Origin: Styela clava
Taxonomy: Eukaryota; Chordata; Ascidiacea; Stolidobranchia; Styelidae
Assembly (NCBI RefSeq): GCF_964204865.1
Contig: NC_135250.1
Span: 9,176,001 to 9,240,000, forward strand
Length of the DNA: 64,000 nucleotides
Reading direction: 5' to 3'
Part shown: piece by piece, positions 1 to 64,000 of the stretch
Layout: every line of letters starts with the position of its first letter
Numbering within the stretch: the stretch's first letter is position 1
Notes under the pieces: model-generated
Told to the model about the DNA's origin: nothing
The model's database searches: none
Seen by the model: the letters and a program-made list of their open reading frames with translations, nothing else
Made by a program: the position numbers and the translations under genes

Positions 1-2810
1 TAGCAGAAAACGTATAAAAGTGCGTTTCGACGTATTCATCTGCGATTCCTAAAATATCCCACATTAGGAGTAGAAATATTTTTATTGTAGATTAAAGTAC
101 ATTAAATTTACTTGTTTTTAGAATGTAGAAAATAATGCGCATCCATATTAGTTCAAAAGATATAAAGCAAACAATGTCCATAATTAGCGAAAAATGTAAA
201 AAAATTGCGGTATAAGCAATTCAACTGCAATTTTCTAAAATATCCCACATTAGGAGTAGAAATATTTTTATTGTAGTTTAAAGTACATTAAATTTACCTG
301 TTTTTAGAATGTAGAAAATAATGCGCATCCATATTAGTTCAAAAGATATAAAGCAAACAATGTCGATAATTAGCAAAAAATGTAAAAAAATGGCGGTATA
401 AGCAATTCAACTGCAATTTTCTAAAATATCCCACATTAGGAGTAGAAATATTTTTATTGTAGAATAAAGTACAATAAAATTACTTGTTTTTAGAATGTAG
501 AAAATAATGCGCATCCATATTAGTTCAAAAGATATAAAGCAAACAATGTCCATAATTAGCGAAAAATGTAAAAAAATTGCGGTATAAGCAATTCAACTGC
601 AATTTTCTAAAATATCCCACTTTAGGAGTGGAAATATTTTTATTGTACATTAAACTATATTAAATTTACTTGTTTTTCGAATGTAGAAAATAACACGCAT
701 TCATATTAGTTCAAAAGATATAAAGCAAACAATATCGATAATTAGCAAAAAATGTAAAAAAATGGCGGTATAAGCAATTCAACTGCAATTTTCTAAAATA
801 TCCCACATTAGGAGTAGAAATATTTTTATTGTAGAATAAAGTACAATAAAATTACTTGTTTTTAGAATGTAGATAACAATGTGCATCCATATTAGTTCAA
901 AAGATATAAAGCAAACAATGTCGATAATTAGCGAAAATTGTAAAAAAAATTGCGGTATAAGCAATTCAACTGCAATTTTATAAAATATCCCACATTAGGA
1001 GTAGAAATATTTTTATTGTAGATTAAAGTACATTAAATTTACCTGTTTTTAGAATGTAGAAAATAATGCGCATCCATATTAGTTCAAAAGATATAAAGCA
1101 AACAATGTCGATAATTAGCAAAAAGTGTAAAAAAAATGGCGGTATAAGCAATTCAACTGCAATTTTCTAAAATATCCCACATTGGGAGTAGAAATATTTT
1201 TATTGTAGAATAAAGTACATTAAAATTACTTGTTTTTAGAATGTAGATAACAATGTGCATCCATATTAGTTCAAAAGATATAAAGCAAATAATCTCGATA
1301 CTTCGCAAAAAACGTATAAAAGTGCGTTTCGACGTATTCATCTGCGATTCCTAAAATTTCCCACATTAGAGTAGAAATATTTTTATTGTAGATTAAAGTA
1401 CATTAAATTTACTTGTTTTTGGAATGTAGAAAATAATGCGCATTCATATTAGTTCATAGATATAGAGCAAACAATGTCGATAAGTAGCGAAAAATGTAAA
1501 AAATTTCGACGTTTCGACGTATTCATCTGCGATTCTCTAAGATATCCCACATTAGGAGTAGAAATATTTTTATTGTAGATTAAAGTACATTAAATTTACT
1601 TGTTTTTAGAATGTAGAAAATAATGCGCATCCATATTAGTTCAAAAGATATAAAGCAAACAATGGCGATAATTGGCGAAAAATTTGTAAAAGGGCGTTAC
1701 AGGCAATTCAATTGCGATTTTCTAAAATATCCCACATTAGGAGCAGAAATATTTTTATTGTAGATTAAAGTACATTAAATTTACTTGTTTTTAGAATGTA
1801 GAAAATAACACGCATTCATATTAGTTCAAAAGATATAGAGCAAACAATGTCGATAAGTAGCGAAAAATGTAAAAAATTTCGACGTTTCGACGTATTCATC
1901 TGCGATTCTCTAAGATATCCCACGTTAGGAGTAGAAATATTTTTATTGTAGATTAAAGTACATTAAATTTACTTGTTTTTAGAATGTAGAAAATACTGCG
2001 CATCCATATTAGTTCAAAAGATATAAAGCAAACAATGTCGATAATTAGCGAAAATTGTAAAAAAAATTGCGGTATAAGCAATTCAACTGCAATTTTCTAA
2101 AATATCCCACATTGGGAGTAGAAATATTTTTATTGTAGAATAAAGTACATTAAAATTACTTGTTTCTAGAATGTAGATAACAATGTGCATCCATATTAGT
2201 TCAAAAGATATAAAGCCAATAATCTCGATAAGTAGCGAAAAACGTATAAAAGGCGTTTCGACGTATTCATCTGCGATTCTCTAAGATATCCCACATTAGG
2301 AGTAGAAATATTTTTATTGTACATTGAAGTATATTAAATTTACTTGTTTTTAGAATGTAGAAAATACTGCGCATCCATATTAGTTCAAAAGATATAAAGC
2401 AAACAATGTCGATAATTAGCGAAAATTGTAAAAAAAAATTGCGGTATAAGCAATTCAACTGCAATTTTCTAAAATATCCCACATTGGGAGTAGAAATATT
2501 TTTATTGTAGAATAAAGTACATTAAAATTACTTGTTTTTAGAATGTAGATAACAATGTGCATCTATATTAGTTCAAAAGATATAAAGCAAATAATCTCGA
2601 TACTTAGCAGAAAACGTATAAAAGTGCGTTTCGACGTATTCATCTGCGATTCCTAAAATATCCCACATTAGGAGTAGAAATATTTTTATTGTAGATTAAA
2701 GTACATTAAATTTACTTGTTTTTAGAATGTAGAAAATAATGCGCATCCATATTAGTTCAAAAGATATAAAGCAAACAATGTCGATAATTAGCGAAAAATG
2801 TAAAAAAACT
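1..2810 (-). repeat. Left satellite array, ~186-bp monomer
   Basis: Head-to-tail tandem repeat. The anchor cccacattaggag recurs at 58, 244, 430, 616, 802, 989 and 1176, giving steps of 186-187 bp, about 15 monomers in view. The array starts before the window and ends near 2810, where the monomer breaks into unrelated sequence. Two monomer types alternate: one carries the segment gcggtataagcaattcaac, the other tttcgacgtattcatctgcg. The monomers are the reverse complement of those in 14273-20035. Short open frames of about 60-70 codons inside it follow the repeat period and are not genes. Confidence 0.97.
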
Positions 2811-4110
2811 TTTCGGTGAAATTAAAACAGAGCACACTCAAAGTGCAAACTGAAAAGAATGCGTCGTTCACAGCGAAATAGCACAGTTACGTGTAGCCCG
2901 CCCCATATGTGCCTGCCGGTTTATGGTGAATATTTTGCAAGTCCTATTTCAAATATCGAGCCTTAATCCGTAGTCAGCAGTACCCGCATTTGAAAATAGA
3001 ACATTAGAAATCGTGAGAATTAATTTTGAAAGAAGTGTAACTCGCGGATGTCAGTAGCGTCAAAATCGTTTATAGGTACAAAAACACGATCGCATGTAGC
3101 GCCGATATAATGCATTAAATGGGAAACTATTACTTGGATTTTAATGTTAAACAAGCTGATTTTTAATTGCCATTCAATGATAATTAACATGCGTCGTGAT
3201 TAGTGGTGGGCAAATAGTTTTTTTAGTCGAATTATTCGAATATTTTCAACGAACACAACACCGAATAATGAGTATTGTCATTTCAAACAACCGTATTTGG
3301 GATGTCGGCCGCCGAAACGATCGCCGTGACAACTTTATTTTTTGGAATTTACTTGAAGACTGAAAACTTCGCAACAATGCAGCGATTTTTATTTCCTAAT
3401 TTTGTCATAATCCAAGGCCGCAGTAAATAATTTAGTCACGGCGATCCTTTCGGCGGCTTGACATCCCAATTGATGATGATAAACTCTATTAAAGCACTTT
3501 TTATCCACTAGTAAATATTAATTCTCATGCAACGGCGGATATCGCAGTTTAATTTTTATTTTTTAAACAGAAATTTGATTTCACATCGGCGACGGTGTCA
3601 AAGACAACTATTAAGGAGTGCATTCATAACACAAATTAATTCTATGCTGCTTTTTATCTTTTTTGCAGGATTTGTATCACAGTTTGTAAACTAATTTCCC
3701 AATTTGAAGCGAACAGTATTACTGACCTCGGAATGCGATATATGTGAAGCTGATAGTTGACTTTTTTATGCTTTTAATTTTATATCGTGTCCGTGTTACT
3801 TTCGTATTAAATAATAATAATTAAAAACTCCGCAAATTGGTAATCTCTCTAATACTCAGTGTTGAGAATTAACGTAACTCAGCTTTGGAATAAACACTGA
3901 TACTAAATACTTGAATAAATCTGCAATAATGGCATTTCTACGTGGTCAAAATAATATGTTTCCCCGTTCCCAATATCTCGGAAAATTTACATAGAATACA
4001 AAATTTACCAGTCGTACTTATCTGGTTCGACAATTCTAAATTTACAAAAACAGTGTTGACTCGCTTTCATTCAAAATTGGAAATTGAAAAATATGATAAT
4101 CCTTACCCGT
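2811..4110. other. Spacer between satellite and minisatellite
   Basis: Unique-looking AT-rich sequence between the left satellite array and the 9-bp minisatellite. It contains one small inverted-repeat element (3297-3469). No reading frame, splice pattern or RNA gene was recognised. Confidence 0.5.
3297..3469. mobile_element. Small MITE with ~33-bp terminal inverted repeats
   Basis: The left end 3297-3329 begins ttgggatgtcggccgccgaa. The right end 3436-3469 is its near-perfect reverse complement, ending ggcggcttgacatcccaa. The core is about 105 bp and has no coding capacity. The size and the high identity of the two ends fit a non-autonomous DNA transposon. No clear target duplication is visible, so the superfamily is not assigned. 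Confidence 0.8.
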
Positions 4111-4275
4111 AAGTGGGACACGTGGTACACGTGGGACAAGTGGTAGACGTGGTACACGTGGGACAAGTGGGACACGTGGAACAAGTGGTACAAGTGGGAC
4201 ATGTGGGACAAGTGCGACACGTGGGACAAGTGGGACATGTGGTACACATGGTACACGGCGACAAGTGGGACACGA
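4111..4275 (+). repeat. 9-bp minisatellite (GTGGGACAC/GTGGTACAC type)
   Basis: About 18 copies of a 9-bp unit, for example aagtgggac, acgtggtac and acgtgggac, in register. Because the unit is a multiple of three it stays open in several frames and produces low-complexity Val/His/Gln or Leu/Val/Pro frames on both strands. These are artefacts, not proteins. The array abuts a dispersed repeat at 4279-4556. Confidence 0.95.
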
Positions 4276-4278
4276 CAT

Positions 4279-4556
4279 TTTTGAGACACCGGTATTTGTG
4301 TGTTTGTTTGTTTGTCTGTTAGATGAACGCGATATCTCACGAGGGCGAGGTTGAACCTGCTCCAATTTTACATGTGCATTCATCATATCTCGGACTAGAA
4401 GCCTATTGATTTTGAATGAGTTATGTCGTATAATTAGCGAGTTATTAATTAATTACTTAATATATTTTTTTAGAATTAGCAAGTTATTAATTAGGTAATT
4501 GGTTTTTTTTGCGGTCGATTGATGAGTCTTCGGTCTCCGACCGATATTCTCGTTTT
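4279..4556 (+). repeat. Dispersed repeat, copy 1 (second copy in an NVL intron)
   Basis: From gtttgtttgtctgttagatg through tatctcacgagggcgaggttg to gtcttcggtctccgaccgat this stretch matches, in reverse complement, 51288-51547. No reading frame survives. It could be the 3' end of a non-LTR element or an unclassified SINE; nothing in the sequence decides. Confidence 0.75.
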
Positions 4557-6742
4557 TCTATTTTAAATTTTTCTTTTTGATGTAGTGATGCATAAGCTAT
4601 TATTTATGGTTTTTATTCGTTTGGTGTTAAAAAATGAAATATTTTGATTTTCTATAAAATTATTTGCTTTATTTTAATTAACAGGATATATTTCTTACAT
4701 GATGAGCTGGTATAACGGCGATTTATAATGACGATCGAAACTTTGGAGAAACGAACTTTTAAGCCACCGTATGAAGATGTACCTGCCTAATTATAATTCA
4801 ATTATCAGCCCAACAAGTGAAAAAGTGTCCTTGTGGTTTTTAAATCGTCTTATATGTTTATTGATAATTTTTCTCCGTCGTGCAATAAATGTTCATGTTC
4901 CTCGGCAGTTATTAATTTGGGTTTATATGCGTATGAATATTGCTACACGACTATCTAATATAACTTATTTTTCTTATTCTTATTCATTATTATTAAAAAT
5001 TCTTATTTTGATCAATTCATGAGTCTTGCTGCACAATAACACAATGTAAAATGTTTCAACTATGACAAGAGAAAAGCAAGAACACGCACATAAATAATGG
5101 CTATCGATTTGTTCCCAATAGTAAACCGTGGACACTCCAAGAACAATAGGGAAGTCAAGTTAACATTAGTCAGTCAGTAGTAACAGTCAATTAATGTATA
5201 TCCCGCAGTTCAGTGAGTAGCAATTAACAAGTAGATAAAATAATTTCACGCTGGTATCCCGGGACTCCGATAACAGCGTCTGTGCGGTTCATGCCGGGGT
5301 AGAGGCTACAATATTGGAGAATTACTTTGAAATGAAGTAGATACCAATATTGAACTTATAATCGTATATAATTTTATTGATAAATAAAACGATACGAAAG
5401 TACATTTTATCAATGTGCAACTATATTCTTGAATTAATAGGTAAAAACTAGTAGACAAAGAGCTTCAGTCGCAATTTATTTAATTACACACATAAAGAGC
5501 AATAAACGATTGCGTGTTTTCAAGTAAAACTATTTTGTTTAGCGATTTTGAAGACCATAACCTAGTTAAGTCCATTGTCAGTTTTCTGTAGCCGATGTTG
5601 CGCAGCTTGTGTCGAGTGAATGCCCCTCAAAATACAGGAATACGATGGATATGAATAGTGAATAACGTTAAGCATTCATACAACGCCAGTGACGATATCA
5701 AATAATTTTCGAGATAAAGGTTGAGTGTTGATTACAAAACGTAATTGGTAGATTTCCATTTGCTGATAGTTTACGAATTTATCATAGAGCCAAGGCTGAT
5801 AAGATCAGATGATCGTAGAAATAAGCAATTCAACAAAACTTATCATGATTTCGTTCCAGGTGGAGAAACCAATAATGTAAAATTACAAACATTTGATTGG
5901 AGGTATGCAATAAATTCGCATTCAGTCGATAATCGTATAAGTCAAAAGCATGGATGACAAAGTTATTCCGTTAACGCCCGGATCATCAGTGAAGCGCTGT
6001 CACAAATTCCCGCGGGAATTTTATATTAAAACAACCCAACTCTTAAAATATTTGAATTCAATCCGACATCTTATGTAGTGAAAACGTCACAATAAATGTT
6101 ACCGTGTCTATTTCGGTTACAATGACCAATCAGTAATTGATGATGTAACAATTGCTATTTATGCACTCGCTTAGACACTCCTTCTGATCAGACGGATATT
6201 CAACCATGATTGTAAACATTAACTCGGTTTTGCGAGACATTTGTCAGTTTTCAATTGTATTTTCAAAAATTAGCTAGCTCTAAATTATCATTGTGTTTTT
6301 AGAGGAGCTTTAGTTCAGTTGAAATAATCAGAATTTAGTCCCGATAAATCGGTGGAACACTTGGATAGGATTAGCTATCTGTACTTGTAAGTGGTACGTG
6401 CTTGAATATTTTAAATAAAAATGATGGTTTTTGACATGTAAACCAGTTTGTAAGCGCCTACTCTACGATACACTCTCACAATAAGTATCAGAAATTTTGC
6501 TATAGTACAGTCTAGACTCTAGACTCTAGAGAATTTTTCTGGGGTCGGGGAAACAGCCATTATTACGGTCGTAAACTTTGGTGTTTAAAATTAATTTTGT
6601 TCACTGAACAACAAGTACATATTTTTCATCAGTCTGCTCCGGGAATTTCTGTAAATGCTCAGAAGTTCTCATTTTGTTATTTTCTGCTTTCTGGTAAATC
6701 TTTATTTAGATAATTGTTTTTTAACATATCAGCTTACAGAAA
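4557..6742. other. Upstream region of the transposase ORF
   Basis: No convincing coding exon was recognised. A 70-codon open frame at 5745-5957 is unsupported. The tract just before the ORF ends in ttttttaacatatcagcttacag directly before aaaATG, which looks like a 3' splice acceptor. The long ORF may therefore have an upstream non-coding or short coding exon in this interval. Confidence 0.45.
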
Positions 6743-9700
6743 ATGAAGTACTTTTGGCGTTCGAGAAGGAGAGATAAGAGAATCGTTATCAACGTTGTGG
6801 AGTATTTATATTCAAACAATATACCGGATTTACGCTCACAGAAACATCAAGACAACTTTCTGACAACGCATAAATATTGGCATACGAGATCCCTGATTTG
6901 TCGTCGACAACTTCTTTGTCATTTTCTCAATTCACACAGTCAACAGATTGAAGAAACTCTAGGGCGGAAATCAGAAATTCGTAATTCATTTCATACCTTC
7001 CCAGCAAGAAGTATGTCTGATAACATTCCTCCAAAAACTAGTACAATTGACGATATACGATTGATATCAAGCCCAAAACAGATTTCGCTGGACGATATGA
7101 ATCGTGAAATATTGTCTGGCAGTGTTCCCACAGGAGACGATGACGAACATTTTAACATTTCTAAAGTTACAGATAATGAGGGACCATTTAAAAAACCTGA
7201 TTCTGACAGCAAATCACGAATATATTGCATATGCAGAAAGCAGTATGATGGAACGCTCATGATTGAATGCCAGAATTGTGAAGAATGGTTCCACCCAAGA
7301 TGTATTTTTTCCAAGGATTGCAGTGCACCTCAGTCAGCGAGAGAGTGGGAAAGATCCATGTTTTTATGCAAAGGGAGCGATAAAAACATATTTTTTCATA
7401 GTGACCAAAAACCATATGGCGGAGTTGTTAAAGTCACTGCAATTAACGACACGGAGATAGATAAATGTAACACTTCAACCCAAAAAGCCGTCGTACCAAT
7501 ACAACACCTGCCAAGTTTGATCAATCATGGCCAACCTATCATGAGATTAAAATTGAATAAAATCAGCAGCTCACTACAGAACGAATTGTTCGAAGTATCG
7601 AATAGTAATATTTTAAGTCAACATTGTGACCAAAATGCAATTAGCTCCGGTTCGAAAACGGACGCAACACACTTGATGATCCGCAATAAAATGATTTCAA
7701 AGGAATCCAAATCTCCAATAGAAAAATTGAGCAAACCATCAGATTCACCTATTCGCCGTGTTTCAAGTTCAACAAAGGACAACAGTCGGAGATTGATTGT
7801 CAGTTCGGATTCATCGATTGAATTAAATTCAGAAGGATCTCATGGCCATACAGAAGAACTTGTTGAAACTTCTTCGACTTCACCCAATATGCAAATAAGT
7901 ACATCACAGTCCGAAGCACTAGACTCTACATCTCCATCAGGATTGTCAATCTCTGGCTCTGCATACAAACGCCGCTGGCCATCTCGCAAAAGTATTTTAA
8001 AAATTGGCGAATATGGAAAAAGTTTTATAAGGTCAGTAAGGCGTGCCGATTACCTGCAAGTTAGAGGTTCATTCAAATTATCAATGTCAAAATGGCACAG
8101 TCTGATAAAGTCTCGTTCAGATCATAAGTTCGGAAACCAGTTATACATACCAACATTTTTAAATCAATTCCGAAAAATCTATTGCGAATGTGTCCCATGT
8201 ATATCCTCACACTATCTTCGCAAAATTACAACACGACGGACTAAAGGCGTAGGAAGTGGTCACTATGAGGGATCAGTGGGTATGTATTGCAGCCACAAAA
8301 ATTGCTGTGGATGTAAAATTGAAGGGAAAATAAGCATTTTTTCTGAAGCGGACCACATCAGTTGTATTGTAAATGTTAATGGTGTCCGTCAACATCGGTC
8401 ACATTGTATTCGACGAAGACCAGTGCGTAACATACAACGAAAAAAATTGCGAAAAAAATTAATTCATAGCACAGCTACAAAAGTCCAAAGAGATCTTTAC
8501 AGTAATATGACAGAGCAAGAGAGATATCACGGTTCCTACACATATGTACCAAAAAAAGAAACTTTGCGTAAAATCAAAAGTGGTAGCAAGAAAACGGAAA
8601 AAAACTGGTTTGAGAAGCTTGATAAAATGATGAAAAAGAAGCGACATCAATTTGTTAGGAGGTGTAGCATTCAACCACCCGGAGTCATCCTTTACACGAA
8701 ACAACAGATGATTGCCTACAAAACGATTTCTCCGTATGATATAGTTTATTTCGACGCGACGGGTAGCATTCTAAAAAGGAAAGCGGGAGTGAAAGATTTT
8801 CAGATATACACTCTATTAGTGAGAAATCCATACAAAGGAAATTTAGCATTGCCTGTTGCCACACTTGTGACGAACGATCACCATGCACTGAATATCGGAC
8901 ATTTTTTGGAGACTTTTGGGGCTGATTGTTTGCGGTATGTTAACTGCCAACATAAACCTTCAATGATCATGATTGATGGATCTATGGCAATGTGGATCGC
9001 AACACTTAAAGCATTTTGTAATGAAACGAGGTTGGATTACTATAAGCGGTGTTATCGTATCGTAACAGGGTCCGCTACTGTTGAGGATTCGAATCGAACT
9101 ATTGTCCATAATTGTATGAGCCATTCTATGCATGCCGCCATGATTTTATGCAACAAATATTACCACACCAAGTATAAGCTTACCACAATGCATTGGATAT
9201 ACCGTTGCTTCGCTAGTCGAACTATTGCAGAACTAGATGAAATTGTTAAAGGCATAATGATCGTTACGACCTGCGAATACACTTCACCATTCATCAGACA
9301 AAAATTTGAATTACTACAGCAAAATTTAACCACCAATAAAAGTTTTGATGATTTCGAAGGAAATGACAACGACCCGGTGCATGCAGATAAAGAAGCTGAT
9401 TTTGTTGGCGGAAATACAAACAGGCTGTCCGAAACAAAGTCACCATTTTATACAAGATATGCCAACATATTCAAAAACTTTTGCCAATCCGAGGATTACA
9501 TGAGACACCTTGAAACCAATAAAAAACAGGCAAAAAACAAATACTTCTCAAAAAAGTTTTTTCCAATATTTCTGAAAGTAATAATCAGTAGAATACCCTC
9601 AACTTCTCAACTTCTGATCGGAGACTTATCCCGCCACGCAAATGCAACATCTGTTACCGAAACGTATCGAAAATTCTCGGAACAATTTTCAAGTCTTCGA

Positions 9701-12577
9701 CAAGAGGATTTACAAAATATGTATACTGACAATCTCACGCAAGGTATTATTGAACAGCATTTTGGTCAACTTAAGGGGACATATTTCAAAGGGACACGGT
9801 TTTCAAATTTATACAAGTTTACAAAAAAATATCGCAGAGAAATCAAAATATCCGAAAAGCAATTCTCCGACGTAATTCTGCACAAGGGTGGTAAAAAAGT
9901 CAAATCTATCTCCAAAAGCGACACACGAAAGAAAAAACAGTATAGCCCGTTAGTCCAATCAAGGTTTAAAAAAAGAAAATGCTCTGGAAAAGGCTTTTAT
10001 ACAACGGGTGCTGCCGCCAAAAAAATAAAATTCGACAACGTTGTAGAAGATGACGAAGATATATCTGCAGCTTCCGTATTGAATAGAGCTGTCAATGAAA
10101 TCGAGTGTTCAGCGAGTGAACCGGATGCTGGTACACTAGTGGTATTAGACGACGACTCAGACACATCCGGCAATTCCAAACTGAAGCACGATGACAAGAA
10201 AAGTATTATGGATTATGACAAGTTTCTAACCGAAACTAATATAAAGTCCTCAAATATGAATATCGCAGATTTGAACCTGAATACGTTAACTTTTCTACCG
10301 TTGGATAAAATGAAGAATTTTTCGCACGAAATGTGGTATAGTTTATGCTCGACACAAGAAAATTTACTTAAAACTGCAATAATACTTCAAAATGCATCTA
10401 CCTTGCAATATCTTGACATATTAACATTGTGTTCATCACCAACGCAAGAAAGTCTCATGAGCGCGAGGCAATATTTGGATAAAACGCACGAAGCCGGCTG
10501 GATAACAAGGGATATTGTAGATGCATACACGGAATTGGTAGTATTTCTTTGTAATAAAAAATCGGGCGCCCAAGCTGTGGGTTGCTGTGACAGCCTGTTA
10601 ACAGAGCACATGATGAAAGGAAAGAAAATAAAGAATACCGAAATGTTGCGAAAAAGAATATGTCTACAAAATTTTTCGACCAGCATCAGACAAGATACGT
10701 TTTATCCGCTGCTTTGGTCCGGTCATTTCATGCTGCTGCATATGTGTAGAAATACACAAACACTTTCATTAATTGATTCCGCGAATAGGAAAAACGAAGC
10801 GGTAAAATCGTGTATAAACAAGAACTTCATTCCAATTCTCAAAGAACTTTCTGGTATCGAAAATATCAAATTTAACCAGCGGTGCATCGTCCAACAAGAC
10901 ACTAGTAGCAGCTGTGGTACATGCGTGTGTATGTGCTTGGATATAATTGGTTTCCAATATACTGGTAGCAATTTGAAATATAGCCTGGAAAATTATCGTC
11001 ATTGGATATTATTGGCTCTTTGCTTCTGGAGTGATAAATGTGATGTTCCAGTGAAAGATGCATTTTGCAGTATATTTCGTGGTCATATTTTCATGGGCCT
11101 GCAAAACGTTGGGAATACGTGTTGGTTCAACAGTGTACTACAGGCGTTAAACTATTGCAAATCGAAGCAAGGTACCTCAGTAATTTGGAGTGAACTTTCG
11201 GGGGACATGCAAAATATAAAAATTATGTTTCAATCAATGTCAAATCTGCATCGGATGAAACCCGACTTTTTAGAAAACGCAATAACTAACGTTTGCAGAA
11301 AACTCGGCTGGGAATTTGGCCTTCAATATGACGCTCAGGAGTATTTGGCAGTATCTGACATTCTGTCCTTTTTTCACCAGTCTGGGATTTATAACGAATT
11401 GGCTCTTCAAGAGATAAAGACGTGTAGTATATGCAACAAAGAAATTTCAAGTTTATGCAGCGTATCAAATATGCTCTTTATTCCAATGTTTGACGAAGTT
11501 CCCGACAATTCAAGCATTTTGGATTACGTTAATTATTTTAAAAATCATCATTCCGGCCTCGATTGTTCATCGTGCGGTGGTCAAAAATCTATAAAGTACC
11601 AAAATCAATTATTGAACATTCCTACGTTATTAATAATATGGATGCAAAGAACATCAGAAAGTGGTATCAGTTCCACAAAAAAAATAACGGCAAATTGGAC
11701 ATTGGATATTCCTGTAAAAAATCAAACGGAAGCAAAATCATGTGATCTTATAAGTGTTATAGTCAGGAGATCAAAAACATTGAGTTCTGGGCACTACATC
11801 ACTTACAACGTACTGGACGAACATGTGGTCAAGTGTGATGATAACTATGTCACGAATATGACCAAAGAAACAGCTATGAAAGATATTTCTACAAACGGAT
11901 ACGTGTTTTTTTACATGTCTCGAGAATATTTAGAACTTCAAACAACTCCATGTCGGCATCGTCACCTCAAAAAATTGGATCAACCGGGGAAAATTCTTCC
12001 ACAGACGTCCACTGCACTTGAAAGTATACACGACCAACAACGAATTACTACAAATACTGTAAACCAGACTTTGCGAATGGGGAATTCTATTGAAATCAAA
12101 CATGATCTAATATGGGAGCAGAAAAATACTGAAGTATTAGATGAAATCATGGAACGTATGATTACTTTAGCGAATCTCAGTTATGTGAAATCAAAAGGAT
12201 TGAATATTGCTCATCGACACATGCTTTTTCTGAAAAACGAACAAACTGCCTTAAAAAAAATAAACTATTGCCCGAATTTTATCGGCCATGGCGTTGACGA
12301 AGACACTTTATATAATTTACGAGCGTTTCTCCTCACCAAATTTTGCGTCCGAAGTCTTAAGTGCCGCAAAGCATTTCACGCGACTCCAATGATCCCATTC
12401 CATAATCCAGAAATAATAAAAAACAGTTCGGACTTAGGCTTATCATTCATATCCAAAAAATTGTCTGTCAAGAAATATATAGACCAGGTTATATTGAATG
12501 AAGCCGTCATCATATTTGTCATGTTGAAAACAAAAAATTGCAGTTATGAAGATATTTCACAAACCTTATTTCAGTAA
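6743..12577 (+). CDS. Giant transposon protein: PHD-like finger, Zn finger, DDE transposase, Ulp1-like and USP-like proteases
   Basis: A single open frame of 1944 aa. What is seen, in order: (1) PHD-like finger ~160-212 with C162, C164, C176, C179, H184 and C187, ending FLCKG without the usual last Cys. (2) Zinc finger ~505-556 with C516, C521 and H551/H554, WRKY/GCM1-like. (3) DDE core with YFDATGS (D671), IMIDGS (D745) and GIIEQHFG (E1004). (4) Lys-rich nuclear-localisation tract ~1048-1095. (5) C48 domain with W1253, H1328, D1345, Q1385 and C1391 in QQDTSSSCG. (6) C19/USP domain with NVGNTCWFN (C1460), zinc knuckle pairs C1561/C1564 and C1608/C1611, and GHYITYN (H1684) with D1699/D1700. 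The C-terminal ~230 aa are unrecognised. All key catalytic residues are intact, so the copy could be active. The layout recalls MULE/KDZ (Zisupton-like) transposases, but the superfamily is inferred. It sits between two inverted satellite arrays. The ATG follows a likely splice acceptor, so an upstream exon is possible. Confidence 0.88.
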   Translation: MKYFWRSRRRDKRIVINVVEYLYSNNIPDLRSQKHQDNFLTTHKYWHTRSLICRRQLLCHFLNSHSQQIEETLGRKSEIRNSFHTFPARSMSDNIPPKTSTIDDIRLISSPKQISLDDMNREILSGSVPTGDDDEHFNISKVTDNEGPFKKPDSDSKSRIYCICRKQYDGTLMIECQNCEEWFHPRCIFSKDCSAPQSAREWERSMFLCKGSDKNIFFHSDQKPYGGVVKVTAINDTEIDKCNTSTQKAVVPIQHLPSLINHGQPIMRLKLNKISSSLQNELFEVSNSNILSQHCDQNAISSGSKTDATHLMIRNKMISKESKSPIEKLSKPSDSPIRRVSSSTKDNSRRLIVSSDSSIELNSEGSHGHTEELVETSSTSPNMQISTSQSEALDSTSPSGLSISGSAYKRRWPSRKSILKIGEYGKSFIRSVRRADYLQVRGSFKLSMSKWHSLIKSRSDHKFGNQLYIPTFLNQFRKIYCECVPCISSHYLRKITTRRTKGVGSGHYEGSVGMYCSHKNCCGCKIEGKISIFSEADHISCIVNVNGVRQHRSHCIRRRPVRNIQRKKLRKKLIHSTATKVQRDLYSNMTEQERYHGSYTYVPKKETLRKIKSGSKKTEKNWFEKLDKMMKKKRHQFVRRCSIQPPGVILYTKQQMIAYKTISPYDIVYFDATGSILKRKAGVKDFQIYTLLVRNPYKGNLALPVATLVTNDHHALNIGHFLETFGADCLRYVNCQHKPSMIMIDGSMAMWIATLKAFCNETRLDYYKRCYRIVTGSATVEDSNRTIVHNCMSHSMHAAMILCNKYYHTKYKLTTMHWIYRCFASRTIAELDEIVKGIMIVTTCEYTSPFIRQKFELLQQNLTTNKSFDDFEGNDNDPVHADKEADFVGGNTNRLSETKSPFYTRYANIFKNFCQSEDYMRHLETNKKQAKNKYFSKKFFPIFLKVIISRIPSTSQLLIGDLSRHANATSVTETYRKFSEQFSSLRQEDLQNMYTDNLTQGIIEQHFGQLKGTYFKGTRFSNLYKFTKKYRREIKISEKQFSDVILHKGGKKVKSISKSDTRKKKQYSPLVQSRFKKRKCSGKGFYTTGAAAKKIKFDNVVEDDEDISAASVLNRAVNEIECSASEPDAGTLVVLDDDSDTSGNSKLKHDDKKSIMDYDKFLTETNIKSSNMNIADLNLNTLTFLPLDKMKNFSHEMWYSLCSTQENLLKTAIILQNASTLQYLDILTLCSSPTQESLMSARQYLDKTHEAGWITRDIVDAYTELVVFLCNKKSGAQAVGCCDSLLTEHMMKGKKIKNTEMLRKRICLQNFSTSIRQDTFYPLLWSGHFMLLHMCRNTQTLSLIDSANRKNEAVKSCINKNFIPILKELSGIENIKFNQRCIVQQDTSSSCGTCVCMCLDIIGFQYTGSNLKYSLENYRHWILLALCFWSDKCDVPVKDAFCSIFRGHIFMGLQNVGNTCWFNSVLQALNYCKSKQGTSVIWSELSGDMQNIKIMFQSMSNLHRMKPDFLENAITNVCRKLGWEFGLQYDAQEYLAVSDILSFFHQSGIYNELALQEIKTCSICNKEISSLCSVSNMLFIPMFDEVPDNSSILDYVNYFKNHHSGLDCSSCGGQKSIKYQNQLLNIPTLLIIWMQRTSESGISSTKKITANWTLDIPVKNQTEAKSCDLISVIVRRSKTLSSGHYITYNVLDEHVVKCDDNYVTNMTKETAMKDISTNGYVFFYMSREYLELQTTPCRHRHLKKLDQPGKILPQTSTALESIHDQQRITTNTVNQTLRMGNSIEIKHDLIWEQKNTEVLDEIMERMITLANLSYVKSKGLNIAHRHMLFLKNEQTALKKINYCPNFIGHGVDEDTLYNLRAFLLTKFCVRSLKCRKAFHATPMIPFHNPEIIKNSSDLGLSFISKKLSVKKYIDQVILNEAVIIFVMLKTKNCSYEDISQTLFQ

Positions 12578-14272
12578 ACTGATTTTGTCCACTATTTGGA
12601 GTAATGTATGTTTGTTCGCAACCACGCATCGAGATCGGGGTCCATTTGACGACTTCATTACCCCCCCCCCTCTTTATCATTGGCATATGTCTGTAAGTCA
12701 GAATTATTTCATGCATGATATGAACCGAAATTTGCAGATTGCACTGATTTCATGTCTTTTCAAGGTATAATTTATTATCCCCAGGTTATTTTTTATGTAA
12801 TTAATATCAATTATCAACTGTTCACTTCTAAATACATTATATATCATGCTCATTTCCTTGTATTTTTGTTCATGACTGTCGATTTGGATTTATGCCATGC
12901 TGCGTAGCTTATTGCTGTTGTTTGCTTGATAATTAATTTTACATACGCCATTGCGTATGTGCCATGTGTTTATTTTATAAACTTATCATGCTATATTATG
13001 TCCTTACATTTTTGTACAGTTGTATTTTTGTGTCCAGCAAAAAATATCTGACAAGCTTGTTAATTCTGTTCAATTTTCATTGGCATTTTGCATCTTGCGT
13101 CATCACTAAAATATATATAATCTTTGATATACTTATTGGCCGTAATTTGCGATATTCTGTTAAGTTCTAGTTTTAATTTTAATTTAATATTCACATTCTA
13201 TTGTTTAACAGTGTTTATTTATTGCGTGTCTAGTTTCACGCAGAGTAGCCCAAACCATAAAATAAACAGTACCCTTCAGCTTGCGATTCCATCCAATTAT
13301 ATATGAATGAGCAATTCTGACTCACACGATAATTTATCATTGTGATGGTCTCGCCATTAAAATTGTTTGCTTCAATTGTTTGTTTTACGCAAGAGCCAGC
13401 AGATCACGTGTATTTCAGTTCAAACTAACACAGCTGTATATTAGTATTGTTACATATTTGATGGACTTTTTAAGATACCGATTTTACATGTGTCGATTAA
13501 ACATGTTTTCTTCCACTTTTCATAATATTCATATCCAATTCTGATTGTACATTATTTCTATACGCCACTATCCAATTTAATTTAGTGTTATACTGTTTTG
13601 GCTGATTGTTGTGGGTTCCTTGAACCTTTAATGTGTGCTAATTTATGTAACGATACTACTTCTACTGCATTGTAAATAAAAATACAGCATGAAACAATGT
13701 ACTCATGTATTAGGTCAAAAATGAAAGTGTGTAAGTTATGTTGGGCGGTCATAAATTCTAGTCAAACGCTTTTAAATTTGAATTTGCACTACAGCATCCG
13801 AAATTGGATACTTGCGATATTCACATTATGAGTCCAGTAAATATTGGTGGCCTTATTTAAGAATGCATTGCTATTTTACTTATTATTCATGGAACGTCTC
13901 AATATTGGTACATGCGCAGAGCACTTCATTTTCAGAAAAAAAAAACGAATGTCATTAAAAAAGATATTTGAATGTTTATTTTTTATATCTTTGGGGGGGG
14001 GGGGAAATTTTCAAATACCTAAAAGTAAAATAAAAACGATATCTATTTATCTTTAAATACCGCGTTTAAAATAATTGCCAATCACAGATTATTAATCATT
14101 TAAAACGAGTAGGAAAAATTTGTTGTTATTTGGCCCTATTGACTAGGTCTTGTTTTAAGTTGTGGGCTTATATTGAAATCATTTTAAATTAAAACGAGGT
14201 CTAATTTTCCGGCTAGGTCTCATTTTTCGCAGAAACCCGGTAAAAGTAATGCTTTAGATACATAAGTCACAG
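12578..14272. other. 3' flank of the transposase ORF
   Basis: AT-rich, no further domain-coding frame. A candidate polyadenylation hexamer lies in gtaaataaaaat near 13676. It holds a C10 run near 12661 and a G12 run at 13993-14004, both prone to length change. The last 150 bp (about 14110-14250, with the phrases ggccctattgactaggtc and cggctaggtctcatttttcg) resemble the repeat text at 23600-23760. The satellite begins at 14273. Confidence 0.5.
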
Positions 14273-17200
14273 AATATTTCTACTCCTAATGTGGGACATT
14301 TTAGAGAATTGCAATTTAATAGAATAGAAACGCCCTTCTTTACGTTTTTCGCTAATTATCGACATTGTTTGCTCTATATCTTTTGAACTAATATGGATGC
14401 GTATTATTTTCTAAATTCTAAAGACAAGTAAATTTAATATACTTTAATGTACAATAAAAATATTTCTACTTCTAATGTGGAACATTTTAGAGAATTGCAA
14501 TTTAATAGAATAGAAACGCCCTTCTTTACGTTTTTCGCTAATTATCGACATTGTTTGCTCTATATCTTTTGAACTAATATGTGTGCGTGTTATTTTCTAA
14601 ATTCTAAAGACAAGTAAATTTAATATACTTTAATGTACAATAAAAATATTTCTACTCCTAATGTGGGACATTTTAGAGAATTGCAATTTAATAGAATAGA
14701 AAAGCCCTTCTTTACGTTTTTTGCTAAATTTCGAGATTGTTTGCTTCATATCTTTTGAACTAATATGGATGCGTAATATTTTCTACATTCTAAAGACAAG
14801 TAAATTTAATATACCTTAATGTACAATAAAAATATTTCTACTCCTAATGTGGGATATTTTAGAGAATCACAGATGAATACGTCGAAACGCCCTTTTATAA
14901 GTTTTTCGCAAAGTATCGAGATTGTTTGCTTTATATCTTTTGAACTAATATGGATGCGCCTGGTTTTCTACATTCTAAAAACAAGTCAATTTAATTTACT
15001 TTAATCTACTATAAAAATATTCCTACTCCTAATGTCGGATATTTTAGAGAATAGCAGATGAATATCGTCGAAATGCCCTTTTATACGTTTTTTGCTAAGT
15101 TTCGAGATTGTTTTCTTTATATCTTTTGAACTAATATGGATGAGTATTATTTTCTAAATTCAATAGACAAGTAAATTTATTGTACTTTAATACACAACAA
15201 AAATATTTTTACTCCTAATGTGGGGTATTTTAGAGAATCGCAGATGAATATCGTCGAAATGCCCTTTTATACGTTTTTCGCTAAGTTTCGAGATTGTTTG
15301 CTTTATATCTTTTGAACTAATATGGATGCGTATTATTTTCTACATTTTAAAAACAAGAACAAGTACATTTAATGTACTTTAATGTACAATAAAAATGTTT
15401 CTACTCCTAATGTGGGAATTTTAGAGAATTGCAATTTAATAGAATAGAAAAGCCCTTCTTTACGTTTTTTGCTAAGTTTCGAGATTGTTTGCTTCATATC
15501 TTTTGAACTAATATGTGTGCGTGTTATTTTCTAAATTCTAAAGACAAGTAAATTTAATATACTTTAATGTACAATAAAAATATTTCTACTCCTAATGTGG
15601 GATATTTTAGAGAATCGCATATGAATACGCCGAAACGCCCTTTTATAAGTTTTTCGCAAAGTATCGAGATTGTTTGCTTTATATCTTTTGAACTAATATG
15701 GATGCGCCTGGTTTTCTACATTCTAAAAACAATTTAATTTACTTTAATCTACAATAAAAATATTCCTACTCCTAATGTCGGATATTTTAGAGAATCGCAG
15801 ATGAATATCGTCGAAATGCCCTTTTAGACGTTTTTTGCTAAGTTTCGAGATTGTTCGATTTTTATCTTTTGAACTAATATGAATGCGTATTATTTTCCAA
15901 ATTCTGAGGACAAGTAAATTTTTTTTACTTTAATGTACAATAAAAATATTCCTACTCCTAATGTGGGATATTTTAGAGAATCGCAGATTAATACGTCGAA
16001 ACGCCCTTTTATACGTTTTTCGCTAAGTATCGAGATTGTTTGCTTTATATCTTTTGAACTAATATTGATGCGTATTATTTTCTACATTCTAAAAACAAGT
16101 AAATTTAATGTACTTTAATGTACAATCAAAATATTTCTACTCCTAATGTGGGATATTTTAGAGAATCGCATATGAATACGCCGAAACGCCGTTTTATACA
16201 TTTTTTGCTAATTATCGACATTGTTTGCTTTATATCTTTCGAACGAATATGGATGCACATTGTTTTCTACATTCTAAAAACAAGTCAATTTAATTTACTT
16301 TAATCTACAATAAAAATATTCCTACTCCTAATGTGGGATATTTTAGAGAATCGCAGATGAATATCGTCGAAATGCCCTTTTATACGTTTTTTGCTAAGTT
16401 TCGAGATTGTTCGCTTTATATCTTTTGAACTAATATGGATGCGTATTATTTTCTAAATTCTAAAGACAAGTAAATTTATTCTACTTTAATGTACAATAAA
16501 AATATTTCTACTCCTAATGTGGGGTATTTTAGAGAATCGCAGATGAATATCGTCGAAATGCCCTTTTATACGTTTTTCGCTAAGTTTCGAGATTGTTTGC
16601 TTTATATCTTTTGAACTAATATGGATGCGTATTATTTTCTACATTTTAAAAACAAGAACAAGTACATTTAATGTACTTTAATGTACAATAAAAATGTTTC
16701 TACTCCTAATGTGGGAATTTTAGAGAATTGCAATTTAATAGAATAGAAAAGCCCTTCTTTACGTTTTTTGCTAAGTTTCGAGATTGTTTGCTTCATATCT
16801 TTTGAACTAATATGGATGCGTAATATTTTCTACATTCTAAAGGCAAGTAAATTTAATATACTTTAATGTACAATAAAAATATTTCTACTCCTAATGTGGG
16901 ATATTTTAGAGAATCGCATATGAATACGCCGAAACGCCCTTTTATAAGTTTTTCGCAAAGTATCGAGATTGTTTGCTTTATATCTTTTGAACTAATATGG
17001 ATGCGCCTGGTTTTCTACATTCTAAAAACAATTTAATTTACTTTAATCTACAATAAAAATATTCCTACTCCTAATGTCGGATATTTTAGAGAATCGCAGA
17101 TGAATATCGTCGAAATGCCCTTTTAGACGTTTTTTGCTAAGTTTCGAGATTGTTCGCTTTATATCTTTTGAACTAATATGAATGCGTATTATTTTCCAAA

Positions 17201-20035
17201 TTCTGAAGACAAGTAAATTTTTTGTACTTTAATGTACAATAAAAATATTCCTACTCCTAATGTGGGATATTTTAGAGAATCGCAGATTAATACGTCGAAA
17301 CGCCCTTTTATACGTTTTTCGCTAAGTATCGAGATTGTTTGCTTTATATCTTTTGAACTAATATTGATGCGTATTATTTTCTACATTCTAAAAACAAGTA
17401 AATTTAATGTACTTTAATGTACAATCAAAATATTTCTACTCCTAATGTGGGATATTTTAGAGAATCGCATATGAATACGCCGAAACGCCGTTTTATACAT
17501 TTTTTGCTAATTATCGACATTGTTTGCTTTATATCTTTCTAACGAATATGGATGCACATTGTTTTCTACATTCTAAAAACAAGTCAATTTAATTTACTTT
17601 AATCTACAATAAAAATATTCCTACTCCTAATGTGGGATATTTTAGAGAATCGCAGATGAATATCGTCGAAATGCCCTTTTATACGTTTTTTGCTAAGTTT
17701 CGAGATTGTTCGCTTTATATCTTTTGAACTAATATGGATGCGTATTATTTTCTAAATTCTAAAGACAAGTAAATTTATTCTACTTTAATGTACAATAAAA
17801 ATATTTCTACTCCTAATGTGGGATATTTTAGAGAATCGCAGATGAATACGTCGAAACGCCTTTTATACGTTTTTCGCTACTTATCGAGATTATTTGCTTT
17901 ATATCTTTTGAACTAATATGGATGCGCCTGGTTTTCTACATTCTAAAAACAAGTCAATTTAATTTACTTTTATCTACAATAAAAATATTCCTACTCCTAA
18001 TGTCGGATATTTTAGAGAATCGCCGATGAATATCGTCGAAATGCCCTTTTATGCGTTTTTTGCTAAGTTTCGAGATTGTTTGCTTTATATCTTTTGAACT
18101 AATATGGATGCGTATTATTTTATACATTTTAAAAACAAGAACAAGTACATTTAATGTACAATAAAAATATTTCTACTCCTAATGTGGGACATTTTAGAGA
18201 ATTGCAATTTAATAGAATAGAAACGCCCTTCTTTACGTTTTTCGCTAATTATCGACATTGTTTGCTCTATATCTTTTGAACTAATATGGATGCGTATTAT
18301 TTTCTAAATTCTAAAGACAAGTAAATTTAATATACTTTAATGTACAATAAAAATATTTCTACTCCTAATGTGGGATATTTTAGAGAATCGCAGATGAATA
18401 TCGTCGAAATGCCCTTTTATACGTTTTTCGCTAAGTATCGAGATTGTTTGCTTTATATCTTTTGAACTAATATTGATGCGTATTATTTTCTACATTCTAA
18501 AAACAAGTAAATTTAATGTACTTTAATGTACAATCAAAATATTTCTACTCCTAATGTGGGACATTTTAGAGAATTGCAATTTAATAGAATAGAAACGCCC
18601 TTCTTTACGTTTTTCGCTAATTATCGACATTGTTTGCTCTATATCTTTTGAACTAATGTGGATGCGTATTATTTTCTACATTCTAAAGACAAGTAAATTT
18701 AATATACTTTAATGTACAATAAAAATATTTCTACTCCTAATGTGGGATATTTTAGAGAATCGCAGATGAATACGTCGAAACGCCTTTTATACGTTTTTCG
18801 CTACTTATCGAGATTATTTGCTTTATATCTTTTGAACTAATATGGATGCGCCTGGTTTTCTACATTCTAAAAACAAGTCAATTTAATTTACTTTTATCTA
18901 CAATAAAAATATTCCTACTCCTAATGTCGGATATTTTAGAGAATCGCCGATGAATATCGTCGAAATGCCCTTTTATACGTTTTTTGCTAAGTTTCGAGAT
19001 TGTTTGCTTTATATCTTTTGAACTAATATGGATGCGTATTATTTTATACATTTTAAAAACAAGAACAAGTACATTTAATGTACAATAAAAATATTTCTAC
19101 TCCTAATGTGGGACATTTTAGAGAATTGCAATTTAATAGAATAGAAACGCCCTTCTTTACGTTTTTCGCTAATTATCGACATTGTTTGCTCTATATCTTT
19201 TGAACTAATATGGATGCGTATTATTTTCTAAATTCTAAAGACAAGTAAATTTAATATACTTTAATGTACAATAAAAATATTTCTACTCCTAATGTGGGAT
19301 ATTTTAGAGAATCGCAGATGAATATCGTCGAAATGCCCTTTTATACGTTTTTCGCTAAGTATCGAGATTGTTTGCTTTATATCTTTTGAACTAATATTGA
19401 TGCGTATTATTTTCTACATTCTAAAAACAAGTAAATTTAATGTACTTTAATGTACAATCAAAATATTTCTACTCCTAATGTGGGATATTTTAGAGAATCG
19501 CATATGAATACGCCGAAACGCCGTTTTATACATTTTTTGCTAATTATCGACATTGTTTGCTTTATATCTTTCGAACGAATATGGATGCACATTGTTTTCT
19601 ACATTCTAAAAACAAGTCAATTTAATTTACTTTAATCTACAATAAAAATATTCCTACTCCTAATGTGGGATATTTTAGAGAATCGCAGATGAATATCGTC
19701 GAAATGCCCTTTTATACGTTTTTTGCTAAGTTTCGAGATTGTTCGCTTTATATCTTTTGAACTAATATGGATGCGTATTATTTTCTAAATTCTAAAGACA
19801 AGTAAATTTATTCTACTTTAATGTACAATAAAAATATTTCTACTCCTAATGTGGGATATTTTAGAGAATCGCAGATTAATACGTCGAAACGCCCTTTTAT
19901 CTTTTGAACTAATGTGGATGCGTATTATTTTTTAAATTCTAAAGACAAGTAAATTTAATATACTTTAATGTACAATAAAAATATTTCTACTCCTAATAAG
20001 AGATCTTTTAGAAAATCGAAATTGAATTTCTTGAA
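14273..20035 (+). repeat. Right satellite array, ~186-bp monomer, inverted relative to the left array
   Basis: About 31 head-to-tail monomers. The anchor tactcctaatgtggg recurs at 14281, 14467, 14653 and 14839, a step of 186 bp. The sequence is the reverse complement of the monomers in 1-2810. Two monomer types are interleaved (aatttaatagaatagaaacg and gcagatgaatacgtcgaaac). Higher-order repeats are present: about 15590-16500 recurs 1299 bp later (7 monomers), and about 18170-18900 recurs 924 bp later (5 monomers). The outer end decays through a shortened monomer (about 19855-19995) into a diverged half-monomer ending near 20035. The repeated 61-codon frames inside are satellite artefacts. 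Confidence 0.97.
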
Positions 20036-20689
20036 TACACTCTGATTCTCAGCAATGTATATTTCTATATGTCGCGGTAATGGCACTTTAATGTCAGATT
20101 TTTGAAGTGAACACTGCTGGGATTTGTGGGTAAAATATTTCGCCGCAATTTCGCTAGGATCACGATGGCCATTCATTAGCTCCCCACGCTTCATCCATAG
20201 CTATCAGAGCTTACCTATAGTTAAAGATGCTTAAGTTGGATTTAGGAGTAAGTAAACTGGTAACTAAACTCCAGTAAACTAAATTCCAGACACGAACTGG
20301 AACATATATACCGTAATATTCGAAAAACCGAAAAATAACGCCGAATATTCTAATAATTCAGACGCCGCGCACCTATGTCCATATAATATATTGTCCATAT
20401 AATAGATATTATGTTTTGCTCGTTGGAGAAATAGAGAATTTTTAATTTTCCTTGAAGATGACAAACTACCGGTATAACAAAGTAAATATTTTGAGGACTC
20501 CGTTCACGTCACATTGTCTGGTCAATGATCACAAGACCTTTGCGTGAAGTGAGTGGTCTTTCAGTATGACTGCGTTTCGCGTACTATCGCGTTTTTTAAT
20601 GCGCAAATATTCATTACTAAAAATGTTAGCGGAATAAGCGTATTTCATACGCGTCTTTCATTAATTAGTATCGTAATACCGGTATCAGT
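20036..20689. other. Intergenic, nothing recognised
   Basis: No gene was recognised. A minus-strand open frame of 79 codons (19955-20194) runs into the satellite edge, has no recognisable domain and is probably chance. Confidence 0.4.
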
Positions 20690-21240
20690 TATTCTAAATA
20701 AAAACGTGTTATTTATAAGTAAAAGGTTATCGGCCTTCATATTTTGTAAATCAAAATCCGTAAATCTCTACTTTGTAATTTTATTTTTGATAAATGAAAA
20801 TAAATGATATTCCCCCAAAATAGGCCCTAGTGTTATTCTTCGAAATATAATTGAAATAACACCCTGTCTTAATTTTGGAGAAACACGGTAGTAATGGTAC
20901 CATTGTAAGTGTAACCAATCTAAATACTGAGAGCTGAACCCATAATGCAGCAGAAATTGTGAATCTGCGTTGTTTTTGTAAAGAAATTCAGTTCGGCGAA
21001 TTGATCTACAAGGATACACAGACTTACATCGAATGCAACAACTACATTTTATGGCGCAGTTTGTTTTGAAGGGACAAAGGAAGGAAAAACGTCATTTCGA
21101 ATCAATTCCTTCAAGTCTGGAAGGTTAATTTTAGGCCATAGGATGCAACAGCAGGGCTAGATTCCCTGGATTCACCTGTAGGTAAGCAATGAGACAATGT
21201 AGTCCGAAGCCTGGGTTCTCAAAATCCACAGGGGTCTTGA
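20690..21240 (+). repeat. Dispersed repeat block flanking the lipocalin gene, copy A
   Basis: Shares with 23800-24640, in the same order and orientation, the phrases aaaaacgtgttatttataag, taggccctagtgttattctt (taagccctagcgttattttt in copy B), ttcagttcggcgaatt (ttcaactcggcaaatt in B) and aattttaggcca. No reading frame. Probably a non-autonomous element or a segmental duplication; the class is not determined. Confidence 0.65.
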
Positions 21241-21568
21241 CATTCAGTTTTAAACTATAATTCGTTTTTAAATTTTAAGGCGTGTTTCGAAATTTATAAG
21301 GTTTTAAATGGTTTGAAAGTGACATTTCATTTTTAGTCTGATCCATTATTCTTGTTTAAAATATCCCACTTGAAGGTTTCAAAAATGAAATACATTCGAA
21401 TAAAAGATTTTATCTAATATCAAAACCATTTCAAAATTGGAGTACCCCCTTGAATTAATTAAGCCGTTTTTATCCTAATAATGCCGAGAAAAAATAAGGA
21501 AACCAAACTCCACTCAAATAACCTACTGTTTCTCCAACAAGTTCACCAGAAATGTCTGCTTAAATGAG

Positions 21569-21574
21569 TTTATT
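21569..21574 (-). promoter_or_regulatory. Polyadenylation signal of the lipocalin gene
   Basis: AATAAA on the minus strand, 69 nt beyond the lipocalin stop codon, at a typical distance for a short 3' UTR. Confidence 0.55.
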
Positions 21575-21642
21575 AGTGTTGAGCATTGTAATATTTACTG
21601 AATAACTTAACAAAAGCAACAACGTTCATTAGATATGTTTCA

Positions 21643-23431
21643 TCAAATATCACTTATTTCAAAACATCCATTCTTCAGTGTCATGATCGGAGAGCTCAGT
21701 CCAACGCTTCTCAACATTGTGGAAATTCTATCTAGATATCCGATATTTATATCGTGCGGATCCCGGCTCTTTACGAAAGCATGCCATCCTTAAACACAAA
21801 AAAGATTCGATTTAAAATCGACTTAGAACACATCCTAGCGTGATATTGGTATAATAACTTGAATTGCTGTAAATCACGCATTTGAAGTTTGATTTTCGAT
21901 AAGAAATAGGAGTGGAGAGTATTTTTATTTTTCAGTTATTGCATAAATGACAGCTTCCAGTTTCTAGTCATGTACAGTAATTTTCATGAAAAATGTTACC
22001 TTCATTGTAGCATTCAACTAAAATCAAAATTTCATCGTCCGTTAGTAAAATAGTTTCCAGACCAGATGTATCTTTGATTACTGAAATCAAAAAGAATCAA
22101 AGTTTGCTCTCGTGACTCTAATTGGCTCTACTTCGGTTGCACATAAGCTATAAGATTAAATAGGCATTCAGTAAACACCCTATTCAAATGATTTTTAATT
22201 TTTCACATATTCTGCTTTACCCAATGAAAATTGAATCCGCAATATAAATGTGCTTTACAAATTGGGACGTCATGCCAAAAATTAAAAATTTCATGATCAG
22301 ATATACCAATTTTTTTAGTCGCCCATATAAAACTTTGATATTGCTCTCAAAAATGTGATAAGGGAATAATGTTTAATGATACAAAATAGTGTTAATTAAG
22401 AGAGAATTTCTGGCATAAAAAATGCATAGAAGGAATGAACTTACAGTCGTTTTCGGTATAAACTCCAGGACGCTTCTCTTTGTATTGCAGAACAAATGTC
22501 TGCTCATGCGATACACTGATACATATGAATAAATATATATATATAAATCTCATGTGATATGTTAGCTCAAATTTGATATACATTCGAAATAATAAATTCC
22601 TATACGAATAAACTAAACGAGAGACCGTTTACGCTAATAAAGTATTTCAAAGATGTTTCTTTCGAATGATAAATGAAAATACACAAATTTTTGCACAATT
22701 TGGCATTCTGGCTTATAAAGTAGAATACACTCTTATACTGAGTTTGAATATTTGATGAAAAACTTAAATTTTATACATCATATTTGTTAAATTGTTTATG
22801 TTGATGATCGCCCTTAATGGAAATAATTCAAGCGGAAATTTTTATTATCGTACAGTATATAGTACGGGTACGGCCATTCTAGATTTTATACCAATTGTTA
22901 CAAATTTCTTTATTACCTGGTGATATTACTTTTATGAATTTTCACTGTGAATCCCATTTCGTTCGGACTGGGATCTTCGTATGTCCAGCATGTGACAGGC
23001 TTCAAGGAAGTCGGAATATCAATCACATCCTTCCATATTCCTTGAAGCTGAATGAAAGTTGAAAATTATTCTTTGAATAAATAAGCAATGCAATTATCAA
23101 TGCGCTCATAAAAAAATGTATTTTTTTTTGTTTTATCGGATTAGATCCGCAAGTTTACATAAGGTGAAATTATGGATGTCTTCGTTTCGTTTTTGTTTCT
23201 TTGCGTTTCTTTATCTAAATTCATTACCACGTTTCCTTATGACTCGATGTGTTATGCATTAGGTATTTACATTATTATCTCAGCAAATTTTCGACCAAGC
23301 TTTATTAGATTGTTAACCTTATCCCAGTTAATTTCCTCACTCGACTGTCCTCGGGGACAAAGGATTTCTTTCTCAGAAGAAGACACTTGTATCAATATTA
23401 GTAAATGTAAAATAACCCGATGCCTTTTCAT
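21643..23431 (-). CDS. Secreted lipocalin, 5 exons, 180 aa
   Basis: Reconstructed on the minus strand as exons 23431-23318, 23047-22917, 22515-22445, 22080-22000 and 21788-21643. All junctions are GT-AG and all phases join into one frame of 181 codons, the usual lipocalin size. Residues 1-18 are a hydrophobic signal peptide. The family signatures are present: CP at 25-26, then N-W-D-K-L-Q-G-I-W with the GxW motif at G41/W43, the second conserved block TDDEILILVEC (T119-C129), and R141 in SRDP for the third. C25, C58, C129 and C174 would form the two usual disulfides. Lipocalins are extracellular beta-barrels that bind small hydrophobic ligands; the ligand cannot be read here. A polyadenylation signal AATAAA lies at 21569-21574, about 70 nt after the stop. 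Closest in style to the ApoD-like group, but this is inference. The chosen ATG is the last Met before the hydrophobic stretch. Confidence 0.85.
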
Positions 23432-23799
23432 TATAGGAGCAACCTTGCTGAACCAACGCATTTTGCCAAATCTAGATCGCAAATCTGTCGTCCAAATACC
23501 AATTTTATACAGATATGAAGCAATCGTTAAATAAAATGTGTCTGGCAGAGTAGCCTACGTCTGCTTCCGTCGCGTTGTTTTCTGTATTATTGATTTGCTA
23601 TCACGAGACACAGTGTAGGCTATCACGAGACCTACCCTGAAAGTAGGACCTAGCCTGAATTTCGAAAAAAGGATTTTAATATAAGTCTTTCCCTTAAACT
23701 TAGACCTAGTGAATAGCGCGTAATTTATTTTTGACCTAGTCGATAGAAAGAAATCTCTCCTACATGTTTTAAATGATTGATAATTTATGTTTTGCAGCT

Positions 23800-24640
23800 A
23801 TTATGAATAAAAACGTGTTATTTATAAGTAAATGGATATCGGTTTTCATATTCTGTATATTTGAAAATCTCGTAATTCTCTTCTTTGTTATTTTTTGTTT
23901 TTGATAAATGAAAATATAAGACATCCCCTGAAAATAAGCCCTAGCGTTATTTTTCGGGATAAAACTGAAATAAGACCCAGTCTGTAGAAGAACAGGGCAA
24001 AAATCCAAATTCTGTTTATTCCACAATACTAATATACAGATATTATTAGAGCATATCGGTAGGAAGATTCAAGAATTTGGAGTAGCATGTTTCCCCGGCT
24101 AGAAATATATCTCGTTAAAGTCATTCGTAGCTTTGTTTGAATTGGCAAAGAAGAACCCGGCATGAAACAAAAATTACTCTACCAAAGCGCGGACTGGAAG
24201 TGGGCATCTTGTGAAAAAGGAAGAAAGGGTATTTCGTCTGTAATCCTGTAAGCATATAAACTACCTTTGTATTAGAGCGGTTACTTCGACAGACATTCAA
24301 CTCGGCAAATTAAAAACTTTTATGTGGTGTAACTTCCATTAGTGGTGGTAGCCTAAAAGTCTCGTTGCGAGCAGCGCATTAGGAGCAGCGCATTACGCAC
24401 AGTGAGGCCGCATTAGGAGCAGCGCATTTGGCACAGTGAGGCCGCATTAGGAGCAGCGCATTTAGGCTACCAACCCCTCTCGTAACGTCTATACAAGGTT
24501 ACAGCATATGTCTACAAATCCATAATATAGAGATGTTTGTTTTAATGAGACACATTTGAAGAGACTGGACGTGATTTCGAATTGATTCCAAGTCTCGAAG
24601 CATGCAGATAAATTTTAGGCCACAGTTCATAGTAGGAGTA
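23800..24640 (+). repeat. Dispersed repeat block flanking the lipocalin gene, copy B
   Basis: A direct, diverged copy of the block at 20690-21240 (shared phrases listed there). It is longer because it includes a 35-bp minisatellite at 24350-24475. No coding frame. Confidence 0.6.
24350..24475 (+). repeat. ~35-bp minisatellite with inverted edges
   Basis: Units of the form attaggagcagcgcatt...cacagtgaggccgc repeat about three times. The tract begins tagcctaaa and ends with the reverse complement tttaggcta, so the whole block can fold as a hairpin. It is GC-richer than its surroundings. Confidence 0.8.
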
Positions 24641-25224
24641 AAATTCACAGTTCGTAAATTGAACGCTTAAGACATTTCGCTATGCCTATGGTCTGGATAT
24701 GTTGTTCAGTTTTTTGTGTGCACACTTTTATAAACCTTATCCATAGTCGTAAGACTAACTGGAAGGTGCATTAAGTAAAACGACCTCTTTCTGTCGTCAC
24801 CAGGCCAACCTTCCTTTAAGTCATGCAGATGAGTGTGTATCAGTAGAGTTTGCCGTATAATTATGAATTTATTCAAAAGTTTTTATAGTGTTGTCTCTTG
24901 CCTTTATTAATATAATATTAGAGATGGATCCGCTGTTGCATTTTCAAACTCTTGAAATTATTCGGAGTAGGGAGTCAGAATTTTAAAAGTTGGCTCTGCA
25001 TTTTCACGAGACAAATATTAAGATGCATGCACAATGTCGTAGTTTTTGATCAATTTTGATTATCTCAGAATTGAACGAGATTCTCTTCAGTTCCGACTCC
25101 ACTCAACAACCCTAGCTGCATAGAGAAAATTGTCAGAATAATCTCACGCCAACCAAATACCTGTAATTCTGCTAGCTAAATTGTACTGCTTCACTGGTTA
25201 CAATTAAAACTTTGTGTTTCAGGT

Positions 25225-25349
25225 TGAATATGGTGATGAAGAGCATAGGGTAATAAGGCCTGTAGAAAATATTGCCTGGTGCAATATATATCATACTTCA
25301 ACGTATTCCAGACAAAATAAAGCGAAAGTCACCTCTAATGAAGGCTAAT
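25225..25349 (+). CDS. Possible orphan terminal exon (Tudor-like text)
   Basis: After a good acceptor (aaaactttgtgtttcag, ending about 25222) the frame reads V-E-Y-G-D-E-E-H-R-V-I-R-P-V-E-N-I-A-W and stays open for about 40 codons to a TAA near 25349. The start of this frame resembles the YGDEE/YGN core of Tudor-type domains. No upstream exon was found, and a MITE begins 10 bp downstream, so it may be a chance frame or the remnant of a broken gene. Confidence 0.2.
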
Positions 25350-25358
25350 CCTCCATGG

Positions 25359-25676
25359 CAGAGCTACTCAACTAGCGAACCGCGGTTCGAATCCGGACCT
25401 TTCGAGTATTGGATTCGGACCGCACCTAATTCTTTATTTTGGATCATTAGCCTCACTTTTTAAGTTTCTTTTAAAAAATGACTTTTACTAAAATTTCAAA
25501 TATATATGCAAATAACTATAACATCATAATAAACAATCTTGATTTGCTAATAATCATTAGCCGGCCGAGGAAGTGCGCGTTTAAAAATGCCGAAATATAA
25601 TTTTTGGAAATACCGGACCCAAATAATATTGAAGTTTTGTATGCGGATCCTCGTTAAAAATAATTGAGTAGCCCTG
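25359..25676. mobile_element. hAT-like MITE
   Basis: Ends CAGAGCTACTCAA and TTGAGTAGCCCTG are inverted repeats with one mismatch, typical of hAT ends that start CAGxGxxxxTCAA. The flanking 8-mers ctccatgg and cccagtgg agree at 5 of 8 positions, so the target duplication is decayed or absent. About 318 bp, non-coding. Confidence 0.7.
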
Positions 25677-26050
25677 CCCAGTGGCACAACAAGACGAAAA
25701 ATTATGTGTAGCCAATTGTTCAGATATATTGTGTTTGCTTCAGTAAAAAAAATACAAAGAGCTTGAATCAAAACAAAATCTCTGATTAAACACGGGCATT
25801 AATCAAAAAAATGTACTCTTGATGCTATTTCGCTCCGGCTAGCAGGGCTGTTGAGTTTTAACTGACTTGCAAATTTCACATCATATGTATGGTATTCGCG
25901 GGAACTTTTATGGGACCATGTGGCACAGTGGACTTAAAACTTGTGAACTTTTAGTCTACTTTCAGAACTCTTCAGCTCTGTCACGACCCTACTATGCCCT
26001 TGTTTACGAACCTTATGTCTGTGTTTCGGCTGAAATATATAATTTTTCTG

Positions 26051-26055
<5 letters not shown>

Positions 26056-26084
<29 letters not shown>

Positions 26085-26085
26085 C
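26056..26085. repeat. (TA)n microsatellite
   Basis: About 15 TA dinucleotides immediately before a MITE at 26092. Confidence 0.95.
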
Positions 26086-26091
26086 TACAGA

Positions 26092-26261
26092 CAGTGGTGG
26101 GAATCAGCCGGTTCTATAGAACCGTCTCGAGGAATTTTATGAGATCAGCGAACCGGTTAGCTTCTATGATTACCGTCAATGTTCTGTTTGTAACAGAACC
26201 GGCTGAAAAATTCGACTTTTGTGATGGAACCGGCTGACAAAAAATTTGAATCCCACCACTG
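26092..26261. mobile_element. hAT-like MITE (CAGTGGTGGGA ends)
   Basis: 170-bp element with ends cagtggtgggaatcagccgg and, inverted, gaatcccaccactg, carrying repeated gaaccggctga motifs inside. The flanking 8-mers actacaga and aatacagg match at 6 of 8, consistent with an aged 8-bp hAT target duplication. Non-coding. Confidence 0.8.
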
Positions 26262-26263
26262 AA

Positions 26264-26384
26264 TACAGGGTGTTACTACAAGTTATGCAAAATTAAGGTT
26301 AAATTTTTCGTTATGGCAACGTTAAAAATGTAGTATTTCATCTTAACTTCTGTTAATTTTGCGTTACCTTTTTAACACCCTGTA
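26264..26384. mobile_element. Short foldback element (TACAGGGTGTTA ends)
   Basis: TACAGGGTGTTAC at the left and TTAACACCCTGTA at the right are inverted repeats, 121 bp apart end to end. The element abuts the preceding hAT-like MITE almost directly. A TA target is possible. Confidence 0.7.
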
Positions 26385-27149
26385 TTATGCAGACCCTTCA
26401 TTCTATGCTGATATGCCCGGCCTAATTATTGAGTGGACATCCCATTTTTAATTTGCATTATGGGACCCCGGTCACACATCAGTTGACCTTTTCAGGTCAT
26501 ACTCATAGTTAGACTACTGTAGATTGCCCATTTACGTATGAGTTCGCAAACGACCTGGGCGTCTTACCAGTTGTAAGTAGTGATATTGTTCTTCGTAATG
26601 TTCAGAACGACGAAACAGAAAATAAAAATATTTAGTTCAAATCGGTATAATTACTCATTCTAACAATAACACATGTAACATTTCCGTGTAAGCTAACTAA
26701 CATTATAGAGAAGTATTACTACTCATTAACTCGTTTGGGGTGAAAATCGGTTTGATATCAAATCTCTTTGGAAATAAAGATTTGCATGACGAAAGTAGTT
26801 TTGACGATTTTCAAATAGATATGATAAAATTAAATTTTTATATGTACGTATGATCAGTGTACAATTCAAATAATGACTTCTTTGTTTCATGCATGAGTGT
26901 AAGATAGTATGAGTTGAAAGTAAACTGTTTACGAATCAAGGAACGAATTTTACCCGTTTACATGAATATATATATACAATAATTTAGTGGGTAGTTGGCT
27001 AAATATCAGATTGTTGTTTATCAAATAAAACTTGGAAAGAGATGTAAACATTCTGACAAGAAAAACTCGCAAATGGTTGAGCCCTTCGTGGTTTGAGTAA
27101 TTGGAAACCCCTAAAAATCTTTACTCGCAATATTTCTTTAGGTACTATT

Positions 27150-27269
27150 GGCAGGCTTGTCCATGGGACATAGTTTTCTGTCACATCTCATCCAATAGAA
27201 ATTTAAGCCTGTCCCATCCCAAAGGATTTCCATTAGAAATAATTTTCTCATTTCCATGGACAAGCCTGA
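27150..27269. repeat. Inverted repeat / small MITE
   Basis: The 15-mer caggcttgtccatgg (27150-27164) returns as ccatggacaagcctg (27255-27269). The internal text aagcctgtcccatccc is a partial further copy. Probably a small MITE; no target duplication was identified. Confidence 0.6.
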
Positions 27270-27434
27270 CCATTAGTTTGCGAGTTATTTCAAATTTCAA
27301 CAAGCTTTAATTATTTCAGCGAGTTTCTTACAGTCATGAACCAAGATATATAAACGAAGACCTATCGCCGTCCTTTTTTTATTTTTACTCTCTTGCTTCG
27401 TTTATCTTTAAAATTATGTTCAAAGTTTTGAAAA

Positions 27435-27528
27435 GCTACAACCATACTAGTTCGAATACACCCGATCTCGCCTGAACTCGGAAGTTAAGCAATGTCGGAC
27501 TCAGCTAGCACCATGGTAAAGCATCGCT

Positions 27529-27531
<3 letters not shown>
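27435..27531 (+). pseudogene. 5S rRNA-derived sequence (broken)
   Basis: gctacaaccatactag, then aatacacccgatctcg, then gaactcggaagttaagcaat follow the animal 5S rRNA order through the A-box region. The 3' third (after tcagctagcaccatgg) no longer matches the normal 5S ending, and a (TA)n run follows at once. Either a 5S pseudogene or the head of a 5S-derived SINE. Two short TIR-like tracts (cactgcaatgaaa at about 27563 and tttcattgcagtg at about 27970) lie downstream. Confidence 0.7.
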
Positions 27532-27562
<31 letters not shown>

Positions 27563-28035
27563 CACTGCAATGAAATGCAAAACGCCTAGTACAGCGGATC
27601 TCAAACTTTTTGTTCGTGCGGCGCCAAATTACCAGGGAAAAAAATTCACGGCGCACTTACACAAAATTATTATGCTTTTGAATAAAACCCTAATTTGAAA
27701 TCGTTAATGTGTATTTTATGCCTATTAAAGCTCGGAAACATGTAGGCCTGAGGAATAAGGGCAAAAGGTAAACTCTTCTTCTTCTTCGTCGCTGCCTGAT
27801 TTCTCGGATGTTTAACCAAAGCACTTTTTATTAGAAGGGAGCATATTGATAAGTGAAATAAAAATATGCGCCTGCCTGTATAATAGGAAAGCCAATTCGT
27901 ATACATATTGTAATAAAAATAATATTGCACGAATAATGAATAGCATATTAATTACTGTTAATAATCACTTTCATTGCAGTGTCGGCTTTGTTTTGAGCTG
28001 GGCGTTAATTTCATAAGTTTGGTAATTTAAGAAAA

Positions 28036-29882
28036 ATGAAAGTCTACATTTTTGTAACCCTTTGTATGTTCGTGATCAATTCAGTTAGAAGCGGTGAGTT
28101 ATTTTTATATTTTTTTCTTCTTGGTATTTGTGTTCCTTCGTTTACTTTATTTATTTTATTGTTATGAACAGAGAAACATTTCGATCGTCGTAAAATTTGT
28201 CCTTTTTTAGTGTTAGTCTTTTTATTGATTAAGTTATATTCAGACGGTCACTGTTTTACAAAATGGACGAATGGACGCTGGGTTTCCGTTGGAGATTGTA
28301 ACAATCCTAGTGCCGAAGGTAATTTTATCTTTTCAGTATTTCCAATCAGTTTGAGCGACGAAAAGATAATAAACCATTTTTTTTGAAATATGTATGTAGC
28401 CATAAATGTCTATATTAAATTTTCTTTGGTGGAAAACCGGAACGTATATTGTCTTCTCTACCGAAACACCAGAAGCGATAGATATTTTACATCAGCTTGT
28501 ATAATTCAAATATATTCTTTTCGCAATTTTTTTTCTAATATTTTCACGTATTTCAAGTATTTAATTAATATCACAAGGTTGTGATTTTTTTGGTGAAGTT
28601 CAGCGTTTTTCCACTGTTGATAAGACATCAATTTTGTCCCGACAATACAAAATAAACACTTATCGATAATAACGCACGTTATTTTTTACAGATTTTCTTC
28701 AAAAAATGAGAAAAAATGTGGAAGCAAAAGAAGGTGAAATATTATCAGAGTCAAATAAATTCTTACCGTAAAAATGATGTGATTTAAAACACGTATCGAG
28801 TGGCATCGAGTTAATTTAAATGGAAGGCAGTATAAGTCTTGAAAGAATGATGCCATGAACCGTCAACGTCACGCATTCATCTACTTATAAACTTCTGTCA
28901 GAAATTTTCTTTTTCATTTCATTGTTAAGAATAATGGTATCACTACGGAGTTTGAATATCCTAACTTCCTTCAATTTAATCTAATTTAATAACGTACAAA
29001 ATTATTTAAAAAATCAACATATTATATTATAAACATAAGAACTCAAGACCTGGCACAGAGCAAGTAACGGACTCTACTACGAACTATTCCACGATAAAGT
29101 CAACTACACAACTGCTAAGTCATACTGTCAGAAACGAGGGGGAGATCTGGCTTCTACTGGCATAAGAAATACTACAATCATAGGGTAAACAAAAATTTTG
29201 TAGAGCCAAAAGTTATTTGCAAATTCATTCATTAGTATGTACATTTTTTTGCTGAACTTATCTACAAAATAGGACATAATATTGACCGCTATGAGACATG
29301 TTTTATGTTCAGACTTGGTAACAAAATAATCCACTTTCTTCTGAATAAAAAAATTTAACATCCAACAAAGAAATTGATATGTTTGTATTTACGTCATGTA
29401 AGAAAAGTACATATTTTTTATTTATTTAAAAGTTCAAAAATTAAATAATTGTAATATAATTAATTTCTGAACTACAACAATTTTTTTTCTATTGCGGACT
29501 CATTTGGAATAGCGTGAATAATCCATTGTGGTCATTCTGCTCTGTGAAAATCGAAAATATTTTTTGTTGAAGTTGGTGAAAGTTGTATACTTCAATTAAT
29601 ATGTTCTAATTCACTGGTATTCATTGTAGCGAAATATTGCCCTTGCTTGAAACCGGCAAATACAACACATGGATTGGTTTGAGTAAAGTGGAAGGTAAAT
29701 TCATCTGGGCTGATGGTGTGGTTTCAACACAAGATAATACTGACTGGTATTCAGGAGAGCCGAGCAATGGGGCCGGTAACATTCCAGAAAATTGCGTAAA
29801 TTTTCGGATTGATTATTCTTGGAAGCTGAACGATGTCCCTTGCGATTTAAATATGAAATATGTATGTGAGGCAAGTTTTTAA
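28036..29882 (+). CDS. Secreted C-type lectin-like protein, 5 exons, 190 aa
   Basis: Exons 28036-28093, 28244-28318, 28692-28733, 29040-29184 and 29630-29882 join in one frame with GT-AG introns; the acceptor of exon 4 has a weak pyrimidine tract. Residues 1-19 form a signal peptide (M-K-V-Y-I-F-V-T-L...). A short Cys-containing and charged linker (20-58) precedes one C-type lectin domain (59-190). Its markers are W63, the WIGL signature at 121-124, C88 and C186 (outer disulfide), C162 and C178 (inner disulfide), GEPSNG with EPS at 150-152 where mannose-type lectins have EPN, E160-N161, and N174-D175 of the WND site. The Ca-ligand set is therefore largely kept, and sugar binding is plausible but with altered specificity. 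Likely role: extracellular or immune recognition, as in the large invertebrate CTLD families. AATAAA lies at 29995-30000. Confidence 0.87.
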
Positions 29883-29994
29883 AAATGTCTTCAATTGTGT
29901 TTCTTGTTCTTACTTTGTCATTGGTTAAAATACCACAAACATTATCATTTTAAAAAGCCACTAAAAATGTTATCCAAGGACTTGAGAACCGGAA

Positions 29995-30000
29995 AATAAA
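29995..30000 (+). promoter_or_regulatory. Polyadenylation signal of the C-type lectin gene
   Basis: AATAAA 113 nt after the lectin stop codon. Confidence 0.55.
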
Positions 30001-30601
30001 CCTTGTGAATTGTGATCTATGAATTTATTTGTTGAAAATTTCAATTTTTTATATAAAAAGTATACATAGTAATAAAAAATATGAATAACTAAAAATTTGG
30101 TAACGTGCTTGATGTCTATATAATAATATTTTTTAGTTTTGTATCAAACGCATAAGTATCTAGATTATAATATTGTAAATTAAAAATGAATTCAACCATT
30201 TGTTGATCACGAGTGGATTTGAATATGGAATATGACTGATAAAATTGAAAGATATTTGAAGCATGACAGTGTGGATATTATGTCGTTACCTTCTATAAAA
30301 ATGTATTTTTTCGGCGAACCGTTGGTTGTTTTCCTACTCCCACCATGGCAATATTGTATATTGAAGTTTCCGTCTTCGCTTTCACAACTTTTTGTGAGGA
30401 ATCATGATATCAGAATGACGAGATAAGAATTTCAGACTTGTAGGAAAGAGGAAACTCGATAAAAACGCTTCAAATATACCGCAAGCAAAACCTCTTATTC
30501 AGTATCTTTGCTTAATTAACATTTTATGCTATTGTTTTTTCTTTCATTTGTTAACGGTGTGATTAATGGCTATAGTTCAAATTTCGATATTTGTAACAGA
30601 G

Positions 30602-30970
30602 CGGAATTTCGGGTACTCCCGTAGTATGTAAACTAAGATGGCGGACATCGGAACGGAGTATGTGTACCAGGTTAGGATTAGGCCATAATTTTAGGTACAA
30701 ATACTACGGGAGTCACTTGGCTAGTCACCGAACTCGTAATACAACTAAAATAAGAAAAATTGGAATAAAATTAGTCAAACCTTTTTGACCGAAGGGGCCA
30801 ATCACATCTGTATCACATCTTTGTATAGTACATCACTCGAAAAATAGTTTTACTTCAATTTTTTTTATTCAATTCTGAAAAATACAGCGCGGGCCACTCG
30901 AAATGCTTCCACATATGGCCCGCGGGCCACGGGTTGGACGACCCTGTACTACGGGAATACCGAATTTCGA
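30602..30970. mobile_element. TIR element with AAGATGGCGGAC ends and a nested hAT fragment
   Basis: The outer ends ggaatttcgggtactcccgt and, inverted, actacgggaataccgaattt frame a copy of the family also seen at 62045-62150 and 63769-64000 (shared gatggcggac, ggttaggattaggccataat and gtcacttggctagt). About 30775-30945 is replaced by text related, in reverse, to the hAT element at 57970-58589 (cctttttgaccgaagg...ggccacgggttgg...cgaccctg). This is a nested insertion or recombination product. Non-coding. Confidence 0.75.
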
Positions 30971-31142
30971 GCCTTCGACTCTACCTAATTAACTAAGAAA
31001 AGGCACTTGACGAATGTCATTTGTAGCGGGACGAATAAAAGTTTTCAATTTTCTTTTCACTGTTCACTGACTGTTCTCTATTATTGCTTTAATTAAATTT
31101 ATGCACTCTTTGATTGCCTGTTGTATTTTATGTAATTTTATA

Positions 31143-31830
31143 TACCGTATTTCCCGGCGAATAAGTCTACCCAGTAAATAAGGTCCGTCTGATAAAATGT
31201 TTTTTTTTTGCATATAACCTCCCAATAAGACGGGTAGTAAAATCGCATCAACATCGGAATCTCAAATTACCACGCAAAGGCTTTTGAGTGGTCACCGCGT
31301 TTGCGCATTGGTTAAAATAGCCTATAATGACTTCTTCTTGCAAAGTAATATTCAATCCATTACAACTACGGGAATTTAAACTGTCTCTCAATTTCAATCT
31401 AATTGTGTTCAACGTAACTCAAGGTTGCGTCCACCATATAAGAACATTGCTGATCTAAAATAACACGGCAATCTGCGGACATAATATGGTGAGATAAACT
31501 ACCTGATTATATTTAGTTTTTATAAATAAATATACATATAAAGTGTATATATGAAACATACATATTCATCACCTGGAAATCCCCACAAAACAGTCAGCGT
31601 CAAAAAGTCAGCGATAATATCTCACCGAGTAAAATTTATGTCAAAAAAATGACTTAAATATACTTTACATTAATGTAATTACGGTATTATACATATATCA
31701 TAGTCTCGTCAGGGATGCTATTGTCGAAGGTATTTTATAGTCCGAATTGAATAATAAGGCGACACCAAAAAAAAATGAAAATTCTTATATTCGCCTAAGA
31801 AGACGACCCCCCCTCCCCCCCCCCAGTACA
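31143..31830. repeat. ACCGTATTTCCCGGCGAATAAG repeat
   Basis: Starts accgtatttcccggcgaata and closes with ttcgcctaagaagacgaccc followed by C runs (31805-31825). A shorter copy with the inverted end cttattagccgggaaatacg lies at 48105-48182. Probably a non-autonomous DNA transposon; non-coding. Confidence 0.5.
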
Positions 31831-33310
31831 GTACGCTCTGTAGTGACTTTCCGCGTTGAGTAATCGCGACATTCAAAAGCCAAGAGTCTGCCAAATAGTT
31901 AACTAGTCAATATCATTTTTTGCATCGGATTTCACAAGTCAAAACTTATGACCAGCAAGACTAAGTATTTAAATTTCATACGAAGCGTAAAAAATCAGTG
32001 AATAAAATATAAATTAATAATTCTCAACCTTCAACTTTTTTGTAGCAACATTTTCATTTTCTCTCATTTGTTTGAGAGCATCTAAAATAGGAAAGTTTGA
32101 TTAAAATGCCAATAAGCATTGATCAAATTGGTTTTACAGAAACCCAATCAATAGCACACATAAATGCGCAATGTTCTATGAATAAAAGGAAACAACATTT
32201 AGGAATGCTGAGGAATCTCGACCAAATCCTGAGCTAAATATACACAAGACCCCTATTAACCAGCGTTGAAGGGTGGTTAAGGTCAGGTTTGAAGTTTACG
32301 TAACTTATCAATAACTATTTGCATAATGGAAACGTAAAATAAGGGCAAATGCATCTTCTTTGGCATAGTCTTTTAATCTCCGCGTCGTATATGGTCTCAT
32401 AGTGTTTACGGTTTAATTACGATTACCAGGTCGATGATGGTTTTTTGTCGACCTCATCGGAATCTTTGTAGTCAATTTGGACCAGCGATACAATACAATT
32501 GTAGATAGCCTGTACCTCCCTTTTTGTATATATGGACTAAATTAAGAAAAAATGGGTTTGGGATTTGTACCATGTATGGTCCTGACGTGCATGGAAATAC
32601 CACATGAAAATCTGTTACTCATGTCGTATACAGGCGACCACTTTTTTGCTCGGCTGCGTGGAACACTTCGATATTAGTATTAATTGAATTTAGTATCGTG
32701 TTATACCTGATTTATTCCTTTATTTTATTTTTCTACAATATAATGTTCACTTAATATAAACACCAAATATTGTGTTAAAATGAAACTATTGTACATATGA
32801 GAATAAATATAAGTTCCATTACCACATATTATACTCAGATTGGCAGACTCATGGGCAATATGCGGCTTAGACAAAAATTAGAATACGAAAAAAAGCAATA
32901 AGATGGAGTTTTTATATGTATTCCGAGGCGAGGGAAGCTGATGAAGCGACATAAGGCAAGCTGCTATCGAATAAAGAGAAATCGATGAGATTCATTCAGA
33001 TAACCAATGTATACAAGCTAATATACGTGTTTATAGGCCTATATATGAAAAGCCTTGAACCGGATACAGAAAGGCTGCGTGAAAATCAATAACCGCCATA
33101 TGAGAGGGGAAAATTACAAGCACAAGTGTACTTGATTGTGTGTGAAATTTATTATGCTATATCAAACTTGAATAATAATTAACCTGATTTGGTAGCCCTA
33201 ATGCGTCAGAGGGTGTTAAATTCTATTATTTAAGAGCGACAGATGATGTTATTGTCCAGACAGTTCTAAGTTAGTCGGCAGGAAAGGACTGAGGCTAGGC
33301 GTTCTTGACA
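31831..33310. other. Intergenic, nothing recognised
   Basis: AT-rich DNA upstream of the PEBP gene. No exon, RNA gene or clear repeat was recognised. The last ~100 bp should hold the PEBP promoter and 5' UTR, but I cannot point to a core element. Confidence 0.4.
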
Positions 33311-35682
33311 ATGACTCGAAAATATTTATATCAAGTTCTGTCTGTGATATGTATATTGCGGTATGGAAGGTAAGTTTCATTCAAATTATTTATAAGCGGA
33401 GTTGATATACATATATATATATATACATACAGTAAATAATATGCGTATAAACCTTGTTTACAGCCAATCAAATAACAGTCAACTCAGTGTGCATATATAC
33501 AGCCACTCAAGCCACATTCATAGCCAACTAATTTCCTATGCATGTAGACTGTTGAGCGTTCGTTACCACTACAAACCTTATATTTTGTTACTGTGTGGTT
33601 GTGTTCTTTAGTTCAATATAATTCTCCATAATTTATTTATAATATTAATATTACCAATATTCTCGCTATGCATGCATATGCCCGTGTATGCACATTCTTT
33701 GAATGGCTGTATATGCGCGGCGCGGCGCGGCGCGACGGTGTGGCTCAACGGGCTAAGCGTTAGGAATACGCTCGCCACCGCACCTCTTACTACTCTGCGT
33801 GCGTTCGCAGGTTCGAATCCCATGCAGGGATGGTTATGTGCGAGAGGATTGCTGGACTCCTCGCCGTCATTGGGTGGTTCACGTAACCGCTGGTCGGTTA
33901 CGGCTTCCTCCACCACCAAGTCCATGATTCCGAAAACAAACAATACAGTAAAACTAATCCCATACCCGACTTGGAATGGTAACCGGACGAGAGGCCGTGG
34001 TTCGCCATATGGTTAAGCCGTCTTATCGGCTTTCCTCTCCCCCGGGATAAATATGTAAATCCTATCCTATCCTATGTTTATTGACTTGGCTGTATATGTA
34101 CGTTAGTGGCTGTATATGTATATTACGTTACCCGTCATATCGATTTATATTCATTGACTTATTTAATTTTGCGTAATTTCAGATATCAAAAAAATGTGAT
34201 TATTGTAAATCTGCTGCAACAGGAAATTATAGTCTGGCATTTTGTATATGCACAAGAATGCATAGAAATAAAAACATATTTCACTGTTGCAAATAACAGA
34301 ACACAAGAGTCAATTACATATGTTCGTTTATATTTAAAATTTATATTTATTTGGGTTTCGAAATGTAAACAGTCATTTTTATAAGAATTGCAGAAAAAGC
34401 AACCATTTTGTTCACGCATTTGTACTAAATAATTATATTTCTTATATTTTTACAGTTGCTACGGACATGAATGTGAGTATATTAGATAATTTGTTAACTT
34501 AATTTATTAACTGATGGATAGTTCATCTATTTATTGATTGATTTTATTAACAGCTTGGATGTCAGATATGTTTATCAATGATTGTAAGTTGGTAAAATTG
34601 TGTTTGTAGTTCATTGTTCTCCAATCTGAAATTTGAGACAATTATTGGATCATTATCTTTACATTTCCTAAGCAATGGTGTTGTGATAGCGCACTTGAAT
34701 TAATGAATTTCAACACACTGATAATTCACTTTTAAAGTGACTTACCTATACTGTATAAAAATATTAATTCGTCGCGTGATATTTGTATTGATATTAAAAT
34801 ATGAGTAGTAATGTAGTATTTGAATAGTTTTTCATTAGAGGAGTAATTGCTTTACATTTATTCAAACAAAAATCATTAACCATGGTAGCACTGAAAATTG
34901 TAGAAACTTAAATAATAGGAAATGTATAATGCATTACATTGCGTTGATTTAGAGCAACATTAAGTTCTCTCCATTTTTCAATTTAGTTATCGGTGATGAT
35001 TTTTCCCAAGTACTTGCGGAAACTGATACATTCAGCCAAGATTGGATACAGCATGATCTAAAATCTGATTTAAATCTTAATACACCATGCGAGCAGACAG
35101 AAGTGTCTTTTGGAAGCATAGATGTCAAAAAAGGGGGAACGAAATTGACACCAACACAAGTAAAGTTTGCACCTACAGTCAAATGGACTGCGGAGAAAGA
35201 TCAATTTTATACCCTGTTAATGATGGACCTAGATGCTCCTAGTCGGAAAAATCCAACATTTCGCGAATGGTTTCACTGGGGCGTCATCAATATCCCAGAG
35301 AATAACGTAAACGAAGGAGAAGTAATCACCACATACATGGGATCTACGCCTCCCAAAGGAACAGGTATTATCCATAGATATGATTCTCCATAGTGAGATT
35401 AAATAAACTTCTTTTGCATAAATACTGCAGTATTTTTGGAAAAATTTTGAACATAGAACAGCTAAAAATCATATTTTAATTATATATATTGTGTCACTTT
35501 TAGGCCCACACCGTTACGTCATATTAGTTTTCCAACAATCGGACAAAATAAAGTTTATGGACGAGAAAATAGGCCCAAATGGCGGATTCAGAGGTGGCCA
35601 AAGTGCAAAGAAGATAGCCGAAAAATACGGCCTCGGATCACCAGTAGCTGGCACATGGTTTGAAGCTGAATGGGAAGGATAG
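33311..35682 (+). CDS. Secreted phosphatidylethanolamine-binding protein (PEBP), 5 exons, 220 aa
   Basis: Exons 33311-33369, 34456-34472 (17 nt), 34554-34583 (30 nt), 34987-35364 and 35504-35682, with GT-AG introns and compatible phases. Joining the first exon directly to the third meets a stop, so the 17-nt exon is needed. Residues 1-19 look like a signal peptide, so this is a secreted PEBP rather than the cytosolic RKIP form. The PEBP core keeps the phosphate-pocket motif D-L-D-A-P-S-R (116-122), W-H-W-G-V-I-N-I (H132) and G-T-G-P-H-R-Y (160-166). PEBPs bind phospholipid or phosphate headgroups; secreted invertebrate members have been linked to immune and haemolymph functions. A tRNA-type SINE (33731-34075) sits in intron 1. 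AATAAA lies at 35921-35926. The first three small exons rest on splice-site logic only. Confidence 0.82.
33731..34075 (+). mobile_element. tRNA-derived SINE, copy 1 (full length)
   Basis: RNA polymerase III boxes are present: A box TGGCTCAACGGG (33741-33752) and B box GGTTCGAATCC (33810-33820), 57 bp apart. They are followed by a ~240-bp body and a simple tail of ATCCT units (34057-34075). It lies in PEBP intron 1. The upstream cgcggcgcgg tract is a local GC repeat. It is the most complete copy and defines the family. Confidence 0.88.
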
Positions 35683-35920
35683 AATCTACTACAGTTGCAC
35701 TTGTATAGTTAGTTCGAAAAGAGGCTGAGAAAGTTTTAATTGGTTCTGGTCTTCGTAGCTATAAAATTTTTGTAGTACTTAAACAACACATGGTGTATTA
35801 TTATTGATTCTATCGCGCAGATAGCAAAACATATTACAAAGCTTCCACCATTGTTGAAAATTGCCGAAAATTTACATAGCCTACTTTTTCAAATAGTTTA
35901 AAGATATTTTTGGTGTGTAT

Positions 35921-35926
35921 AATAAA
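35921..35926 (+). promoter_or_regulatory. Polyadenylation signal of the PEBP gene
   Basis: AATAAA about 240 nt beyond the PEBP stop codon. Confidence 0.45.
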
Positions 35927-35939
35927 TATATCTAACACG

Positions 35940-36065
35940 ATTTTGCATGGGTGCAAATGTTCGTGATTAGAAATGTATCTGGGTGCAAACGTGCGTAATT
36001 TGTATGGGGGTGCTAAAATCTAAGGTGCAAATGTATGGGTACAATTGCCCATGGGTGCGGAATTG
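35940..36065. repeat. Degenerate copy of the 'gggtgcaaat' MITE family
   Basis: Repeated phrases tgggtgcaaatg, tgggtgcaaacgtg and acaattgcccatgggtgc resemble the elements at 43645-43835 and 44010-44255. The ends are not clear. Confidence 0.45.
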
Positions 36066-38493
36066 TGCGGCAGTAAAGAAAGGCACAAAACATTTTATTC
36101 TTTTATTTGTTTTATTCTCAACTCTCCAATGAAGGCCGGGAACACGTCACAAATCGGTCGATACAAAGAAGCATTGCTACGACTCGTTGCTTGTTGTGAT
36201 AAATCATAATCAGGAAATAGAGAAAATTACCTATTCATTGAATTTACACATAATTAATAAAAAGTATTGATTGAGGCGATAAATCTTAGTTACATTCCCC
36301 ATTCGCTGAATTTGTTTTCAATTCCCAACATTGTGTAACCATAAATACCTTTGCATGCAGTCGATACGATATATATACTGGAGATACGGTGGATATCAAT
36401 AGTAGCTTACAACTTTTATATAAAAACACAATAGCTTTCAATAGTTATATCCATAGATCACAAAGTTTGGTTCTGCCAACTCAATATCTTAGATTTGATT
36501 TTTTGAACAGCTTTTCAAATGAAAATGTTCGTGGTATTTTACTCAATGACAAAGTAAGATTGATCATAACAGTTTCATTGTTTTTTGAACACGCTTTTCA
36601 CAAATATATTTCGCATTTGTATCGCACCGGATATCGTTTATGTTTCGGTTTTTTGAAAGTAAGAAGAGCGATTTGTCCTCTATTGATCTAGGTAGGTGCT
36701 TTGGTCGTTTGCGCGAACCGTAAATAGTTTACTTTGTTATCGTGTTTAGCTTATAAATGAGGCCAGATAGCAATTATTCGAATTAAAAATATATATATTA
36801 ATACAAACATACATGACAAAAAGTTCACACGTGGTAAGGTCAGAAAAGAGCAATTGTAACTATTTTAAGTCCAATGCTTTCGTTTCCTGGTTGGTGTTTT
36901 GAAATTAAGAAAAAGCAATTCGTCTTCTACTGATAACCCTTCAGGTCGTTTGCGCGAATCCACAAAGTAATTCAGTCTTGTTATCACCAGAGCTAGCAAA
37001 CATTGAAAGGTCGACGCGTGAAAAACTTTCACCTAAATGTCTGATGCATTTTTTTTTCAAATTTAATGTATTTGTTAAGAGGCTTCTTTCTACTTTTCGA
37101 TCGTGGTCTTCTGGCATATGAATTTTCATTTTCTGAAAATTGTTTCGAATTAGTCATTCATTTTATATGCTGTTGCACCTCAATGAGTTCTGTTTTTTTT
37201 TGTCAAATATTCCCAGAGATTAAATAGGATATGTTTGACAAAGCGTTACAAATAATAAAAACGAACATAATATCGTAACACGTCATAAGCAGAAAATCAT
37301 ATTAACATAATACACCAACTATGTACGTCGTACGGATAGAAACTTACATCTAAATATTTGAATCTGTGTTTTAATACCCCGAGAAAATGAATTTATTTGT
37401 TATTGATGTTAATAAAAACATGTTTCTGAAAACTTGGTTTCTACGAAATTCATTATTAGAAAATTGGGAAAAATTAACTTTGTTCTCATAAATTTACATC
37501 AAATTAGGGTAAATCGTTTATTTGTTGTTGCTATATATTTTCCCATTATTCTGTTATTGTAAGGTTTTTTATATTCTTCTTCAAATTTTCTGTTGATTTC
37601 ATATAAAAATGTTATTATGATGTCGAGTGTTGAGTCGAGCATCTACCGGAGACTGATTTTATTTTTATGTTTATTGCCGTTTAGTTTATTATTTATTTTA
37701 TAAACCTCTTGCTGCTAACAGCGTTTGTAAATTTTTTAGAGTAATCTTTCTTGAAATATACGCACATACATTGCAAGAAAGAAAATCATGCATTTTTGCG
37801 TTTATTGTTTCTATAATAAAATTTTAATTTTTTACATTTCGTAGGACGTACAACGCGCTGACTGTTGAGTCGTGTAAACTGTAAATGACACCCGAGTTAG
37901 ATAGTTTGTTTGTTGTGTGACGAAGAGTCTTCATACCGGTACATATTTCTTCATCATAATTATCAAGTTAACGTCTTAATTGATATTACGCATACCGGCG
38001 TATCGTTACTTTTGATCCGGTTAACCGACAGAATTTCAGTTCCGGATTATCCAACAACCACGATGAAGCGCCAGAAAATGCCTACAGTGATAGAAATATA
38101 GACCTTGTCTGTTAATGTACCAATATTTAAACTTATTTAGCTATGGTGGGCTGGTGTGATTGGTGCTGTAGTGAGATAGTATATCTGTATATGATATACG
38201 AATACCAATGACTTGGATGAATATTACAAGTTGGAACCAGAATGCAAAATTTTTCACAGCTGCTGGGCTATCTGGCTATGGTCCGACTCCGAGGGAAGTT
38301 ATCTATAAAACTGATATTTACTACAGTATTATCATATTTCTAATTTCAGAAATTACAGTTAGGCTAGACTACTTATATACTATATAAAAATCTTTGAACT
38401 GTTTATTTATTGACATACGGTAGCAAAGTGCTGCCTGGTCAGTAAGATAAACTTATTACAGTATTAATACAGAATCTCATTTTGATAGGAATC
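36066..38493. other. Intergenic between PEBP and LSM2
   Basis: No recognised gene. About 36645-36740 and 36890-36990 are diverged copies of one another (shared tcgtttgcgcgaa, and gtaaatagtttactttgttatc against caaagtaattcagtcttgttatc), a local duplication. A 100-codon frame at 36389-36691 has no recognisable domain. The segment just before LSM2 ends in attttgatag, which could be a splice or trans-splice acceptor. Confidence 0.4.
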
Positions 38494-38781
38494 ATGTTAT
38501 TCTACTCATTTTTTAAATCACTTGTGGGAAAAGACGTTGTTGTGGAACTGAAGAATGATTTAAGTATATGTGGAACTTTACATTCAGTGGATCAATATCT
38601 GAATATCAAATTAACAGACATAAGTGTAACAGATCCAGAAAAATATCCACATATGTTATCTGTGAAAAATTGTTTTATAAGAGGGTCAGTTGTTCGATAT
38701 GTGCAACTTCCAGCTGATGAGGTCGACACAACACTACTTCAAGACGCAGCAAGAAAAGAAGCTGCGCAAAGCAAACAATGA
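38494..38781 (+). CDS. LSM2: U6 snRNA-associated Sm-like protein LSm2
   Basis: 95 aa in one exon. From M-L-F-Y-S-F-F-K-S-L the protein follows the animal LSm2 sequence almost residue for residue. It has the Sm1 motif (V-V-V-E-L-K-N-D...G-T-L, then D-Q-Y-L-N-I-K-L) and the Sm2 motif ending F-I-R-G-S-V-V-R-Y-V, then a short Lys/Gln tail. LSm2 is one subunit of the LSm1-7 ring (cytoplasmic decapping and mRNA decay) and the LSm2-8 ring (nuclear U6 snRNA). I chose the ATG at 38494 because it gives the conserved N-terminus; an in-frame ATG four codons earlier would add unconserved residues. The gene has no intron, where vertebrate orthologues have several, so it may be a functional retrocopy or reflect intron loss. 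AATAAA lies at 39086-39091. Confidence 0.96.
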   Translation: MLFYSFFKSLVGKDVVVELKNDLSICGTLHSVDQYLNIKLTDISVTDPEKYPHMLSVKNCFIRGSVVRYVQLPADEVDTTLLQDAARKEAAQSKQ

Positions 38782-39934
38782 GAGACATTTATGGTGCAAT
38801 TTAGTGTGAATGAAATTTAAACTAGCGCATTTCACATGATAGAATATTGCATACATTGAGAATGTCTCGAGTATTGACAAAATATCTCATTATCAATACT
38901 GAGTCAAATTATGGACAGTACTTACACTCATGAACTATCTGTTCCAAAGTTATTAATATATTGAAAATCGATGCTCTATGTTGCAGTATCACTATTTGAA
39001 AATTATGCTATCTAAAATTTGTCTTATTTCTCACCACTGAGACGAGACAAAAAAATGACCAAACTTGAATTTTAGTTATGTGAACAATAAATATTCTGCT
39101 ATTTACATTACCTAAAGCATATGCCAGTGTGGCATAAAATAGGGATGGCGATGTGGTTTTATTTATTGTCTTTCTTGTTTCACTAAACCCGGAAAAATTG
39201 GTCAGGAATTTTTTGAAGAATATTTCCTGAACTCCAAATTTAGTAGCAGTTTTGAAGTGTATTTATCTCTGAGAAAATAAAATCATGAATTTGCATCACA
39301 ATTCTGTCATAGTATCCTACAATGTTCACATAAATTGACATCTCAGTGTTTGATTCATACCAAGTTCAGAAAGCAGTGAATATCTTGCAACAAATATGTC
39401 TGGCGTTAAGAGCCTCATTATTTTAATTCACCATTGTAATTGGTAAAAGGTGAATAAGAGCATAGTCAAAATCTAAATGTATGTTTTGTATCTCAAAATA
39501 CAGTTATCAAAATCTATTTTATCGGTTGAAATTTCAGGGAGAATTCATTAACATATTCAATCGAAAATTTATGACATGATTAGAAGGTAATTTTTGATAG
39601 TCAATACAAAGCTGATTGCTCTATCTTCTTGATATACATTACTGTGACCCAAAAATTCATTGCAGTTTTTCATTATCTCTTTCCACCAATAAGAATCATG
39701 TTTTTACCATTTATGCTGCTTTTATCTGGCATGTTTTGCATCAACCTACACTGACAAATTGATGAATTTTTTTGGTTTTGTATGTTAGTGATTGTTGCCA
39801 TTTCATCCACATGAACCATATTTCAATCATAACAATTTCGTGCCAATTTTCGTACCTAATACTGCTTTGAACTATTTAGGTCTTGTGATTTCATATTTTA
39901 GTATGCTGAATCTGATTGATAAATTTGAATAGCC
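38782..39934. other. LSM2 3' UTR and UFSP1 upstream region
   Basis: No reading frame recognised. AATAAA at 39086-39091 probably ends the LSM2 transcript. Just before the UFSP1 start the text catattttagtatgctg offers an acceptor-like site about 36 nt upstream of the ATG. Confidence 0.45.
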
Positions 39935-40666
39935 ATGAGCATGTCACCGGTCAAATCAACAAAATTCCCTGATGAATTACCCCATGATATCCACCGTGAT
40001 TTATTGAATGAGTCTTTGGAGAATTGTAAAGTTGAAGCGGTCAAAGGCACATATGCGTATTATCATTATTTATGTGATGGAGTAGACGACAGAGGATGGG
40101 GTTGTGGTTACAGAACTCTACAGACTATGTGCAGTTGGATACATTATCATAAACAGAAAAACAGGACAAAAAGTAAAAATGAAACCACAAACAATGACAA
40201 AATTTATGATAAAATTACAGGACATGTACCATCTATATCAGAGGTTCAGCATGCATTGGTTTCAATGGGTGATAAGGAGCATTCATTTATGGGGTCAAAA
40301 GAGTGGATTGGTTCTTTCGAAATATCAATATGCATAGATTATGTGTATGACGTACCCTGTAGAATTGTGCATGTTCCCCAAGGGCAACTTGTGAATCACA
40401 TACAAAGTATAAACGAACATTTTCAAAAGTATGGCAGTCCTATTATGATGGGTGGAGATAATGATAATTCGTCGAAGGGTATTTTTGGTATCGCTAGATG
40501 CAATCAAGAAAATTGTATTTATTTAATAATTATAGATCCACATTGTACCTTTATTGATTCTGACCCAAATTTCTTAGTTAAAAATAAGTGGGTTGATTGG
40601 AGGCGAATTGATGATTTTGATAACTATTCTTTTTATAATCTTTGTTTCCCATTGTTGTCTTCGTAA
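39935..40666 (+). CDS. UFSP1: UFM1-specific cysteine protease, UFSP1 type
   Basis: 243 aa, one exon. The peptidase C78 signature is clear: D-R-G-W-G-C-G-Y-R-T-L-Q with the nucleophile C57, and I-I-D-P-H-C-T-F with D201 and H203. The S-K-E-W-I-G-S segment (121-127) and the M-M-G-G-D loop (171-175), both typical of UfSPs, are also present. UfSPs mature pro-UFM1 and remove UFM1 from substrates such as ribosomal protein uL24 at the ER. The protein has the catalytic domain only and lacks the long N-terminal half of UFSP2, so UFSP1 is the better name. It lies 1.15 kb downstream of LSM2 on the same strand, too far for a typical operon pair. A stop just before the start supports this ATG. Confidence 0.93.
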   Translation: MSMSPVKSTKFPDELPHDIHRDLLNESLENCKVEAVKGTYAYYHYLCDGVDDRGWGCGYRTLQTMCSWIHYHKQKNRTKSKNETTNNDKIYDKITGHVPSISEVQHALVSMGDKEHSFMGSKEWIGSFEISICIDYVYDVPCRIVHVPQGQLVNHIQSINEHFQKYGSPIMMGGDNDNSSKGIFGIARCNQENCIYLIIIDPHCTFIDSDPNFLVKNKWVDWRRIDDFDNYSFYNLCFPLLSS

Positions 40667-40820
40667 TTTTCTGACGCAGTAAATTGGATTTAAATGAATT
40701 ACTTTGTCATGATTGATTACTTGTTGGCGTTGTTGCATTACTGAATATGATTGTTTTATTAGAAGGGGTGCTTGACACAATAGTTTATAGTATTTACTGG
40801 AATTTCTCATCTGACCAACT

Positions 40821-40965
40821 CAGTGGTTCTTAAACTTTTCGAGCCGCGCCCCCCTTTGAAAAATTTTACAAACTTCTCGCCCCCCCTCTCTTTTTGCTTT
40901 GAAAAAATGCTTTAAAACGCTTTGGAGTACGATTTCGCCATTCACTGTCGTATGTGTAAAGCCGA
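40821..40965 (+). mobile_element. hAT-like element, left end fragment
   Basis: Begins cagtggttcttaaacttttc followed by gccgcgcccccc, the common left end of hAT-type elements in many animals. It is cut off by the SINE copy that starts at 40966. Confidence 0.6.
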
Positions 40966-41243
40966 ATAGGATAGGATAGGATTTACATATTTATCCCGGG
41001 GGAGAGGAAAGCCGATAAGACAGCTTATCCATATGGCGAACCACGGCCTCTCGTCCGGTTACCATTCCAAGTCGGGTATGGGATTAGTTTTTACTGTATT
41101 GTTTGTTTTCGGAAGTATGGACTTGGTGGTCGCACATAACCATCCCTGCATGGGATTCGAACCTGCGAACCCACGCAGAGTGATTAGAGGTGCGGTGGCG
41201 AGCGTATTCCTAACGCTTAGCCCGTTGAGCCACACCGCCGCGT
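40966..41243 (-). mobile_element. tRNA-derived SINE, copy 2 (internal deletion)
   Basis: Reverse-strand copy of the SINE at 33731-34075. The tail is at the left (aataggataggatagg). The B box appears as ggattcgaacc and the A-box region as cccgttgagcca near 41219-41232. The stretch between ggacttggtgg and tcgcacataacc is missing, so about 70 bp of the body is deleted. Upstream it joins a hAT fragment at 40821-40965. Confidence 0.85.
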
Positions 41244-43640
41244 GGTTGGTCATCATACATTCTCGATTTTCCGCTCAGTTTGCAATACTTGGCAAAGTCA
41301 AACTATTATTAAGTAAAACTAAACAAGCAATAAACCTATGCTTTAATGTATTTTCTGCTTAAACGTTTTATAGGGCAACAAAGATTCGACCCTATCTGCC
41401 TGTCCACACTCCCGTGTTATTGAACACACGTTAACAGAGTGTAACTCCCGATCTTGACTCCTTCAGAGGTCAATAAAGCACACAATGTATTGAATGCCAA
41501 ATGTTCGTATATTGTAAAGTTGCACAATCGAATTGATCCAAATAACGAATTACACTTGAAACCTTAAAGCAAGTATATGTGATGAAACCAAATTTCTAAC
41601 TAACAAAGAACGGCAAAGACAAGCTACACTGAGTGAGAAAAATATATCATAAAGAAAATGAATTGGGACAACAACCTTGTTTCAGGCAAACAACATGCAC
41701 TACTAACAATAAGTGGTGAAAATATTAAAATACCCAGTAACTATCCTTATGTACTTGCTACAGTTTACATAAGACACGTAAAATTGCAATCAATTGTTGT
41801 CGCTAAGGCGTTTGCAATTTGTTTACATCTCCATTGTTTACGTCCGCGTGGCGTGTTATTTAAGCCCTAAATATCTTGATTTCGGTGTTTATTCTTCCTA
41901 AATCCGAAATTTCCCTCGACATATTCTTGTGCCGCGAAGACGATTATAATTACTTATTTTTGTTCTCGAATGGAACCATGACACCTCTGAGGAAAACGAG
42001 TTAGGTTTTATTATAATCATCAGCGACGAGATGCTAAAGATAGAATAAAGAAGTGAATATGTAACTAAAAATTCCTTTATTGTAAAAGTGGCATTATAAA
42101 ATACTAAAAATAAAACGGAAAACGCCATAAGTTTTGTTTTGGGGTGGACCGCCACAGATTAAAAACACTTTCTTAGACATTGAAAATCTCATGAATTCCT
42201 TGTGCGTGCGCCACACCAGTAGTGTTCTAAAACTACAGACTTGATATAAATTGTATATCAATCGGGGATTGAATATTTTATTCAACAGAAAAACCATTAC
42301 ATATCCGTTGAAAAAGTCGGCTCTTTCAACGACTGGCGTAATCTCGAGGACTGACTCAGAAGCCGTACCGCGGGGATTTCGTTTCGATTAATATGTATTT
42401 TTCATCTACTTATATACTTTGCATGTATTTTAATTGCACTAAATTAAATATACTTTCTGGGATATTATACTAGATCTTTCTAATGACTACAACGAATTCG
42501 CATGAGTGCAATATATATAAAAACTAAATATAATCGGGCAATTGATCACACTTTATTATGTCCGCGGATTGGCGTGGTATTTTAGATAGGTAATGAGTTT
42601 ATTTTATCGTGAATCGCCGCAACCGCGAGTTACCTTTAACACAAATGAGAACCATCTTGAATTAGTGTAGTTATTACGAGACAGAAAAATTCATTATAAC
42701 ACGAAAAAGCCGGTATTTTAAACGAACGCGGAGACCGTTTCAGAAGCTGTACATGTAAATTTACGATTCCATCTTGGGACCTCTCGCGCCCTCCCTTTTG
42801 TTTGTAATGACTTCTGTATAGATATCGATTGACATTTCGTGGTGAGGTTATTTTGAATACTGTAGATTATAAGCGACTTAGTACTTATGATGAGGCTCTA
42901 CAAGAATCCTAAAACGTGTTGGGCGGTGACACTTCGCGCTATTAACTTTCTTTTATGTATAACCTGCCTGGTATCTCGATGTTAACAACTTCACAACTTG
43001 AATATGATTGAAATCTATTGCAGTCACGTGAAATACGAAATTGTGTGGTGATAAAACACAAAATGATTCCAGTATTGTAGAAACATAAATGACATACAGT
43101 ATACAGTATTGTAGGATGCAGAGGTCCAACTGTTTAATTGATTACAATAATATTGAGGTCAAATGATCATTGCTGAGACGCAACGATCAACTGTTGAGGT
43201 CGAAATGATCATTGTAGAATACGAATGATTAATTAATGAGGTGTTGAGGGTTGCTAAAGTTTACGACCAACCCAACAGGCAGGTTAACTACATACTTAAT
43301 TCTAGAATATGCAAACAATAGCAACATAAAAATACAAGATATGCAAAATGAATCAAACCCTATTATTAAACTGATGGACAAGTGAACAAATCCGCTCGTT
43401 GCGGCAAATAAATTAGCACTACTTGAACAGCTAACTCTTAACACGAAATAAATGGTAAACAGCCGACTGGCAATTATCCGAAATAATAAACAAACAAAAA
43501 CGAGAGAAAAAAAAGGCCGATAACAGACTTTGTTTACGCCGACATGTCTATTCCTGCCCACGAACAGATGGTGAAATCGCCTTGAAGGGAGTAATTTCCT
43601 GAACGGTCATTCGACAAAGTGCAATGACCGATATATCTCG
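41244..43640. other. Intergenic, nothing recognised
   Basis: AT-rich, with several open frames under 111 codons and no recognisable domain. No RNA gene seen. Short local repeats such as aatgatcattg/gaggtcg motifs occur near 43150-43225. Confidence 0.4.
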
Positions 43641-43644
43641 AGAG

Positions 43645-43835
43645 GTGACCGTACATTTGAACCCATGTGTATATCTACGGGTTCAATCTATATACGGGTG
43701 CTAAAACCCATGGGTTAGGGTCAGCATGGGTTCAACTATCCGAAAAACAAAAAAAATTACATAGGTGCAATAGCATACAGGTGCAATTGTCATGGGTTCA
43801 AATGTACGTGGGTTCAAATGTAATGGAACCCTCGG
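43645..43835. mobile_element. MITE of the 'catttgaaccca' family, copy 1
   Basis: Starts gtacatttgaacccatgtgt and ends with the inverse text gttcaaatgtacgtgggttc. The interior repeats gggtgctaaaacccatgggt and ataggtgcaatagcatacag. It matches 44010-44255 along its length. Non-coding. Confidence 0.75.
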
Positions 43836-44009
43836 TCACATTTGAGTGGATGACGATCATTCTGATACACTCAAATTTTCATTTAGAAAAAAAATGTCTC
43901 GCTTAAGTCATTGAGAGATGAATAAAAGGAGGATTTGCCCACGCTAAAACAAACAATGATTTGGTATTTGTTACATACAAAGTTTCTTTGTTTCATTTCA
44001 TATATATTT

Positions 44010-44255
44010 GGGTTTCATTACATTTGAACATGATTTGAGCCCACGTTCATTTGAACCAATACATTCGCACCCGTATATCCGCGGGTTTAATCTATATGCG
44101 GGTGCTGAAATCCGTGGGTTAGGGTTAGTATGGGTTCAAATATCCGCAGGTGCATATTTCCATAGGTGCAATAGTATGCAGGTGCAATTGTCGTGGGTTG
44201 ATATTACCGGTTCAAATTCAAATGTACGTGGGTTCAAATGTAATGGAACCTACTG
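44010..44255. mobile_element. MITE of the 'catttgaaccca' family, copy 2
   Basis: Terminal inverted repeats ggtttcattacatttgaac and gttcaaatgtaatggaacc. The interior parallels copy 1 (cgggtgctgaaatccgtggg, cataggtgcaatagtatgca). The two copies are direct repeats about 360 bp apart. Confidence 0.8.
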
Positions 44256-44465
44256 ATACAATGTTGAAATTGTTGGAAATATGACGCCATCCCATTATAG
44301 CGCCATACTTTGGCACTTCATTCGATAGAATTGAAATTTGGTCTGTCGAATAATTGATGAAAATTATAAAGAAGTAGTTAAGATATAAATCTTAAGAGCA
44401 TAGACTATTTTAGTTGATCCGAAGTTTTTAAAAATGAGGACAAGTCTCAAAAACAAGCACGGAAA

Positions 44466-44590
44466 CAAACCCTATCCACGAGGATTAGGATTTATCTCGG
44501 GGGAGAAGAAAGGGGACAAGACGAATCAATCATATGGGCCGGCTGCCAGTCCATGTCGGGTATGGTACGTTAATCATGATGCCCATGTCA
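44466..44590 (-). mobile_element. tRNA-derived SINE fragment
   Basis: ggattaggatttatctcggg...catatgggccggctgccagtccatgtcgggtatgg matches the tail-proximal half of the SINE in reverse. The tRNA-like head is absent. It sits about 250 bp before the NVL start codon. Confidence 0.65.
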
Positions 44591-44832
44591 GGTAGTTATA
44601 GCTGTTACTTGTTACTATAATTTTCTGCACTGATTACAACGACATGCTAGTCGTCGCCCTACCCACATAATTATACCCAATAGATGAGAACTCAGAACGA
44701 CTCCGTCCATCACTTCAGGGTAGTCCCCGAAATAAACATGCTTCAATCTTCACTGATCCTAACCAAAGTCACTTTGATCTTAACTAAGCTATCTTTCGAT
44801 GTACATTTGAGCTTGAAGGCTAAGCTCCTGGA

Positions 44833-52760
<7,928 letters not shown>

Positions 52761-53630
52761 TATTAAATATAATAGCAAACGTCAAATTCTGCTCTTATTT
52801 TATTTGTTGGAGAAGTTTCTTGTGTCCAATCAGAGATAAATCTTTGATGTAGCACCAGTTCGTTTTGTATTTTGTCTTGCCTTGTACCGTATTTCATAAA
52901 GAGAGTTTTCGTGGTTTCATGCTGTGGCAACATCAAGACATCAATGAATTGTAAGACTGCGTTTTACATACCGGTATGTATATTTTGAGATCAAGCAAAG
53001 GGCTTAATTATAAGTAGAGTACCAGAAGATATTTTTGATTGTCCCTCTTCCGCTATTGTTATTGGCTCTTTGTAAGCAATGACCCCTCGGTTGAATTCCG
53101 TAAGTAAGTCTGTAAAAGGAACATGTCAAACAATCTGCTCTGATCTTTATATTATTCGATTACAGTCCTGATGGCATTTGCCATTTATGACGATGGCATG
53201 ATTCTTCATGCTGACTTGATGTGAAGTCATAAGCAGCGATACTATTAGGAACCTTTAAAACGGACTTGCCTAAGAAGCCTATTTTGGGTGAGCATATCAA
53301 CGTGCTCTTGAGTCCTTACCGGTACACTTATTCTGGTTCAGATCCCAATTTCAGAATAAATCTCAAGTGAATCCACTGATTTGGTTGATATCTTTTACTT
53401 AGTGTCTCTAACAATGCGCCAATGAAAGGAGGGGTGTATCTGCTTTATTACCGGCTTCGACTCTTATTCGTACCAAGTATTATTTCAGTTTGCCGAATTG
53501 ACGCTTTATAAGTCATCATATTTGATAACACTGGTACTTCCCTAATTTTAACATAACCCAAAGGTAAATTTACTCGGTGCGGAAAACCACGTTTCTCCGC
53601 CCTGACTAACTCAGTCCATTCAAATAAATG
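52761..53630. other. NVL 3' flank
   Basis: No gene seen. ATTAAA occurs right after the NVL stop (about 52763) as a possible weak polyadenylation signal. No clear repeat was recognised in this stretch. Confidence 0.4.
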
Positions 53631-53907
53631 GATACGCTCGCCACCGAACCTCTAATTACTCTGCGTGGGTTCGAATCCCATGCAGGGATGGTTATGTGCG
53701 AGAGGATTGCTGGACTCCTCGCCGCCGTTGGGTGGTTCACGTAACCGCTGGTCGGTTATGGCTTCCTCCACCACCAAGTCCATGCTTCCGAAAACAAACC
53801 ATATAACTAATCCCATACCTGACTTGGAATGGTAACCGGACGAGTAGCCGTGGTTCGCCATATGGATAAGTCGTCTTATCGGCTTTCCTCTCCCCCCGGG
53901 ATAAATC
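53631..53907 (+). mobile_element. tRNA-derived SINE, copy 4 (5'-truncated)
   Basis: Begins within the tRNA-like part (atacgctcgccaccg), has the B box gggttcgaatcc and the whole body to tctccccccgggataaatc, but lacks the A box and the ATCCT tail. Its body is very close in sequence to copies 1 and 2, so it is young. Confidence 0.85.
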
Positions 53908-55421
53908 TCACTCCATAGTAGTAAATTTGATGACATCGAATCAAAAATGTTAATGTAATATTGGAAGAGATGGAACCCAAAAGTTTCGAATATCCGTCTT
54001 GACTAGGCGTCAATTCTGCACGCCCAGATATTTTGCAGGCCAGCGAAATGGACGGGATTACATTAGAATTGTTACGACAGTGAACATTTATCCCCCCCTT
54101 ACTCCCCACTGTTTGGGAATCAACCGGGAATGTGAAAAAACAAGGCATCAGCAAAGGCCAATAAAAAAACTTGCACAAAGAAGTGACTGGAAGCATCTAG
54201 CGCCCATCAACAACCTAGACCTAAAATAAATGTAGATTTACTGATTGAATGAAGCCAAAACGTCCATGCTACCGTAAAGGTAGAAGTGAATGGGAAGTAG
54301 ATTGCTAAATTTGCAAACAGGAAGACTTTTCATAGAAAGGTGTCGCATATCTAACTTCTGATAAACATTGATAGATGCAGAGTCGGTGAACGAAGAAATA
54401 AACAAGATACCCGTTAACACAAAGAAAGGGATTTCAACGCTTCAGTACAGCTTTAAAGATAGTCTCGTAGAAAATTATTTGTGTTTCTGAAGTCTGTATT
54501 ATGTGTGTTTACTGTATTATGCCTACTCTTGCGGAAAAGCGACAGCAGCCATATTCTAAGATGCACTCGGAATTTATACCGCAATAAGAGTGTTTTACTC
54601 GCAAAAATTAGTAATAAGAGTGTGTTCTCGCAAAAATTAGTAAACGTGGCTGGAATAAATTTGTTCGAGATTGTGTCTTGTCAGATATGGTAACCCTGGT
54701 ACAGTATTATATATACTGAGAGTTCATTGAAACAGAACCCACTCTATTTATATATTTGCATTGGGTGGTTACTGACTCCGATCGCATCGTTACCACCCAG
54801 TCATATATCGCAAACTTCAGTATATATATATATATGTTCTATTCTTATATATTTTTTATTTTATATCATGAATTGAATTCTAGTTTGTCAAAAATTATCT
54901 CTCTCTCTTTTCTTCCTTGAGCATTAATTTGTTACATCTTGCTTCAATATTTTCTGTATATAATCTATTTCAGTATAAATTTATATTCAGATATTTTTAA
55001 TATAATAATATTTATTTTATAACCATGTAATCAAATTGAAGATAAACATACATTTGCAAAAAGAAATAAAAACTCATAAATCACAGGTAAGGAGAGCCAC
55101 GGAGGCTATCTAGCTGTGGCACTCTATGATCTATTGCTGGCATTAATTAAAAGTGGAAAAAATTCGAGTTTTGTTTCCAAGTTTGAAATTTAAGTTTTGA
55201 AATATTGAAGGTGGCATATATATGATTTTTGAAGTGACGCACAAATTTGGCAATTTCAGAGAAATAAATATCTTTCAGTTGTAATACTCTCATTGCTTGT
55301 ATAATAGTGCGTTATAAACGTGAAGTGAATCTGCAAATATACCGTATTGAATGTTTCCTCATCGAACAACCTGCCAGGATAAAGTTGAAATGTTGCCTTC
55401 TCTCGAACAAAAATCGAAAAA
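53908..55421. other. Intergenic, convergent between NVL and the methyltransferase
   Basis: No gene recognised. A 29-bp tandem duplication (aataagagtgt...ctcgcaaaaattagt) lies at about 54584-54642, and a (TA)n run at about 54820. The minus-strand methyltransferase 3' UTR should lie in the right part. Confidence 0.45.
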
Positions 55422-56300
55422 TTACAACTTGGAATATTTGTGGAAAAGAATCAACGGGAATTCATACGTTAACGCCAGTTTTAATTCATCATTAGATACA
55501 TCTTCAGGAGCACTTACCAACTTTCGAATTTGGCATTCATACCAATCGAGAGGGTCAATTGTAAAATCTATGTTTTTCGACATTGTGTGGTATTCTCCAA
55601 TTGTAGCCATGCAAGATTTGTATTCAGCAAGAGTGCTGAGGCGGGTTTCGACTAAAGTTGAAATATATGATTTATTTTCGACGTTTATCCTATCGAAGAT
55701 ATTTTTATATCTGCTGTCGATATAATCATTTTTCGGGCTAGCTTTCGAACGACGCAAAAACTCGTTATGTATTTGGATATATAAATCTTGGCTTGAATGT
55801 TCTGTTGAAGAAGTAGAATTAATTTGTTGAATGTTCGTAATAATGTACGCAAAGACAGCAACGCATCCTCCTGGTTTAAGTACTCTTTCACATTCTTTTT
55901 TAAAAATTTCCATGTCTAGAAAATGAGCTGCTGTAGCACAAATCACTAAATCCACGCTGTTACTTTCTGCAGGAATTCGATCATCATTTACCGTCTGAAA
56001 TTTCATATTAGAGTCAGGATACAGTCCCTTTGCCACAGAAATTTGTGCAGCACTTATGTCAATTCCCAGAATAGATTCGAAGAATGGAGAAAACATGGAA
56101 GTGGCTTGGCCGCCCCCACATCCAACATCAATCATGCGAGAAAATTTACCAGTGTTTTTTTGATCATGCATTTGCTTCTCCATGTAACTGATGACTATTT
56201 TTGGTATCTCGGAACTGTATGCCGGTCTTCGTTCATTATACAGCTTTGCCAAATCGTAATCTTCATACGAGCGGCCGAAAGTCCGGGCTGATTGAAACAT
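55422..56300 (-). CDS. Class I SAM-dependent methyltransferase, intronless, 292 aa
   Basis: Motif I is I-D-V-G-C-G-G-G-Q-A (57-66), followed by the acidic ribose ligand in L-G-I-D (D81), then D-L-V-I-C-A-T-A-A-H-F (motif IV region) and R-V-L-K-P-G-G (post-motif). The N-terminal F-x-x-S-x-x-Y-D-L-A-K-L-Y-N-E-R-R-P-x-Y segment is typical of the trans-aconitate methyltransferase / UbiE-like small-molecule group that exists in yeast, amoebae and fish. It would transfer a methyl group from SAM to a small acid or metabolite, probably in the cytosol; the substrate cannot be told. The frame is single-exon from an ATG preceded by aaacaaa. No signal or membrane segment. It faces NVL tail to tail, 2.66 kb away. 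Confidence 0.88.
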   Translation of the reverse strand: MFQSARTFGRSYEDYDLAKLYNERRPAYSSEIPKIVISYMEKQMHDQKNTGKFSRMIDVGCGGGQATSMFSPFFESILGIDISAAQISVAKGLYPDSNMKFQTVNDDRIPAESNSVDLVICATAAHFLDMEIFKKECERVLKPGGCVAVFAYIITNIQQINSTSSTEHSSQDLYIQIHNEFLRRSKASPKNDYIDSRYKNIFDRINVENKSYISTLVETRLSTLAEYKSCMATIGEYHTMSKNIDFTIDPLDWYECQIRKLVSAPEDVSNDELKLALTYEFPLILFHKYSKL

Positions 56301-57969
56301 TTTGTTTAGCAGAATAACTCAATCATATAGCACAAGAATAAGACGATAACACCGATCTATAAAATTGGCAGGTGAACAAATCAATATTTATGATATATAT
56401 ATGAAATCAATATATATATAACAAAAGACACTTCCGATTTAGACCACGTCACCTTGATTGTAAATATACGCCAGTCAATATTGCTTTAATACCCCTTGCG
56501 CTCGATTCTAAAAGAAGTAACGATTGTGAGAGAGATGACCTACGTTTTAATAAGAAGTGATGCAATGATGTTGATCATGATATTGAATCGATGGAAAGGA
56601 GCGTTTACATAAGGACATATTTTCAAAACTCAAAATTATACGTAGTCTTACCATACGTCCCGTTTTAGGCAGGAGTGTCCCGGCCGGTCGAAAGTACCGC
56701 CTTGGCGCTCAGCCAGACAGCATAATACACAAATATTGCCAATTAGCATGTTCTCGTTGCTGTGTAACGTTGACGTGTAAGCCTACTTACTGAAGGTGAA
56801 TGCGTGATTTTCTTTGTTTCGTTGTTTTCCGGTAACAATTACAATTTGTTACGTGTAAGCCCTGGACCTGTAAACATATATTTACAAATGACTTAAAACG
56901 AGAATACAGGGAATATGCGCATGAACTCTCGATGACAAGACAATACGGTCAATAAAGACAGTCGGGATGGCTTTAAATGTAGGCCTATGTAGTAAAATCG
57001 GAAAATGTAAAGTAAAAAAAAATACAGCTGAGGGCATTGGTCTGTGGATTCGTGTCGCTTTGAGGTCACAAAAATATGTTAACCCTAATTATACGTAATC
57101 GAACAAAATTGAGCGAAACTATTGGGACCTCTAAAACTGCAAACTATATTAAACGAATTCGGAGGAGCTTGAACACAAGAAAATAAACGAAGAACAATGT
57201 TTAGACATCGCCGCTGCGTCACGCAATCGCGTTGTGGTATCTGAATTGTTTTTTTTACTAGAATCAAGTTGTTTTTTCTGAGATTGCTTCGATTCGAAAT
57301 TCTGAAACTTACATCACTAATACATCCAAAACTATTTACGCGCACTCTAAAACACGTTGAAGAGAATTCACAATCGACTACAGATTGAAAAAGAATTGGT
57401 TTCGACTCTCGAGTTAAAAAAATTTCGATTACAAGAAAATCGAATTTTGATAACGCGAACTTCGGCGTATGCCAAAATTCATTTTTTCAACCAACACAGT
57501 TAGAAACTCCTAAAAAGTTACTCTAATTCCTTAATTCGAATTTGAGTGAGGAATTTTGACTATTTCAATACCATTGAAAATTTGCAATTCCAATGAGTAA
57601 CAAAAGAGCAGTCTGTGTAGATTAGTTGTAGTAAGAGAATCATGTATCGGCGTATTTCTGTTTCAGGGTCGAGAGTGCTAGGACGTAACTGTGGCGACTC
57701 AAACGAAATATACAAACCCCGAATCTTTTTACATATTCAACTTGCCAACTTTTAACAATTTATTTTTTGAAATGCAATTTTGCGGCATTTGCAGTAAGAC
57801 ATAAATTCAGTCGCGTTTTCGAACACCATTTTCCTCTATTCTTGAACGATTTACCAAAAACAGGACGGTTCCTCGTTTGTCATCAATTGAACCAACCCAG
57901 AAAGATGAATATGCGCGCTCATATTATATACCTTGAATAACTGCGACAGCGGAGTGAGTCTGTATAGAG
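56301..57969. other. Upstream of the methyltransferase, nothing recognised
   Basis: AT-rich DNA with a short (TA)n tract at about 56393-56420. It should contain the methyltransferase promoter on the minus strand. No exon or RNA gene recognised. Confidence 0.4.
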
Positions 57970-58589
57970 CAGGGTCGTCTAACCCGTGGCCATATGTGGC
58001 CCGCCGAGGAGTTTCGAGTGGCCTGCGCTGTATTTTCGGAATTAAATAAAAAAAAAATTGAGTAAAACTTCTATTTTTCGAGTGATGTAGTTAATATGAA
58101 GATTTGATACAAACAATTTGTCCATTTTCCTGAAATGCGCTCTGCTAGTCCGTTCAAACGAGCCATGAGTACCATCACCAACTGGAAGATATCGATACAT
58201 AAATAGTAGCTTACACACTTGGGCAGAATGGCAGTTTTAATGACCTCATAATTTGGCAGCACGTAGATCATTAATTTCTGACAGTCATATGGAAAATTCG
58301 CTTCGCATTGCTACATCGTTCTTTTCAGCGAATATTGACAAACTTGTTAGCGGAAAACAGTGCCAAACTTCACACTAAAATGTCTACGTGTAGAAAAAAC
58401 TTTGTTGACTCTTTCTTCGTTTTTTTATTGTTCTTATTATTGAGAAAGTTTGGTTCGAGGGTTTTGTTTGTTTTTCAATAACTTTTGGTCAGTGTAGCGA
58501 AACTAGAACATAATTACCATGTTAAGTGGCCCGCGCAATCATTAGTAAACTAAATGTGGCCCGTCGCCCAAAAAGGTTGGCCGACCCTG
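57970..58589. mobile_element. Non-autonomous hAT element with perfect 8-bp target duplication
   Basis: 620 bp, flanked on both sides by gtatagag (57962-57969 and 58590-58597), the 8-bp duplication expected of hAT. The ends cagggtcgtctaacccgtgg and, inverted, ggttggccgaccctg are terminal repeats; ggcccgc motifs lie just inside each end. Internal frames are short (66 codons at most) and show no transposase motif, so movement would need an outside enzyme. Confidence 0.92.
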
Positions 58590-58597
58590 GTATAGAG

Positions 58598-60539
58598 AGT
58601 CTTTGACATATTTTAGTTATTTATCTGGTTTTGTTCGGACAAGAGGCACGAGAAAGCGTAGTATTACGTCAACATACAACCCTCACGAAACTCTGGGCTG
58701 ACCACGCTTTTGCATATTGGATTTTTAATATGGATATTCTCGACTGTTTACGCCTGAGATGTAGAGTCCGAAATTGATTTCCATGCTATCTGTCATCGAC
58801 TCCCATGTGACAAGTAAGAAAATCAAAATCAGACTAACACCAAAAAAATTTACTCCCCGAATAGATTATTGATAGTAGAAGTTGTGTTAATGGTCCATCC
58901 AGAGTCATATATCTTAATATTCACAGCTTTTGGCTGGATTTACTCTTATGACATTCTAAATGATTTCCTACCCACGGCTATGGTAGCACGGTATAAAACA
59001 CAATAATATAATAACCACATTCTAATTTATTTCAGTAAAAATAAAGATCCATTTTTGATATTATGGGACACTAGTTATAGTAGCCTAGTTATATTAGGTG
59101 TTTTGGAATATCATTATTTCATCGAACTAATTTCAAAAGCTCGAACTGGTTTTAAAAATAATATACACTATTTACATATGCATCACACATGATCAAAGAT
59201 GCTTTAGGTATAATCTGACCCACCAATGTCATACTACTACATCGGCGAAAAAGCAGGTCCACCATCACACTAGCATGTAGTACTGAGGGCAGAGAACTCA
59301 AATAGGGGCCACAATCTACAGGTGCTCCAAAAGCAAAAAAAGACACACGCTAAATTTGTCCGTGTGTCTTTGGCGCTATCTACTAATTACAGTATAGGCA
59401 TTGATTACAGAATACAATATTGTTGATTTTCAACATTTCGAAAAAAATTATATGAAATTAAGCTAAATAAGAATTACATAACAAGCTACCATAACAAAGC
59501 TACAAAAACACAAAAGCTCATCGGTAAATGGCAGTAACGGTAGGTATAATAAGAGAATGACACAAGAATTATTGGTCATGTACATGGTGTGCAATTCCCT
59601 TTAAAAAAATTTGGTCACAAATGCGAACATTTTTCGTAATTGCTTAATCACCTCAACATAGGGGTGAACATTTTCAACTGAAATAGGTTTTGATAAGTAG
59701 TGGTTCCCAACTAGAGTTCTATCGATCTTTATCTGAGCTCAAGCGAGCCCATTGCAAGGGTTCAATATAGACCTACACATTTAACATGTTTCTTAGAAGC
59801 TGATGCTAGTAGATTAGATTGTATAGCGAGTCCGAAGAAATTGGATAGAATTAACAAATTAGTGCCTCTTTAGATGTCATAGGTATTTACCATTACCGAC
59901 AATTCTTCTAGGGACAAATGTTTAAATATGGAAGAATTTCGAACAATACCATGGAATCATTGAATGCGGTTTGGCGGCCAGGAAAGGGTGGGGAACCAGT
60001 GGTATAATACAATGACTGGTGCACTTTCCCACTCGTTTACAGAATTTCAAATTACGAAGATGAAGCAAAATCGATGCTTGATACAGCCAATCTAGCATAC
60101 TCGATTAGGAAAAATTATACGATTGAAAAGCACCATGTGCAAGCGAAGACTAGGACCTATAAGCACCGTTTGAATATGAGAACATCGCAAAAGTAAAACA
60201 TTACAGAATATAATAAGTACAGAACCAGTGTTTGCAAGCACAAATGGAAAATATCTTGTACCATTCTAGCATAAAAGTAGTACCTTGTGGAATTCAGCCA
60301 TTGTTTGTGGATTTATTTCTATATTTTGGTCCAAGTCTATAAACTTAAGATTTCATTTAATGATTTGATGAAAAATAAGAAATGTTCCTAGAACAAGATG
60401 TCGTCACAATTCATTGTATGAAAGCAAAAAAAGCCAAAAGTAAAATTGAAAATCACAATAGGTTGAGTCAGGATAAAATAACAATGTATATGTCACAATT
60501 ATTGTTGGTGAATCTAATGTAAATTTACAAATGAACATC
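58598..60539. other. Intergenic, nothing recognised
   Basis: No gene recognised. agacacacg (about 59342) and cgtgtgtct (about 59361) form a small hairpin. Part of this stretch could be 3' UTR or distal 3' exons of the delta-catenin gene, but none could be identified. Confidence 0.35.
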
Positions 60540-60865
60540 AATACCATTGCCGGGAATTTTTCCAGGTGATTATTAAAACATCTGTCGAGAACTTCCCCAA
60601 GAGAATATTATGACCATTTCCGAGAATTGTTCACGTGAAGAGCATGACATTGCTGAGATATTCCCAAAGCATATTACAGCCATTGCCGAGAATTTTCAAA
60701 AATATTACGGCCGTCGTCAAGAATTTTCCAATTTTTTTACGACCATTGCCGAGAATGTCCAGAGTAAATATTATGACCATTGTCGGAAAATTTCCCAAGC
60801 TCACATTATGGCCATTGTATCCGAAGTAAATATTCTAACCATGGTCGAGAATTTCTGTCTGATGC
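60540..60865 (+). repeat. Degenerate ~40-50-bp tandem repeat
   Basis: About seven copies of a unit of the form atattatgaccattgccgag + aattttccaag, diverged by substitutions and indels. It keeps a 105-codon plus-strand frame open (60610-60927) and a 64-codon frame beside it, both products of the repeat. Confidence 0.75.
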
Positions 60866-62044
60866 CTAGCGTGGTCAGTGCGAGAAATTTTTTTGATCGA
60901 CATTACAGTAATATTAGGTTATGTTGATGACCTCATAAGCACACTTTCCAAATATATGATACAAAAAATGTTAAATGCAAATGTGAAAAACCACGATTTT
61001 ACAAAAATACATTATCTGTCTCTCCTCGACATGAGAATGTTAAAAATTTTGTTAGAAAACAGTACATTTTTTCAAAAATCCTAAAACCTTTTTCTTAGTT
61101 TCGCATATCATACCAATCGAACAAATAAGGCACACATCATGAATGAATCAATCGCAATTAATTAATAAAGTACAAAAACATTTTCAGATTTAGTGATTAA
61201 ATAGAGCGGATTGACCAAACTGGCGACGATTGGTATAATGGCATTTAAGATATGTTATGAAAGTGTTAAAAATTACGTATAGGCTAATTATTAGAAATTT
61301 ATAATGCTATTCAAAAGAACTCTACACAATGATATGATGTTGAGGACTATAAATATATATGGTTGGTTCGAACGAATGTTTTTAGCAAGCCAAGTGCGAC
61401 TTAGTATAAGACCAAGCTTGGTTAGAATATAATTAAGCATAAATCGAGCTTGATAAGTTGGATTTAAAAATGATCCAGACTAAATCCGAATGTGAAATAA
61501 TACAATTACTGTAAATGTCTAGTGTGTCTATGTCCTATTAGCATAGACGTGATTAGATAAAAATTTTACAAATGCAAAAAGCGAGGCCCGAATATTAGTT
61601 GGCCCATTTTTCATCAGTTCTGTCAGTTTCATGGTTGAAAATTAGTCTTGTTTACGTTATTAGGACTTTGTTGAAAAAATAATCTTCAGCGCACCAAAAT
61701 GCAAGATTGTTTTTAGCACCTTTTTTGAAAGTCTTGTCTCAGCAGAAGTAGAAAAACGTTGCGACACAAAACCTATTGTGTAACATTATAAGTTATTAAT
61801 ATCAATTGCTTTATTCGTGGCATCACGATAAGTTCTTTATATTATTGTCTTTAGTTTATTTCCCCTTCATCTTACACCCATGAATCAGTGGGTCCTTCAT
61901 TTTGTTCAGAGTTCACAGCCGATTTGTTTTTCTGAAAAAAAAGCACAGAAAAAAAAATTAGTGCACTTTCTAAACGTTCGCCTATTTTACATCAAGTTGT
62001 GTAAAAGGACTAAAACCTATGGGCAGGAGGGGATGATCATTGGG
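60866..62044. other. Intergenic, nothing recognised
   Basis: No gene, RNA gene or clear repeat was recognised here. Confidence 0.35.
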
Positions 62045-62150
62045 CTAAAACAGACCAAACTTGTAATAGAACCAAAATAAGGAAAATCAGAATAAAATTA
62101 TGGCCTAACCCTAACCTGGTACACATAATACGGGAGTACCGAATAAAGTA
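62045..62150. mobile_element. Fragment of the AAGATGGCGGAC TIR family
   Basis: cttgtaatagaaccaaaata through ttatggcctaaccctaacct to tacgggagtaccgaataaag matches the right half of the elements at 30602-30970 and 63769-64000. The left half is missing. Confidence 0.7.
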
Positions 62151-63058
62151 CCACACACCCTGAAATTAGACAAATCAACAGAACTCTTTTGATACCAAAG
62201 TTCTCATACATATCAGAATATATAGTAGAAAAATGACTATTTGACCCATTTTTGTCATAAAATTATAGCAATTATTGATTACTGTACTTCAATTAACATA
62301 ACTTATATTCCGCAAGAGCTGTATGTCATTCATTCATTTCGAAATCGTGTTTGTATTCCAAGAGCGAATTTCCCAAGTGAATATTTCCCAGAACCAATTT
62401 TAGATCACTATAAACAAATTGTCACGATTGCAGATGTCATAAACCAAAATTGTCATACCTCATTCATGGCATATTCTTCATTGTTCCCCTGTTTTCTTCT
62501 TGGGAAAGTGCCACTTTCTACAGCATCGTCATATGGACGATTGTTCAGTGCTTTTTGGCTAAATTAAAAAAAGAATATGTATTTCTATAAATAATTTTAT
62601 TTCCCATAGAACCAGTTGATGGATAATTCAAAATACCAGAATAGTAAACTAAACTCAAGCGATTTGAGTATCTACAAGAGCATCAACAATATTTGAGTAA
62701 GTTCAGTTGGAGAAAATATTCAATTTGGAAATAGGCTTCAATAAAAATCCAGAAACCCAGCAGAAGTATCAGAAATACCAATGACCAAGGCAATTTGAAA
62801 TTGGTTATTTTCAATAAAAGGAATTCCAGACATTAGAAATAGTTCAGAATAAATAAAATTTCAACTTCTGAATAGCTAAGAAAAATAGAAAATCAGTCGA
62901 AATAATGTTAGTTTTAACTATTTTGCACCACTAAATTCAATTTCTATCTATTTACAATCAATTTGTGAACAGGATTGGATTTAGAATTTATTCGATTTTC
63001 AAAAATATTATTTTTTAGAATGTATTCCTAATCGTAAATTATTTTTATCCTAGCTAAC
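62151..63058. other. Intron or 3' region of the delta-catenin gene
   Basis: No exon recognised on the minus strand here. Probably an intron after the exon at 63059-63211, since that exon ends at a GT without a stop codon. Confidence 0.4.
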
Positions 63059-63564
63059 CTTCTGGGAAGAGTGGCTGCAGTGACAGTTGGCACGAAGTGT
63101 GTTTTATTCCATCCATCCTTTTTATACATGGAATGCAGTTCTTTGATATCCCACAACACTTTCAGCACTTGACCGGCGGCTTTCACAACTCTTTGATGGT
63201 ACTTTCCATCCCTGAAAAATGTCACGCAACCATGAGGAAAATGAGTCATATCAGTTAATTTGAAAACTAGCGTAAAATATTCTTTGCCGAGCATGGTCAT
63301 TGATGGACCACGCCTCAGCGGCGTGATCCATCAATGGCCATGCTTGGCTATAGATGACTCTTCTCCGATCCTACCTTGAATTATTCACTGTCGTGATACG
63401 TTCGATTCCACCAGCTTCTCGTAAATGTCTAGCATTTGTGGCACTTCTCTCTACTATGACTCGTACTGTGTTGAGCACAGCGATATATGTCAGGTCTGAT
63501 AAAGCAGTTTGAGATTCTGTGCTTCCAGGCAATTTATATGCCAGATCTCTCATGGCATATTTTC
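63059..63564 (-). CDS. Delta-catenin (p120/ARVCF/CTNND2 family), two internal exons, partial
   Basis: Exons 63564-63375 and 63211-63059 on the minus strand join in frame across a GT-AG intron. The first codes the last Armadillo-repeat part (...S-D-L-T-Y-I-A-V-L-N-T-V-R-V-I-V-E and L-R-E-A-G-G-I-E-R-I). The second continues D-G-K-Y-H-Q-R-V-V-K-A-A-G-Q-V-L-K-V-L-W, then K-E-L-H-S-M-Y-K-K-D-G-W-N-K-T-H-F. The Y-K-K-D-G-W segment directly after the last repeat is a hallmark of CTNND2/ARVCF/p120. These proteins bind the juxtamembrane tail of cadherins and steer Rho GTPases at adherens junctions. The N-terminal coil and earlier repeats lie beyond the right edge. The C-terminal exons should lie to the left but were not recognised. 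The donor GTTAGC is non-consensus. Which of the vertebrate paralogues it matches best cannot be said; invertebrates usually have one. Confidence 0.83.
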
Positions 63565-63768
63565 CTGATAAGATAAAAAGATAAGAGTATGATAAGATAA
63601 GGTATGATTGAGGAATTCTCTGAAAAGCAAGAAAAAAAAGGCAAATTTGACAAAAGCAAACTTCTTGATAAACACTTTTCAGCATTTAAACTTTTTCAAA
63701 GAGAAGGAAATCTGTAGCAAATCTGTACATTATCTACCTTATCAGAGATTTGCGGTCATCGTTACACA

Positions 63769-64000
63769 ATTTGGTACTCCTGAAGTATGCATACCAAGAT
63801 GGCGGACACCGGAACATAGTACTTATCCCAGGTTAGGGTTAAGCCATAATTTTAGATACAAATACTACGAAAGTCACTTGGCTAGTCCCGAACTTGTAAT
63901 AGAACTAAAATAAGGAAAATCGGAATCAAATTATGGCCTAACCCTAACCTCGTACACATACTACGTTCTGGTGTCGGCCATCTTGGTACGCATACTTCAG
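63769..64000. mobile_element. Foldback/TIR element with AAGATGGCGGAC ends, cut by the window edge
   Basis: Left arm ctgaagtatgcataccaaga with tggcggacaccgg; right arm ccggtgtcgg-type text gtgtcggccatcttggtacg ending gcatacttcag at 64000. The arms continue inward for about 75 bp (ggttagggttaagccataat against ttatggcctaaccctaacct), so the whole element folds as a long hairpin around a ~70-bp core. Same family as 30602-30970 and 62045-62150. Confidence 0.85.

Follow-up and report, generated by a model that had tools for sequence, protein, structure and literature searches.

A Rehavkus-like DNA transposon of Styela clava with predicted SUMO-type and ubiquitin-type proteases in its transposase

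A single open reading frame in the genome of Styela clava encodes a transposase-type protein in which a SENP/Ulp1-type (C48) and a USP-type (C19) protease domain share one chain. We propose that the surrounding element is an autonomous, recently mobile, Rehavkus-like (Mutator-related) DNA transposon, tethered by a PHD finger and carrying two proteases that would act locally; to this model as a whole we assign a probability of about one half. The element, its mobility, its domains and their conservation were obtained by computation, and from these we infer that the zinc finger binds DNA, that the PHD finger binds H3K4me and that the proteases are active, together with their substrates and purpose. 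The window is the whole stretch of 64,000 nucleotides analysed (C1:9176001-9240000), and the genome searched comprises 377 Mb in 379 contigs. The features of the window that belong to the element are as follows.

1..2808, + strand: right-hand part of the left terminal inverted array, ~186-bp units, the array extending left of the window (TRF; copy comparison)
2809..14272, + strand: non-array element core, with one short 9-bp tandem repeat at 4113-4274 (TRF, copy comparison)
6743..12577, + strand: transposase gene, one open frame, 1944 aa; 14 nucleotide differences in 5835 from the copy on C18
7217..7348, + strand: PHD finger, residues 159-202 (Pfam; PDB sequence match to PHF2)
8180..8422, + strand: zinc finger, residues 480-560, perhaps WRKY/FLYWCH-like (alignment; weak fold match of inferred position)
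8660..9892, + strand: DDE/RNase-H-like transposase domain, residues 640-1050 (D671, D745, E1004 and C791xxH794 invariant; predicted fold)
10313..11032, + strand: C48 (Ulp1/SENP-type) protease, residues 1191-1430 (H1328, D1345, Q1385, C1391; profile and predicted fold)
11093..11914, + strand: C19 (USP-type) protease, residues 1451-1724 (N1455, C1460, H1684, D1699/D1700; Pfam and predicted fold)
11933..12574, + strand: C-terminal conserved region, residues 1731-1944 (paralogue alignment)
14273..20018, - strand: right terminal inverted array, ~186-bp units, the inverse of the left array (TRF, repeat search)
20110..20169, - strand: right terminus, whose reverse complement resembles the left terminus (copy comparison)
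20170..20178, + strand: right target-site duplicate, identical to the left flank at 8/9 bases (copy comparison)

An ORF scan and translation of the window recovered the uninterrupted frame of 5835 bp that an earlier note on this DNA had described; the runner-up reaches 292 aa, and the element core holds one long ORF. The earlier note was right about the extent of this ORF but had limited the feature to it, whereas the element runs from C1:9170868 to window position 20169. The true N-terminus of the protein may include a spliced upstream exon, since the NCBI model of a paralogue starts 46 aa ahead of that paralogue's frame start; a search with simple motifs found no such exon.

The ends of the element were placed by comparing its copy on C1 with a second copy on C18. 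The first spans C1:9170868-9196169 (25,302 bp), its left end lying 5.1 kb beyond the window, and its left array occupies positions 5034-12808 of a larger fetched C1 stretch. The second is 32,378 bp long and has different flanks. The target-site duplication agrees at 8/9 bases in the C1 copy and exactly, at 9/9, in the C18 copy, and the differences between the two ORFs comprise nine replacement and five silent changes. We conclude that the window family moved recently, because a near-identical copy with an exact 9-bp duplication sits between different flanks. Exact duplications also flank the elements on C14 (9 bp) and C9 (8 bp), and all five elements for which both ends were found carry 8-9-bp duplications (two exact at 9 bp, one 8/9, two exact at 8 bp); for C18b and C8 no ends were located, and for C1b the right end alone.

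Inverted arrays lie on both sides of six elements, namely the two window-family copies, C9, C1b, C14 and the element of locus L034. For C18b, L029 and L030 one side alone falls inside the fetched DNA, C8 shows one array and 145 bases of the other at the edge of its stretch, and the short stretches of L031 and L032 showed no arrays. Unit lengths per family are 186, 178, 185 (appearing as 370), 195, 185 and 126 bp, and a comparison of the 170-200-bp units between families gave no match. The arrays range from ~0.6 to 8 kb in length. One window-family copy has ~42 and 30 units and the other 26 and 31, around cores that are nearly identical, which indicates that the ends expand or contract quickly. 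In a 25-32-kb transposon such arrays can take up roughly one third to one half of the length, a possible route from transposon to satellite DNA. L029 and L030 lie on two contigs and show 99.954% identity across 6537 bp; this match reaches the edges of the fetched DNA, so that transposition and plain duplication cannot be told apart for this pair. We considered and rejected a nucleosome-length meaning of the 178-195-bp units, as one family has 126-bp units and the units cannot be aligned between families. The tandem repeat within the core (window 4113-4274) consists of 18 copies of its 9-bp unit and is open in several frames.

The genome search scored 24 places among 306 candidates, revealing dispersed paralogues; with 46 matches grouped, half of these places (12/24) carry an open frame of 1500 aa or more and no stop inside the matched stretch. 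Nine of the eleven intact long frames that were fetched make up the paralogue alignment, L002 and L030 being omitted as near-duplicates of the window and of L029; L033, broken into several frames, and the fragment L003 were also left out of the counts. The catalytic residues that the earlier note had named for DDE, C48 and C19 all lie where it placed them and are invariant in 9/9 aligned paralogues, which are 27-37% identical to the window protein. Its claim of a transposase fused to both kinds of protease is borne out by this alignment together with profiles and predicted folds, which between them support an IS256/Mutator-like transposase, a SENP/Ulp1 protease, a USP and a PHF2-like PHD finger, each backed by profiles, predicted folds or both.

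A structure model and fold search put residues 640-1030 into an RNase-H-like fold, the outcome that the earlier note's reading required, and the DDE domain is predicted to be akin to IS256, as in the MULE superfamily. That superfamily also has a C/D(2)H motif between the second D and the E, where C791xxH794 is invariant in all nine aligned frames. None of the nine matched a Pfam MULE model at E up to 1, and the Pfam scan of the window protein matched neither a DDE nor a C48 domain. A DDE profile run against PDB sequences found no transposase, its best match (E 0.68) being to unrelated enzymes. Upstream, the reported 'CC..HxxH' zinc finger has C516, H518, C521, C522, C524, H551 and C555 as its invariant set. 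Foldseek matched the model of the DDE region weakly to WRKY domains (E 0.05-0.07); these matches perhaps sit on this finger, the fold-match table giving no ranges.

The PHD-like finger was recognized by Pfam at residues 162-202 (E 2.2e-4; 21.6 bits, under the 24-bit cut-off), and its best match among PDB sequences is PHF2 (E 4.6e-8). Residues Y161, Y168, M173 and W182 presumably correspond to the methyl-lysine pocket (cage) of PHF2. A Pfam PHD match is found in 8/9 aligned paralogues, the ninth frame (L021) beginning downstream of the finger. Phf2 is reported to engage nucleosomes carrying H3K4me3 at active start sites (PMC11790891).

For C48, a nine-row profile of residues 1190-1440 reached SENP2 among PDB sequences (E 1.5e-7), followed by SENP1, SENP5 and Ulp1; the His-Asp-Gln-Cys set lies in a predicted C48 fold, as in Ulp1/SENP proteases. 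The C19 assignment comes from a match to Pfam UCH (PF00443) at residues 1451-1724 (E 4.2e-19) that covers profile positions 1-254 of 254, with Cys and His boxes spanning the profile; the predicted fold matches USP46 by Foldseek (E 1.8e-10), and N1455 is likewise invariant in 9/9. The two USP zinc knuckles that had been described hold for C1561, C1564 and C1608, which are invariant, but not for C1611, which varies. Among 20 sequences the H-D-Q-C set is present in 13 and the N-C-H-D-D set in 11, the others being truncated before or inside the domain or lacking it; one truncated frame, P0008, has N in place of the C48 Asp.

A phmmer search of 3024 candidates with residues 470-1750 as a single query gave no homologue at E 0.01, and a scan of viral contigs gave 44 pattern hits and no relative. 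Database searches with the nine-row alignment and with a wider alignment returned 9 and 10 homologues, respectively; one of these, P0005, is the Styela protein itself. Both P0002 and P0003 span the full length, share the domain order and keep the C48, C19 and DDE residues; P0004 ends inside the USP and the rest are fragments. Paralogue L032 equals the Styela clava protein LOC120329920 at 804/806 aligned positions, and at least this one NCBI 'uncharacterized protein' is, by its sequence, a transposase of this group.

Trees of the DDE domain (19 rows) and of C48-USP (12 rows) recover the same three groups. The DDE tree omits P0011 as too short, and the E1004 column of P0007 lies in a poorly aligned tail; in the C48-USP tree the window protein and P0003 are flagged as long branches, and the fork joining the window protein with L015/L021 has a support of only 86/89. 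The agreement of the two trees indicates that the fusion predates the three groups and travelled with the transposase; judged from these sequences, the fusion is old.

Selection was assessed by dN/dS, which places the DDE domain, zinc finger, PHD finger and proteases below the linker. The values for the pairs are given below.

Three pairs of L024, L027 and L031: DDE 0.10-0.12; zinc finger 0.12-0.18; PHD 0.11-0.25; C48 0.17-0.24; USP 0.26-0.39; C-terminus 0.26-0.40; linker 0.54-0.70
L024/L032: DDE 0.15; C48 0.31; USP 0.29; C-terminus 0.29; linker 0.74; PHD and zinc finger not computable (silent sites saturated)

Constraint cannot be read in this way from L015/L021 or from the two window-family copies, as the members of each pair differ too little. 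Between L032 and L024 the silent difference is ~0.75 in the PHD and zinc fingers and 0.27-0.42 from DDE through the C-terminus, and this contrast suggests mosaic recombination between families.

Two further loci bear on how the domains were assembled. The L034 element (C6:15746970-15758140; 11,171 bp) has complete ends, inverted 185-bp arrays and an exact 8-bp duplication. Its protein of 1288 aa contains a PHD finger (Pfam 5.7e-7), the zinc finger, DDE and C48 and ends just after C48; in the 13.5-kb stretch around it no USP match better than E 0.56 was found. A twin at C2:27274466-27277834, known from matches alone, has nearly identical match scores in the genome search. L034 is sister to the window protein plus L015/L021 (support 95/92 and 99/97, midpoint root), and hence its lineage most simply lost the USP. 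The other locus, L020 (positions 1-7733, from C14:21727000 onwards), adjoins the C14 element and is a distant relative (~25-28% identity) between inverted 186-bp arrays, with the following parts.

L020 1705-1851: PHD-like stretch
L020 2914-3456: C48 match (Pfam 0.0037; 17.6 bits, cut-off 20.7)
L020 3706-5445: DDE

The order is DDE, then C48, then PHD-like, with stops between the frames and the PHD on the opposite side from that in the window family. No USP match was found in L020 at E < 0.2, and phmmer of its C48 frame against PDB found nothing. Since a lineage with complete ends lacks the USP, C48 looks like the core protease, with the USP added or dispensable and the position of the PHD variable. 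A 958-aa open frame (L022 5126-7999, - strand) also adjoins the C14 element and looks to us like a retrotransposon polymerase.

We regard the element as Rehavkus-like, a relative of Mutator, rather than as a proven Rehavkus, because of its PHD finger, satellite-like inverted ends and 8-9-bp duplications; this kinship is judged by published description. Rehavkus is described in part of PMC6446971 as having 9-bp duplications, TIRs of 26-400 bp, one ORF, a PHD finger and a minisatellite, as occurring in arthropods and annelids, and as recorded in Repbase only. The elements described here share with it the PHD finger in the transposase, 9-bp duplications, the single ORF and satellite-like inverted termini; Rehavkus-1_TC has satellite-like termini with 164-bp units (PMC10218199), compared with 178-195 bp in most families here. 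They differ in their length (11-32 kb versus 9.5 kb), in the kilobase scale of their inverted arrays relative to the recorded TIR range, and in their tunicate host, although the arthropods and annelids of Table 1 are a recorded range and not a structural criterion. In the relevant parts of PMC6446971 and of the arthropod MULE work in PMC13359780, Rehavkus serves as MULE outgroup. The main text of the former does not use the word 'protease', and its passages on Rehavkus leave C48 and C19 unmentioned; the main text of the latter contains none of 'ubiquitin', 'Ulp', 'peptidase' and 'PHD'. These domains may nonetheless be present in Rehavkus proteins and have gone unremarked.

Transposases with one protease of this class are already in print. 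In the sections of PMC2836005 that deal with them, Ulp1 occurs in Mutator and Ginger transposons, and Mutator-like elements of plants, hydra and lancelet share with our protein the Mutator/IS256-type DDE fold and Ulp1/C48; they differ in that no USP is reported there, and the window protein has no Pfam MULE match. Ginger1 (Table 1 of PMC2836005) shares the joining of a transposase with a deSUMOylase/deubiquitinase-type protease and a PHD, one Ginger1 having both Ulp1 and PHD, but has a Gypsy-integrase-type DDE and, in that account, never OTU and Ulp1 together. The Trichomonas transposase_11 protein XP_001314237.1 (PMC2836005) shares the joining to Peptidase C19, but belongs to another transposase family, and that passage mentions neither C48 nor PHD. 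The single-protease cases being Ulp1, OTU and C19, what is new is the presence of both C48 and C19 in one transposase: full-text searches of open-licence papers listed no transposase with both kinds, and the earlier note knew of no described family with Ulp1 plus a full USP. The foldback element FB/NOF of Drosophila also has long inverted ends of tandem repeats and 9-bp duplications; NOF is not known to carry C48 or C19 proteases.

SUMO and ubiquitin govern the silencing of transposons, the stability of proteins and the repair of breaks. In the model that we propose, the zinc finger would bind the inverted ends, the RNase-H-like DDE domain would cut and join DNA to give the 8-9-bp duplications, and the PHD finger, with its H3K4-methyl-type pocket, would tether the protein to active chromatin. 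Acting locally from within the same chain, C48 would remove SUMO or a SUMO-like tag and C19 would remove ubiquitin; the targets would be chromatin or repair proteins of the host at the donor and target sites, the transposase itself, or both; the aim could be to lift silencing, to avoid degradation or to license repair. Activity, substrates (SUMO or NEDD8; particular ubiquitin conjugates) and purpose are predictions of this model. The more specific version, that the PHD finger reads H3K4 methylation and the proteases strip both tags, SUMO-type and ubiquitin, in cis from silencing or repair factors of the host at the donor and target sites, we offer tentatively, at odds below even. Because the L034 lineage lacks the USP, ubiquitin removal would be helpful rather than essential.

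Two other purposes compete with the proposed model. The main clients of the proteases might be, in cis, the transposase and its partner subunits: stripped of ubiquitin and SUMO, a foreign protein of nearly 2000 aa would escape degradation or inactivation, with host chromatin not the main target. Both proteases do sit in the transposase chain in 9/9 aligned frames, and a USP that is less constrained than the DDE domain, and is missing from one lineage, fits a modulating function; against this, retention of the PHD in 8/9 paralogues suggests work on chromatin, and protecting itself gives the protein no clear need for two different tag removers, so that we think this account somewhat unlikely. 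We are more doubtful that the proteases reset the SUMO and ubiquitin marks of repair factors wherever the element excises or inserts, and so allow the breaks to be mended. This idea has been suggested for Ulp1/OTU in Ginger transposases (PMC2836005), and very long inverted arrays, which differ in length between copies, would be demanding repair substrates, yet ordinary unequal recombination can also change array length.

Two readings of a different kind were rejected. The long multi-domain chain with its poorly conserved linkers could be a precursor from which the proteases release transposase, PHD and protease as separate proteins. The normal cleavage site of C48 and USP enzymes follows a ubiquitin-like fold whose last residues are Gly-Gly, but Pfam finds no ubiquitin-like domain, and of the four places with GG in the window protein the one between DDE and C48 (1049-1050) is absent from the other eight alignment rows; with no shared GG site, such self-processing is highly improbable. 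Still more remote is the possibility, raised by the earlier note, that host genes were fused in the assembly or swept up by repeats. NCBI does list LOC120329920 as an uncharacterised Styela protein, but the paralogues are dispersed over 24 scored places, the elements have duplications and inverted ends, the full-length homologues P0002 and P0003, from other records, keep the domain order, and the DDE and protease trees are congruent, so the protease domains belong to the transposon.

If the more specific version is true, no earlier transposon is known to join a deSUMOylating and a deubiquitinating enzyme in one chain, and the USP-less sister lineage in the same genome would be a natural experiment on what the second enzyme contributes. 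For single proteases of this class in transposases a role has been suggested (PMC2836005), and a recently mobile animal element with both proteases, alongside a lineage without one, makes the question directly testable. The Rehavkus-like group would also be extended to tunicates. Elsewhere in the window, a host-like gene stretch at 39935-40666 (+ strand) matches Peptidase C78, the UFM1-specific protease type (Pfam E 1.6e-55), and ORFs at 49078-49782 (+ strand) and 55422-56300 (- strand) carry an AAA+ lid domain and a methyltransferase domain.
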